The translations under genes were made by a program, and so were the position numbers. From Dactylorhiza incarnata (lineage: Eukaryota > Streptophyta > Magnoliopsida > Asparagales > Orchidaceae), in assembly GCA_033032865.1 (NCBI GenBank), contig JAWHQI010000064.1, forward strand, positions 5,952,001 through 6,016,000: 64,000 nt of DNA. Direction: 5' to 3'. Below the pieces are notes generated by a model. That model was not told the DNA's origin, ran no database searches, and was given only the letters and a program-made list of their open reading frames with translations. Numbering within the stretch: the stretch's first letter is position 1; each line of letters starts with the position of its first letter. Positions 1-64,000 of the stretch are shown piece after piece.

Positions 1-411
1 GAGCGAGAGCTCTGAAGCGGGGGAGGAAGAAGTTTGACAGTAAATGCGGTAGTTGACTCAATTATGACCACCTATTTATAACCAAAACAAAATGGCGGGA
101 AGAAGTCCAAACGCCGGCGAGCACGGGCAGCAGGAAAAAATATCACACCATGCCAGCGGGCGAGAGAAACCTGCGGGGTAAGCGCAAACAACACCTCACG
201 AGATGTATTCTACGAGAACAGAAGGTCCCCGAGAACACAACGTAACAAACAAAACAGAGGTACTAGAAGCAAGCGAGAATTTATAAAAGCTAGTGATATT
301 TATGATCAAAGGAGATAAAAGCCAACGAGTGGCCGATGCGCGAGTCACGAGTCGTAGCGAGATTGTCTAACAACAACGACATCCATTACAAATAAGTCCA
401 CGACATAAAAG
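1..411. other. Non-coding stretch, interior of a truncated retroelement
   Basis: No convincing coding sequence was seen. The minus strand holds a TATA-like TTATAAATAGG at about 81-71, the same core as the motif upstream of the antisense gene at 412-1588. The stretch probably belongs to the same retroelement, whose left end lies outside the window. Confidence 0.4.
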
Positions 412-1588
412 TTAGTGAGAATCATGGGGTAGCCATTTCCACCTGCCCCCACCACGCGACCCGGATCTCGGCGGTACCCTGGAGTTGTAGTACTCCTCGG
501 CCAATCGGCCCTCCCTGTCCGTCAGGTAGGCGTAGTCTCTCATCCTAGCTATATGAACCTCCGGCGTCGTAGCACTCTCATCCTGGTCACGCTGTCTCAC
601 CTGCCGGAGCCTCGCACATTCTTCCATCAAAACTGTGTGCCTGTCCTCGGCGGCTTCTCTGTCTCGCCTCGCCTGCATGTTGAGGTCCATCAACATCCTC
701 CCGTGTTTCCTCAACAAATCCGCGGCTCGCTGATTCAACATCTCGGGGTCTCGCGGATCCCCTAAGAAGTCCTCCACCTGGTCCGGAAGGGGGGACATTT
801 CGTCGTCGCCCATCTCAGAATCGGTAGGCGGATTTTCGGTATTATCTGCGAGATATTATGAAGAGGTCAGATGGCGCGCGTAAGTTCGCACAGGGTTTCC
901 GCGAGGTCAGAATACTTACCAAGCGGGAGGCAAGAGGTCGAGGGACGACCCTGGAACACGTTGCCGTAGTGAGGATAGAGAGATTTGCTCAGGCCGGCGG
1001 GGTAGGCTGCACTGTTGGTAGGAGGGATCTTCGGCGGCGCAGAGCCCCCGGTCTCCTCGCTCATCAAGAGCTGAAATCTGGGCTTGTCTATGATTTTGCC
1101 AGGAGGCGGAAGCGGAGACGGAGGCCGCGATGTCTGGCGGGTCGGAGACTTCAGGGGCGAGACTGTAAAAAGTAAGGAACGGAGGTCAGATAGTTGACAA
1201 GAAACATTCTGGCGCGCGAGATTAGGATCGTACGGTAACGTTATTCCCTGCGAGGTTCATATCCGCCTGCAAGCTTTTGCGAGACCCCTCCGCGGGTTCT
1301 CCAGCGTTCTCGCTCGGCAAAGCATCCTGCGAGTAGAAATGAATGACAGGCAAATTTATTAACGCGAACGGAGGGGATGGCTCGTACCTTCTCGTTATTG
1401 CGATCGTCGGGGGAGGAGTCCAACATCGCGGAGTCATCCCCGGTTCGGCGAGCCGCCTTCGCCTTCTTAACTTCCGGCGACACGGCGGGAGGGGGCCGGT
1501 TCATCCAGACAGGGACCTTGGTCGTAGAAGGGAGCCCGCCGGCTCTCACCTCCCTCATGCGAGCCTTGATTTCTTCAGTAAGAGGCAT
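412..1588 (-). CDS. Antisense multi-exon gene of unknown function, C-terminal coiled coil
   Basis: I do not recognise the product. The model reads leftward from ATG 1588. Exon 1 is 1588-1388 and ends AAG|GTACGAG in phase 0. Exon 2 starts at 1326 after TTTCTACTCGCAG, also phase 0. Exon 3 ends at 920 with the strong donor CTTG|GTAAGT, phase 1. Exon 4 starts at 845 after ATATCTCGCAG, restores an Asp codon across the junction and stays open to TAA at 412-414. Intron 2 is uncertain: the best acceptor (TTTTTACAG, exon from 1162) is out of frame, and a weaker AAG site puts exon 3 at 1148. The last exon encodes a charged, probably coiled-coil segment with Arg, Glu and Leu rich heptads. The gene lies antisense just upstream of a candidate 3' LTR, so it may be an accessory ORF of a retrotransposon. 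Gene structure moderately supported, function unknown. Confidence 0.5.
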
Positions 1589-1660
1589 CTACAGACAGCT
1601 ACAGTGTCAGGCAAAGGGAAAAGAAAAGAAGTGCGACACACCTCCCTGGGGACTCGGGAC

Positions 1661-1670
1661 GATATTTATA
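1661..1670 (-). promoter_or_regulatory. TATA box for the antisense gene
   Basis: The minus strand reads TATAAATATC about 75 bases upstream of ATG 1588. That leaves room for a start site near 1635 and a leader of about 45 bases. It supports the leftward gene being a separate transcription unit. Confidence 0.5.
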
Positions 1671-1977
1671 ACCCAGAGGGGGTCCCACCAAAGATTCCCG
1701 ACAGATCATCAAATAGCGGGCGAATATCAGGGGTTGGATGATTCTTCGCGAGCACAAATGTCCCCGCGAAGAGCGGGGATTGTGTACAGCCCCGATATTC
1801 GCCATGCAGAGAGATTGTCTAAAGAAGGCAATGGAACGGAGCTCGCTGAAGGGCGAGCGAGAAGGGTTTGGTTGCCGAGAAAGCGGTTATGGAAGCCAAA
1901 GGGACTCATGCGAGAGGGGTCGCGAGGTCCAGGCCTCGCGAGACCGGACCTCGGCAGATACTGCTAGGAGGGGGGCC

Positions 1978-2558
1978 TGCGAGGTCGCCGGCGTGGTCCT
2001 CGCAGGGCGATCGCCTTGAAGAGTTACGTCGAGCAAGACTCGCGAGAGGGACCGCGAGAGTACTCCATAGAATGGTTCTCGCAGTTTCTTGCCCATGAGC
2101 CGATAGGGTCAAATTACTCTGTCACCCTTGGTGGTCTGCCCTTAGCCTCTCCAAACAGCAGAGTTTGGCTGTTAGCAGACCCATTTGGGGTGCGGATAGT
2201 AAAACTAAAAGGCGAAATCCGGTTATTTGCAGACCACAAAACTAAGATCTATAAATAGACCTCAAAGGGCAACTTGGAGAGAGGACCGGTTCAGAATCTT
2301 TGAGCCTTCTTCTCTCCTTAGGTCGCTTTGGGTTGGGCTCTCTAGCTCTCCAAGGTGCCGAGTCTTAGCTTTGGCTTGGGAGGGGAAGCGCTCAACGATC
2401 TTCCTGGTTAGTGGAGGGACCTCCTCGCTAAGACTAGGGTCTTTGTTCTTTGTCCAAGTTATTTGCCTACCTCTTCCGAGGGATCAGTAAGGGCTAGCCG
2501 CCCCTCGATTCGTTGAGGGCCCCGAGCTCCACAAGAGACCGAGAAATCGGTTTCAACA
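1978..2558 (+). mobile_element. Candidate 3' LTR of a truncated retroelement
   Basis: A purine tract AGGAGGGGGG at 1966-1975 is followed by TGCGAGG at 1978. A TATA box TATAAATA lies at 2250-2257, and the stretch ends TTTCAACA at 2558, exactly where recognisable Copia coding sequence begins. The TG...CA ends, TATA box and sharp right junction suggest an LTR of about 580 bp inserted into Copia remnant K. The left boundary is a guess because the matching 5' LTR is outside the window. Confidence 0.4.
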
Positions 2559-2827
2559 TTCGGGGTCTGACTCTACTCCGCGGCGACAACGAGAGTGCTC
2601 TCAAACTGGTTACTAATCCAGTTTGTCACGCAAGGACCAAGCATATCGAGATCGAGCATCATTTCATTCGTGAGAAGGTGCTGGAGGGGTCTCTTTCGGT
2701 CGAGCATGTTCGGATTCAGGACAACATTGCTGACATCTTCACAAAGGCGCTGGCGAAGGGACCGTTTACTCAGCTAAGGAGTTTACTGGGGCTGTTTTCA
2801 ACTTTCCACTTCAAGGGGGAGTGTTGA
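2559..2827 (+). pseudogene. Copia RNase H C-terminal fragment (element K)
   Basis: The translation contains RGDNESALKLV, the SRTKHI-type stretch ARTKHIEIEHHFIRE, and DNIADIFTKAL, the closing segment of Ty1/copia RNase H. It ends GEC-stop with the stop codon inside the LTR start. It is nearly identical to residues encoded at 49990-50252 in element A, so K is a second copy of that family. Everything upstream of this tail has been replaced by another element's LTR end at 2558. Non-functional remnant. Confidence 0.85.
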
Positions 2828-4069
2828 AAATGTTGAAGTGGAAATTTGGGAAGTTGGCGGTCTGGGGGGAGACCGCGCGGTCTGGTCTGACCGCACGGTC
2901 TTGCGGTCTCCTCTGGCAGTCTGACCTCTTTGGTCTAGCCGCGGGCTATTCCGCATGACCGCCGTTCTTCTGTCCCAAGGGTGCCGAGGTGAGGCAGCGC
3001 GATCTGGTCATGTGACCGCATGGCGAGCTAGAGTAATCTCGCGATCTGGTGCTTGTGATCGCGTGGTGGGGGGTAGCCCGGTCTGGTGGCTGTCCGGTTT
3101 CCTTGTGGTGCGCGCGGACTAAGGTCTTCTTAGTCGCGCGGTCTCCTTTTCTGAGTTCGCATAAGCTGGTTTCTGGCGATCTGCTGGTATATGCGGTCTC
3201 CGGTTTGTGATCGCATGGCTGGTCCTTCGGTGATATGCTGGTATATGCGGTCACAGGTGTTTGATCGACTTGGCGGGCTGTTGCCCTAGTCGGTCTGGTG
3301 TGTTCGCGGTCTCTAGAGGAGGTCGGGTGGCGAACACAGGTGGTAAGATTCATGACCGGGCGTGTTGCCATGATCGCGCGGCTTCTTCGTGAAGTCGACA
3401 AGCTTACCAAGCAGAAGGATCTTTTGCTGATTGCGCGGTCTGATCGGTCTGGTCGCTCGATCAAGGGGGCGGTGACTCTATCTCATAGGGTGGTGACTGG
3501 ATCAGGTCTCACGCCTATAAATAAGAGCCACTGTAGCAGCAAAATATATCGTACCAAGTGTAAGCAGAACTCGCGGCTAGTTCTTGCGGTCTCATTTCTT
3601 GTGACCGGTCGGTCTTACTGATTGAACTTCTTTTGTGCAGCTTCTGCAGATTGTGCGGGCATCAGCGGTCATCTCCTCTTCTGAAGGTGTTCGGGCGGTC
3701 TCGTGGCTTGCAGTGCGGGTTGCTGGAGTTCGGGAGAATCAGTGGGAGTTCGCAGGGTTCTCAGTTGGTGTTGTTCAAGTCGCTGGCAGGCAGTTCGGGC
3801 GGTCTCATCTTCTAGTCGAGCGAACTGTCAGGTCGCGCGGTCCGGCGGTCACAAGAAGGCAGACCACTGGTTATCTTTCAGCATTGTTTTTTCTCCTGTT
3901 TTTTGTGTACTGGCGAAATCATGTCTCGCCAAGTATACATCGCCTTGTAATGAAGCTTTCAGCTTGCATCAATAAAGATTGAAGTTGTTTTTCATGTGCT
4001 TCTGGTTGTTGGCTTGAACTTTGAGTTATATTATTCCTGCTCACTCCTAGATCTACGAAAAATTTCACA
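2822..4069 (+). mobile_element. 3' LTR of Copia element K
   Basis: Starts TGTTGAAAATG directly after the polypurine tract TTCAAGGGGGAG (2810-2821) and ends AAATTTCACA at 4069, 1248 bp. It is homologous over its length to the two LTRs of element A (40782-41934 and 50247-51375). TATAAATA is at 3516-3523 in the context ACGCCTATAAATAAG, and a polyadenylation-like AATAAA lies near 3971. The U3 is full of short GGTCTGACCGC-type inverted motifs. Confidence 0.85.
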
Positions 4070-4434
4070 AGTACTCTGATTCATACCACAAAGTCCTTAG
4101 ACAAGAAGGAGTGTGATGCACCAATATCGAAAAGAGCTCTCGCCGAATGATTAAAAATTGGGACGAATCCTAATTGCACACAAACAAACGTATAGTCGCA
4201 CACGAAATATGAATTATGACAAGCTATAAAAGCTAAATTTCAATTCATACCTGTGACAACATCATTCTGCCTGATGGCTTCTTGCTGGCCAAGCGAGTAG
4301 ACTCTCGGCTGGGTTGGAGGTTGCTGGGAAACAGAAGACTCTGCAGCTTTGCCTTTGTCCGTGTAGGAAGGACCCGCAGTACGAGCATAGTCCACTGCTC
4401 GGTTAACCACCTACGGGGGACCACTTCAACACAC
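4070..4434. other. Decayed spacer
   Basis: No intact gene. On the minus strand this is sequence downstream of the broken gag at 4435-5441, probably the eroded remainder of that chromovirus. Confidence 0.4.
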
Positions 4435-5441
4435 TCAGGCTTTGTGTCCTACCTTTCTACAAGTGAAACACGTTATAGGGTTCCGAGCGGTAGTTTCTCC
4501 TGATACAGCAGAGGGAGATGGCTCCGCGAACTTAGACTTCCTCTTATTTCTTCTAAACTGAGGCTTTGATTGGGAGGTCGGCTCGTGAAACTCTGGCTTC
4601 TTTGCATTGAGGCCTTTCGCACGCTGCAGCCTCTGCATATCCAATTCCAATGATCTGGTCAATTGCACCATGACATGAAAGTCAAACGTCATTGGGCCTG
4701 CTAGAAGCAGCCTTAATTCATCTCGAAGTCCTTCATGGAATTTATTTGTCTTCGTCTCCTCATCTTCCACCAACGACCCCGCATAGCGACTCAGTCTGAT
4801 AAACTCATGCATGTAGTCGTCTACAGAACGATCACCTTGGGTTAACCGCAGAAACTGATTTTGCACTTCCAGTTCTGGGCCGAGGGGATGAACCTCTGGA
4901 GAAACATTCCTGAAAACTCTGCCATCGAGACATCGGTGATATCTCTACCGGACAACTTGTGCGCTTCTAGTTCTTCCCACCAAAGCGACGCCTCTCCATT
5001 CAGAAGGAAAGTGGCTAAGGTGACCATCATCGCCTCTTCTGTTGTTGTCACCCTCAGAGTTTTCTTTACTCTTGACAGTCGGTCCTCTGCTTCTGTTGGG
5101 GATTCAGTCCCCGAGAACATTGGAGGACTGAAGCTCAGAAAATGCTTCAAATGATGGTCGCGCGCTCTTCCCACGGCTACATTTTCAACTCTATGTTCAA
5201 CCCTGGGCTCTATTGTGGGTTCCGTTCTCAGCTCCACTACAGCAAGAGGCATCGGGGCCACATCGGGAGTAGGTGTAGTAGGTTGTGTAACACGCCCAAC
5301 CTGCTTGCTAATCATTATGAAGACCGCTTCAGCAATTAATCTGATCATCTCAGCAGAAGGAGTGGTCGCTGATACCTCAGCGGACACACTACTTTCAGCA
5401 GTGTTACGAGGTCGAGACTGCCCCGCACCACTCCTAGTCAC
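4435..5441 (-). pseudogene. Ty3/gypsy gag pseudogene (element J)
   Basis: Read leftward, the first part (5441-4842) contains the gypsy capsid signature FLSFSPPMFSGTESPTEAED, then a run around GEASLWWEELEAHK, typical of the Retrotrans_gag domain. A frameshift near 4866 moves the rest into another frame (4866-4435): LTQGDRSVDDYMHEFIRLSR, then a zinc knuckle start CFTCRKVGHKA that is cut by stops. The order capsid then CCHC matches chromovirus Gag. With a frameshift and loss of the knuckle's end it cannot make functional Gag, and no protease or reverse transcriptase follows in this window. Confidence 0.85.
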
Positions 5442-5597
5442 CTATAATCGTGCAATACACAATTTAGTGACCGAAAACATAGCAACAAACAAGCAAGGAA
5501 CGCTCAGGTTCCGCAAATAAGCATGTTTTTCATTCCTAAGTGGACATTCTTATTAGTTTTTTATCGTTTTGGGTGAACGTACATCACGTGCACACCA

Positions 5598-5661
5598 CCC
5601 TTTAAAAGGAATTCGACCTCGAATTCGCTAAACTAGGATCGACTCCTAAAGTCCGATAACA
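5598..5661 (-). other. PBS-like site and palindrome next to J's LTR
   Basis: Directly after the presumed LTR end, the minus strand reads TTGTTATCGGACTTTAGGAG, a degraded form of the initiator-Met primer site TGGTATCAGAGC. About 40 bases on lies a palindrome, GAATTCGA-GG-TCGAATTC, of the kind usually found near the 3' polypurine tract of chromoviruses. That suggests local rearrangement. Confidence 0.4.
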
Positions 5662-5664
5662 AAT

Positions 5665-6140
5665 TGTAATACCCTGCCAGTACAAACAATATAACAGTAG
5701 GTCCGGTTGGGACCCTATGCCATATCGAACGCACTAACTAGACGTTAATAAGATGATAACAGGAAAGAACTACACGAGAGTATCAATAATGTAAGCGGAA
5801 GCATTTAATAACATTCAATTTAGAATTGTCCACTTTCCCAGGAATGAAATAAGTAAGAGTTATGGTCTTAAGGGCTTACATTCCAACAATATCTTAAACT
5901 CAAAAACATGTATTGGCACGCCTGCCGGCAATATGAAGAAAGCAGTAAAAGAGAAGTTGGCCTTCAAGGGCCAACACAGCATATGGCTTCAGCCCGCTAC
6001 TTTCCACTTGGCTCACCTGCACCTGCACCAACATCCAATAAGACGTAAACGAGGGTCAGCTATGAGCTGACCACAGCCTGTGTAACGATTCCACCCCCAC
6101 CGACCATCTAGCCGGCTCAGGGGCGAGTTACCGCTAACCT
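5665..6140 (-). mobile_element. LTR fragment of chromovirus J
   Basis: On + it begins TGTAATACCCTGCCAG, so on the minus strand it ends GGGTATTACA. A TGCTTCCGCTTAC-type stretch near 5790-5800 resembles the LTR ends of F and H. A PBS-like site and the gag follow it on the minus strand. The right boundary, where integrase sequence of element I begins, is approximate. Confidence 0.5.
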
Positions 6141-6414
6141 GCAAGCAAGCCGACGGAGTCTCACGGGTACGGAGACTAAAGAAGCTCAATCTGAGATACA
6201 TGGGGCCCTATAGGATCATGGAATGGATCCGTCCCTTGACTTATAGATTGGAGCTGCCACCAGAATTGGCAGGATTACATGATGTTTTTTACGTCTTCTC
6301 ACTTAGGAGAGCTCTCCTTCGGCCAGAGCAATAGATCACTACCTCGATAGGCCCGATAGCATCCGATCGTACAGTCCGTTTGGAATCATTCTGTATCGAT
6401 GAAACCGCCGTCCG
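6141..6414 (+). pseudogene. Chromovirus I integrase C-terminus, part 1
   Basis: The + strand reads VRRLKKLNLRYMGPYRI, then YRLELPPELAGLHDVFYV and FSLRRALLRPEQ, the C-terminal region of Ty3/gypsy integrase just before the chromodomain-like tail. A stop follows RPEQ. The same frame stays otherwise open to GTCCG at 6410-6414, where element H is inserted. It resumes in frame at 17658 with VLQK and KVPLVEVFW. The two pieces are one old pol 3' end split by a nested insertion. Confidence 0.8.
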
Positions 6415-6553
6415 TGTCACAACCCGTATTTTCCCGAAATATATTATAATATCAGAGTAAAGGGAAAAACGCGCGTCGTGATGCCACGTCCAGTAGGGGA
6501 CAACTACGGACGTTCAGGCGAGCAATCAAACGAACTTCTTCACAAAAAAAATG
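6415..6553. repeat. Left terminal inverted repeat of H
   Basis: 139 bp, matching the reverse complement of 17514-17652 with one visible mismatch (AAAAACGCGCGTCG here, AAAAACACGCGTCG in the partner). Homology stops abruptly after CACAAAAAAAATG in both copies. Confidence 0.85.
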
Positions 6554-7103
6554 TGAATTTAATAAAGAATTATCTTTTAAGATTATTTTCATTAGATTAG
6601 GAAGCCGTGTCCCTCGGCCCTGCGGTTTATCTAGCCGCTCCTTATAAAAGACAAGCATACACAGCGGAAGAAAATAAGTCCACTTTATACCTAACGGCGC
6701 TGAAGACCAGAGACGTCTCTAGGGCGATCGCCGGTCTACATTTAGTATATAATAAAGAAATATCATTATATTCTGTTTTACGATTTGCAAATAAGTGATA
6801 CTTAATAGTAATGCAACAAACAGTTAAAAGGTTAACTTTTTATAATGCCAAAAGAACTGCATTAATAATCAGCAAAATCGGCTTTTCCCAGAGTGTACAT
6901 ATACAAATAACCAAGTAGCAGTAAAGGAAAACTAGCAGTAGTAGCAGCAAGTAAACCAAACAACAAGCCGTACGGGCGTCAACATCTGACACGAACCCGC
7001 AGGCGAACAAGCAACAGGCAAAAGGCAAGCTACAACAAAAAGGAGCTGAATCCTTACCCACAAGAGAGGGAAGGCCTCGACAACGAACAGTACGACCCCG
7101 CTC

Positions 7104-7108
7104 GAACT
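7104..7108. repeat. Target site duplication of element B, left
   Basis: GAACT immediately before the 5' LTR, repeated exactly at 17296-17300 after the 3' LTR. Confidence 0.9.
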
Positions 7109-7475
7109 TGTTGGAGCATGCGTTTCGCACTCCTCCGGTTTGATAATAACAAAGTCCCATTTGTATTTGATTCTATTTTCATTAATGGTGTGCAGATAAC
7201 AGGTATGAGATGTTCACATTGCTGCTGAAGCTAAAATTGAATGTGGGAAAATTTCACTGTCGGAAAATTCCGACATCCACTGTCGCCCAGGCGACAGCAG
7301 AGAAGTTACAACTACTTCCCTCCACGGCAGATCGACGAAAGACAGTTTTGCGCCGTCGGAAATCCGACATCGATGTCGCCCAGGCGACAGCTCGGCGGTT
7401 ACAACAACTGCCCACGACTCCACCCACGACGGCACTCCAGCGGCAGTTTGGCGCTATCGGAAAATTCCGACAGTC

Positions 7476-7510
7476 ACTGTTGCCCAGGCGATAGTGAATT
7501 TCTATAAATT
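7476..7510 (+). promoter_or_regulatory. LTR core promoter of B: palindrome plus TATA box
   Basis: CTGTTGCCCAGGCGATAG (7476/7477-7494, slightly mutated) is followed after 8 bases by TATAAATT (7503-7510). The 3' LTR equivalent is CTGTCGCCCAGGCGACAG 16461-16478 and TATAAATT 16487-16494, also 8 bases apart. The same arrangement drives the antisense gene at 14696-14751. Confidence 0.7.
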
Positions 7511-7775
7511 GGTTCCTTTGGTTCGTGCATTAAAAAGCTTTTGAGAATTCCAGTCCCTTCTTGAGTGCATACGAACCAGAGAGCTCCAGAACATCCTCAA
7601 CTCCCATTTGTGCAAAGAAGGATTGAAGGATTGAAGATTGAAGACGAGATCGGGCGCGCTTCTACATCATCAATCATCTCGAGGCTTCAACAATCCGTTC
7701 AAAGATCTGATTTTCTAGGGAGTTGTTCTTTTCATATTGTATTTTCATTCACATAATTTTCATTTTGTATTGGTA

Positions 7776-7925
7776 GGGAAAATCGCTTCCTTGTGCGGAG
7801 CGTCTAAGTCCTTGCATGGCTTAGGGGAAAATCGCTTCCTTGTGCGGAGCGTCTAAGTCCTTGCGTGGCTTAGGGGAAAATTGTTTCCTTGTGCGGAGCG
7901 TCCAAGTCCTTGCGTGGCTTGGTGG
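7776..7925 (+). repeat. 49-bp tandem array in U5 of B, three units
   Basis: Units starting near 7776, 7824 and 7873 share GGGAAAATCGCTTCCTTGTG and GCGGAGCGTCTAAGTCCTTG. The 3' LTR has only two units (16760 and 16808), which explains its shorter length. Confidence 0.85.
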
Positions 7926-8359
7926 GAAATCGTGGCCTTGTGTGCTACGTCTAGATCGTGGGAAGATCTAGAGGATAGGATTGGGCTTGGTCTTGGGAGA
8001 GACAAGCGATAGCCTTCCGATCCATGGGAGAAGGATTGGTAAACCAAAATTGTAGAATTTTTAGTAAATATAATTGTGCCTTGATCTTAAGCATTGTTAA
8101 GATTATTTTTATTGTACTCAAATTTCATGATTAATATAATTATGTCTCTTTCTTTAATTATATATTTGATGGCATAATCTTTATCTTAGAAATTTGTGTT
8201 TTGGTTTAATACTAAAATTGCATTGGTTTGAAAGTGTTTAGAAGTAATTTTGTAGTAAAGTAAAATCTCTTTAAAAAAAAATTACTAAGTAAAAATTTAA
8301 TTTTTAAACACACCCTTATTCACCCCTCCCCCTCTAAGGGCGTTATACGATCCAACAAG

Positions 8360-8372
8360 TGGTATCAGAGCC
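8360..8372 (+). other. Primer binding site of B (initiator tRNA-Met)
   Basis: TGGTATCAGAGCC, two bases after the 5' LTR end. It complements the 3' end of plant initiator tRNA-Met. Confidence 0.9.
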
Positions 8373-8406
8373 AGGTTACTCCAAAACGGTTTTACCACCG
8401 GGAGTA

Positions 8407-11400
8407 ATGGCGCACAACGATCATGCGTTCGTTGAGGGGCAACGCATAAGTAGACCACCTTTATTCACGGGCACAGACTATAATTATTGGAAAACACGTA
8501 TGCGTTGTTTTCTAATTGCGCTAGATATAGAAGTCTGGAATATGGTAGAATCTAGTTACACTTCTCCAACAGTTGTTGTAGGAGATGTAACTATGGATAA
8601 GCCCAAAGACAAGTGGGATGACAATGATAAATTAAGATGTAAGAACAATGCAAAAGCCATGAATGCCTTATTTTGCGCACTAGATCGCACTGAATTTAAT
8701 AGAGTTTGTGCTTGTAATTCTGCATTTGAAATTTGGAATTTGTTAGAAATCACTCATGAAGGTACTTCGCAGGTAAAAGATTCAAAGCTATTTCAACTAG
8801 AGTCTGAATTTGAAAGGTTCAAAATGGAGGTAAATGAAGAGATCGATACGATGTACACACGATTTACAAAAATCGTGAACGACTCAAAGGTGCTAGGAAA
8901 GGTGTTCTCAAATGGAGATTTGGTAAGGAAAATCTTAAGATCACTTCCCCCGAAGTTCAATCCTAAAGTGACTGCAATTTCCGAGTCACATGATCTTAAG
9001 ACCTTACAATTGGAGAGTCTCATTGGGAACTTGAAAACTCATGAAGTTGAATTGAAAATTCAACAACAAGAGTATATGGAGTCAAGGAAGAAGAGATTGG
9101 CTCTAAGATCAAAGAAGGAAGAAACTAGTGATTCTGAGGAGGATGAAGAAGATGAGGAAAGTTTATTTGTTAAAAAATTTAGAAAATTTATGAAAAATCC
9201 GGAGAGAAGAAATTCGTTTAAGAAGTATTTTAAGAAGGAAACCTTTAGGAAGAAAAAAGGAAAGGAAGGCGATGAGGAGGAAGAGAGACCGCCACCGGAG
9301 TGCTATCACTACAAGAAGTTAGGACACATTCGAAGCAAGTGTCCAAAGTACTTGAAAGAACTTAAAGAAAAGAAGCACAAAGGGTCGAAGAAGGTGTTGA
9401 AGGCGGAAACCTGGGATGATACTACGTCTGAGGATGCAAGCAATTCCGACTCAAGTAAAGAAGAGGAGGCCAACATATGCTTTATGGGAAAGAGCGTCAT
9501 ATCTGATGACGAATGCAGTGTCCAAAGCGACACTGAGGTGTGTTGGCAGGCTAAGGACAAAGAAGACGTGTGGTACTTGGACTCGGGTTGTTCAAAGCAC
9601 ATGACGGGCAATAAAGAGAAGTTCCTTAGCCTGGAGATGAAGAAAGGAGGAGTTGTTACATTCGGTGACAATGGAAAAGGAAAAATCATCGGCATCGGTG
9701 TTGTGGGTAACGAAAATTTTTCAATTTCAAATGTTTTATTTGTAGAAGGATTAAAGCATAATTTGATTTCTATTAGTCAATTATGTGATAAGGGTTTAAA
9801 TGTTTTATTTGAATCTTCTACAAATTTGTGCAAAATTATTAATTCCAAAACAAATGAAATTGTTTTTACCGCACCTAGATGTCATAATGTATATATGATT
9901 AAATTTCTTGATTTTTCAAATTCAACTTTGAAATGTTTTCTATCAAAAAATGATGAATTAGATTTATGGCATAGGCGACTTGGACATGCTAGTGCCAAGT
10001 TAATTTCAAAACTTTCAAAAGATAAATTAATTAAAGGTTTACCTTTGCTAAATGGAAATTTATCTTCTCCACTATGTGTGCCTTGCCAAAAAGGGAAATT
10101 TTCAAAATCATCTTTCAAAAGTAAAAACATTATTTCTACCACTAGGCCACTTCAATTAATACATATGGACTTATTTGGGCCAATTGGAATTTCTAGCTTA
10201 GGAGGTAGAAAATACACATTTGTTTTGATTGATGATTATTCTCGTTTTTGTTGGACTTTATTTCTAACCTCCAAATCCGAAGCATTTTCAGAATTTTCAA
10301 AATTATGTTTGCGTATCCAAAATGAATTTGAGTTAAAAATTAAACGCATACGATCGGATCATGGAGGAGAATTTGAAAATGAAAAGTTTATTTCTTTTTG
10401 TACGGAGTTAGGAATTAAACATGAATTTTCCGCTCCACGCACACCACAGCAAAATGGTGTAGTGGAGAGGAAAAATAGAACTCTTCAAGAGTTAGCCCGT
10501 ACAATGTTATCTGAATTCAAATTACCAAAATCTTTTTGGGCTGAAGCGGTTAGTACGGCATGTTATGTAATTAATAGAGTAATGCTTCGCCCTATTTTAA
10601 AATTAACCCCTTATGAATTAATTTTTAATAAACGACCAAATGTCTCTTATTTCAAAGTTTTTGGTTGTAAATGTTTTATTTTGAATTCTAAAGATTCCTT
10701 AGGAAAATTTGATGAAAAATGTGATGAAGGTATTTTTATTGGCTATTCTTCAACTAGTAAAGCTTATAGAATTTTTAATAAAAGAACAAAAATAGTTGAA
10801 GAATCTATTCATGTTAGGTTTGATGAGTTTGCTTCATGTGTAGAAAAGAAAATTACAGGAAAAGAAGATGAACTCCTTCCCACGGTGGAGAATGATGAAG
10901 AAGAACTTGGAGAAAATGAAGAAGAAAAAGAAGAAGAAAGAGAAGAAGAAAGAGGAGAAGAAGATAAAGAAGAAGAAGAAAGAGAAGGATATGTGCCTCC
11001 AAGTGAATTGAAATTCTCAAAGGATCATCCAAAGGAGCTTATCATTGGAGATCCGCAAAAAGGGGTTAGTACTCGTTCTTCGCTACATGTTTTATTTTCA
11101 AACCTTTGTTTTGTTTCTGAAATAGAACCAAAAGATGTTTCCACCGCTTTAAATGATGAATTTTGGTTTTTAGCTATGAATGAAGAACTTAATCAATTTG
11201 AACGTAATAAGGTTTGGAATCTTGTAGAACGACCCAAAAATCGTCCTGTAGTTGGTGTTAAGTGGTTTTTTAAAAATAAAATGGATAATGAATCTAGAAT
11301 TGTTAGAAATAAAGCCAGATTAGTTGCAAAAGGTTATGCACAAATTGAAGGGGTAGATTTTGATGAAACTTTTGCACCCGTAGCAAGATTAGAAGCGGTT

Positions 11401-12654
11401 AGAATATTTCTTGCATTTGCTTGTTTTAAAAGATTTAAATTGTATCAAATGGATGTCAAAATCGCATTTTTAAACGGGTATATAAAAGAAGAGGTTTATG
11501 TAGAACAACCCTCTGGCTTTATAAATGAGAAATATCCAAATTATGTTTATAAATTAGATAAAGCGCTTTATGGATTAAAACAAGCGCCTCGTGCTTGGTA
11601 TGATTGATTAACTCAATATTTGCTAAAGCACGATTATAAAATAGGAAGTGCTGATTCTACACTCTTCATTAAGCAAATTGATCATGATTTAGTTATTTTA
11701 CAAATTTATGTTGATGATATTATTTTTGGAGCCACTAATGAAGAGTTGTGTAATGAAGTAGTTGAAATTATGAAAAATGAATTTGAAATGAGTATGGTTG
11801 GAGAACTTTCATATTTTTTAGGTTTTCAAATTACACAAAAACATGATGGTATTTTTATATGTCAAACCAAATATATTCATGATATGTTAAAAAGATTTGG
11901 ATTTGGAAACCTTAAGCATGCAAACACTCCTATGAGTACTTCACTAAAATTAGGAAAAGATGAAAGTGGTGTTTCAATTGAACAAACCCTTTATAGAAGT
12001 ATGATAGGGTCTTTATTGTATTTAACCGCATCTAGACCTGATATTATGTTTGCCGTTTGTTTATGTGCTAGATTTCAAGCTAATCCTAAAGAGTCACATT
12101 TAAAAGCGGTGAAACGTATCTTTAGATATCTCATAGGAACATCAAAATTAGGCTTATGGTATCCTCATAATGATTCTTTTATTTTGCATGGTTTTTTGGA
12201 TTCTGATTATGCGGGATGTTCTTTAGATAGAAAAAGCACTAGTGGCACTTGTCACTTTATCGGCCCTTCACTTATTTCATGGTCGAGTAGGAAACAGAAT
12301 TCTGTTGCCCTCTCTACTACCGAGGCCGAATATATTGCACTAGGTAGTTGTTGTGCCCAAGCTCTTTGGATGTCACAAACATTAGAAGATTTTGGCATGC
12401 AACAAAGTAGTGTAGAATTAAAGTGTGACAATAAAAGTGCTATAGACTTAACTAACAATCCCGTATTACATTCTAGATCTAAGCATATAGATGTCCGACA
12501 TCATTTTATAAGGGATCATATTAAGAAGGGTAATATAAAAATCAACTTTATAGGCACAGAAAATCAACTAGCGGATATATTCACTAAGCCGTTACCGGAT
12601 TCCCGTTTTTCTATGCTTAGGCTAGAATTAGGAATTCTAGACATTTCACAATGA
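8407..12654 (+). pseudogene. gag-pol polyprotein of element B, one in-frame stop
   Basis: Start chosen at ATG 8407 because the open frame upstream crosses the primer site. In order: Gag ([17 protein letters not shown] near the N-terminus), zinc knuckle near residue 299 ([14 protein letters not shown]), protease [13 protein letters not shown] near 390, integrase with LWHRRLGH and CVPCQKG, core HMDLFGP...RSDHGGEF...ERKNRT, RT with YVDDIIFG (about 11708), and RNase H ending DIFTKPLP. A single TGA at 11605-11607 interrupts RT after RAWYD. The frame continues unchanged, and related elements (element C) carry a sense codon there, so a CGA-to-TGA change is plausible. The knuckle's second Cys is Tyr (TAC 9310-9312). 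A Glu-rich linker precedes RT near 10890. Otherwise intact for 1,415 codons. Confidence 0.95.
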
Positions 12655-12949
12655 ATATGTCACTATTTAAAGCCTATAAAATTAAAAAAAAAATTATTAT
12701 CACAAAACATAAACAATGTACAAAGAAAAAGCCAAAATCTTAAAAATCAAAACATAAAATTTCAAAAGACTTAACAAAAATTCAACATCATTAATATTAC
12801 ATCAATATTGTTCAAATAAAAACAGTAGAAACAACTTAAGGATCAAGTTCATTAAACAAAAGCAGAAATCTAAAGAAGTTCACTGTCGCCCAGGCGACAG
12901 TGGATGTCGGAAATTTCCGACATCGCCCAGCTACAGCAGCAACATAAAA
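12655..12949. other. 3' flank of the antisense gene with a palindrome pair
   Basis: AT-rich spacer. It carries CTGTCGCCCAGGCGACAG (12883-12900) and TGTCGGAAATTTCCGACA (12905-12922), the same two palindromes as in B's LTRs, just downstream of the antisense stop codon. Confidence 0.8.
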
Positions 12950-14065
12950 CTACTCTGAATCTTCATAACCAGCCCCGCTGCTCTCTGGACAATCTTCTGG
13001 AGGTCCTCGTCTCACAGCTTTGGCACGGCGAGTCCGCCTCACCGATTGGCGTGGCGATTCTTCGTCCGGTACTTGCCATTTGGCTTCTTCCTCCGGAGTT
13101 GGCTTCAACTTCAGACCTTTGACGAGAAACTTCATAAACTTCTGCATTCGACTACGGTCCTTTTTCACTTCCTTCTTGTGATCCTCTAATGAATCACGCA
13201 AATCATCAATGGACTCTCGTAGTGATCCTGCCCTAGAAATGGTCGGCTCTCTAATCTCAATCCCCGGATGAGCTTTTCTCTGCGGCTTCTTCACCTTCAT
13301 TGAACCCGTATAATATATTTCCGGATAACAATCATCCAAATAAGCACCTTGCACTATCCATCCATACTTCTTATAGAGTACACGTTGTATTACCGCCCCC
13401 ATTGGCAGCGTATGAACCTTCACCCATCTTGGATGCTTTAATCTATACGCATACCTAATCTGGGAGAGTATGAAGTCCGCCACATCAAAAAGCTCATCCT
13501 CCATAATATAGTATGTAAAGAGGGTCAACTGAGCCGTAATACTTCTTGTGTCTCCACTCTTCAACATCACTGAATTCCTTAATATATCTTGGACTAAGAA
13601 AGCATCCAGAGTTAGTGACGTAACTTCAGTAGTAAGAGTCTTCTTTTGATTCCCATGTAAACTCATGTTTACAAGGGTCCAATCTCTATCCTTTCGATAA
13701 TTCTCCACTATATCAGGCATATTCTCACTCATCACTAGTCCGAATTCCTCTCGTAGATCAACATGTGTTATTTCCACATGTTGACCTTGGATCCTTGATC
13801 TCACTCCTCCATCCAATTCAGTGAAATTTGGGTCTTCCAAATGGTTATAAAATTCACGAATGAAAAAGGAAGAAAACCCCTCTGGTGTGATTATTGAAAT
13901 TATACCTGCGTTCGCAAGCCGATCATAGATATGATCGTGCTTTGGCAACTCAAATTCCACATACTTCGCTATTCCAACAATAGCCTTCTCCACCCCAGGA
14001 AAAACTTGATATGAACTACGTGCATCTTCCGAAGTACTCTTTCGAGCTTTGGAACTGGAAGCCAT
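12950..14065 (-). CDS. Antisense envelope-like / putative plant transposon protein of element B
   Basis: Intact 371-codon ORF opposite to gag-pol. ATG 14065 lies one base after a splice acceptor (TTATTTGCAG|A), and the coding part is a single exon. It shares a layout with the sense envelope-like ORF of element C (35948) and the one in E (59471): an AG-I/L motif (LANAGIISIITPEGF), an EFY helix (IREFYNHLEDPNF), a V-I-x-x-x-x-L stretch ending EEFGLVM, then a helical core around DILRNSVMLKSGDTRSITAQ and MEDELFDVADFILSQIRYAY. The C-terminus is basic and Glu-rich, with a probable coiled coil near residues 280-320 (SLRESIDDLRDSLEDHKKEV). No signal peptide or membrane segment is visible, so 'envelope' describes position and family only. 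Function unknown; homology is inferred by eye. Confidence 0.8.
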   Translation of the reverse strand: MASSSKARKSTSEDARSSYQVFPGVEKAIVGIAKYVEFELPKHDHIYDRLANAGIISIITPEGFSSFFIREFYNHLEDPNFTELDGGVRSRIQGQHVEITHVDLREEFGLVMSENMPDIVENYRKDRDWTLVNMSLHGNQKKTLTTEVTSLTLDAFLVQDILRNSVMLKSGDTRSITAQLTLFTYYIMEDELFDVADFILSQIRYAYRLKHPRWVKVHTLPMGAVIQRVLYKKYGWIVQGAYLDDCYPEIYYTGSMKVKKPQRKAHPGIEIREPTISRAGSLRESIDDLRDSLEDHKKEVKKDRSRMQKFMKFLVKGLKLKPTPEEEAKWQVPDEESPRQSVRRTRRAKAVRRGPPEDCPESSGAGYEDSE

Positions 14066-14066
14066 T

Positions 14067-14596
14067 CTGCAAATAACAAAAAAAATTTAGATCAAACATG
14101 TGTTGTGCACTGGAACACTGTCGCCCAGGCGACAGTGGGTGTCGGAATTTTTCGACAGCTCACCAAGTGATTTCTCTCAAATTTTTTTGCATATCCTTCC
14201 AGATCTACTCAAAATCAATGTTATTTCAACATCACGTTTTAAAAAAAAAAATTATGTTTTTCAAATCAACATATTCTACAAATTCTTTACTATTCATCAT
14301 CTTCAAACCTATACACTAAACTAGATCTACCAAAACCCTTTAGAGAATGAACAAATGGAACCCTTCATCACAAAAATCACAAAATCAAAATTTTCACAAA
14401 GATCCAACAAGATCCACTTTTTTTTAAACTAGATCTACTTTTTTTTTAAATAATAAAAAAAAAAACTAAACTTCAAAAACCTACACCATTCATCAAAAAT
14501 CAACATGAAAACTACATTTTCCTTCTTCTCTACTTTCAAAATCAAAAATCCAACAAAAAAAATTGGAGTCAAAACCATAAAAAGCAAACTCCCATA
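14067..14596 (-). other. Leader intron of the antisense gene
   Basis: Predicted donor TAAG|GTATGG at 14597/14596 and acceptor TTTTTTTGTTATTTGCAG ending at 14067, 530 bp, T-rich on the minus strand. It contains another palindrome pair (14118-14135 and 14140-14158). An intron directly before the start codon is common in plant genes. Confidence 0.65.
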
Positions 14597-14695
14597 CCTT
14601 AGATCTTGAGATGTCGCCGATTTCCGACAGCCCTCTCTCTCTCTCAACAGTCCAGAAAAATGAAGCACAATAGGGTTTGACTCGGTCTGATGCCC

Positions 14696-14751
14696 TATTT
14701 ATACTTTTGGCTGTCGCCCAGGCGACAGTAGGTGTCGGAATTTTCCGACAG
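14696..14751 (-). promoter_or_regulatory. Promoter of the antisense gene, LTR-like palindromes plus TATA box
   Basis: Read leftward: CTGTCGGAAAATTCCGACA (14751-14733), CTGTCGCCTGGGCGACAG (14728-14711), a 7-base gap, then TATAAATA (14703-14696). The order and spacing match B's sense LTR promoter (8-base gap). Transcription would begin near 14665 and give a short leader exon ending at 14597. Confidence 0.75.
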
Positions 14752-15869
14752 CTCCAAATGTACTAAAAAATCAATGTTGGGTCCCTTTGATGATCTACAA
14801 TAGTTATATGTCATTATTAATGCTTCACCTCATGACTTGATGACAAACCATGTGCTATTTATTTTAAAAAAAAAATTTGACTTACATGTTTATATGATTT
14901 CATTTCCAAGCTATCATCGTATTGACACTTCTACTTAGTTGTTTAGACCATTGGAAATTGTTTTCGCATGCCTCTAAGTATGAGAAATTGTTTATCTATC
15001 ATAATGAACTATCACGTTCACTTCTTTTGATCAATACATATGTGTACTTCTTTAATATATACATGGATCATATTTGCTTTAACATAATAAAATAGCACTT
15101 CTTAAATACAACTTTCACCCTTGATTTGTTAGCACAACAAAATATACACCATCTTTTGCGATTCAAGTGAATTCGGAGATCCTTGGTCATTTAAAAAAAA
15201 TATATCAATATATCAAAATTAAGATATCACAACATCTATGATCAAAAAAAATTAAAATAAAGACAAGGATACTCCACCAAGCACTACTTACCCTCCTGAT
15301 AAGTCTTAATGAGCATTGTGAGGTTAAGCACCTTGGACAGAATTGTAAAGTGTCTTGTGCAAAAGAAATATGGTTTTCTATTCATCTTGTGCTATATCTT
15401 CAAAGTCAAAGTTGCCTTTATGTGCTTTTATTATGTTCTACATTTCAATGATCATGTAAATTAAATAGCTTCATATGTTTGATCTAAGTATCACATGTAC
15501 ACATCATTATGTTAAATAAATATTCATCTCATGAGAATTGGACCGAAAATATTCCATAATTCTATACACTATTGTGTCTTTCTATGATACTTTCAAATGA
15601 TCTTACTCATGTTTAAGTTATTTTCTTTCATTACTTCATATGGCTATACCGTCACTTCATGAGTTTATTCATACTATGGCATATTCCTATTATTTCACCT
15701 AAAGTGCTTCCGCTTACTCTTTCTTTCTATATCCTATGTCCATTCCATCAAGAACTACTCTTTTATCTAATATTAACTTTTGCTAATATCAAAAGGGGGA
15801 GAATTAAAAGTATAAAAAGAACAATCACAAATCTATTACACCTAAAAATTCCACCTACACAATACATCA
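14752..15869. other. AT-rich spacer of element B
   Basis: No supported gene. A second polypurine-like AAAAGGGGGAGAA is present at 15791-15803. Confidence 0.6.
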
Positions 15870-15960
15870 TATATTTAGGGGGAGCATATATTTAGGGGGA
15901 GCATATATGTAGGGGGAGCTTTCATTTAGGGGGAGCTTTCATTTAGGGGGAGCTTTCATC
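15870..15960 (+). repeat. Tandem array of polypurine-tract-like units
   Basis: Five near copies of TTTAGGGGGAGC, spaced about 16-19 bases apart, upstream of the true polypurine tract of B. Confidence 0.85.
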
Positions 15961-16070
15961 TAAAGGTAGATCATTTATTTTCAAGAAATATATATCATGT
16001 TATTGTTTTGTGCACACACCAAAGGTTAAAATCAAATCTAAATAGACATGATTTCTTTTTATACGGATTT

Positions 16071-16134
16071 GTTATTATCAAAAGGGGGAGATTGTTGGAG
16101 CATGCGTTTCGCACTCCTCCGGTTTGATAATAAC
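16071..16134 (+). other. Polypurine tract of B with flanking inverted repeat
   Basis: PPT AAAAGGGGGAGAT ends at 16092, next to LTR start 16093. GTTATTATCAAA (16071-16082) is the exact reverse complement of TTTGATAATAAC in U3 (16123-16134), so RNA or single-stranded DNA can fold a stem around the PPT/LTR junction. Confidence 0.8.
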
Positions 16135-17295
16135 AAAGTCCCATTTGTATTTGATTCTAGTTTCATTAATGGTGTGCAGATAACAGGTATGAGATGTTCA
16201 CATTGCTGCTGGAGCTAAAATTGAATGTGGGAAAATTTCACTGTCGGAAAATTCCGACAGCCACTGTCGCCCAGGCGACAGCAGAGAAGTTACAACTACT
16301 TCCCTCCACGGCAGATCGACGAAAGGCAGTTTTGCGCTGTCGGAAATCCGACATCGATGTCGCCCAGGCGACAGCTCGGCGGTTACAACAACTGCCCATG
16401 ACTCCACCCACGACGGCACTCCAGCGGCAGTTTAGCGCTGTCGAAAAATTTCGACAGTCACTGTCGCCCAGGCGACAGTGAATTTCTATAAATTGGTTCC
16501 TTTGGTTCGTGCATTAAAAAGCTTTTGAGAATTCCAGTCCCTTCTTGAGTGCATACGAACCAGAGAGCTCCAGAACATCCTCAACTCCCATTTGTGCAAA
16601 GAAGGATTGAAGGATTGAAGATTGAAGATGAGATCGGGCGCGCTTCTACATCATCAATCATCTCGAGGCTTCAACAATCCATTCAAAGATCTGATTTTCT
16701 AGGGAGTTGTTCTTTTCATATTGTATTTTCATTCACATATTTTTCATTTTGTATTGGTAGGGAAAATCGCTTCCTTGTGCGGAGCGTCTAAGTCCTTGCG
16801 TGGCTTAGGGGAAAATCGCTTCCTTGTGCGGAGCGTCCAAGTCCTTGCGTGGCTTGGTGGGAAATCGTGGCCTTGTGTGCTACGTCTAGATCGTGGGAAG
16901 ATCTAGAGGATAGGCTTGGGCTTGGTCTTGGGAGAGACAAGTGATAGCCTTCGGATCCTTGGGAGAAGGATTGGTAAACCAAAATTGTAGAATTTTTAGT
17001 AAATATAATTGTGCCTTGATCTTAAGCATTGTTAAGATTATTTTTATTGTACTCAAATTTCATGATTAATATAATTATGTCTCTTTCTTTAATTATATAT
17101 TTGATGGCATAATCTTTATCTTAGAAATTTGTGTTTTGGTTTAATACTAAAATTGCATTGGTTTGAAAGTGTTTAGAAGTAATTTTTTAGTAAAGTAAAA
17201 TCTCTTTAAAAAAAAATTACTAAGTAAAAATTTAATTTTTAAACACACCCTTATTCACCCCCCCCCCCCCTCTAAGGGCGTTATACAATCCAACA
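16093..17295 (+). mobile_element. 3' LTR of element B
   Basis: TGTTGGAGC...ATCCAACA, 1203 bp, followed by TSD GAACT. Its final palindromes and TATA box (16487-16494) are less mutated than those of the 5' LTR. A C-homopolymer near 17258-17270 is longer than in the 5' copy. Confidence 0.95.
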
Positions 17296-17513
17296 GAACT
17301 CTGGCGGCAGCTACAAACCTGAACCTGATACAAACTGTCTGTTAAGATTGAACTCAAACCTCTAGGAAGGGAAGACATACAAATACTTGCTTTTGCTACT
17401 GCTTTTTCTCTGGGAAAATTTAATACATAATATCACGCTATACTCAGGATGGTGTGCCATCCTTTAGCTCTCGTGCACCTCTCCCGTATGAATATAAACT
17501 TAAAATCTTACTT

Positions 17514-17652
17514 CATTTTTTTTGTGAAGAAGTTCGTTTGATTGCTCGCCTGAACGTCCGTAGTTGTCCCCTACTGGACGTGGCATCACGACGCGTGTTT
17601 TTCCCTTTACTCTGATATTATAATATATTTCGGGAAAATACGGGTTGTGACA
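17514..17652. repeat. Right terminal inverted repeat of H
   Basis: Inverted partner of 6415-6553, ending GGTTGTGACA at 17652 next to TSD GTCCG. Confidence 0.85.
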
Positions 17653-17851
17653 GTCCGAGTCCTGCAAAAGTAGAAGGTCCCCTTGGTCGAGGTATTCTGG
17701 TTTAATCATGCACGAGAGGAGCACACCTGGGAACCAATGAATCCCATGCAACAATAATACCCAGGACTCTTTGCCTCAAGTACAATCTAAACTTCGTAGA
17801 CCCGAACTTGAATTTCGGAGATGAAATTATTATTTTTTGTTTATTGGAATT
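17653..17851 (+). pseudogene. Chromovirus I integrase C-terminus, part 2
   Basis: Continues the frame of 6141-6414 after the GTCCG duplication: VRVLQK, stop, KVPLVEVFWFNHAREEHTWEP, then YPGLF. This is the chromodomain-like tail of Del/Tekay-type chromoviruses (usually EEATWE). A hairpin-forming AATTTCGGAGATGAAATT near 17810 and an AT-rich tract precede LTR start TGTAACATCC at 17852. Two stops make it a relic. Confidence 0.8.
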
Positions 17852-20330
17852 TGTAACATCCATATTCCTTCTAGACTCCTTGGGTTAGGGTTAGGACTTG
17901 AGTTGTGAGTAGAGGTCATGATTTGACCCTAGGTTAACTTGAACTTAGGAAATTGTTATAAGCACCCAAAAAGTGCACAAGTCAACCTAGGCCAATTTAC
18001 TTGAAATTGAACTCACCAACTCAAATTGAGCTTACCAATAGGTTCATAACCCTAATAGATACCCAAGTGACTCAAAAGCCCCATCATAGGGTCACCCGTT
18101 TTGGCCAATTTGACTAAATCAACACTAGGTCAAAATAGGTTAACATAAGCCAATTCAGCTCAAATAGGGTCAATTAGACTTCATATGATCAAATTGACCC
18201 CACCACTATATTAAAAACCATAATTTGAGTGCAATAAACCCAAAAGCCCATCATGAGGTCACCAATTGGTCCAAATTAACCCAAGTACCATTTAGGTCAA
18301 CATAGGTCAATCCCTCACCAATATGTCCAATAGAACTCCAAAACAGGCAATTGACCTCACCCCTAGTCTTATAACATCATAGGAGACCCAATGGACCCAA
18401 AAGTCCCATCAAGTGGTCATCAATTGTCCCAATTTGACCAAAGTCAACTTTTCCCCAATTTTGGTCAAAATCACACATATTGGCTAAATTGGCCCAATTA
18501 GCGCATCATCATGACCCAATCAATATTGTGTGGTGTCAAGGGACTCAAGACCAACACATTGGACCACTCAACCCATCAGTTGACCAAGTCAACCAAGAAA
18601 GTCAACACAGGTCAAAATTGGCCTAAATGGGCATTTGGACTCAATTGAACCTAACCCCCATGGGCTAGGGCCTTACTACCAAGCCTAATCAGCATCCCAT
18701 GAGCACAATTACAAGGCCAAACTTCTAATTTCTGGAAGTTTGGATGCTTGCAAGGGTAATTTAGGTTTTTCCCTAATTTTGAATTAAGAAGGGGAAATAG
18801 AGAATGAGCTCCACATGGCATGCCTCTCATCTCGCCAAAGCCATAACTGAGCATCTCAATTACTCCCCCAGCCGAATTCCAGCTGAATTGATGTCACTTG
18901 GCATCAAGGAGGAGCAACCAATGCTACCTGAAATCCCCAAAATGGCACAGCCATATACAGCCCTATCAACCAAAATTAAGGGTTCCATTAGCTTTAGTAA
19001 GCATCAAGGAGTCGCGCTTGAGCTTTGCAGAGGAGGATTTGATACAGAAATGAGATCAGGAGGTGGAGATCAAGGAGGGTGGCCGGCCATGGCACCCAAG
19101 TGGATAGCTCAACCTCAAGCCCGTTATAAGTTCGATTTCTCCTCCTCTCCCCTTGTGCTAGTATCCTAGTGTTAGGTGGAGAAATCGGGCTCAAAAGAGC
19201 CGGATCGAGTGAGATTTGGAGAGTTTTTCAATGAAATTTGGATTATCGGGTTCACCAGAAACCACCACCTTCGTCGGCCAAACCACTGTCGGCCGATAGC
19301 CACCACCTCACGGAGGTGGTGGTGGCGGTGGTCGGCCAGGGAGGTGGCTCAGTGGCCGTGAAATAGCCTTGGAAGGCAACCCAACTCGAGTTAATCGGGA
19401 CCGTCAGCTGGAGGTAGAGGATGACTAGATGCCGTCGATTTTGATCAAGGATCAGCTAAATGCAGGCCATATCATTTCTTTGTATTAAATGATTTCTGTC
19501 ACATATATTCATACATATTCATGCTTAAATTAAGGCATCTTAGGGGTAGATTCATGAAAAGTATAAAACATGAAAAAGGTAACCCTTGAGGTCTACTTTA
19601 ATTAGGAATTGAAATCACCTCATTTGGTGCCCTACAACTCCCTGTGGGGCAGTTTTAGTGGGACTGGTTCTTGGGAGGGGGGACATCCCATAATATTTAA
19701 ATAACTTTAAATGGTTGTTGTTAAGGTTGAAATTTTGGACATGCATGCATATACCATAGATACACCTCCTCTACAAAAATGAGACTTTCCAGACAATAAT
19801 TTTCTATAGTTTTAGAAAATATTTGATAATCCATGCATGTGTTTTTGAGTTTTATGAACTCAAAATCCATCAAATCTTTTCTGGAAGATTAATTAGGACA
19901 ATAAAATTCCCTGGCCAAAATGTTGGACCATTTGAACTTATGCATGTGAGTAATTTCATTATGCAAATATAATCTAGTATGAGCAATAGTATTTTTATAA
20001 CTCAATGGGTATTTTGTGAATATCTCTCAAACCCTTGGGTGAATGGCCGAGCTGAAATTTTAACCATAGACATATCATACCAATTGACACCCTCTGTACA
20101 AAAATTGTAAGTTTTGGAAATCATTTTCCAAAAATTACAATTATCATCGATCTATAATTATGCATCGTCCTTCATGACTGTTGGTTTCACTTTCTTACTA
20201 TCAACATGGGTCGACATATCTTTGCGATATAGAATATTTGTTATAATCTTACAAATTAATCATTTACTTGATGCGAAAATCAAAGATGATTGTTGGTATC
20301 GATCGAATGGTCAACCACAAATATAATGGA
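17852..20330 (+). mobile_element. Probable 3' LTR of chromovirus I, right end uncertain
   Basis: Starts TGTAACATCCATATTCC directly after the pol tail. The first 800 bp are rich in GGTCAA/TTGACC motifs (17900-18650). No primer site or gag follows, as expected for a 3' LTR. The end is approximate; short ORFs in it have no recognisable domain. Confidence 0.55.
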
Positions 20331-20985
20331 TCGATTTTACCCTCGGGGCACAATCCTCTACATGCACGATTCAATTTGCACATCTCGCTGGTACCTTAAC
20401 CTTATCCTGCTCTACTCAAATAATACCCATCGATCGAAATCACATCACTAAACTTTCGATGCTCATTATCACGTTGCGGCCGGATAAATTCTCCAATCTC
20501 TCGATGTTACATAAGACCATCCATCCATACAAGAACTACAATTATTATTATTATTATAACTATGATGAATATTATTTCCCAATCAAATTTTGGTGAATGA
20601 GGCGGAATCAGGATCTTCTCCGCTTCTGACGAATGTAGATGTATTGTGGGCTGATACGACGATCCTTCTCCGCTTCTGACGAATGTAGATGTATTGTGGG
20701 CTGATCCGACGGGTTGAGTAATCTTATAAGTACATTATTACTATTTTTGTTATTATAACTATGATGAATATTATTACCCGATCAAATTTTGGTGAATGAG
20801 GTGGAGATAAAGAGCTGACAAAATTTACTCATTAAAACATCAGATATATATTGTTAGAACTCCTCTGCATCTTACCAGAAATCAAGTCAATGATGAATTA
20901 TTAATTTTGTTTTATTAATACAAAAACGACGCGTTCATGATAGTTGACGTTTCAATCACTTCCAAGTACCCGCCCCTCGTTCACA
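20331..20985. repeat. Gene-flanking region with direct repeats
   Basis: A unit GATCCTTCTCCGCTTCTGAC plus GAATGTAGATGTATTGTGGG occurs twice in tandem (about 20609-20710). It is flanked by two copies of TAACTATGATGAATATTATT followed by GATCAAATTTTGGTGAATGA-type sequence (about 20556 and 20756). No coding sequence. Confidence 0.7.
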
Positions 20986-20992
20986 TATAAAT
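20944..20992 (+). promoter_or_regulatory. Core promoter of the LEA_2 gene
   Basis: TATAAAT at 20986-20992, 65 bases before the start codon, with a TTGAC W-box core at 20944-20948. A single core is weak evidence for WRKY control. Confidence 0.55.
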
Positions 20993-21056
20993 CTCTTTAA
21001 AGCCTCCATCTTCAGCAACCCACTAAAATCAACGAAGAGAAATCCACTCTGCAGCC

Positions 21057-21758
21057 ATGGAGGAGAAGTACCAAACCGATCACGATCAGGTCAGGCCGCT
21101 GACAATACCCTCGCCCATCAACCAGTCGACCCCCGACGAGGAGTCCGACCAGACCCTGCGGCGGCGCTCCTTCCAGTACCTAAAGAAACGCAGGTGCGCC
21201 CTCTGGTGCTGCGGCTGCTGCGGCGCCACCGTGGTTCTCTTAGGCGTAATCATCCTAATTCTGGCTTTCACCGTCTTCAAGGTGAAGGATCCCGAGCTCA
21301 CCTTGAACAGCCTCAACATCGACAGCCTCATCGTGCCGGGGCTTGGCTCGCTGGACAGCCCCTTATCGGTCAACGCCACCCTCACCGCCGACATCTCCCT
21401 CAAGAACCCAAACGTGGCGTCCCTGCGCTTCCGTAACAGCACCACGGAGTTCTACTACGGCGGCGAGGTGGTGGGCGTGGCCTACGCGCCGGACGGCAGC
21501 GTGAAGGCGCGGCGGACGGTGAGGATGAACGTCACGGTGGACGTTCTCGCCGACCGGGTGCTGCTGGACACGAACGCCACCGACGCGGCCTTAACGGAGG
21601 GAGCGCTGAACATGAGCAGCTTCACGGATATATCCGGCAGGGTGAATTTGCTCGGCATCTATAAGAGGAATCTTGACATTCTCCTCAACTGCAGCTTTAC
21701 GGTGGGGATTCTGGAGAGGAGCGTTACAAACCTAAATTGTGATGGTCAAGTCAAATAG
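21057..21758 (+). CDS. LEA_2 / NDR1-HIN1-like membrane protein
   Basis: Intact single-exon ORF of 233 codons; start context GCAGCCATGGAG. Residues 1-50 are a polar cytosolic tail ending in a basic patch (RRRSFQYLKKRR), then CALWCCGCCG. A membrane helix spans about 56-73 (ATVVLLGVIILILAFTVF), followed by the LEA_2 beta-sandwich with FKVKDPELTL and DISLKNPNVASLRF, the KNPN motif typical of NDR1/HIN1-like proteins. Several N-glycosylation sequons (NATL, NSTT, NVTV, NCSF) suit an extracellular C-terminal domain. The family acts at the plasma membrane in defence and stress adhesion; the exact member cannot be named. Third positions are strikingly GC-rich against AT-rich surroundings. It is the only ordinary host gene supported here. 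Confidence 0.9.
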   Translation: MEEKYQTDHDQVRPLTIPSPINQSTPDEESDQTLRRRSFQYLKKRRCALWCCGCCGATVVLLGVIILILAFTVFKVKDPELTLNSLNIDSLIVPGLGSLDSPLSVNATLTADISLKNPNVASLRFRNSTTEFYYGGEVVGVAYAPDGSVKARRTVRMNVTVDVLADRVLLDTNATDAALTEGALNMSSFTDISGRVNLLGIYKRNLDILLNCSFTVGILERSVTNLNCDGQVK

Positions 21759-22515
21759 TCAAAGCCTCATCCATCGCCAACAATAATTGGTGGCTCTGTT
21801 TTTCAACGGCCGATTTTGGATGTGTAGATTTACACCCGCAGATGTAAATCATCCCATCCATCCATCAGGAAGTTACTTTATTGTATTTTTTACTGCTTTA
21901 TTCGTACCGTTGATTTACTATGTATAATGTATATATATTTACGGTTAGAATTAACGAGAGTGCAAGTCAAGGTTCCACTGTATCCGAGTGAAAAATACGA
22001 TATTTTTCTATTAGTTGAAGGTTTTTTGATTCGATTTCGGTTCTAGTAAAACTGTGAATTGAATTTGTCAAGCAAAGGTTATTCAAATTAATTAGAATCA
22101 AAATTTTATTTGCTTTAATCGGTTTCTGTTCTGATTTCAACATAATTTTTCAAACAGTTATGACTATAGTTTCGATTCCGATTCAACGAGACCAAAATTA
22201 TTAACTAGCATTTCAGTCTGGTTCTATGCGGTTCCATTTAGGTTTCGGTTCAAGAAGAGTCAAACAAAATTATTCATTAGCGGTTCGGTCCGGGTCTATG
22301 CGGTTCCGGTTCGATTCCGAGTGAGGCACATTAGATGTCACTTAAGAACACATAAACTCTCATAATACCGACATCTTTAAGCATATTATTCAGCTCTCAG
22401 ATTGCGCATTGCAAACTATAAACATTTAAGTTCAAATCACCTCCTACAATTGAGATAAAAATTGAAAGCACGATTCTCAACATACGAACGACTTTATTTA
22501 ACTTCGGGATGTTTA
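21759..22515. other. 3' flank of the LEA_2 gene
   Basis: AT-rich intergenic DNA with some GGTTCGGTTC-type low-complexity sequence (22200-22330). Nothing else seen. Confidence 0.6.
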
Positions 22516-22523
22516 GTTAGTTT

Positions 22524-23927
22524 CAAGGTTGTCAGGATCGCGATCCGGATCGTAGGATCGCACGATCCTGCGATCCGGATCGTAGGATCGCACGATCCTA
22601 CGATCCGGAAATCTAAAATCGATCCGGGCCGCAAATGGGATCGAATATCTGTGGAGCGCACGTAGAATCGCGTGTTGGATCGTAGGATCGCTAGGATCGC
22701 GATCCATGCGCGATCCTAGCGATCCGAAAATCCGTGCGTAAATGTTAAACCCCTGGCCTGTTTTATTTCCGCGGCCCGCTTCTCCGCGACTCTAACACTA
22801 CTCTCTTCTCCGCGACTCTAATCCTATTCTCTTCTCTGCCGCTCTGCCGCTCTGCCGCTACGTGCTTCGACAGTGTCCTGCTCTCTCAGGCCGTCTCTCC
22901 TGCTCTCTCCGTCTCTCCTGCTCTCTTCGACAGTGTAGGAGCTCTCTCCGGCCGTCTCTCCTGCTCTCTCCGTCTCTCCTGCTCTCTTCGTCTCTCCTGC
23001 TCTCTTCGACAGTGTAGGAGCTCTCTCCGTCTCTCCTGCTCTCTCCGTCTCTCCGGCCGTCTGTCCTGCAGTCCTGCTATCTCCGGCAGCACCTTGACAG
23101 TTGAGTAGTTGACGGCTTGACGCTTCCGAATCCACAGCTAGGCTGCTAGCTTTACGCTCCACAGAGGTATCTATCTTCTATTCCTCAAGCTACAGAGTAC
23201 AATGATTCTATTCTTGGCTGTGTGCTTCTATCCTAGGCTGATGTTAGTTGATCTATATATGTTCTTGTTTCCATATATATATGCTTCTATTCTTGGCTGT
23301 GTGCGATCTATATATGCTTCTATTCTTGGCTGTGTGCTTATGCCCATAAATATTTTGGTAATTAATTGTTTACTTTGCAACATACACTTTCTCATATTTA
23401 AAATAGTTTGATTTCTTCTTTCTACCACCCCATTATATATGTTGAGGACCTGAGGTGTGTTGACAGCTAAGAATTGCCTTGTAATTCCTTCTCTAGAGCA
23501 AAATTGCTGAAATTGCTTACTTATGATGGGATTTACCTCCTTGATTTGTTCTTAGACATTTTAAGGCATATCCAGATTGTTTGCTGAAATTGCTGAAATC
23601 TGCATGCACCAATTCAAGTGGTGCTGTACTGCTGTAATTCTTCCTTTTCATATAGAAGGGAATGGTAGAGGATGATGTGAACTGCATCCTAGTTGAAGTT
23701 ACTTGTTTAATTCGTTAAACTTATGATAGGAAGTTAATTGTTTGCTTAGTTTTATAATTTTTTTTGTTGATTTTTTGTGTAATTGGATGATACCAAATTC
23801 AATTTAATTGTTTAAGTCTTAATTTATGAACGTAGTAGGATCTTACGATCCTCGATCCGATCCTACGCTACGATCCGATCCAACCAGCAAAACGATCCCA
23901 CCTAGGATCTCGATCCTGACAACCTTG
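22524..23927. mobile_element. Non-autonomous hAT-like DNA transposon
   Basis: Perfect 8-bp duplication GTTAGTTT (22516-22523 and 23928-23935) and terminal inverted repeats CAAGGTTGTCAGGATCG..., 22 of 23 bases matching. The 8-bp TSD and CAAGGTTGTC end fit the hAT superfamily. Subterminal regions hold arrays of GATCCGGATCGTAGGATCGC-type motifs. No transposase is visible; the ORF at 22824-23162 comes from a CTCTCC/GTCTCTCCTG microsatellite-like region. Confidence 0.88.
22800..23345. repeat. Simple and tandem repeats inside the hAT-like element
   Basis: 22800-23090 is built of CCGTCTCTCCTGCTCTC variants with several GACAGTGTAGGAGCTCTC units. 23205-23340 repeats ATGCTTCTATTCTTGGCTGT with TATATATG spacers. 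Confidence 0.75.
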
Positions 23928-23935
23928 GTTAGTTT

Positions 23936-24639
23936 AGATGCATAGTAATGTTATGCAATATTATTTAAAGACGTTAAACACTTGATTTGTCGACACATTT
24001 ATATAATTTTTATAAATGACCAATATGTTGAATTCGATTTATGTTAGATGTCTTCAATTAGAGGTCACAACATCTTAAGAACAATTATACACCTATGACC
24101 CAGTGGGCACGTTTTCCCTGGGCGCAGGCGGCGTTTTTCGCTCATGCGTGGGTGTTCGTCTGGGCGCGTGTTTTCCACCGTCGTGCGTCTTCACCCGGGG
24201 AGTGTTTTCTCCCGGGCGCACTTTTTTCATCTTTGTTTGTATATTCAGCCCTGTCGCGCATTTTCCTACCAAGTGCGCGTGTTCAGACGCACATTTTTCG
24301 CCCGTGGGCGTGTTTTCCCCGAGTATTGCCTTTCCATTCACGCTGGCTTATTTTTTTATTTTTGTTTACGTTCTTATGATTTTTTATTTATTTCAATTCT
24401 TAAAAGTCATTGTCTTCAATCCGAACAAACAATAGTGACCAACGTCAATTCTTCTGATAAAAAATCATCATGCGGCGAACAACAAAATATGTGCACTCCA
24501 AACATTATTTGAATTCAATAAGCAGATGTAGTTGTTCACCAGAGATTTCTGAACTATTCAAAATCAATTATTAAATCTGTATTGAAATCATTATCTCGTA
24601 TTTCAAATCCATTTTTTAGTATTCGTACAATCTGAATTG
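23936..24639. other. Intergenic DNA with a GC-rich minisatellite patch
   Basis: 24095-24340 repeats GGGCGC...GTGTTTTCCC-type units in otherwise AT-rich DNA. The ORFs there are frame-independent shadows of the repeat. Confidence 0.5.
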
Positions 24640-25299
24640 ACTTAAGGCGCTGTGTAACAATATTCAAATCATGAATGGATTGAATTGAACATGTACAACT
24701 CATATTCGTCAAGGGTGGACTCATTCAAACCACGTAGGCAGAAGTCAAGGGTCAAAGATCAAAGACAAAATCAGCCAGCAGGAGCAGTAGAAGGCATGGG
24801 CGAGTATGTGTGAGTATCCCTCCATACTCGCCAGGTGGGCGACCATGGGAGATGCTCGCCAAAGCTAGGTGAGATCCTCCCAAATGTCGCATAGTCGTCG
24901 AGTAGGGACGGGTTATAAATAAGACCCCCCTTTGGATTTGTCTATAATAGAACCCCCAGGGGTACCAGGAATGACACGTTTAGGCTAAGCTTTTGGACTC
25001 ATTTTCGAAGACTTGGACCAAGAGATCTTGGCCATCCCCCATTGGTCACCCTCTTAGATACTCGTCAAGTTACTGCCTTCCTCGTACCCTACTCGACCAT
25101 TTTTGGTTGTGGAGGGGAAGTTTCTTCTAAGCTTTCGGGTACGTGGCGGTACCTCCCTACCGCAGCACCTGGGGTCCTTCTCTTGTTCCCTTAGTCTCTT
25201 TTTCCTTGCCCCTCGGACCATCAAATTGGACCGCCGAACTAGTAACATTAGTCTGCATTGATCCGAATATTTGAAGCCGGGATTTTACTAGCATGAACA
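24640..25299 (+). mobile_element. Probable 5' LTR of gypsy element D
   Basis: TATA box TATAAATA at 24914-24921, end GCATGAACA at 25299, then TTTTGGTGCGGTGAG, possibly a degraded primer site, and gag directly downstream. The left boundary is not defined. Confidence 0.4.
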
Positions 25300-26760
25300 T
25301 TTTGGTGCGGTGAGCGTGGATCGCAGCCAAAGGGGGAAAATCTGGCAAGAAGACGAGATGGTGGAAGTTGGCGAGCATGAAGGAATAGTCGGCAACTCAA
25401 CAAGTGGAGGCGAGTATGTGACAAGGTCGAATTTCGCTGATTTCACGCGGCGGGTAGAGGGGACCTTACGAGCAGCATTGCTTCCTCGCTCGGAGCTCAC
25501 GACGATCTCTCCTCGTCGCGTGACTCCATCGCAGGATGATAGCCCCTCTATGCGACCAGTAAAGGAGCATGTGGCGAAAGAGCCAGAGCAACTAGTGCAG
25601 TCGCAGTTCTACCCGACGAGCAGGAAAGGAGCACGGTGGGAGGAGTCCATTCTGCGATGAGATCCTTTCCTCCCTAGTTTGGAGGGGTTCACGGAACCCG
25701 TGATAAGCTATTACTCTGGGTTGGATGATCTCATCCATCACCTCCAGTGATTCGAAGATGTCGTTTCCATCCGGACCATATCGTATGCATTCAAATGCAG
25801 ACTTTTTTCCATCACCTTTCGAGGGAAAGCCAGAGATTGGTTCCAACAGCTGGTAGGAGGTTCCATTTACTTCTTCGAGGAAATGCGTCGAGGAGTGATA
25901 ATGCGATTCGCCAAGGCAAAGAAAAGGAAGAAGGAGGCAACGACCCTATTCTATCTAGTGCAAGGAGTGCGCGAGACGTTGGGGAACTACATCGACTACT
26001 TTCCAGAAGAGGTTTTGGACATCCAGAAGGTGGATGGCTTCACCCTACAGCTAGCTCTGACGTTCGGCTTGAGAGAAGGTCTCTTCAAGCCGGATATCAG
26101 CAGAGATCCCCCATGTCCTATGCAGAGCTTATCGAGAGGGCCAATAAGTTCGTCCAGGGGGAATCATCGAATCGTGACTTTCTAGCAAAGCTCACGAGGC
26201 TGACCAGGGACAAAAAAGATGAAGAGGAGAAGGTCCCGGTGCGTGGAAATAAGGAGGAGCGTCGGAGGATGGGAAGGAAGAAGCAAGTAGAAGGAAGGAG
26301 AGAGGAGCCGAGGAGGAGGGAAGAGCCCAAGAGAGAGGAGTCGAGAAGGAATGAAGTAAGGAGGCCCTTTGTGGTTCTGGAGCGTCGGGAAGAGGAAAAA
26401 AGGTACCAAGTTCCTGTTAATTGCCTGCAGTGGAGGCCGACAGGAAGATCCCAACACTAGGGACATAGAATAAGGTTCTCCCCGAAGAGGAGGTATGGGA
26501 ATCGGCAAGAGAGGCATCACGAAGGAGGACGCGGAGAAGCGATGGCCATTGTCCGGCATGGCAATAGACATCACCGAATGAACACCCAAAAGAGACACCA
26601 GATATAGGAGATCCCTCTCTATTGTGAGTTGCATCAGGTTGGAGGGCACGGGACAATGTCTTACCCGGACTTCTAGGAAGTTAGGAGGAGGCTAGGAGCA
26701 GGAGCAGGATGAGAGCAACAGAGAAAGGAAGACCCTGTCAAGCCAGTGGTATTTTAAGCC
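25300..26760 (+). pseudogene. Ty3/gypsy gag remnant (element D, Tat/RIRE2-like)
   Basis: In changing frames the + strand encodes a capsid core: FKCRLFSITFRGKARDWFQQ (25793-25855), the segment FEEMRRGVIMRFAKAKKRKK (25878), then LVQGVRETLGNYIDYF and GLREGLFKPDISRDPP, next AELIERANKFVQGE (about 26118) and a long Arg/Glu tail. A degenerate knuckle YCELHQVGGHGT is recognisable near 26621. This is the Retrotrans_gag pattern of Tat-lineage gypsy elements. Stops and a frameshift near 26105 show it is dead. It is cut off by the F LTR end at 26859. Confidence 0.75.
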
Positions 26761-26858
26761 CCCGTTTGAATAAGGAACGAAGACTGAGTCGACTCTGGAG
26801 GTCGAGGAGGAGTTGTCCAAGGAGGAGGAGGAGTAGGAGTGAACCATGGGGGAGTCGT

Positions 26859-28464
26859 GTAAGACCCCCCCCCCCCCCCCCCCCCCCTCCCCAAAACTGA
26901 ACCCGGTTTAGGGAGGCGGGATCTTACTGCCCAAGGACGACCACTTAGCGCTTCCCGGGTGGCAACGACCCACCCTCTCAAGCACTGAGTGGACGCCTTG
27001 TCAGGCACAAGAATCACAACAACACATCAGAATCACATAGCGGAAGCAATAGAACAGGAAAACTAAGCATACAACTTATATTTACACATAAAGTGAAAAG
27101 GGCCGAAGCCTATTGTTTAGTACATCTGCCTCGGGGGCTACACATGACTATAACAAAATGCTCTTAAGCTAGTCTTATACTCTAGGACTCACGTCGCGGA
27201 AGACAGGGAGCGAGGCTGGAGTATCCGATCGGGCCATCTCTAAAGCCGGTAACTCATCCTGCGGCGCGGGGCTTCGCGCTGTCCCATCTCCTGTGATTGG
27301 TTATAAGAATAACCATTAGTCGCAGAGCTAAGTAGAAAACACATTCCCTCCCCGAGTCCATATCTTGGGGGCAGGCTAAAGTACAGGAATAAATAGCCGA
27401 AGTAAGGTAAATGGTTAGAAGCAGGCAAACATATATACGTATATATATATCTATAGGGCCTACCAACCATAATATCCACGAGGTGACATAGACGCGCAGT
27501 ACGTGATAAAAGCGATACTATCTTGCGCACACTCGCACCCAGGTATTCAAACCTGCACACACAAAAAGGGACCCTGTGTCGACACAGCTTGGACCGCTTC
27601 GCTTCAAGCAGGGTTGCGAACCCCGCGGCCCTCACCGATGTGGCCGTCGGTGATAGTGGCCAGTCCTGCCACTTCTGAATGTAGTCGTACCGTATCACTC
27701 AGGCCCTCCCGCACAACTTGGTGTACTAACTGGATGTGAGCGACATCCGGCGATTCTGAGATTTAGGCTGACCAGCGGAGGCAAAACTGCGGGTTCGTGG
27801 TGGTGATAACCCGCAATGCACATCTCCCTGTCGCCATGAGTCGTCAACCCTCCCGCACCGGTATGAACGGTCTGCGGGCATGACCGACCCGCCACTTAAC
27901 AAACAATCTTCAAACAGCTTAACTGGAGAGTAAGCACTTTAAGTCTTGACGCGACATTCTTAACTCGATCGGTCACTCAATTTTTGACCGGGAGGCTCAG
28001 CGGTAGGAGGGCTCCTTATTTGGGGCTAATTCGGGAGGAGGGACTCAACTCCGGGTTTTTCCCTAATAAGGCCTCACATAAAGGAGGAGAAGCGCCGCTT
28101 GCCAGCGTAGGACTGCGGTTAGCACTAAAATATATAAAGTGCAGTAAGAAAGGCCTGAAGCAGGGGACATAATAACAGGACCAGTACGAGACTGGAGAAT
28201 TGAATGTACAAAAAGGCAGTAAATAAGGACCAGTGCGAGACTGGATTATTGAAAGTACAAAAATGCACTAAATAAAGGACCAGTGCGAGACTGGATTATT
28301 GAAAGTACAAAAAGTAGTAAATAAAGGACCAGTGCGAGACTGGATTACTGAAAATGAACGAACTGAAATATAAGGGGACCAGTGCGTGACTGGATTACTA
28401 AAAACATAAACAGGAAGCAAGAGCAGGGGGACCATTGCGAGACTGGATTTAAAGAATAAATACA
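26859..28464 (-). mobile_element. F 3' LTR, distal piece (U5 side)
   Basis: Begins on + with TGTAAG and a run of about 18-20 C. It contains no supported gene. The right end is the insertion point of element C within a 49-bp tandem array. Confidence 0.55.
28178..28464. repeat. 49-bp tandem array split by element C
   Basis: Six units beginning GGACCAGTGCGAGACTGG. A seventh related unit (GGACTAGTACGAGACTGGAG) lies at 40259, just past element C. Confidence 0.85.
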
Positions 28465-30080
28465 TGTTGGGTATTGTGTCCACAATCACCTTGATTTGAA
28501 GATGTCCCCTAGTAAACTAAAATGAATTGTATGTGTATTTGATGACTTTTGTTTAGATGTGTTATGACAGGTAGTAATGCTAAGTGCACACCAAAGTCAG
28601 GTTGCAATGGATCACCAAACACAGTTCTAGACAATGTAATCCTTCATTGTATAGAACAATGTGTTGGTCCATGTGTAATCTCTCTTTTGGAGTACACTTC
28701 ATATTCTCATAACTGAAGGTGTTCAAGGTTGAGGTGTGGAGCAGGCTTTCAGAAGAAAAGAAAATTTCTGCTGAGTCTATTCGTCGAGATAACTCGGGTC
28801 CTTCCGACGAATCCCGACGAATCCTGACAGAAGACTTTTTGGCTGAGTTATGCAAAATTTTCTGAAGCCAAGTCCATTCGTCGAGATGACTCGGATCATT
28901 CCGACGAATCCCGACGAATGCTGACAGAGGTCATTTTGGCTGAGTCATGCAGAATTTTCTGAAGTCAAGTCCATTCGTCGAGATGACTCGGATCATTCCG
29001 ACGAATCCCGACGAATGCTGACAGAGGTCATTTTGGCTGGGTTGTGAAGAAGTTTCTGAAGCCAAGTCCATTCGTCGAGATGACTCGGATCATTCCGACG
29101 AATCCCGACGAATGCTGACAGAGGTCAATCCTGTCTAGGTTCTGAAGAAAACTCTCAGCTAAGTCAATTCGTCGGATGCTCTCGTGTTCTCCCGACGAAT
29201 CCCGACGAATGACGGACAGACAGATTTCAATTTCTCGTTTCGTTTTTGAAATTTAGGGTTAGCCGACATGAACAGTACACGTGTCGCATCTCCCTTCATT
29301 GTCGCAAGAGCCGTTGAAGTCCTCCCTATATATAGATCATTATTTTAGGGCAAAACAATGATCTCAAGAATCGATCTAAGACTTTCTTCAGCCGCCAGTT
29401 CAGAAAAGAAAAAGCAAAAAAAAAAAAAAAAATCTATCTTCTCTTTCTCTTTTGCTGAACAAGTATTCTGAGATTGAACTCTCTCTGCTCAAGAATCTTT
29501 CTCTATTTGTGATTAGAGAGTTCTCAGAAGAAGGCTTTTGATCTCTTTGCTGCTCTCCTTATTGAAGATTTTCTCAAGCAAGTCAAAGGGCCTATTCAGA
29601 TCTGGTTAGCCTAGACTTCTCTCTTCCACTTCTCTCTAGTGCCAAGCTTTCCTTCAAGGTTGAGAAGAAGACTCAGTTTTCAAGATCTGAAGTTAATCTC
29701 TTTAGAGGTTAAGAAGAAGTATTTTGTTTCCATTTCTCTTCTTTTGTAGGAGTTTTTCACTCCGAGATTATTTGTAGGAGAGGTTTCACTCCGAGTTGTA
29801 GGAGTTGTTATACTCCGAGTTGTAGGAGTTTTGACTCCGAGGTGTAAGATTTGTTATAATCTGAGATTGGTGAAGTAGCCGAGTCTAGCCTCGTAGTGCT
29901 AGATAGGCGAGGCGGGAAAGAGGACTACCCACATCGGGGAACCTCTATAAAATCCTTGTGTCTGTGCTGTGGTTGTTTGTTTGCTTTTCTGTGTTTATTT
30001 TTTTTTAATTCCGCTTAAAGACATAGAATCCACCTATTCACCCCCCTCTAGGTGATTTAGGCCGCAACTAGATACTTTCA
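28465..30080 (+). mobile_element. 5' LTR of Sirevirus C
   Basis: TGTTGGGTATTG...GATACTTTCA. U3 has 97-bp tandem units (28772-29215), each with inverted ATTCGTCG...CGACGAAT motifs. TATATATA is at 29327-29334. R/U5 has GTAGGAGTT...ACTCCGAG repeats near 29750-29840. Confidence 0.95.
28772..29215 (+). repeat. 97-bp tandem repeats in U3 of C
   Basis: GTCCATTCGTCGAGATGACT recurs at 28872, 28969 and 29066, with diverged units at both ends. The same array is at 38932-39375 in the 3' LTR. Confidence 0.9.
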
Positions 30081-30082
30081 AT

Positions 30083-30093
30083 TGGTATCAGAG
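30083..30093 (+). other. Primer binding site of C (initiator tRNA-Met)
   Basis: TGGTATCAGAG, two bases after the 5' LTR. Confidence 0.9.
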
Positions 30094-30158
30094 GTAGGTT
30101 GTTCGCTATAAGGCTAACACCTTGAACAAGATCTCCTCATCTAGTTGCTAAAGCAATC

Positions 30159-32459
30159 ATGTCTGGCATGGATAAGACCAAGGATTCCGTCAAGCTTCCA
30201 GTCTGCACAAAAGAGAATTTTCCTATGTGGAAGGAGAGAGTCAGATTCTTCATGGAGGCTGCTGATCCAAGAATATTTCAGATTGTAGAAGAAGGTCCTC
30301 ATGTTCCTATGAAACCATCTTCCATAAACTCTACAATTATGGTCGCCAAGAAGATGCTGGAACTCACAAAGGATGAGATTGCACTGGTCTCTCTGGACAA
30401 GAAAGCAAAAAATATCATAGCAGGTGCAGTTGATGATTCAATGTTGCAAAATCTGCTTCACTGCAAATCTGCTAAAGAGATGTGGGACTCACTAGTCGTT
30501 CTGATGGAAGGGACCGAAGAAGTAAGGGATGACCGAAGATCGTTGCTGAACCAAGAATATGAAGCATTCAAGCAAGATCCAAGAGACTCCATTTCTGACA
30601 CCTACGAGAAGTTCTTCAAGATCGTAAATGGTCTTAGAAACTATGATAGAGAATTCACGACTGGTGAACTAAATGACAAATTTCTGAGATCCCTGACGAA
30701 AGAATGGGATACAAAGGTCATAGCCATCAGAGAATTTGGAAAGCTCGGAACCACGGAGCCCCAAATGTTGTTTGGTAAGCTCCTGTCTCATGAGTTGAAG
30801 CTGAATTCCCGCAAAGCTGAAGAAGAGGGGGTCAGAGCCTCTGGAAGGGAGAAGTCCTCTGCCCTAAAAGCTGAAAGCTCAAGAAAGTGCAAAGCTCTCC
30901 CACCTGTAAGGAGACCATCTTCTGATGAGGATGAGTCTGATGCCAGCCCATCAGGTTCAGAGATGTCTGATGGAGAATTTTCTCTTCTCTCCAAACAATT
31001 CAAAAGACTTCTGAATAAAAGAAAGCAGAAGAGAGGGCAATCCACTACATTTGATCACAGAAGATCAAAACGTGATGGTGATCATCACAAAAAGGACTAC
31101 AACAATGAAAGGTATAAATCTAAACCGAACAAAATTGTTTCTGCTGACATTATTTGTTATTGCTGCAATAAGCCAGGGCATGTAATAGCCGAGTGCCCGT
31201 ATAAAAAGAAAGAAGGATCAAGGAAGGAAGAAAAGAGATCATTTAAAGGAAGGAAGAAAGAAAAGAGTCTCCTCGCCAAAAAGGCCAAGACTCTGAGCGA
31301 CAGCGACTCTGATGCGTCAAGCTCAGATGAAGAAGCCTACTTTGGGCTTATGGCTCATCTAGATGAAGAAGTAGGCGACTCCTCTTATAAGGGGAAGGTA
31401 AACTCTCATACCCCTCTATCTGCTTCTGAAGATGAGACTGCATCCGTAGCAAATGAAGGCTACTCCTCGGAGGAGGACTCTAAGTTAATAACTCAGTATG
31501 AAGCCCTTGTGAAAGGATTTGACAAGTGCCGCAAGGTTGTCAAATCCAAGTCAAAAGAAATTGAATCTCTCAAGACAGTGGAATTAGCCTTGAGGGAGGA
31601 AGTTGAACAATTAACTCCCCTCAAAGATGAAATCCAACTCTTGAAAGACGAACTGAAAAGCTCCACTGAGTTGTTAAAATTAAAGGAGAAAACCATAAGT
31701 GAACTAGAAAATAAGCTGAAGGCGGAAAGGAAGCTCGTAGAAAGCTTCTCCAAGCCTAAGACTATTCTTCCATTCATTGATACGTTTTCTGCTCCTGCGA
31801 AGGGTAGTGGAATTGGTCATAAGGCTGAAAGTAGTAAGGCTGCTGAGAAGAGAGCTGTGAAGGGAAAGGGAACTGCTAATCAAAGTCAACCTTCATTTAG
31901 GAAGGTCATTTTTCCATCAAATCCGTTTGACTTTGATTCATCCTACGGTCATTTTGCTAGGCCAACACATGTTGAACCTAGTAATAGATATCAAGGATGG
32001 AGCTTTCCCCGAAACTTTGACAACTCTCCCTTCAAAGCTCCTCATGAAGAAATAACCCTCAAAGATCATGGCCCATTTGTTCACGGATCAGCTCACAAGA
32101 AAGCACCGAAAATTAGAACGATTGCACCCAAACCTGTTGAGAAGAAGTTGGAGCCATGTGTGTGCTGTCACCATGAGGCTCCCACTTCTAAGAAGACTTC
32201 CTCTATGAAAGTCACTCCTGTTGCACCTCCCGTTCAAAAGGCAAAACAGGAGACAAAGAGAAGGTACAATCGATTCGATTGTTGGTGTTGTGGCAAGATT
32301 GGTCACTTTGCCATAGACTGTTGGTTTAATCCGAGAAATGTCTCGACTCCACGGATTAACAATGCAAGAATGACCTCTCGCAATGTTAACATTCCAAGTG
32401 GTGGTCATCTAACAAAAAGCCAAGGACCCAAATCGGTTTGGGTTCCTAAGGGCAATTGA
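30159..32459 (+). CDS. gag: Gag polyprotein of Sirevirus C
   Basis: 766 codons, uninterrupted; first ATG after the primer site. The N-terminal Copia Gag domain shows LPVCTKENFPMWKERVRFF, then SAKEMWDSLVVLMEG. Two zinc knuckles are present: CYCCNKPGHVIAEC from residue 333 and CWCCGKIGHFAIDC from residue 708. Between them lie Ser/Asp-rich acidic stretches and a coiled coil (about 435-530, EEVEQLTPLKDEIQLLKDEL). Gag packages the RNA in cytoplasmic virus-like particles. Two knuckles and this length are large for Copia but fit Sireviruses. It ends VWVPKGN at TGA 32457-32459; pol opens seven bases later in another frame. Confidence 0.95.
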   Translation: MSGMDKTKDSVKLPVCTKENFPMWKERVRFFMEAADPRIFQIVEEGPHVPMKPSSINSTIMVAKKMLELTKDEIALVSLDKKAKNIIAGAVDDSMLQNLLHCKSAKEMWDSLVVLMEGTEEVRDDRRSLLNQEYEAFKQDPRDSISDTYEKFFKIVNGLRNYDREFTTGELNDKFLRSLTKEWDTKVIAIREFGKLGTTEPQMLFGKLLSHELKLNSRKAEEEGVRASGREKSSALKAESSRKCKALPPVRRPSSDEDESDASPSGSEMSDGEFSLLSKQFKRLLNKRKQKRGQSTTFDHRRSKRDGDHHKKDYNNERYKSKPNKIVSADIICYCCNKPGHVIAECPYKKKEGSRKEEKRSFKGRKKEKSLLAKKAKTLSDSDSDASSSDEEAYFGLMAHLDEEVGDSSYKGKVNSHTPLSASEDETASVANEGYSSEEDSKLITQYEALVKGFDKCRKVVKSKSKEIESLKTVELALREEVEQLTPLKDEIQLLKDELKSSTELLKLKEKTISELENKLKAERKLVESFSKPKTILPFIDTFSAPAKGSGIGHKAESSKAAEKRAVKGKGTANQSQPSFRKVIFPSNPFDFDSSYGHFARPTHVEPSNRYQGWSFPRNFDNSPFKAPHEEITLKDHGPFVHGSAHKKAPKIRTIAPKPVEKKLEPCVCCHHEAPTSKKTSSMKVTPVAPPVQKAKQETKRRYNRFDCWCCGKIGHFAIDCWFNPRNVSTPRINNARMTSRNVNIPSGGHLTKSQGPKSVWVPKGN

Positions 32460-32466
32460 TTATTGA

Positions 32467-35400
32467 TTGCAGGTATGTCCAAAGGCCAATTCAAATCCAA
32501 TATGGTACTTGGACAGTGGATGTTCACGGCACATGACCGGAACGAGAAGTTTGTTACAAGAGTATACCCCCGTGAAAGATGGTCCAAAAGTTATTTTCGG
32601 CGGATCTGATCGGGGAATCACAAAAGGCTACGGTATGATCACTAATGGTACAGTCTCTTTCACAGACGTGGCTTATGTTAAAGGATTACAACATAATCTC
32701 ATTAGCATAAGTCAACTTTGTGACAAAGGCTACATGGTAGAATTCTACAAGGACAAGTGCCTGATAAAGCTGTCTGATAAATCTGAAACTATTTTAACAG
32801 GCACTCGGAGTAGAAATATTTTTTGTTTAAATTTTCTATGTTTAGATACTTCTACACCAGTGTGCTTTTTGGCAAAAGATAGTGCATCTCTTTGTGACCA
32901 ATGGCATAAGAGACTAGCACATATAAATTTCAAAACTATAAGCTTGTTATTTTCTCACAACTTAGTTCGTGATGCTCCTGATGTTAAGTGCATTAAAGAG
33001 AGACCCTGTCACGCATGCCAAATGGGCAAGCAGACGAGGGCTAGCTTTAAGAGCATTATTGGCAAAGACTCTACCAGATGTTTATATCTACTTCATATGG
33101 ACTTGTTTGGTCCCATGCAAATCCGAAGTTTAGGAGGCAAGTCTTATACGCTGGTTATTGTTGATGATTACTCACGCTTTGCTTGGGTTTTCTTTCTGAA
33201 ACACAAGTCAGACACCTTTGACTCGTTCACCACATTCGTCAAGCAAATTCAGAATGAACTGGAATGTTCTGTGGTCAAAATCATAAGTGACCATGGTACA
33301 GAATTCAAGTCTGGGGCTATGACCGAATTTTGTGAAAGCCTAGGTATCTTTCATGAGTTTTCCTCTCCTCGTACTCCACAACAAAATGGAGTAGCTGAGA
33401 GAAAGAATAGGACACTCATAGAGGCTTGCAGAACAATGTTGAGTGACTCTTCTCTCCCAGAATACTTCTGGGCTGAAGGCATCAACACTGCCTGCCACGT
33501 GCAAAACAGAGCACTAATCAACAAGAACCATCATAAGACTCCTTATGAACTCCTGAAGGGCAAGAAGCCAACCTTGTCTTATTTTAGAATCTTTGGCAGT
33601 AAATGCTTCGTGCTTAATAACGGGAAATATTACAAAACTAAGTTTAGTGAAAAATGTTTTGAAGGTATTTTCGTAGGATATAGTAGCCATAGTAAGGCAT
33701 ATAGGATTTTCAACAAGAAAACCCTGGTTGTAGAAGAAACTTTTAATGTTATATTTGATGAAACTAGTATGCTTCAAAGCAGTTCTTCTAGTGTTTTTGT
33801 TGAAGATGCAGATGCAAGGTTCAAGGACATAAACTTGGAAGAAGCTGTAAAGGAAGATGCTCCAAAGTCTATTGAAGTCAACATTCCATCCGCACATGAG
33901 GAAGATGAACCTCAAGAAGATGAAGATGTACCGGAAGTGCAGGAACCCCGTGGAAATCCAAATGCTGGAATGATCCGACACTTAAGGGACCATCCTGCAG
34001 AGCAAATTATTGGAGATACCCATGTTGGTGTAAGAACAAGAAGAGGTACAACTAACGAAGTTTTACATTTAAGTTTTCTTTCACAGATTGAGCCAAAGAA
34101 GTTTGAAGAAGCAAACTCCGATCCCTCTTGGATCCTTGCTATGCAAGAGGAGCTCAACCAATTCAAAAGATGTAAAGTTTGGAAGTTGGTACCTAGACCC
34201 AAAGGGCATAATGTGATTGGAACCAAATGGATCTTCCGAAACAAGCTTGATGAAAAGGGCATCATTACCAAGAACAAAGCAAGACTGGTGGCTCAAGGAT
34301 ACAGGCAAGAAGAAGGGATTGACTTTGATCAGACCTTCGCACCCGTAGCAAGACTTGAAGCCATCAGATTATTTCTGGCTTATGCTGCATATAAGGGTTT
34401 TAAGGTTTTTCAGATGGACGTAAAGTCCGCATTTCTGAATGGAGACCTTAAAGAGGAAGTGTATGTAGCTCAGCCTCCAGGTTTTGTCGATCCTAACTTT
34501 CCTGATCATGTATTCTATTTACATAAAGCCTTGTATGGTCTCAAACAGGCACCCCGAGCCTGGTATGAGACATTGTCTAAGTTTCTTCTTGAGAACAAAT
34601 TTACAAGAGGAACAATAGACAAGACATTGTTTCTTAGGGAAGTTAAAGGCGAGATTTTGCTGGTGCAAATCTATGTCGACGACATTATCTTTGGCTCTAC
34701 TGATGACAAACTTTGCAAAAAGTTCTCTAACTTGATGCAAGGTAAGTTTGAAATGAGCAGTATGGGAGAGCTGAAATATTTCTTAGGACTCCAGGTGAAC
34801 CAATCTGAAGATGGAATCTTCATCTCTCAGACGAAGTTCACTAAAGAGCTTCTTAAGAAATTTGGAATGGAGAGTGCAACCTCAATGAGGACTCCAATGG
34901 GCTCAAGTATGTCTCTGGACAAGGATGAGAAAGGGAAACCTTTTGATGAAACCAAGTACAGAAGCATAATTGGATCCTTGCTCTATCTCACTGCTACTAG
35001 ACCTGATATAATGTTCTCAACATGTGTGTGTGCCAGGTATCAAGTGAACTGCAAGGAATCTCATTATGCCGCTGCAAAGAGGATATTGAGATACCTTAAG
35101 GGTACACCAAATCTCGGCTTATGGTACCCAAGAAGCAATGATTTTGAACTAATTGGATTTTCAGACGCTGATTTTGCAGGTAGCAAAGATGATAGAAAGA
35201 GCACTTCGGGAACTTGCCAGTTCTTGGGAAAAAGGCTCGTTTCCTGGAGTAGCAAGAAGCAAAATTGCGTTGCAATCTCAACTGCTGAATCGGAGTATAT
35301 CTCTGCAGGCAGTTGCTGCGCACAACTTTTGTGGATGAAAAATCAGCTTGAGGACTATAATGTAAAGCTCTCAGAAATCCCCATGTTCTGTGACTCCTCA

Positions 35401-35619
35401 AGTGCTATTGCCATAGCAAATAATCCCGTCTCTCACAGCAGAACGAAGCATATTGAGCTTCGCTATCACTTCATCCGAGAACATGTCGAAAGTAAGGACA
35501 TAAATTTGTTATATGTTAATACTGACAAACAAATTGCAGATATTTTTACGAAGCCTCTGGACGAAACCAAATTCAATTTCTTCAAAATGGAACTTGGAAT
35601 GCTCAATAAGGAATCTTGA
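32467..35619 (+). CDS. pol: Pol polyprotein of Sirevirus C
   Basis: Open for 1,050 codons after a TGA at 32464-32466. The first in-frame ATG is well inside the protease region, so the 5' boundary is that of the open frame. Domains in order: aspartic protease [13 protein letters not shown] at about 14-26; integrase zinc domain QWHKRLAH...CHACQMG; core [30 protein letters not shown]; integrase C-terminal [12 protein letters not shown]; reverse transcriptase [11 protein letters not shown] and YVDDIIFGS; RNase H with [20 protein letters not shown] and [11 protein letters not shown], ending [12 protein letters not shown]. All catalytic motifs are intact. How it is translated is unclear, because its frame does not overlap gag. 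Confidence 0.95.
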
Positions 35620-35947
35620 AGTCGGGACTGTTGAAATTTCACGAAATTGCACGAGACTTCACGTATTAACTCAGAAAATTTCATGACATTTCACGGGTGT
35701 TCACGGGACAGTTTTTTTTTTGGATATTTATTCCTCTCAAAATTCCTCTTCCGTGGAATAAATTCTCTACAGGTGCGCGCTCTACTTAAAATTTTATATA
35801 TATATATATATATATAAATTAAAAGAAAACATCACGATTTCACGGAAGGATTCGTCTTCTCAAATTCCTCTTCCGTGAAACCCTCCCGACCGTTCGTCTT
35901 CTCCGTCGCGATTCCCCTGTTTCTCTTCCTCGACGTCGACGACATCA
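35620..35947 (+). promoter_or_regulatory. pol-env spacer of C with TATA-like tract
   Basis: Holds (TA)n ending TATATAAATT at about 35797-35820, 130 bases before the env-like ATG, and repeated TTCACG / CTCTTCCGTG motifs. It might be a separate promoter for the env-like ORF; the TA run alone is weak evidence. Confidence 0.35.
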
Positions 35948-38437
35948 ATGGCGCCCAAAGCTTCCGGTGGCTTGAACTCAGGGGGAGAGTTGGTGAGAGG
36001 CGCCTTCCGCTCTGCTTCTGATGAGTTTCGAAATGTCATCATGATGCTTGATGTCGCCGGGCTAAGTTTCATCTTGGAAGAGCCGACCAAAGTCCTGGAA
36101 CAGGATGTTCTAGAGTTTTATCAAAATGCTAAAATCTCTGGTCAAGGCAAGAAGATCAAAAGCTCTATTCGATCGTGCAAGGTAATTTTGAAGGCTAGAG
36201 GTCTCAATCGATCGTTGAAGATGCCAGATGTCGAATCTGAAGAGCTGTCTGTTGAAGATACTTTCAGAGCCAGAAGATTTTGTGGTATTCTTGATCAGAG
36301 CGCCAAAATCAGAAGAAAATTCATGAATGAAGGAGGTAAGCTTCTGTGTGATATTATTGGCAAAGTTTTTTTATGCAAGGTAGGTTCTCACGACTACATA
36401 TCTGAAGAGGATTTCAAAATTCACACCGCTATAATTTGTCAAAAAAATCTCAATTTTGGAGAAGTCATCTTTGAGAAGATTAAAGAAAGTTTTCTTGCTC
36501 CAAATTTTGGAAGGATTCTCAGTCTGCTTCTACATAGTGGTAATCCAGAGTTTTTCAATACTGGAAGAGGTTCCCCCATCCACCACACTAAGAAAATCAA
36601 TTCCTCCATCTTCACCAAATGGGAAAGGGTAATTCCCAAAGGATTAGGGAATGCTGCTGTAAGGGCTCCTTTGAGTGATGATGAGGCCCCTCTCCCTGAT
36701 GTACTTAGGTCCACTGAAGCAGGGCAATCCTCCAGGGGCAGTGGACTTGATCCAGCTCCTGCTCAGGACAGAGATGCACATGTTGAGGGGGAGTTTCCAA
36801 CCCCAAGAGACATTGGTGCATGCAGTGGTGCTGCAGATGTTGCTCCTCCTAGTGTTGCTGATCTTGTCTTGGAGGATCAAGAGGTTGCTGCTGTGGTTGT
36901 TGAGGCTCCTCAGCTGGAAGATTCAAGGAGATCACCTGCCTTGGTTGATTCTCAGTCTGAAGATCATGATATATTGCCAGCCACTCCTCCTGAGCAATCT
37001 GATTCTGGGGAGCAGGGCAGCCTTGGTGCCATGCTGAGGTTGGCTAAGGAGTTGTCTCTTCTTGAGGGGGAGAAAGACCAGGAAGATCCCTTCATGGCTG
37101 AATCTGTTCCTTCTGAGGTCCTTCCTCCTCTGCTGCTTTTGCCTCCTCCAGAGATTGTTGTGGCTAGGAGCACCTCTCCAACAGCAACTGTGCTTGACAG
37201 CTTAGCACAGTCCTCAAGTTTTGTAGCTGAAAAGCTTTCTCCTGAAGAGGGTGAGACTGGTGATAGCTCTCACTCTTCTTTGCTGAAGTCCATTGCTGGG
37301 ATGCTACAGGGTCAGACTGATCACTTTGATCAATCTATCAAGCAAGTGTATAAGAAGATTGACTCCGTTGATAGTTCTTTGAGGCAAGACATGGCTGAGA
37401 TCAAGCATGATATGGGCAGATTCAAGACTGATCAAGAAGCCTGGATGCTATCTGCTGGGAAAGCTTTGGATCACACAAATAAGGCTGTTGGGCATGCTCT
37501 CCAAAATCTGCATCAGGTCAGTGAAGATGTGTTGCACCTGACTTCTGCTATTTCTTCTCTCAGCTCTGCTCATGATCAAGGAATTTCATACTTGGATGAT
37601 CAAGTTGAAAATCAGCTGAAAAGGTTATATACCCTCCTACATGAAGATGTCATAAAGGGGGAGGAAAGTGTGGTCTCCAGGTTAAAAGGCTCTGCAAGCA
37701 AATTGGATGAGTTGAATGAAAATGTAACTTCTCAAATACAAGATCTCAAGGAAAACATCTTACAGAATGTCAAGGATGTAAATTGGTATACTCATGAAGC
37801 CCAAAGCTGGCTGTTCAAGCAAGTGGCTGAAATGCTGGGGTTTGCTGTTGTTGACAAAGGGTCAAGTGTTCCCTCCTCAAGTGCTCCAGGTCCCAGGGCT
37901 CCTAGTTTCTCTCCACATTCTGCTGAGGACTCTGTGTTTGCTGATGAAGTCTTCCCGGCTTCATCTTATCAGGATATGTGGGATGATCCAGCTCTTGTTC
38001 AAGATCCTGACAGCCCCCATTTTGCTGATCCCTCTGAGAAGTCTTTAAAAAGGAAGCTTTTTGATGATAAGCCTCCTGCTAAGAAGTCTAATCCATTTAA
38101 GAAGGCCAGAGAGTTCTATGATAGGCCTCCTCCTAGAAACTTCCAAGAAAGCTGGAGCCCTATCTCCAAAAGTATTATTCTCTCTGCTTTTGATAAAGTC
38201 AGCAATCAGAATGAAAAGGTCAGTGACTTCTACAGCTCAAAAGAATGGAGCAAGTTTGAGAAAAGAACAACTGAAAGAAGAATTCACTTCAAGAATGGTG
38301 GATCTAAAGAGTCTGCTCCTGACAAATACTGGCCTAAGCCAAAGGCATTTTTTGAAAGAATGGATTCAGAACTGAAGAAGAAAACTGAGGCAGTGGACAG
38401 ATTGGCTGCAAAGATGAAAGGCAAAGGTCATGAATAA
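35948..38437 (+). CDS. Envelope-like protein of Sirevirus C
   Basis: 829 codons between pol and the 3' LTR, the position of the Sirevirus envelope-like gene. Residues 1-210 match the putative plant transposon protein fold also seen in E and antisense in B: DVAGLSFILEEPTK, then LEFYQNAKISGQGK and KLLCDIIGKVFLCKVGSHDY. The middle (about 225-450) is Pro/Asp/Glu-rich and low complexity. Residues 450-620 form a long coiled coil (DQSIKQVYKKIDSVDSSLRQ, DELNENVTSQIQDLKENI), and the C-terminus is basic (KSLKRKLFDDKPPAKK, a possible nuclear signal). I see no signal peptide or membrane anchor, so a true envelope role is doubtful. Function unknown. It is the longest and only sense, intact member of this family in the window. 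Confidence 0.85.
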   Translation: MAPKASGGLNSGGELVRGAFRSASDEFRNVIMMLDVAGLSFILEEPTKVLEQDVLEFYQNAKISGQGKKIKSSIRSCKVILKARGLNRSLKMPDVESEELSVEDTFRARRFCGILDQSAKIRRKFMNEGGKLLCDIIGKVFLCKVGSHDYISEEDFKIHTAIICQKNLNFGEVIFEKIKESFLAPNFGRILSLLLHSGNPEFFNTGRGSPIHHTKKINSSIFTKWERVIPKGLGNAAVRAPLSDDEAPLPDVLRSTEAGQSSRGSGLDPAPAQDRDAHVEGEFPTPRDIGACSGAADVAPPSVADLVLEDQEVAAVVVEAPQLEDSRRSPALVDSQSEDHDILPATPPEQSDSGEQGSLGAMLRLAKELSLLEGEKDQEDPFMAESVPSEVLPPLLLLPPPEIVVARSTSPTATVLDSLAQSSSFVAEKLSPEEGETGDSSHSSLLKSIAGMLQGQTDHFDQSIKQVYKKIDSVDSSLRQDMAEIKHDMGRFKTDQEAWMLSAGKALDHTNKAVGHALQNLHQVSEDVLHLTSAISSLSSAHDQGISYLDDQVENQLKRLYTLLHEDVIKGEESVVSRLKGSASKLDELNENVTSQIQDLKENILQNVKDVNWYTHEAQSWLFKQVAEMLGFAVVDKGSSVPSSSAPGPRAPSFSPHSAEDSVFADEVFPASSYQDMWDDPALVQDPDSPHFADPSEKSLKRKLFDDKPPAKKSNPFKKAREFYDRPPPRNFQESWSPISKSIILSAFDKVSNQNEKVSDFYSSKEWSKFEKRTTERRIHFKNGGSKESAPDKYWPKPKAFFERMDSELKKKTEAVDRLAAKMKGKGHE

Positions 38438-38601
38438 GCTGGGCTTTTCTGGAATCATGATGTTTTCTTTGCTTATATATATATATACACTTTTCTTAAA
38501 CATTTAGTCCTATCTGCTCTTCATTATATATATTACAGCCTGGGTTCTGCCTTCTTATTTAATATTCTTTCTGTGCAATTCAAGTTAGTGCCTAGGGTTA
38601 T

Positions 38602-38666
38602 GACATCTTCAAATAGGGGGAGATTGTTGGGTATTGTGTCCACAATCACCTTGATTTGAAGATGTC
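38602..38666 (+). other. Polypurine tract of C with flanking inverted repeat
   Basis: GACATCTTCAAAT (38602-38614) lies directly before PPT AGGGGGAGAT and pairs perfectly with ATTTGAAGATGTC in U3 (38654-38666, U3 bases 30-42). Confidence 0.85.
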
Positions 38667-40241
38667 CCCTAGTAAACTAAAATGAATTGTATGTGTATTT
38701 GATGACTTTTGTTTAGATGTGTTATGACAGGTAGTAATGCTAAGTGCACACCAAAGTCAGGTTGCAATGGATCACCAAACACAGTTCTAGACAATGTAAT
38801 CCTTCATTGTATAGAACAATGTGTTGGTCCATGTGTAATCTCTCTTTTGGAGTACACTTCATATTCTCATAACTGAAGGTGTTCAAGGTTGAGGTGTGGA
38901 GCAGGCTTTCAGAAGAAAAGAAAATTTCTGCTGAGTCTATTCGTCGAGATAACTCGGGTCCTTCCGACGAATCCCGACGAATCCTGACAGAAGACTTTTT
39001 GGCTGAGTTATGCAAAATTTTCTGAAGCCAAGTCCATTCGTCGAGATGACTCGGATCATTCCGACGAATCCCGACGAATGCTGACAGAGGTCATTTTGGC
39101 TGAGTCATGCAGAATTTTCTGAAGTCAAGTCCATTCGTCGAGATGACTCGGATCATTCCGACGAATCCCGACGAATGCTGACAGAGGTCATTTTGGCTGG
39201 GTTGTGAAGAAGTTTCTGAAGCCAAGTCCATTCGTCGAGATGACTCGGATCATTCCGACGAATCCCGACGAATGCTGACAGAGGTCAATCCTGTCTAGGT
39301 TCTGAAGAAAACTCTCAGCTAAGTCAATTCGTCGGATGCTCTCGTGTTCTCCCGACGAATCCCGACGAATGACGGACAGACGGATTTCAATTTCTCGTTT
39401 CGTTTTTGAAATTTAGGGTTAGCCGACATGAACAGTACACGTGTCGCATCTCCCTTCATTGTCGCAAGAGCCGTTGAAGTCCTCCCTATATATAGATCAT
39501 TATTTTAGGGCAAAACAATGATCTCAAGAATCGATCTAAGACTTTCTTCAGCCGCCAGTTCAGAAAAGAAAAAGCAAAAAAAAAAAAAAAAAATCTATCT
39601 TCTCTTTCTCTTTTGCTGAACAAGTATTCTGAGATTGAACTCTCTCTGCTCAAGAATCTTTCTCTATTTGTGATTAGAGAGTTCTCAGAAGAAGGCTTTT
39701 GATCTCTTTGCTGCTCTCCTTATTGAAGATTTTCTCAAGCAAGTCAAAGGGCCTATTCAGATCTGGTTAGCCTAGACTTCTCTCTTCCACTTCTCTCTAG
39801 TGCCAAGCTTTCCTTCAAGGTTGAGAAGAAGACTCAGTTTTCAAGATCTGAAGTTAATCTCTTTAGAGGTTAAGAAGAAGTATTTTGTTTCCATTTCTCT
39901 TCTTTTGTAGGAGTTTTTCACTCCGAGATTATTTGTAGGAGAGGTTTCACTCCGAGTTGTAGGAGTTGTTATACTCCGAGTTGTAGGAGTTTTGACTCCG
40001 AGGTGTAAGATTTGTTATAATCTGAGATTGGTGAAGTAGCCGAGTCTAGCCTCGTAGTGCTAGATAGGCGAGGCGGGAAAGAGGACTACCCACATCGGGG
40101 AACCTCTATAAAATCCTTGTGTCTGTGCTGTGGTTGTTTGTTTGCTTTTCTGTGTTTATTTTTTTTTAATTCCGCTTAAAGACATAGAATCCACCTATTC
40201 ACCCCCCTCTAGGTGATTTAGGCCGCAACTAGATACTTTCA
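38625..40241 (+). mobile_element. 3' LTR of Sirevirus C
   Basis: Near-identical to the 5' LTR, one A longer in the tract near 39585, and followed by TSD ATACA. Confidence 0.95.
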
Positions 40242-40781
40242 ATACAGAAAGTAAATGCAGGACTAGTACGAGACTGGAGAGCATAATAAATAAAAGGGTT
40301 AGTAGTCCAATCACTCCATAACAGGAGGCTTCAATATCGAATCCGTTCTTAGGAGGAAGTTCCGTTCAATCCTCGTTCATAAAGGTCTTTTCTCCGTTCA
40401 TAGGAGCATACTTATATTTGGTGAGATACACATAATTATCTTGACGTTATTGAATTTGTAGTGTCGCCTCGCGACTGCGACCCAAATTGCGCATCAATAC
40501 TTTTAACTTAGTCGATTCCTTGGATCGATACACATAATTTTACTACGTGACTAAAATATGCGTCGCGAGTCCGCAAATTTATCCCAATTAATTTCGCTCA
40601 ATTTCGGGCGTTTATTTTGCTCGTAAAAGACTTTTAAAGGACCAAAAGAGAAGATTACACCTTCAAACTTTTATAGTAATTGCAAAATGCCCTAAATTAG
40701 AGCCTATAATTTTGGGGAAATTTTCCCAACTCATTTGGGCTTTTAATTCTTTTAAATAAACCTTGTATATGGGTTTAAAAA
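40242..40781 (-). mobile_element. F 3' LTR, middle piece
   Basis: Lies between C and A. It continues the 49-bp array and then shows AT-rich DNA. No gene seen. Confidence 0.55.
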
Positions 40782-41934
40782 TGTTGAAAATGTTGAAGTG
40801 GAAGTTTGTGGAAGTTGGCGGTCTGGGGGGAGGTCGCGCGGTCTGGCAAACTGCGCGGTCTTGCGGTCTCCCTATGCGGTCTGACCTCTCTGGTCAAGCC
40901 GCAGGTCTACTCGGCGTGACCGCCGTTCTTTCTGTCCAAGGTGCCGAGGTGAGGCCGCGTGGTCTGGTTCTGTGACCGCGTGGCGGGTTGTTCTTCAGGA
41001 CTGTGCCGGTCAAACTGTGACCGCACAGGGTTGGTTCAGGTATCCGGAAGTCTGGTCTGGCGACTGTCCGGGTTCCAGGTAGTGTTCGCCGACTAAGGCT
41101 TCTTAGTCGCGCGGTCTCTGTTCGCGGTCTCTGGTGGAGGCTGGCAATGCGAACAGGTTGGGTTCGCCGTCTCATTGGAGAACAGGTTGTGTTTACGGTC
41201 TCGTTGGCGAACACTGGTAGTGGGCGGCTTCTTGGAGGAGTGGCGATCTCCTTGTCCATGTTGAAGCCGGCGAGCTCACTAAGCAGAATGATCTTTTGCT
41301 GATCGCGCGGGTTGACCGGTCTGGTCGCGCGATCAAGGGTGGTGACCCCTATCTCATAGGGTGGTGACTAGATCAGGTCTCACGCCTATAAATAGGAGTC
41401 ACTGTAGCAGCAAAATGCATCACCCCAAGTGTAAGCAGAGCTCGCGGCTTGTTCCTGCGGTCTCATTTTCTTGTGACCGGGCGGCTTTCTGATTGAACTT
41501 CTTTTGTGCAGCTTATGCGGATCGATTGTGTGGGCAGCAGCGGTCACCTCTTCTTCTAGGGTGTTCAGGCTGTCTCGCGGCTTGCAGTGCGGGTTGCTGG
41601 AGTTCGGGAGAATCAATGGAGGTCGTGGGGTTCTCGGTTGGTGTTGTTCTCGCGGGCAGGCAGTTCGGGCGGTCTCGTGTTGTTCGCGCGAACTTGCAGG
41701 TCGGGCAGTCAAGCGGTCTTAGTGACAGACCGCTGGTTATCTTTTTCAGCTTATTTTTTCTCCTGTTTTTTGTGTAGTGGCGAAATCATGTCTCGACATG
41801 TATACCTCGCCCTGTAATGAAGGTTTTTGTAAGTATCAATAAAGATTGAAGTTTTTTTATGTGCTTCTGGTTGTTGGCTACTGCTTTGAGTTGTTCTATT
41901 TCTGCTCACTCCTAGATCTTCGAAAAATTTCACA
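40782..41934 (+). mobile_element. 5' LTR of Copia A
   Basis: TGTTGAAAATGTTG...AAATTTCACA. TATAAATA is at 41387-41394 and AATAAA at 41838-41843. U3 is rich in GCGGTCTGACC-like inverted motifs. Confidence 0.9.
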
Positions 41935-41950
41935 TGGTATTATAGCGAGG
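41935..41950 (+). other. Primer binding site of A (degenerate tRNA-Met)
   Basis: TGGTATTATAGCGAGG directly abuts the LTR, with two changes from TGGTATCAGAGC. Confidence 0.75.
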
Positions 41951-42022
41951 TTGGAGTGGATAGAGCAGTGAACAACTCATAGTTGCCATCGCCTTTGTGA
42001 AGAAGGAACCAGTGGTAGAGCC

Positions 42023-45000
42023 ATGGAAGCAAGAGGTCTTAGGATTGAGATGCTCAACTCGACTAACTTCAAGAAGTGGAAGTCGTGTATGCAGAGTTAT
42101 CTTCTGGGTGAGGACCTATGGGAGGTTATTGGAGGAGATAGCACGGAAGAAGTGGTCCCAGTTGGGGACAATGGTCATGAGGTGAGGAACTGGAGGAGAA
42201 TTAATGCGAAAGCAGAATTCACTCTAAAGAGGGCAATATCACCTGACCTGTTCGACCACATCTTGGGGTGCGGATCAGCTGCGGAGATTTGGAGAGCCCT
42301 GGATGGGCTGTTTAACAAGAAGAATGTAGCGAGGCTACAGTTCCTGGAAAATGAGCTGGCAAGGTCGGCTCAGGGTGAACTTTCTATCTCAACGTTCTTT
42401 CTGAAGATGAAGAATCTGTGCGCCGAGATTTCAGCACTGGATCCTGATGAGCCAATTTATGAGGCGAAGCTGAAGAGACACATCATTCGTGGCTTGCGGA
42501 AGGAGTATGTGGCCTTTGTGACGTCGGTGCAGGGTTGGGCAAATCAGCCGTCTCTGCTGGAGCTGGAGAATCTGTTTGCGTCGCAGGAGAGCCTGTCAAG
42601 GCAGATGGCGGGGGTGTCAGTGTCTGGGGGAGAAGGCGAGGTTCTCTTCACAGGGTAGAAGAAGAAGTGGGATAAGAAGAAAAAGACCGCTGGAGGCTAT
42701 GGGCCTTCGACTTCTGGACAGCATGAGAGGGGCTATGCCCCTAAGGCTGAAGGAAAGAAGAAGGGAGAAGGACCCAAATGCTTCAGGTGCGGAAAGCTTG
42801 GTCACATCAGGAAGGATTGCCGGGTGAATCTTCAGCTGGGGCATGCTGCTGCAGGGAAGGAGGAAGCTGAGGCCAGGCAGAATGATGGAGGATGGGGAGG
42901 AGCCTACTCGGCTTCTGTTTGAGCTGCGGCTCCTATCAACTATCAGGAGGACTGGATCGTGGACTCGGGGTGTGGTCATCACCTCACTGGGGATGAGTCG
43001 AAGCTCACTTCAGCGCAGCCTTACTCAGGTAACGATGCCATCATAACTGCTGATAATACCGTGCATAGTGTCGAGAAGGTGGGGGTTGTTTCCTTGGGCA
43101 GTGATAGAGGGCCACTAACTTTGAAGAGTGTCTATCATGTGCCCGGAATGAGGAAAAACCTCTTCTTCGTGACCAACGCTGTAGACGTTGGGTATCACAT
43201 TCTGTTCGGCCCAACAGAAGTGAAGTTTCTAAGAAATGTTGAGGCGGTGAAGGCCGAGGTCGCTCATGTCGGAAGGAGGGCAAAAGACTTGTTCGTTTTA
43301 TCGACAAGTTCTTATGTCGACAAGATGAGGACGAATGATAGTGTCGTTATATGGCACGAGAGGTTGAGGCATGTGGTGATGGACAAGCTGAAGGCTATGG
43401 CGGTGAAAGGTCAGGTCAAGGGCCTGCCTAGTCTATCCTCCTACGGGGATGGTCATATTTGTGCGGGATGTCAGTTCGACAAGTCTCATCGACTACCGTT
43501 TGATAAGTCGCAAACAAGGAGTAGTGTGTCGTTGGAGTGCATCCACAGTGACTTGATGGGACCGACTGCTACCCCAAGCCTCAGAGGCAGCAAGTATATG
43601 ATGGTGTTGATCGATGATCACACCAGATATGTCTGGGTTTATTTCCTGAAGGAGAAAGCGGAGGCGTTTTCCAAGTTTGTGGAGTTCAAGGAGCTCGTGG
43701 AGGGTCGGCTAGGTCTGCGGGTTAAGAAGCTGAGAACTGACAACGGAGGGGAGTTAACCTCTGGTGAGTTCTCTAGTTTTTGCAGGAAGGCAGACATCCG
43801 GAGGGAGCTTACTTGCGCACATACTCCACAACAAAATGGAGTTGCAGAGCGGAAAATTCGTCATCTGACGGAGATCTGCAAGTGTTGGCTGCATGCCAAG
43901 AGTATCCTAAAGTCCTTCTTGGCGGAGGGAATGTCTTGAGCTGCCTACGTCATCAACAGGATGCCTCTCAGTCCCATCAACATGTTGACCCCGCATGAGA
44001 TGATGTTCTAGGAAAAGCCAAGCGTGGCACACCTTCGGGTGTTTGGTTCCACCTGCTATGTGCACGTTCCAGATGATCTTCGGATGAAGCTAGATGCAAA
44101 AGCAAGAAATCTAGTCTTCGTAGGATATGATGATCGGAAGAAGGGCTGGAAGTGCATGGACCCGGAGACGTGGATATTTGTTGTATCTCGCGACGTCGTG
44201 TTTGACGAGGTGACGTCTTACAAGGGGAGTTCTGGTGTTGAGCTACCAGAAAGCAGGGTGGAGGAGCCGGAGAGAGATGTAGAAAATCTTCAGGTGGAGC
44301 TGCTTTTGTCTCCAGGTGGTCCATCTATGTCTAGTTCTGAGGCGGAGGCTTCTGGTTCAGGAAGCAGGGGGAGCGATGCTCCTAGTACGTCTGGAAGGGG
44401 AGCTAGGGAAGAAGCAGCTGAGGATGTTGCGAGTCAGGGGAAGGAGCTGAGGAGATCGAAGCGAACAATCATTGCCCCTGATCGCTATACAGGAGAAAAC
44501 ATGGTGAGCGTTTTCTCATGTTTCTTTGCTGGTCCCCTGGATGAGCGGGAACCAGTGAGCTTCGAGAAGGCCAAAGGCGTGAAGCAGTGGGATTCGGCTA
44601 TGGAAGAAGAGATGTCAGCTTTTGAGAAGAATGAGACTTGGTCTCTGGTGCCCAAGCCCAAGGGCATTACCCATGTGACATGCAAGTGGGTCTACAAGCT
44701 CAAGAAGAAGGCAGATGGTAGTATCGAGCATTACAAGGCTCACCTTGTGGCTCGGGGATTCTCACAGCAATACGGTGAAGACTATGAAGAGACATTCAGT
44801 CCAGTGGAAAAGATGACTTCAGTACGGTTTGTGATTGCCTTGGTGGCGTTTTGGGGTTGGGAGATTTGGCAGCTCGACGTAAAGAATGCATTCTTGTACG
44901 GCGAGATTGACAAGAACATCTTCATGGTCCATCCGCCAGGCTTCATATCTGAAGATTTTCCTAACTATGTCTGCAAGTTGAAGAAGGCCCTGTATGGGTT

Positions 45001-45412
45001 GAAGTAAGCGCCGAGGGCGTGGTATGGAAAGATAGCAGAATATCTCTTATTCTGTGGTTTTGGTGCTTCAAACTCAGACTCAAGCTTGTTCGTCAAGAAG
45101 AGCGGGGAGCTTCAAGTCATCGTGATGCTCTATGTCGACGATATGATCGTGACGGGGAATTCAAAGGAGGAGGTAGCAAAGCTTCGCGCTGAGCTATCTA
45201 TCAGATTTGAGATGAAGGACTTGGGTGAGCTTCACCATTTCCTTGGACTCAAAGTGCAGAGGAAGGAGAGTGGAGTGATGGTGTCCCAGGCTGGATATGC
45301 GGAGCGAATCGTGGAGCGATTCGGCATGAAGGAAGGGAAGTGCATTTCTACACCTCTGGAGAAGGCCATGAAACTTCGGAAGGATGAAGGGAGGATTCTG
45401 GAAGATCCGCGT
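42023..45412 (+). pseudogene. gag-pol pseudogene of Copia A, part 1
   Basis: One continuous frame, no indels. Gag starts MEARGLRIEMLNSTNFKKW; zinc knuckle CFRCGKLGHIRKDC (about 42779); protease DWIVDSGCGHHLTG; integrase IWHERLRH...[47 protein letters not shown] and YVDDMIVTGN. Five stops interrupt it: TAG 42656, TGA 42920, TGA 43937, TAG 44009 and TAA 45005. By family alignment 43937 and 44009 replace Trp and 45005 replaces Gln, all G:C to A:T changes. The frame is then broken at 45412 by element G and resumes at 49569. Confidence 0.93.
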
Positions 45413-46698
45413 TGAAAGTGGAGTGTTTTAGTTCTTATTTACTTTATTAAAAGATCTTGATTAAGTTTTGGTTTTAAAATAAATGATATGTATGTTTATA
45501 TGTGTTTGCTGAAAGAGTAATTAACACAAACAGTGAGAGTGCATAAAAAAAAACAAAAAACATCCAGATGACACAAGATGTATAGTAGTTCCCCTCAACT
45601 GGGTACATCTACTCTTCTACCCACTGGTAGAAATCCACTATGAGGTTGTTGATAAGGTGCCCTCTCACCAGGTGAGCTGTTGATAAGGTGCTCTAACCAA
45701 ACTGCAGGTTTTTGCTAAGGTGCCCTGTCACCGAGAGTTAACTTTTGAAGGGAGTTATAACCCTGTACAGGATGGTGTAAAGAGGAGAAAAATAAAAGCA
45801 GAAATTAAATTGTTCTTCTCTGTATAAGAAGACTCTTGATGATCCTGATATGGTGTTGAAAGGATCAGATGATGAAGAGCTCCCCCTGTCTGGTATAGAT
45901 GAATGACAGTTCTGGAGGTCTCTTCCTTTTGATTGTTCAAATGCTTCTTCCTTCTTTTGCAGTGATGATCCTGAGCAATTGGTTGTGATTGTTGTCTCAG
46001 GATGTATGAGATCTGCAAGAGAATATTAGCAAGAAAAATAGATTTGCTTCTATGTATTTTCTTCTCTGTCTTTCCTATATCTGTCTATTTATTTCTGCTC
46101 TTCTCATGAATATATAGTCTGGAGAAAGCTTTTGAATCCTTGCTCGGGAAAATGGAAAGAGATAAAATCTCTTTAATTTTTGTTCCTTGGAAAGAGGAGT
46201 TGCCGATTTGACAATACAGAAACGGCAATATGCTTTTAGTGCTGTAACGGCTAGATTAAATATTATAAAGAAAGATAGCCCAATAAAATATTAGTCGAGC
46301 TCTGGCTAGAATTTTGTCGAGCACTGAACGGCATTTGTCGAGCGCCTTTTGATGTGCTGAGCAATTCTCTGCAAATAAGATTTTTGTCGATCTTGATTTA
46401 TCTCGTCGACCTGCTAAGTCTGGATGAATTCGTCGAGCGTCGTTCGCTATTTGTCGAACGCTGTCTGGCTATTTGTCGAGCGCCGTTCGACATTTGTCGA
46501 ACGCCGTTCGATATTTGTCGAACGCAGAGAACAAAAGATATTTTTATTTCTTTTCTCTTTTTTTCTGCTTATTAATAATATGTTTATTTTCAGCTTTCTT
46601 TCTTAATGAGATTTTAATCTAAGTTATTCAATATGTTATGATATAAACTTAGATACTAAAGGTGGATCCTAACTCAAATCAAACCTAAGGTTCTAACA
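45413..46698 (-). mobile_element. 3' LTR of element G
   Basis: On the minus strand TGTTAGAACC...CACTTTCA. U3 (46280-46530) has TTTGTCGAACGCCGTTCGA-type inverted motifs; minus-strand TATATATT lies near 46119-46112. Confidence 0.9.
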
Positions 46699-46723
46699 AT
46701 CTCCCCCTATTTGAGTTGGGATC
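46665..46723 (-). other. Polypurine tract of G with flanking inverted repeat
   Basis: On the minus strand GATCCCAACTCAAAT (46723-46709) precedes PPT AGGGGGAGAT and pairs at 14 of 15 positions with ATTTGAGTTAGGATC in U3 (46679-46665). Confidence 0.8.
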
Positions 46724-47249
46724 AATTCAAAACTAGTGACCTGGTAATCTTAAAATGGTTTTTAGAATTTTCAGTTGCAGCAGCTTTTATACAGATTTAA
46801 GTTTTGTTTGAGATTTGTGTTTCTCATTTTCTCTCTCACTTGGCTTCTCTGATGTTCTCCTTTTCTCTCTCACTTGGTTTTAGTTTTCAATTTTCTTCTG
46901 TAGACTCTTTAAATTATTTTATTTAAGCAACTCATTTGATCTAGATTTGAGTTAATATGTTTTTAATATCTTGAATTGCTACAGCTGTTAATGGATTTTA
47001 AGGAATGTTTTAGATTATAAAAACATTGCAGACATTTTCTTTCTCATAGAATCCCCTTATCAGAAGAGACTCACACTCAGTGTTATGATCAATACTGATC
47101 AATGCAGCTACAGTAGAATGCTCAAACTGACTTGGAGAAGTCTGTAAGAATACAAAGTTGTCTTAACATAGTTTTTATGATGGAAACAATCCATGTAAAT
47201 TTTAGATTTGCTGTTTGAATTGGGATGGAGTTTAATGGTGAGAAATTAA

Positions 47250-48179
47250 TTAGAAAACTTCTTTGAATTTTATTAGAGTTGAAAGGTTTAGCAGTTTTAG
47301 CCTTTTTATTTCATTAAAATATAAATTTGATTTTTTAAGAATTAGTTCAAACCTTTTGGCTTGCATTTTGAGATTTCTCCCATTAGTTGTGCTTGCCCTG
47401 AAGGATTTGTTTAAAATTTTTATTTCTGTTATTTCTTTTAAGATTTCTTTTTCAGAAATGGTTATTTTAAAATTAGATTTGAAAGTAATAGAGGTAGAGT
47501 TGGGAGTTAATTTTACCTCATTTACCTTTTCTAATTTAGCTTCTGCATCGGGGATTTGATGTGAACCACCATATATGGCCATCATGCAGAAAGCTCTAGC
47601 TCTAAGTTCTTCTTCTTCTTCTTCTTCACTTAGGTTTGTTGATTGTTCTGCATCAAAAATACAATTAGTTGAAGAGATGAAAGAAGGTTTATTTACCATC
47701 TTGGAGAGGGAGGTCCAGATTCCTCTTGTAGAGGTGCAGTCTTCAAGCTTTTGATGAATGTCCTTTGACACTGACTGAGCCAAGATCTGCATGGCTTTGG
47801 CATCTGCTTCTGAGGATGGAGAAAGTTCTGTAGATGGGGAAGGTTCTTTATGTTTATCAGTCCGCCCATCATCAGTACCAGCTTTGAATTTATCTGGCTT
47901 CATTTTGCAAACACGGGCAGTGACATCAGTCTCTCTGTTGCCACGTTTTCTTTTGTAAACAGGCCCTTTCATTGCTCTTGAAGGAGACTTGATACCCATG
48001 GAACTAGGTAATGCAGGTGTAACTGCCTTTGATGACATGAGGGGTGGTCCTGTCAAAATAGATTTGTAAATGTTCTCATCTATGGCATTCATATATAATT
48101 TAATTCTAATTTGCCATAGCTCAAATCTATCCAAGTTACATAAAGGTGGATCTGTAATAGAGAAAACTGATGGAGCCAT
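47250..48179 (-). CDS. Gag-like protein of non-autonomous element G
   Basis: Intact 309-codon ORF, ATG about 80 bases after the primer site. The N-terminus matches Sirevirus Gag: PPLCNLDRFELWQIRIKLYM, compare element C LPVCTKENFPMWKERVRFF. A basic, Ser-rich insert (VYKRKRGNRETDVTAR, possible nuclear signal) follows, and Gag similarity resumes at AKAMQILAQSVSKDIHQKLE then STRGIWTSLSKMV. An acidic EEEEEEE stretch and a Lys/Leu-rich helix end it. There is no zinc knuckle and no protease, so it is a shortened Gag. It may act in trans with Gag and Pol of an autonomous relative; that is inference. Confidence 0.75.
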   Translation of the reverse strand: MAPSVFSITDPPLCNLDRFELWQIRIKLYMNAIDENIYKSILTGPPLMSSKAVTPALPSSMGIKSPSRAMKGPVYKRKRGNRETDVTARVCKMKPDKFKAGTDDGRTDKHKEPSPSTELSPSSEADAKAMQILAQSVSKDIHQKLEDCTSTRGIWTSLSKMVNKPSFISSTNCIFDAEQSTNLSEEEEEEELRARAFCMMAIYGGSHQIPDAEAKLEKVNEVKLTPNSTSITFKSNFKITISEKEILKEITEIKILNKSFRASTTNGRNLKMQAKRFELILKKSNLYFNEIKRLKLLNLSTLIKFKEVF

Positions 48180-48261
48180 TTTGAAAAACTGTGTTGAACA
48201 TATGAAAGAACTAAAGTGATCTTTGTGATCCAGGTGTTAGCCTGTAAAGAGATCAACACCC

Positions 48262-48273
48262 CTCTGATACCAA
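48262..48273 (-). other. Primer binding site of G (initiator tRNA-Met)
   Basis: Minus strand TTGGTATCAGAG, between the right LTR and the gag-like ORF, confirming leftward orientation. Confidence 0.85.
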
Positions 48274-48274
48274 T

Positions 48275-49563
48275 TGAAAGTGGAGTGTTTTAGTTCTTAT
48301 TTACTTTATTAAAAGATCTTGATTAAGTTTTGGTTTTAAAATAAATGATATGTATGTTTATATGTGTTTGCTGAAAGAGTAATTAACACAAACAGTGAGA
48401 GTGCATAAAAAAAAACAAAAAACATCCAGATGACACAAGATGTATAGTAGTTCCCCTCAACTGGGTACATCTACTCTTCTACCCACTGGTAGGAATCCAC
48501 TATGAGGTTGTTGATAAGGTGCCCTCTCACCAGGAGAGCTGTTGATAAGGTGCTCTAACCAAACTGCAGGTTTTTGCTAAGGTGCCCTGTCACCGAGAGT
48601 TAACTTTTGAAGGGAGTTATAACCCTGTACAGGATGGTGTAAAGAGGGGAAAAATAAAAGCAGAAATTAAATTGTTCTTCTCTGTATAAGAAGACTCTTA
48701 ATGATCCTGATATGGTGTTGAAAGGATCAGATGATGATGAGCTCCCCCTGTCTGGTATAGATGAATGACAGTTCTGGAGGTCTCTTCCTTTTGATTGTTC
48801 AAATGCTTCTTCCTTCTTTTGCAGTGATGATCCTGAGCAATTGGTCGTGATTGTTGTCTCAGGATGTATGAGATCTGCAAGAGAATATTAGCAAGAAAAA
48901 TAGATTTGCTTCTATGTATTTTCTTTTCTGTCTTTCCTATATCTGTCTATTTCTTTCTGCTCTTCTCATGAATATATAGTCTGGAGAAAGCTTTTGAATC
49001 CTTGCTCCGGAAAATGGAAAGAGATAAAATCTCTTTAATTTTTGTTCCTTGGAAAGAGGAGTTGCCGATTTGACAATACAGAAACGGCAATATGCTTTTA
49101 GTGCTGTAACGGCTAGATTAAATATTATAAAGAAAGATAGCCCAATAAAATATTAGTCGAGCTCTGGCTAGAATTTTGTCGAGCACTGAACGACATTTGT
49201 CGAGCGCCTTTTGATGTGCTGAGCAATTCTCTACAAATAAGATTTTTGTCGATCTTGATTTATCTCGTCGACCTGCTAAGTCTGGATGAATTCGTCGAGC
49301 GCCGTTCGCTATTTATCGAACGCTGTTCTGATGAATATTTGTCGAGCGCTGTCTGGCTATTTGTCGAGCGCCGTTCGACATTTGTCGAACGCAGAGAACA
49401 AAAGATATTTTTATTTCTTTTCTCTTTTTCTGCTTATTAATAATATGTCTATTTTCAGCTTTCTTTCTTAATGAGATTTTAATCTAAGTTATTCAATATG
49501 TTATGATATAAACTTAGATACTAAAGGTGGATCCTAACTCAAATCAAACCTAAGGTTCCAACA
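48275..49563 (-). mobile_element. 5' LTR of element G
   Basis: Close copy of 45413-46698. It differs by scattered substitutions and a rearranged GTCGAACG repeat block (49310-49390). Confidence 0.9.
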
Positions 49564-50252
49564 CGCTTGTGTTCCGAGCTCTGGTTGGGAGCTTGAACTA
49601 TCTGAAGATCACTAGGCCGGATATTGCATATGCGGTTGGCAGGGTGAGTCATTATATGGCGGAACCATTGATGCCTCATTTACTAGTGGCCAAGAATATA
49701 TTGAAGTATGTCAAGGCGACTTTGGATATGGGTCTCCTTTACAGGAGGGATGTGGGCTTCGAGGTGCATGGGTACATGGATGCTGATTACGGGGGAGATT
49801 CAGATGATCGAAAGTCGACGTCTGGATTTGTCTTCATGGCGGGCCCCACGGCTATATCATGTTGCATCAAGAAGCAGGATTCCGTGTCTGTCTTTACCAC
49901 GGAAGAAGAATACAAGGCTTCGGCCTTAGCAGCTCAAGAAGCCATCTGGCTTAGGAGGTTGGTGGGAGACGTCCATAAGGAGGTTCGGGGTCCGACTCTG
50001 CTCCGCGGCGACAATGAGAGTGCTCTCAAACTGGTTACTAATCCAGTTTGTCACGCGAGGACCAAGCATATTGAGATCGAGCATCATTTCATTCGTGAGA
50101 AGGTGTTGGAGGGGTCTCTTTCGGTTGAGCATGTTTGGAGTCAGGACAACATTGCTGACATATTCACAAAGGCGTTGGCGAAGGGGCCATTCACTCGGCT
50201 AAGGAGTTTACTTGGGTTGTTTTCAACTTCCCACTTCAAGGGGGAGTGTTGA
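49564..50252 (+). pseudogene. gag-pol pseudogene of Copia A, part 2 (RNase H)
   Basis: Continues the frame of 42023-45412 at codon 49569: [87 protein letters not shown]. Ends GEC-stop across the LTR start. This half has no internal stop. Together with part 1 it accounts for the complete Copia Pol order. Confidence 0.93.
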
Positions 50253-51375
50253 AAATGATGAAGTGGAAGTTTGTGGAAGTTGGCGGTCTGGCAAACCGCG
50301 CGGTCTTGCGGTCTCCCTATGCGGTCTGACCTCGATGGTCTAGCCGCAGGTCTACTCGGCGTGACCGCCGTTCTTTCTGTCCAAGGTGCCGAGGTGAGGC
50401 CGCGCGGTCTGGTTCTGTGACCACGTGGCGGGTTGTTCTTCAGGATTGTCCCGGTCAAACTGTGACCGCACAGGGTTGGTTCAGGTATCCGGAAGTCCGG
50501 TCTGGCGACTGTCCGGGTTCCTGGTAGTGTTCGCCGACTAAGGCTTCTTAGTCATGCGGTCTCTATTCGCAGTCTTTGGTGGAGGCTGGCAATGCGAACA
50601 GGTTGGGTTCGCCATCTCATTGGAAAACAGGTTGTGTTTGCGATCTCATTGGCGAACACTGGTAGTGGGCGGCTTCTTGGAGGAGTGGCGATCTCCTTGT
50701 CCATGTTGAAGTCTGCGAGCTCACTAAGCAGAATGATCTTTTGCTAATCGCGCGGGTTGACCAGTCTGGTCGCGCGATCAAGGGTGGTGACCCTATCTTA
50801 TAGGGTGGTGACTGGATCAGGTCTCACGCCTATAAATAGGAGCCACTATAGCAGCAAAATGCATCGCACCAAGTGTAAGCAGAGCTCGCGGCTTGTTCCT
50901 GCGGTCTCATTTTCTTGTGATCGGGCGGCTTTCTGATAGAACTTCTTCTGTGCAGCTTCTGCGGATTGTGCGGGCAGCAACAGTCACCTCTTCTTCTAGG
51001 GTGTTCGGGCGGTCTCGCGGCTTGCAGTGCGGGTTGCTGGAGTTCGGGAGAATCAGTGGAGGTCGCGGAGTTCTCGGTTGGTGTTGTTCTCGCGGGCAGG
51101 CAGTTCGGGCGGTCTCGTGTTGTTTGCGCGAACTTGCAGGTCGGGCGGTCAGGCGGTCTTAGTGGCAGACCGCTGGTTATCTTTCTCAGCTTGTTTTTTC
51201 TCCTGTTTTTTTGTGTACTGGCGAAATCATGTCTCGCCATGTACACCTCGCCCTGTAATGAAGGTTTCTGCAAGTATCAATAAAGATTGAAGATTTTTCA
51301 TGTGCTTCTGGTTGTTGGCTATTGCTTTGAGTTGTTCTATTCCTGCTCACTCCTAGATCTTCGGAAAATTTCAGA
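50236..51375 (+). mobile_element. PPT and 3' LTR of Copia A
   Basis: PPT TTCAAGGGGGAG, then LTR from 50247 (TGTTGAAAATGATG) to 51375. TATAAATA is at 50831-50838. CCACTTCA before the PPT pairs with TGAAGTGG in U3. Confidence 0.88.
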
Positions 51376-53689
51376 AACAATAGCAACACTCCTCCTAAAA
51401 ATCCCAAAAAATACAGGAGGTGCCCCTCTAAGTGGGGAACACTTTTCATGTTAGGAGTTTTTGCCAAAACTACCCCCATTTACCCTTAGAAAATTAAATA
51501 AGGAAGGGGGCTTTTGGGGTGCGGATAGAGGAAAGGAGAGGGGGCAGGGGGCGCTGCACCATGCGCTCTCCTGGGGTCCTCACAGCGGATCAGCGGTGGA
51601 TTCGCTGTGGGGCGCACACATATGGAGGCGGGTGGGGGGGGGGGGGGGGGAACGAAGTTAGGTGTGCTGCCCGATCTCCTGGAGCAGATCGGACGGCTGC
51701 CGCTATCCCAGTGGGAGGCGGCGGGAAACGAAGTTAGGGGAGCCGCCCGATCTCCTGTATCAGATCGGATGGCTGCCGTTATCCCAGTGGGAGGCGGCAG
51801 CGGCGCCGCCCCCGGTCGATGCGCCGGGGAGGGGACAGTCCTCCGGCGGGGGTCCAGCGGCCTGGCGCCGCCGGCCACCGCCGGGGGTTGGGTTTTTTCC
51901 ATACAGGAAGCGCAGAGGGAGGGGGAAAGGGTGTGGGTGCCGCCGGAGGCGCGCCCCCGGCGGCCCTGCCGCCTCCTCCCGTCGGAGCTCGGGTCCCCGG
52001 GTGGGGACCTGCTCCCCCAGCGCCACTGGGGGTGCAGGTTTACGGCCAACCCCTCCCCACCCGAACCTGGGAAAGGTTCGGGGTGGGGCTGGAGGCGCTC
52101 CGACGATGGGGGGGGGGGGGGGGGGGGCATGCCTCAGGGAGGTAGGAAGGAGGAGGATGAGGGTTTCTACCTGAGGGAGAGGGGCTTGGGAGGATGAGGG
52201 GCGGCTGGCCATGGTGGGGAGGTGGCGGCGGCGGCTCGACTAGGAAGTGTTCCGGCAGGGGGAGGAGGAGAAGGATGGGGGGGGGGGGGTGTTGTGCGAC
52301 CAGGGAAGGGGCTGGGCCCCTCCCTTTATAGGGGAGGATGGAGGCTTCCCCTCTCCATCCCTTTATCCCCACGTGGGGTTAAGGGAGGGATGGGTGGGGG
52401 GAGATATTTTCTCCCCCCCCCCCTCTCTACTTCTAATGCCCGAATAAGGCTGCCTGTTCATGGGCAGCCCTCCCTTTCTTGAGGGAGGAGCCTCTCTCTC
52501 CTCCCCCCTTTCTTTTCTTTTCCCAAGAAATTTCATGCTTGGGGGGGGGGGGGGGGAGGGGGGGTTTGACCAAGGTCAACTTAGGGTGGGGTCCTCCATG
52601 GTCCCGAGGGTCCACCAAGACTTATTGGGGCCGGTTCCGAGTTCATGCACTCCGTATTTCGTGCGATGTGCCGAGGCGGTCTGCATAATCCAAAATGAGC
52701 ATATTCTCCATATGACCTCGGATCGAAATGGAACGAGTTCCATTACACTCGTATTGGCTATACAAGTCTAACGGAACTGACGGAAGTCAAATCGGAGTAC
52801 ATTTGGTCACTGTACCCAAACGACTTAGTTGAGGCGCACAATTGTAACCAAAACGGTCATTTTTCCAAACGACCTCGGATTGGAATGGAACGAGCTCCAT
52901 TACACTTGTATCGATTATACGAGTCTAATGGAGCTGACGGAAGTCAGATCGGAGTACATTTGGTCACTGTACCCCAACGACTCAGTTGCGGCGCACAATA
53001 ATACCCAAAACGGTCATTTTCTCCAAACGACCTCGGATTGGAATGAAACGAGCTCCATTACACTCATATCAATTATACGAGTCTAACGGAGCTGATGGAA
53101 GTCAGATCGGAGTACATTTGGCCACTGTACCCCAACGACTTAGTTGTGGCGCACAATAATACCCAAAACGGTCGTTTTCTCCAAATGACCTCGGATTGGA
53201 ATGAAACGAGCTCCATTATACTCGTATAGATTATACGAGTCTAACGGAGATGACGGAAGTCAGATCAGAGCACATTTGGTCACTGTACCCCAACTACTTA
53301 GTTGTGGCGCACAATAATACCCAAAACGGTCGTTTTCTCCAAACGACCTCGGATTGGAATGAAACGAGCTCCATTACACTTGTATCGATTATACAAGTCT
53401 AACGGAGCTTACAGAAGTCAGATCATAGTATATTTGGTCACTGTACCCCAACAACTTAGTTGCAGCGCATAATAATACTCAAAACGGTCGTTTTCTCCAA
53501 ACGATCTCGGATTGGAATGAAACGAGCTCCATTACACTCGTATCGATTATACAAGTCTAACGGAGCTGACGGAAGTCAGATCGGAGTACCCCAGTACACA
53601 ATCCTATATGAGGTTTCTTTCTACTGCTCGGAACTACTTTTATTGGGCTCATTAGGGTCTAGTGACCCAATAAAAGTTGGGATGTTACA
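51376..53689 (-). mobile_element. F 3' LTR, proximal piece (U3, TATA, R)
   Basis: Minus strand starts TGTAACATCCCAAC at 53689. U3 holds a 158-bp tandem array, TATAAAGG lies at 52330-52323, and a C-rich leader follows with five long homopolymer runs (G on +). Overlapping ORFs at 51486-52200 on both strands are composition artefacts of this GC-rich leader. Confidence 0.65.
52655..53600. repeat. 158-bp tandem array in U3 of F
   Basis: About five and a half units. GGTCACTGTACC recurs at about 52804, 52962, 53120, 53278 and 53436. Each unit also carries AAACGACCTCGGATTGGAAT. Confidence 0.9.
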
Positions 53690-56132
53690 ATCCAATAAAA
53701 ATAAAGGGATTTTCGTCCTCGAAAATTGCATAAAGTAGGGGGTTTCACTGACATACCTGGGAAAAGAGTGCCTGGTATTTTCCCGAACAAGTGTTTCGGG
53801 TTCCCAGGTAAACTCCTCGAGTCCACAGTTTGACCATAAAATCTTGACCATCGTGATGGTTTTGTTCCGCAGTCTTTGAGCTTGGAATCTACTATCTTCA
53901 CTGGTTCGAGTTGGACGCATTGGTCAGATTGCACTGCCGCTGGTGGCACGGGAAGATGCTTCCCTGGTTGGCGAAGGACACGTCTTAGCGAGGAGATGTG
54001 AAATATGTCGTGAAGATTTCCCAGTTCAACTAACAGAGCTAGCCTATATGCAACAGGGACAATCCTTTCTATGACTTTATATGGGCCTAGGTAGCGGGGA
54101 TCCAGCTTTTTCTGCTTCTTTATTCGGGATATCCCATGCATTGGCTCACTCTTCAAGAATACCATGTCTCCTACATTGAATTCCACCAGTCGATGACGTG
54201 CATCGTAATATTTGGCTTGACGGCTCTGTGCCTCCAACATTCGTTCTCGAATTAACCTTATAACAGCTGTGGTATCATCTATGTAGGTGACTCCTAAAGC
54301 TTCGGGGTCCTCATCTTGTGCCCATGATAATGGTGTTCGACAGCGTCTTCCGTAGAGGGCCTCGTACGGTGCCATCTTGATGCTTGCCTGGAAGCTGTTA
54401 TTGTATGAGAATTCTACCAAAGGCGTACAGTACCTGTTCCCAAGGTTCATTGTGTTCTACTATGCATAATCAGAGGAGGTCTTCCATTGTCCGATTCGTC
54501 CTTTCCGTTTGCCCATCGGTCTGGGGGTGGAAGGCGGTGCTAAAAACCAATCTGGTTCCCAGGTAAGCTTGTACTCTCCTCCATTCTTTTGATGTGAAGC
54601 ACCCATCACGGTCGGATACGATTGACTTGGGTACTCCATGGAATCAGACCACTTGTTCTATAAATAGTCGGGCTAAAATGTCGATGTCGTCGCCTTGTCA
54701 GTTTGGGTTAAAACGGGCCACTTTGGTGAGGCGATCTACTACGACCCATATTGAGTCGTTTCCTGCACGAGATCGGGGTAAGCCATGAACGAAGTCCATG
54801 GAGATATCTTCAAACTTCCATTCTGGTATGGGCAGAGGTTGCAGCAAACCTCCTGGGCTACGACATTCTGCCTTGACCATTTGACAGGTCTGGCAGTGCG
54901 CTATGTAATCAGTGACGTCTTTCTTCATACCTAGCCAGTATAATGTTCTTCGTAGATCTGTATACATTTTCACTACCCCCGTATGTATCGAATACCTTGA
55001 TTGGTGTGCTTCGCGAAGTATCTCTTCCTGGATTCCTTCGGCAGAGGGAATGAATATGCCGTTTTTGTACTGTAGGATGCCATCATATAGGTTGTAGTCT
55101 TCCTGAGCGCCGTGTTGCAGGGTCTGAATGATTGGGGCCGCTTCTATGTCGATCTTCTGTGCCTCTCATATTCTGTCTCTGATGTCACACAGTATCTCCA
55201 TCCAGTAAAGCTGGGCCTGGTAATCCATCGGGTTCCTGCGGGTGATGAGGATGATATCCAAGTCTGCCAAGGACTTGACTAATTCTTCCGGTATCATCTC
55301 TAGCCAATTCCCGGCCATCGGAGGTTGCCGACTCATGGCATCTGCAACCTTATTGCCTTTGTCGGGGTGGTATTGAAGGGCGAAGTCATAATCGCATAGG
55401 AACTCCAACCACCGGCGCTGTCAGAGATTTAGCTCTTTCTGGGTGAAGATGTATTTGAGGCTCTTGTGGTCGGAGAAGATCTCGCATCTTACTCCGTAGA
55501 GATAATGCCTCCAGACTTTTAGTGCGAACACTACCGCACCCAGTTCCAGGTCAGGTGGCGTAGTTTAGTTCGTGAGGCTTTAGCTGACGTAAGGCGTAGG
55601 AGACTACCCTGCCGTGCTACATTAGTATGGCTCCCAACCCTTTCAGCAAAGCGTCAGCGTAGATTTGGAAGCCCTCAGTGCCAGAGGGGAGTGTCAGAAT
55701 CGGAGCCGATATTAGTCGGTTCTTTAGTTCCGTGCACGCTGCCTCGCATTCGGGAGTCCATTGGAATGTTGTATCCTTTTTGGTGAGGGCGGTGAGGGGT
55801 AAGGCAATTTTAGAGAAACCTTCTACAAACTTGCAGTAGTAGCCGGCGAGGCCAAGGAAGCTCCTGATATCTGCTGCTGACTTAAGTGGGGGCTAGTCGC
55901 GTACTGCTTGAACTTTGGCTTGGTCTACCGCCACCCCGTTCTTGTTGATCGTATTCCCAAGGAAACCGACTTCCTCCATCCAGAATTCATACTTGCTAAA
56001 CTTCGTGAAGAGCGAGTGTTCCCTTAACTTGAGCAAAACCATTTGGAGATGCCTGCAATGATCCGTCTTGTTCTTTGAGTAGATGAGTATATCGTCTATA
56101 AAAACAATCACAAAGTGGTCTAGGAAGGGTTT
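53690..56132 (-). pseudogene. Chromovirus F pol pseudogene
   Basis: Read leftward: RT core MIVFIDDILIYSKNKTDH (56111) and FLGNTINKNGVAVDQAKVQA; RNase H end YHPDKGNKVADAMSRQ (about 55370); integrase zinc domain LRRTLYWLGMKKDV...CQTCQMVKAE (54960-54890); catalytic-core pieces DFVHGLPRSRAGNDSIWVVV and, in another frame, [16 protein letters not shown]; then YEALYGRRCRTPL, RYLGPYKVIERIVPVAYRL, and a chromodomain-like VKILWSNCGLEEFTWEPETL near 53800. Frameshifts (about 53900, 54450-54700) and many stops between 55400 and 55890 show decay. The chromodomain tail assigns it to chromoviruses. Gag, protease and the start of RT lie beyond nested element E. Confidence 0.9.
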
Positions 56133-57469
56133 TGAAAGTGCACAGTTAACCTCACTAGAATTCTCTAGAGGGGGGGCGGGGGTGAATAGAGATTAAAAAA
56201 TATTTTGTGCAATGTTAATATATATATATATATATATATATGTGTGTATGATCACAGATTATAGCTTCCCACACATCAACAAGAATTAAACAAATAAAGA
56301 AAGTAAATGCAAGAAAAGAAATCACAGCACAAAACAAGAAAATATAGTGGTTCCCCAAACTTTGGGTAGTCCACTCTTCTACCCCCTTGGTAGGAATTCA
56401 CTATCTTATACTGAGTCTTTTGATAAGGAGACTCTTAGAACCACCCTGAGTCTTTTGACAAGGAGACTCTTAGAACCAACTGAGTCTTTTGAAAAGGAGA
56501 CTCTTAGAACCAGTACACTGAATTTTTTGAAGAGAGGTTCTAAAAACTCTTTTACAATGTTTAAGTAAAAATAAGAAAGAAGAAAAAAATAAGAACAAGA
56601 ATGAATCTTCTTCCTAGCAAGAAGATTGGAAGCACAAGAAGTGAACTAAATCTTTCTTCTATAGAGAGAAGAAGATTGGTAGCTTTTCTCTCTTATGTGA
56701 GAGCTATCAGAATTTGCAGCAGGGTGACTTCAGAAGCAGAGAGAAGAAGAATGCTTGAATATTGCTGCAGGACTATTTCTCAATTCTCTCTTTTTCACTT
56801 GGGAGCTTTTCCTCTTTTCAAATGTAAAAGTGGTGAATCACTTGACTACTTATTCTACCGACCTCCTCTTTATTTATAGCTCTGTTTCATTCAAATAATA
56901 CTAAAGGAGAGTAATCAATTAGCAGGCAGAGTATTAGAAAGAAAGAGAAATTCCCATAATAGTTATATCCATAGAAGGAAAGTATTCATTCTAATTTCAA
57001 ATAATGTCCATAATGAATTTTAACAAATTAGCCAAGAATCTAATAGAGGAATAGAAAGATTCAGAATGGCTATAAGACATAAATTGATTCCACATAGATC
57101 AGATCTTACAAGATAAGGAAAGAGATCTGGCGATTTTGAATTCTGTCATAAAGATCGACGTGCGTCGATTACTATTCGACGCAAGCGTCGAATACATCCT
57201 GTCTGGACGTCGAGAGGAGAATAAGGAAGGTGCGTCGACAAAGGTGCGTCGACTACATTAGATGCGTCGACTAGAAATCAGAGTAACGTCGACAACACAT
57301 ACGTTGAAATCTTCCTAGAGTTACTTCGACTCAATCTGAAGGAAACGTCGACTACATTTCGACGTTGCGTCGAATACTATTCGACGCATATTTACTTAGC
57401 CTTATTTTTCATTCTTAGAATTCTTCTTTAACTCATTTCTAGGGGTTAAGAGATATCATTTTCCCAACA
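56133..57469 (-). mobile_element. 3' LTR of element E
   Basis: Minus strand TGTTGGGAAAATG...GTGCACTTTCA, 1337 bp. U3 (57120-57400) is dense in CGTCGA/TTCGACG motifs; TATAAATA at 56878-56871. Its outer end (TACCCCCTTGGTAGGAATTC) resembles G's LTR (TACCCACTGGTAGGAATCC). Confidence 0.85.
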
Positions 57470-57493
57470 ATCTCCCCCTATTTGTCTTAACCC
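57443..57493 (-). other. Polypurine tract of E with flanking inverted repeat
   Basis: Minus strand GGGTTAAGA (57493-57485), a short gap, PPT AGGGGGAGAT, LTR start, then TCTTAACCC in U3 (57451-57443). The arms pair perfectly over 9 bases. Confidence 0.7.
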
Positions 57494-57684
57494 TATTTAG
57501 AGGGAAATTGTACTAGCATATAATTAACCCAGCACAGCATTTGTAAAGATAAGAAATATGTCACTCAATCAAAAGTGAAATTTTTAGAAGAAGAGATAAA
57601 CAAATTTTTCAGAATCATATAAACAGATTTTCATGTTCATACCAATTAGTATTCAACTATAGGGTAAAATATTGTTTTCAAATA

Positions 57685-59471
57685 TTACTCAGGAGGGGTA
57701 GGAGGAGTCTTTTTCTTTCTCTGGAATACTACTGTTTTAGGAGAGAAGGGTTTTTCTTTCTCATTTGTAGGAAGTTCATTTAGCTCCCTCTGAGCTGGTA
57801 GCTCCCCCTGAGCAGGTAACTCCCCCTGGGATAGAACTTCTTTTACTCCTTCTACTTCTTCAGTATCTTTGTCATCTCCAGCCCCAGTTGCAACTGACTC
57901 CTGAGTCATCACATCATCTGGTTCATTTCTATCTTGATTTATGGTAGTATTCAGCTCTTTCTCACCATCTTCCTTTTCAGCCTCATTGTTTGCTCTGCTT
58001 CCCTCCCCTTGTAGTAGTGCCATTTGATTTGCAGCATCTCTTGCTATGTTGAGTACCTCTATTGTTTGTTCATCATGGTGTAGCTCAGGTACTATCTCAT
58101 TCCCAAGGATTTTGTCAGATTTTGGCTGCTCTTCATCTAGATTCTCCCCCTTCTTGACCTTCTTGGCCAGGGAGGTTAAGAAAGACCTTTTCACTCTAGA
58201 GGAAGAGAGAGAGGTCTTTAGGCCTTGCACAGAGGCACTGACCCCATTTATTTGGGTGTGCATGTGAAGGATGGAGGAATGAATTTGGGAGCAATGCTTA
58301 TCCAGCATCACTTGGAATTTTTCAGCTGCTGATTTGATGCACTGAGTGATGAGAGCCTCAAGGGATGCAGATGATTCATGGTGTGAAAGGTGAGAAGGTG
58401 ATGGTGGAGGAAGAGGTGATAGAGGAGGAGAGAAGTGAGTTGATACATCAAGTATGGGTGATAATGGAGGTAGAAAAGATGGGGAAATAGGAGGAGGAAA
58501 AGAAGGAGAAACTGCTGTTTGAGCAGGTGTTTGAGAAGAGGTAGGTAGAGTAGGAGTTGTGAGGGTAGTAGATATTATTTGAGTGGATGATGGTGGTAGA
58601 GAAGGATTGTCTCCTTGAGGAGGAGGAGGAGGAGGAGGAGGAGGAGGAGAGTTAGGAGGAGAGGGAGTCCTTTCAGGAATGGAACCAGGCTTGGGGATTT
58701 GCCTGGTCCATTTGGAGAAGAGGGCAATGGACATCCTCTTTCCAGGAGGGATAGGAATTCCTTTTGACCTACAGAGGTCAGAGAAGGAGTGGAAGAGTAC
58801 TTGACTCATAATCCTCATGTAGGCATTCTATTTGTGAGAATATCTAGAGCCTATCATCTTGAGCAGACAGCTGGCCCAGTCTATTTTCTTCTTTAATACA
58901 AGGGCCCCCATGATGTTTAGTTGTTGCTTGGGCACTGCATCATGGGCTGATATCTTGCATAGTAGTATCTTCCCTACTATATCTGCCAGCAATCTGTACT
59001 CATCAGAAAAGTCTATCTTTTTTAGATGGATTGGCCTATCTTTTGAGAAATTTATAGTGATGAGTAAATGCTTGATTTCATCAGGTGTGATTTCAACGGA
59101 TTCATCACCTAATAGGGGAATAGTTAAGACCTGTTTAGTCATTCTTTTAGAAGCTCATCTTCTTTCCTTATTTCTTTTAAACAAAGATGATAGTAGGATA
59201 TACCTGATGGAAGATCAAAGGTGGCCCTAATATGTTCGGCTGAGATTGAGACTGGTGTCTCATATAGTGTTCCCTGGATTTCTCCTTGTTCAGATATCTG
59301 AACATGAGTTATTAGCTCTGTGAGCTCTGATTCCAGGAGCTTGCACCTAGTGGAGATGAGCTTGTCCAGTCCTGCTTCAGTAAAGAGAGCAATGATGCTC
59401 TTATAGTTTTCTGCGGCTGCTTGGAAGGACTCAAGGTCAATGTCGAAGCCTGAGTTGGTCTTTGGAGCCAT
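57685..59471 (-). pseudogene. Envelope-like pseudogene of element E
   Basis: Starts MAPKTNSGFDIDLESFQAA, as element C's env-like ORF starts MAPKASGG. Shared core: ALFTEAGLDKLISTRCK, the helix ELTELITHVQISEQGE, SISAEHIRATFDLPSG, and after a frameshift near 59140, YRLLADIVGKILLCKISAHD, aligned with C's KLLCDIIGKVFLCKVGSHDY. An in-frame TAG at 58828-58830 interrupts the second frame, which then stays open to 57685 through a Pro-rich stretch (PSPPNSPPPPPPPPPPQ) and a Lys/Glu-rich tail. One frameshift plus one stop means no full protein is likely. Same family as the antisense ORF of B. Confidence 0.82.
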
Positions 59472-59926
59472 TTTTAGGTTAGTGAAAGAGAGAGAGGAAG
59501 AAATCGGCTGGTCTGAGGAGCAAGAAGGATGAAGGATGCAGAGTCGTGAAGGTTTCTAACTGAAGAGTCTATTTAAGTCAGGTGAAGCGTCGAAACAGGA
59601 CTCAATTCGAGGCTTATTCGGTACTTCAGTGGATGTGACCGAAAATATTTTAGTCTTGCCGCTCGTTTTTATGAGGTCGACGTTACATCGAGTGAAATTC
59701 AACGTGAGCGTCGATTTAGTTTGTTCTGAGATACAAGGGTTTCTTATCGACGTATGCGTCGATAGTAGTCGACGCATGCGTCGATTGTACCTATTGATCT
59801 GAGTCATCGACGGTGCGTCGATTAGAAGTCGACGTGACTTTTAATTTTCCTGAAAAGTTCTAGGTGTTTATTTCTTTTTATCTCTTCTTAATCCTAAAGG
59901 TTTCTAAGTTAGCCTAGGACTGGGTT
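59472..59926. other. gag-env spacer of element E
   Basis: Holds several TCGACG/CGTCGA inverted motifs (59690-59840), like the LTR U3. No pol sequence seen. Confidence 0.6.
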
Positions 59927-60322
59927 TTAAGACCAATTTGATTGATTATACCAGCACTTTTTGGCAAGGTGGCCATTTTTGTTGCATATGTAACACTTAA
60001 GTATCTTACTTTTGTGAGAGTTTGAGTTTAAATGAGGATAGAAGTGTTGACTAGAATACCAGTGTTGATTAGGATAGAAGGTTTGATTATGATGGGAATT
60101 TTGGTTACCAAGTTTTGGATAGAAATTTTGGTTAGAATGTTGATTAGGATAGAAATCATGATCAGGATGAATGGGTCCTGAATGGGGGTTAAGATGGAAG
60201 ATTTTTGGAATATAGGTGTTCATGTTGCTCTGAGTTTTTATGCGTCGATATTTATTCGACGTATATTGATAGTTGCGTCGATTTATATTCGGCGCATTTC
60301 TCAGATTGCGTTGATCTGGTAT
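59927..60322 (-). pseudogene. Gag C-terminal fragment of element E
   Basis: Frame open leftward from the junction with L at 60322: Asn/Gln/His/Tyr-rich repeats (DHDFYPNQHSNQNFYPK, NQTFYPNQHWYSSQ) and then the zinc knuckle CYICNKNGHLAKKCW and stop. It corresponds to the second knuckle of Sirevirus C Gag (CWCCGKIGHFAIDCW). CGTCGA motifs typical of this family's LTR occur inside its coding sequence. The N-terminal part is displaced beyond element L, outside the window. Confidence 0.75.
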
Positions 60323-61835
60323 TGATGAGTCCTGATCATATACACTTTTTTGGGACTCATCTGGGCCGTTTTTCAGTCATTTCACCGCACTTTAGCCTTG
60401 TTATAGTTTATATTTGTTATTCCTTGCTAGGTGCACTTCTAGGCCCATTTTGGTGTGATTTCATTGCTTTTCTTCATTAGTAGTTTTCATGCGCTGTTAG
60501 GTGCCACTTTCAGTGGCTGGATTCGTGGTTGTGCTGGAATAGGAGTCGTGCAGGTGTTCCCGGTGCAATTCTGCACAGGAACACTGCGCACGATCACCGG
60601 TTCTATGGCGCATGACCACTGGTCGTGCGCCACTGATCGTGTGCACTTAACCCTTTTTTCATGAGTTCTGTTTGGTGTAGTGCGCACAACTATCTACGAT
60701 AGTGCGCACGACCACCGGTCGTGCGCCACTGGTCGTGCGCACTTATCATTAATTTTATGAGTTCTGTCTCGACCAGTGCGCACGACCATCGACGATAGTG
60801 CGCACGACCACCGGTCGTGCGCCACTGGTCGTGCGAACATTATAGTTTATAAATTTCGCATCTTGCAGGTTCCACCCAGGCAGTGCGCACGATCGCAGAA
60901 TTCCAGTGCGCACGACAACTGGTCGTGCGCCAATGACCGTGCGCACTATTTAAATCAGCGCCTATATAAATGCCTGTTCTGATTTTAGGTCAGATTGAGC
61001 CGCCGGGAGCGGATTGCCTGTTCCGTACGCCGCCGACCACCATCCTGGGATGCCTCCACTTCATCTCCTACGCAAGGGGCAGTCTCCTCCATCCATTCCA
61101 AGCCTTCCTTCATTGTCCGGGAGCGTTCTCCATCATCCGCAAGCCTCCAAGCAGCTATTTCCCCACTACGACCCAGTGAGAAGAAGAGGAAATTTGAAGT
61201 CGAAGACGACGGAGCTACGTAGGGAGATCGTGACAGCTCTCTGCGCCTGAAGCATAGTCCGCCCGAGTCCGGAGGTAGCCCGACAACCTACCATTCCGGT
61301 CGTGAACGGCTGCTAGTCTTCACCCATCGGTTATCTCTTTCTTCTTTCCTTCATTGTACTCGTTGAATCATGTAAACTGGAATATTGTGATGTTTGGGTT
61401 GTTTGAAATGAATGTTTCTTTACTTTCCTCCATCGCTTGCTTGTGAATCACTCCGTTTCTACTCTCTCACTCACGCACGCACGCAAGGTGTTTGATCCGC
61501 GTTGGCAAGAGCTAACGGCGGTTGTGAAGAGGTGTTTGCGACCCTCACCCTCTCGCACTAGAGCACACTCCATCCGCCTCACGAAGCACGACATCGCGGC
61601 CGTTGCATCCATCTCGCCTAGCGAAGCGGTGCCTTCGACCCGCATTTATTTTATTGTTGTTAGGATTAGGACAAATCAACCAAAACCCCCCTTTTTATGT
61701 GTGTTGCGCTTGTGTAACAAGAGTCACACAACGCGATTCGTTCACCTAACCTGCATTCCTCAAGAGACCGACATTCGGGGATTCCACTCTCCACATTTAT
61801 TACTTGACAGCGACCGGTGCACTTGCCGACACGCA
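60323..61835 (+). mobile_element. 5' LTR of element L
   Basis: TGATGAGTCCTG...GACACGCA. TATATAAA is at 60963-60970. The end is set 9 bases before the primer site because that is the nearest CA. Confidence 0.75.
60575..60950. repeat. Palindrome array in U3 of L
   Basis: Four blocks of GTGCGCACGACCACCGGTCG or close variants, with 10-base arms GCGCACGACC/GGTCGTGCGC, all upstream of the TATA box. Confidence 0.85.
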
Positions 61836-61844
61836 TTAAGTTTT

Positions 61845-61862
61845 TGGCGCCGTTGTCGGGGA
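61845..61862 (+). other. Primer binding site of L (tRNA-Asp)
   Basis: TGGCGCCGTTGTCGGGGA, one change from the usual TGGCGCCGTTGCCGGGGA. Confidence 0.9.
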
Positions 61863-62038
61863 ATGCAGACGTGATGAATTCGTCTGCGTGAAGAATTGTT
61901 GCACGAGGATTTTCATTTTCTTTTCCTTTACCTCTTTTGTTCACCTCTGGTATCTCTGTTTCTTTTCGATACGCACATCTGATTACTTTCGTCTTTTCCC
62001 ACCGTACGCTAATCGTTTGGGTTGCAAGTATTCGCAGC

Positions 62039-64000
62039 ATGACCTCCATTCAGGAATGCATCTATCAAGGAAGCTTAAATGATTTAAGGGACCAAGCAGA
62101 AAGGAACAATCATGACTTCGGGATCTCCTCCGACGTCATTGAGTACATGGCTGGGAACTGCAAGTTCAGCGGGGACGAGCATGAAGACGCGGTGCAACAC
62201 ATGCAGGACTTTTTAGAAATCTATTACACATGTGTTTTCAGTGGAGTTGAAAACGACCTGCAAAAGATTCTGGCATTTTCATTCTCCTTGCATAAAAAAG
62301 CCAAAAGTTGGTATTGGAATATCCGGAGAAGAGAGGTGATCACATGGAAACAACTCGAAGGGAGATTTTTGCAAGAGTTTCAACATCGTACCCAAGCTTT
62401 GGACAAGTACAAGGAACTCGTAACCTTTGGACAGGGGAAGGAGGAGACGTTAGTTGATGCTTGGGAGCGTTTTCAATCCCTGCATAGGGGATGCTACCGT
62501 GAAGATCTTTCAGAAGTTTTTTTAATTCAGATTTTTTATTTCGGCGTGCTGGACAAATTCCGTCTATTATTTGATATGGCAGCTGGAGGGGCCCTATTTA
62601 ATAAACCGGGGAAGGACGCGTGGGAAGTGGTCGTGAATATTGTTCACACCAGTCAGCACTGGAGTCATGTCATTCGCCCCCCAAGTACTGCTGCAGTTAA
62701 TGCCGTGACATTCAAAGGAGCAGCGGATTTTTTGCCGTCAGAGCAACCGGAACAGTTAGCAACTTTGGTGGTCGGGGTATTGAATAAAATGAATGACCAA
62801 TCAGCCGCAATCCAACAGCTTCGCTCTGCTATAGGGACTCTATCCGATGTTGTCTCTGGGCTTGCAAGTCAGGATCCTGAGTCAGTGAACGCCATGCGAT
62901 TGAGAAGTGGGAGAAGTGTTGACAACCCTCCTCGACAGGGACCACTTGCATGTTCCACTGACAAGCATAATGAAGACACAGCTGAGAAGTTGACTCAGAT
63001 TCATATTGAGCCGCATCCCGTGAGCGAGGCACAGACCTCGAAAAGTGCTGTTCACCCCCCATTCCCCAACAGGTTGCGAAACGAGAAATCCGAGAGGCAA
63101 TTCCTCAGATTCTTGGAAATAATGAAAGGAGTGCAAGTGAGCATACCACTGATTGAAGCTATTTCTCAAATGCCGGGATACTCCAAGTTCTTGAAAGATG
63201 TGATTTCGAAGCGGAAGCAGATGGAGGGTCTCAAAACTATCGACCTCACCGAGGAGTGCTCCGCCATCATTTCCAATTTGCCCACAAAGTGCAAAGATCC
63301 GGGCAGCTTTACGATTCCGTGCAGGATCGGCCATCACCGTTTCAGCCAGGCACTCTGTGATTTGGGGGCATCAATCAACTTGATGCCGCTCTCTGTCTTT
63401 CGTGAACTTGGTGCTGGGATCTTGAAGCCAACGCAGGTAATGCTACAGCTAGCTGATCGGTCGATCAAGAAGCCGTCAGGAATCGTCGAGGACCTCACAA
63501 TAGTTGTAAACGGTCTCGCTTTTCCAGCCGATTTTATCATTCTAGACATGAAGGTTGATACAAGAGTACCCATTATCTTGGGGCGGCCCTTTCTCGCCAC
63601 TGCTCGTGCTATTATTAATGTGGAACAGGGGGAGCTCACACTCAGACTGGGGGAGGATGCTATATCTTTCAACGTCCACAACCCGTCGCAACTCTTTGAA
63701 ATTATGGAGTGCGAACCGGCAGAGGCGCTTGAAGAATTCGATGGTCAGATCGATGTGGATTTGGATGACAGCGAGGTGTGTTGGCAGCGCGAAGACATGG
63801 GAGAAGGCGGTGCACACTCGAACCAGCCCAATTTGTCACATTCAATCGGAGAGCTTTCCAACGATTCTACTAATCCAAACCCTTGTCCGGCTCTCAAACA
63901 ACTACCGGATTCTCTAAAGTACGTTTTCCTTGGAGAAAATACCACGCATCCTGTGATTATTTCTGCAGCCCTGTCCGCCGCCAATGAAAATGCCTTAGTG
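62039..64000 (+). CDS. Gag-protease (start of gag-pol) of Athila-type element L, incomplete at window end
   Basis: ATG 62039 opens a frame with no stop through 64000 (654 codons). Gag core: FSFSLHKKAKSWYWNIRR at about 84, then WKQLEGRFLQEFQHRTQALD and LVDAWERFQSLHRGC, the Retrotrans_gag pattern. Region 280-360 has the linker MRLRSGR, PFPNRLRNEKSERQFLRFLE and a PLIEAISQMPGYSKFLKDV segment typical of Athila. Aspartic protease: LCDLGASINLMPLSVF (Asp at about 441) and IILGRPFLATARAIIN (about 513). KQLPDSLKYVFLGEN and PVIISAAL near the end announce the RT domain. I see no CCHC zinc knuckle between Gag and protease. No frameshift or stop suggests a young insertion. Confidence 0.93.
   Translation, partial: MTSIQECIYQGSLNDLRDQAERNNHDFGISSDVIEYMAGNCKFSGDEHEDAVQHMQDFLEIYYTCVFSGVENDLQKILAFSFSLHKKAKSWYWNIRRREVITWKQLEGRFLQEFQHRTQALDKYKELVTFGQGKEETLVDAWERFQSLHRGCYREDLSEVFLIQIFYFGVLDKFRLLFDMAAGGALFNKPGKDAWEVVVNIVHTSQHWSHVIRPPSTAAVNAVTFKGAADFLPSEQPEQLATLVVGVLNKMNDQSAAIQQLRSAIGTLSDVVSGLASQDPESVNAMRLRSGRSVDNPPRQGPLACSTDKHNEDTAEKLTQIHIEPHPVSEAQTSKSAVHPPFPNRLRNEKSERQFLRFLEIMKGVQVSIPLIEAISQMPGYSKFLKDVISKRKQMEGLKTIDLTEECSAIISNLPTKCKDPGSFTIPCRIGHHRFSQALCDLGASINLMPLSVFRELGAGILKPTQVMLQLADRSIKKPSGIVEDLTIVVNGLAFPADFIILDMKVDTRVPIILGRPFLATARAIINVEQGELTLRLGEDAISFNVHNPSQLFEIMECEPAEALEEFDGQIDVDLDDSEVCWQREDMGEGGAHSNQPNLSHSIGELSNDSTNPNPCPALKQLPDSLKYVFLGENTTHPVIISAALSAANENALV

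What the first reader, a model, noticed from the sequence alone, without database searches (positions are those of the whole stretch)
12950..14751. Antisense, separately promoted envelope-like gene inside a Sirevirus-type element
In element B the envelope-like gene is inverted relative to gag-pol. It has a complete transcription unit on the minus strand: paired palindromes, TATAAATA at 14703-14696, a leader exon ending TAAG|GTATGG, a 530-bp intron and an ATG one base after the acceptor. The ORF is intact over 371 codons although B's pol has a stop, so selection or recency may differ. Sense (C, E) and antisense (B) homologues sit in one window. Antisense accessory ORFs are known in some plant LTR elements (for example Grande of maize); an inverted envelope-like gene with LTR-style promoter parts is new to me.
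Basis: partly seen in the sequence, partly recalled or inferred. Interest (0 to 1): 0.88.

Follow-up and report, generated by a model that had tools for sequence, protein, structure and literature searches.

The report
Retrotransposon's backward second gene, selection-kept
A plant retrotransposon family carries an extra gene written backwards to its other genes; in the genome copies examined its protein sequence is kept by natural selection, and it is predicted to be switched on by an inverted, LTR-like promoter of its own and to be spliced, so it likely makes a helper protein rather than a virus-type envelope.

Summary
Element B is a 10.2-kb SIRE-type Ty1/copia element with a 371-codon ORF antisense to gag-pol. 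In 40 of 40 other genome copies fetched the ORF is again antisense and without indels. dN/dS is 0.136 (41 copies ranked by protein; pol yardstick 0.147) and 0.204 in 7 sequences sampled by non-coding DNA (of 9 taken, 1 was frameshifted and 2 truncated). TATAAATA (38/41), donor AAG|GTATGG (40/41) and the AG acceptor (41/41) are conserved and TATA-to-donor length is near constant, while leader and intron diverge. The promoter's palindromes are the LTR's own, inverted with the gene. Genome-wide, 940 intron/ORF boundaries and no spliced junction were found, as expected if copies arise from sense RNA. Not supported: "envelope" (no membrane segment; similarity to C only through sub-threshold PF20167 matches) and "inversion" of a former sense gene (no sense copy seen). 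No transcript evidence was available. Antisense accessory ORFs are known in Ty3/gypsy elements (Grande, Retand); ten searches found none reported for a Sirevirus. An antisense gene needs a promoter other than the 5' LTR's, so the old proposal of an internal Sirevirus promoter becomes testable. New variant of a known kind.

The parts
7109..8357 (+). 5' LTR of element B (TSD GAACT at 7104-7108)
8407..12654 (+). gag-pol frame, one in-frame stop at 11605-11607 private to B; gag lacks the expanded part seen in a 92% identical relative
12881..12926 (-). RM palindrome pair P4 downstream of the antisense ORF; 73 bp 78% like LTR RM3+TATA but TATA degenerate; exact 12-base stem of the G-palindrome present in 36 of 40 copies
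12950..14065 (-). antisense ORF, 371 aa, weak PF20167 match at residues 61-213; under purifying selection
14067..14597 (-). predicted 5'-UTR intron, 531 bp, GTATGG...TTTGCAG, 13 ATGs inside
14118..14161 (-). RM palindrome pair P3 (inside the intron)
14598..14695 (-). predicted leader (transcription start not mapped), free of ATG; half palindrome P2 at 14613-14628
14696..14703 (-). TATAAATA of the antisense promoter
14711..14754 (-). RM palindrome pair P1 upstream of TATA, same order as in the LTR but inverted with the gene
15794..16090 (+). seven AGGGGGAG polypurine octamers (15794, 15877, 15894, 15911, 15928, 15945, terminal 16083), terminal one followed by AT/TG
16068..16137 (+). inverted repeat flanking the terminal PPT (TTTGTTATTATCAAA / TTTGATAATAACAAA)
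16093..17295 (+). 3' LTR (TSD GAACT at 17296-17300), with three RM pairs and TATA

Best explanation
Element B belongs to a SIRE-type Ty1/copia family in which a 371-codon gene antisense to gag-pol is kept under purifying selection and is likely transcribed leftward from its own inverted LTR-like promoter, with a predicted leader intron removed, to make a likely nuclear accessory protein. SHOWN: antisense placement in the fetched copies; coding-frame selection about as strong as on pol; conservation and near-fixed spacing of palindrome, TATA and splice donor while leader and intron drift; the same palindromes in the LTR and around the antisense gene; 940 intron/ORF boundaries in the genome and no spliced junction found. 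INFERRED: transcription, splicing, and the protein's role. Mechanism I commit to: two promoters built from the same palindromes would answer to the same factor, so that the sense genomic RNA and the antisense accessory mRNA are switched on together; the intron survives replication because only the sense RNA is reverse transcribed, where the antisense splice sites are not readable; splicing would remove the 13 upstream ATGs; and the protein acts in trans (regulation or anti-silencing) rather than as an envelope.
For: Antisense to pol in 40 of 40 copies fetched's list and antisense to the linker in 9 of 9 linker-sampled ones (two of these truncated). All 41 sequences (with B) 1116 nt without indel, ATG and TAG in 41 of 41, 31 of 41 without internal stop; 92 of 110 scored copies, B included, open (my count of the table). 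dN/dS 0.136 in the antisense frame against 1.28-1.65 in four other frames and 0.28 in the wobble-matched opposite frame; pol 3' piece 0.147 in 31 sequences. Linker-sampled: 0.204 (6 copies and B); changes shared by 2 or more sequences 24 silent, 7 replacement, 0 stop, against 241 silent and 872 replacement sites. Lowest ratios at residues 61-213, the PF20167 part (0.097), and 281-330, the predicted helix (0.055). Footprint: TATA 0.959, donor 0.983 identity to B against leader 0.786, RM-TATA gap 0.775, intron body 0.835. TATA-to-donor 96 nt in 35 of 38 copies that have both, ATG-free in 34 of 38 (1.74 expected when shuffled), introns 420-550 bp with 7-19 ATGs. In 40 loci the exact 12-base stem of the G-palindrome occurs 112 times around the gene (P1, P3, P4: 120 possible) and 121 times in the LTR parts; its two free central bases are CA in 111 and 119 of these. 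940 intron/ORF boundaries, 0 spliced junctions. No membrane segment, basic tail (pI 9.35; RRTR, RRAK).
Against: No RNA data of any kind. The large copy set was ranked by protein score, which lowers dN; the DNA-sampled set is small, and in its 11-sequence form (0.223) the wobble-matched opposite frame is not far off (0.347; other frames 0.74-1.43). Of 9 DNA-sampled copies 2 have the ORF truncated, 1 a 1-nt indel and 2 an internal stop. Codon usage trained on gag-pol does not single out the frame. No homologue of the protein among 1450 word-sharing candidates of a 5.8-billion-protein set, even at E<=10, though pol gave 1002. The acceptor stretch (0.825) is no better conserved than the intron body, although AG itself is invariant. 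Splicing is not shown; no processed copy was found. Nuclear location and regulation rest on composition and on analogy (Grande gene23, sunflower Athila) only.
Confidence: 0.72

Rival explanations
1. The gene is a true envelope-like gene of a Sirevirus that was inverted relative to gag-pol.
For: It sits where Sirevirus env-like genes sit, between pol and the 3' LTR; C's sense ORF there also matches PF20167; Citrus gene models join gag-pol with a same-strand PF20167; in env-containing Sireviruses RM boxes lie upstream of ENV (Bousios 2010).
Against: No membrane segment, B and C do not align, a profile from five Citrus segments finds neither B nor C, no sense copy seen in this family.
Confidence: 0.15
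2. The antisense transcription itself (non-coding or dsRNA) is what matters, and the ORF is incidental.
For: Promoter and donor signals are conserved; the predicted transcript would run toward the pol 3' end, 295 nt from the ORF's end; a dsRNA role is raised for other antisense ORFs in Vicient & Casacuberta 2020.
Against: Frame-specific selection, absence of indels in 41 copies and mostly ATG-free leader.
Confidence: 0.08
3. Nested insertion or captured host gene confined to one or a few copies.
For: Antisense genes could enter by nested insertion; P1 and P4 flank the gene as same-direction repeats.
Against: Same arrangement in all fetched copies, 940 boundaries genome-wide, no minus-strand AGGGGGAG in 12655-16092.
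Confidence: 0.03
4. Real selected antisense gene, but with a structural or packaging role and no link to the shared palindromes.
For: Residues 281-330, predicted helical (282-317, pLDDT 52-73 in an otherwise poor model), are the most constrained part (0.055).
Against: None direct; the palindromes could be shared only because the promoter was copied from the LTR.
Confidence: 0.3

Closest known systems
Sirevirus (SIRE lineage, Ty1/copia) env-like / eORF-3'F elements (Bousios 2010 PMC2829016, parts 1-4 of 7 read; Neumann 2019 PMC6317226, passages)
   Same: Non-coding hallmarks: AGGGGGAG series, AT/TG site, PPT inverted repeat, CGG-CCG palindromes in LTR and upstream of the 3' gene, TATA, PBS junction, C-rich signal.
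   Different: The 3' gene is antisense; B's own gag is short compared with its kin.
Antisense aORF-3R of Ty3/gypsy: Grande gene23, RIRE2, Retand, pvRetro13 (Vicient & Casacuberta 2020 PMC7264820, parts 1-2 of 3 read; Gao 2014 PMC4093653 and Vicient 2025 PMC11963269, passages; that Grande and RIRE2 are gypsy is recalled)
   Same: Antisense ORF between pol and 3' LTR, kept in most copies; own upstream promoter in Grande; suspected nuclear role.
   Different: Those are gypsy; Retand's domain is TRP28 (PF04195), here weak PF20167; no LTR-type palindromes or spliced leader described in what I saw.
Sunflower Athila aORF with PF20167 and nuclear signal (PMC11728184, passages)
   Same: Same Pfam family, predicted nuclear.
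   Different: Sense orientation, Ty3/gypsy Athila.
C element of this window
   Same: Sense 829-aa ORF after pol with sub-threshold PF20167.
   Different: No alignment to B; no LTR-linker match in the window's self-comparison and none seen by eye.

Membership tests
Sirevirus / SIRE lineage | AGGGGGAG 10 bp before the 3' LTR, then AT/TG | tested here: met
   16083-16092 then TG at 16093
Sirevirus / SIRE lineage | several PPT octamers clustered near the 3' LTR | tested here: met
   seven, 15794-16083
Sirevirus / SIRE lineage | inverted repeat bordering the terminal PPT | tested here: met
   16068-16082 and 16123-16137, right arm 30 bp inside the LTR
Sirevirus / SIRE lineage | palindromic CGG-CCG repeats in LTR and upstream of ENV, TATA shortly after | tested here: met
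   three pairs per LTR, P1-P3 upstream of the antisense gene in its own direction, TATA after RM3 and after P1
Sirevirus / SIRE lineage | repeats define CpG islands | not tested
   no island calculation was made
Sirevirus / SIRE lineage | CA/A(T or G)TGG TATCAGAGC junction and C-rich signal at LTR end | tested here: met
   CA/AGTGG TATCAGAGC after 8357; CACCCCTCCCCCTCT before the LTR end
Sirevirus / SIRE lineage | expanded gag (about 660 aa) | tested here: inconclusive
   not met in B itself (protease motif at residue 392); a 92% identical relative P0083 has at least 265 more residues, so B lacks what its kin have
Sirevirus / SIRE lineage | placement in an RT tree with named Sireviruses | tested here: inconclusive
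   no named reference in the set; B pairs with a Platanthera protein 100/100, bootstrap not settled; B pol is 49-54% identical to C, 33-40% to D
[quoted passage not shown]
antisense aORF-3R class | transcribed from its own promoter (reported for Grande) | not testable with these tools
   sequence signals only
Retand TRP28 antisense ORFs | PF04195 domain in a Ty3/gypsy element | tested here: not met
   Pfam scan gives PF20167 (and one chance-level match), not PF04195; pol is copia-type
retroviral-type envelope | membrane-spanning segment | tested here: not met
   best 19-residue hydropathy 1.16
PF20167 Transposase_32 | score over Pfam's cut-off | tested here: not met
   28.4 bits against 45, E 1.8e-6

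The most novel reading that the evidence does not exclude
A copia retrotransposon has built itself a second, antisense transcription unit from an inverted copy of its own LTR control module: the same palindromes drive both strands, and the antisense, intron-bearing gene makes a DNA-binding protein that recognises them and so controls its own and the element's transcription or silencing, a two-promoter switch of a kind I found described for no plant retrotransposon.
Probability: 0.15. Interest if true: 0.9.

Novelty: new variant of a known kind. Interest (0 to 1): 0.72.

Why it matters
Bousios 2010 says that an internal promoter for the Sirevirus env-like gene had been proposed and that they could not conclusively identify one. 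An antisense gene needs a promoter other than the 5' LTR one, and here the candidate is a short, footprinted module built from the LTR's own palindromes, so the question can be tested with a small reporter. It also adds a copia lineage to the antisense accessory genes that I saw reported only for Ty3/gypsy elements in plants, with selection about as strong as on pol, and offers a predicted intron kept in a retroelement because it lies on the strand that is not copied from RNA.

Tried and rejected
Homologues of the antisense protein: none at E<=1e-3 or E<=10 among 1450 candidates, none in viral contigs or genome contigs; B's pol in viral contigs none; palindrome cassette in viral contigs none; PDB and NCBIfam none for the protein, Rfam none for the linker. 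A first pattern for the A-palindrome was one base short and matched nothing; one search is the right one. Single-sequence AlphaFold2 model: pLDDT 38, unusable, so no fold search was made. A profile from five Citrus PF20167 segments finds neither B nor C; with C added it finds an E fragment at 1.5e-6 and B only at 0.022. Codon usage did not separate the frame. Processed (intron-less) copies, which would have been evidence of splicing, were not found with up to 2 mismatches (24-mer) or 1 (21-mer). PF20167 genome search: 150 scored of 8771 candidates, 143-163 bits, far above B's 28; no loci, so orientation was not examined. Literature: ten searches listed no antisense 3' gene in a Sirevirus; Neumann 2019 has a class eORF-3'R, but supplements could not be read, so such SIRE elements may be tabulated there. 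The Grande gene23 paper itself was not seen. Further papers seen as passages only: PMC3414828, PMC3599292, PMC6911290, PMC6696364.

Full report
Observation. The ORF is nearly twice the longest seen in 500 dinucleotide shuffles of the region (189 codons); the other five frames of the same DNA hold 16-30 stops.

The element. B has LTRs 7109-8357 and 16093-17295, TSD GAACT, K2P 0.0195 over 1200 aligned sites, about 0.75 My at the recalled rate 1.3e-8. Pfam shows a copia-type gag-pol. Seven non-coding Sirevirus hallmarks listed by Bousios 2010 (PMC2829016; parts 1-4 of 7 read) are met: AGGGGGAG with AT/TG, several octamers, the PPT inverted repeat, palindromes with CGG-CCG in LTR and linker, TATA after them, the PBS junction and the C-rich signal. 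CpG islands were not calculated. Expanded gag is not met in B, but a 92% identical relative has it. B's pol pairs with a Platanthera (orchid) protein at 100/100 among 40 rows, C with another at 94/89; the bootstrap had not settled. The host is therefore perhaps an orchid, an inference only.

Family-wide, antisense, selected. The window lies in a 3.27-Gb genome. With the ORF's protein as query 110 copies were scored of 9068 candidates; 92 of 110, B included, have no internal stop by my count. I fetched 40. In 40 of 40 the ORF lies antisense to the pol 3' end and to the linker; 39 of 40 also show the 3' LTR in pol's direction, L018 has no LTR match. All 41 ORFs (with B) are 1116 nt, start with ATG and end with TAG; 31 have no internal stop. 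Nei-Gojobori dN/dS is 0.136 (820 pairs), against 1.28-1.65 in four other frames, 0.28 in the opposite frame whose wobble sites coincide, and 0.147 for the pol 3' piece in 31 sequences (B and 30 full-length gapless copies; 7 more had indels and were dropped, and 3 had shorter matches).

Ascertainment. Ranking by protein score favours low dN. Two checks: (i) 28 of 40 copies have dS over 0.06 to B, where neutrality would predict tens of replacement changes per copy, yet the largest dN is 0.020; (ii) copies sampled by a non-coding linker piece (40 scored of 1897), 9 taken at every fourth rank: 6 full-length gapless, 1 with a 1-nt indel, 2 truncated. One of the 6 (L053) is also's list. The 6 with B give dN/dS 0.204; changes shared by two or more sequences are 24 silent, 7 replacement, 0 stop. 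With four already held copies that are also's list the ratio is 0.223, other frames 0.74-1.43 and 0.347 in the wobble-matched one; shared changes 25, 15, 0. Four of the 6 have no internal stop. Private changes are looser (21 silent, 37 replacement, 2 stop), as decay after insertion would give. The stop in B's pol is private: 0 of 39 comparable copies.

Promoter and intron footprint. Across 40 copies identity to B is 0.959 in the TATA box, 0.983 at the donor, 0.898/0.927/0.918 in P1/P2/P3, but 0.786 in the leader, 0.775 between palindrome and TATA and 0.835 in the intron body; the acceptor stretch is 0.825 although its AG is invariant; the linker upstream is 0.92. TATAAATA is present in 38, the donor in 40 and AG in 41 of 41. 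In the 38 with both, TATA-to-donor is 96 nt in 35, 98 in 2, 95 in 1; 34 of the 38 leaders have no ATG (1.74 expected on shuffling), while introns of 420-550 bp hold 7-19 ATGs. Mean intron distance is 0.145 against 0.026 in the ORF. This pattern is what a spliced leader would leave. It is not proof: there is no RNA evidence, and searches for processed copies found none, while 940 intron/ORF boundaries are present with up to 1 mismatch. The latter fits replication from the sense RNA, in which antisense splice sites are not read.

Palindromes. In 40 loci the stem GTCGCC..GGCGAC occurs 121 times in the fetched LTR parts and 112 times around the antisense gene (76 upstream, 36 downstream; P1, P3 and P4 would give 120); the two free central bases are CA in 119 and 111 of these. 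Boxes with changed stems are not counted. Order and spacer are inverted with the gene (LTR spacer ATCCACT, P4 spacer its reverse complement), so P1 points toward its own TATA as the LTR's third pair does. The two central bases are not inverted, which I cannot explain. P4 keeps 73 bp 78% like the LTR's third pair plus TATA, which suggests that the module was copied from the LTR. In env-containing Sireviruses 77 of 79 linker boxes lie upstream of ENV, and no internal promoter was conclusively identified.

The protein. PF20167 is matched at 28.4 bits (cut-off 45; E 1.8e-6) at residues 61-213; C's sense ORF matches at 29.3 bits. B and C do not align. Six Citrus gene models that I scanned join gag-pol and a same-strand PF20167. 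No membrane segment; C-terminal pI 9.35 with RRTR/RRAK. A PF20167 protein of sunflower Athila is predicted nuclear (PMC11728184, passages) and Grande's antisense protein is reported as nuclear (PMC7264820). Hence 'accessory, likely nuclear' rather than 'envelope'; untested.

Known and new. [quoted passage not shown] a forward 3' ORF in 74% of elements is given as the feature of the SIRE clade. Ten searches listed no antisense one in a Sirevirus. I rate it a new variant of a known kind: copia host, LTR-derived inverted promoter module, predicted leader intron, different domain.

Noticed in passing
6415-6553 and 17514-17652: 139-bp inverted repeats, 99% complementary, flank B from outside (left end CACAACCCGTATTTTCCCG); without B they would bound about 1.05 kb, so B seems inserted in a DNA-transposon-like element.
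   Followed up: partly
8407-11604: B's gag lacks at least 265 residues that follow residue 378 in a 92% identical protein of another assembly (P0083).
   Followed up: partly
12885, 14120, 14713 versus the LTR boxes: Cassette order and spacer are inverted relative to the LTR, but the two central bases of the 14-mer are not; three linker copies share this, so they likely descend from one founder. Unexplained.
   Followed up: partly
14066-14760 in L009-L048: Leader and intron fall into subfamilies 75-98% like B while the ORF stays 95-99%; recombination or fast 5' turnover.
   Followed up: partly
28465-40243: Element C: LTRs 99.9% identical (very recent), gag and pol in separate frames, sense 829-aa 3' ORF; its linker has repeated TTCACGGAA-like words and a TATATATAAATT run, a possible internal promoter of another kind.
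   Followed up: no
57685-59995 (-): E: a broken C-like 3' ORF with a zinc-knuckle trace just upstream and no pol found in 54501-64000; same-strand order fits sense, but pol is missing.
   Followed up: partly
Citrus proteins P0005, P0012, P0016, P0024, P0028, P0037: Annotated host 'genes' that join gag-pol and PF20167 on one strand, i.e. likely sense-oriented relatives.
   Followed up: partly
G000, whole genome: PF20167 is abundant (150 scored of 8771 candidates, all 150 over the cut-off), presumably in other element families.
   Followed up: no
G000:C777:7230504 and 7240369: Two B-family linkers on one strand 9.87 kb apart, a possible tandem pair sharing an LTR.
   Followed up: no
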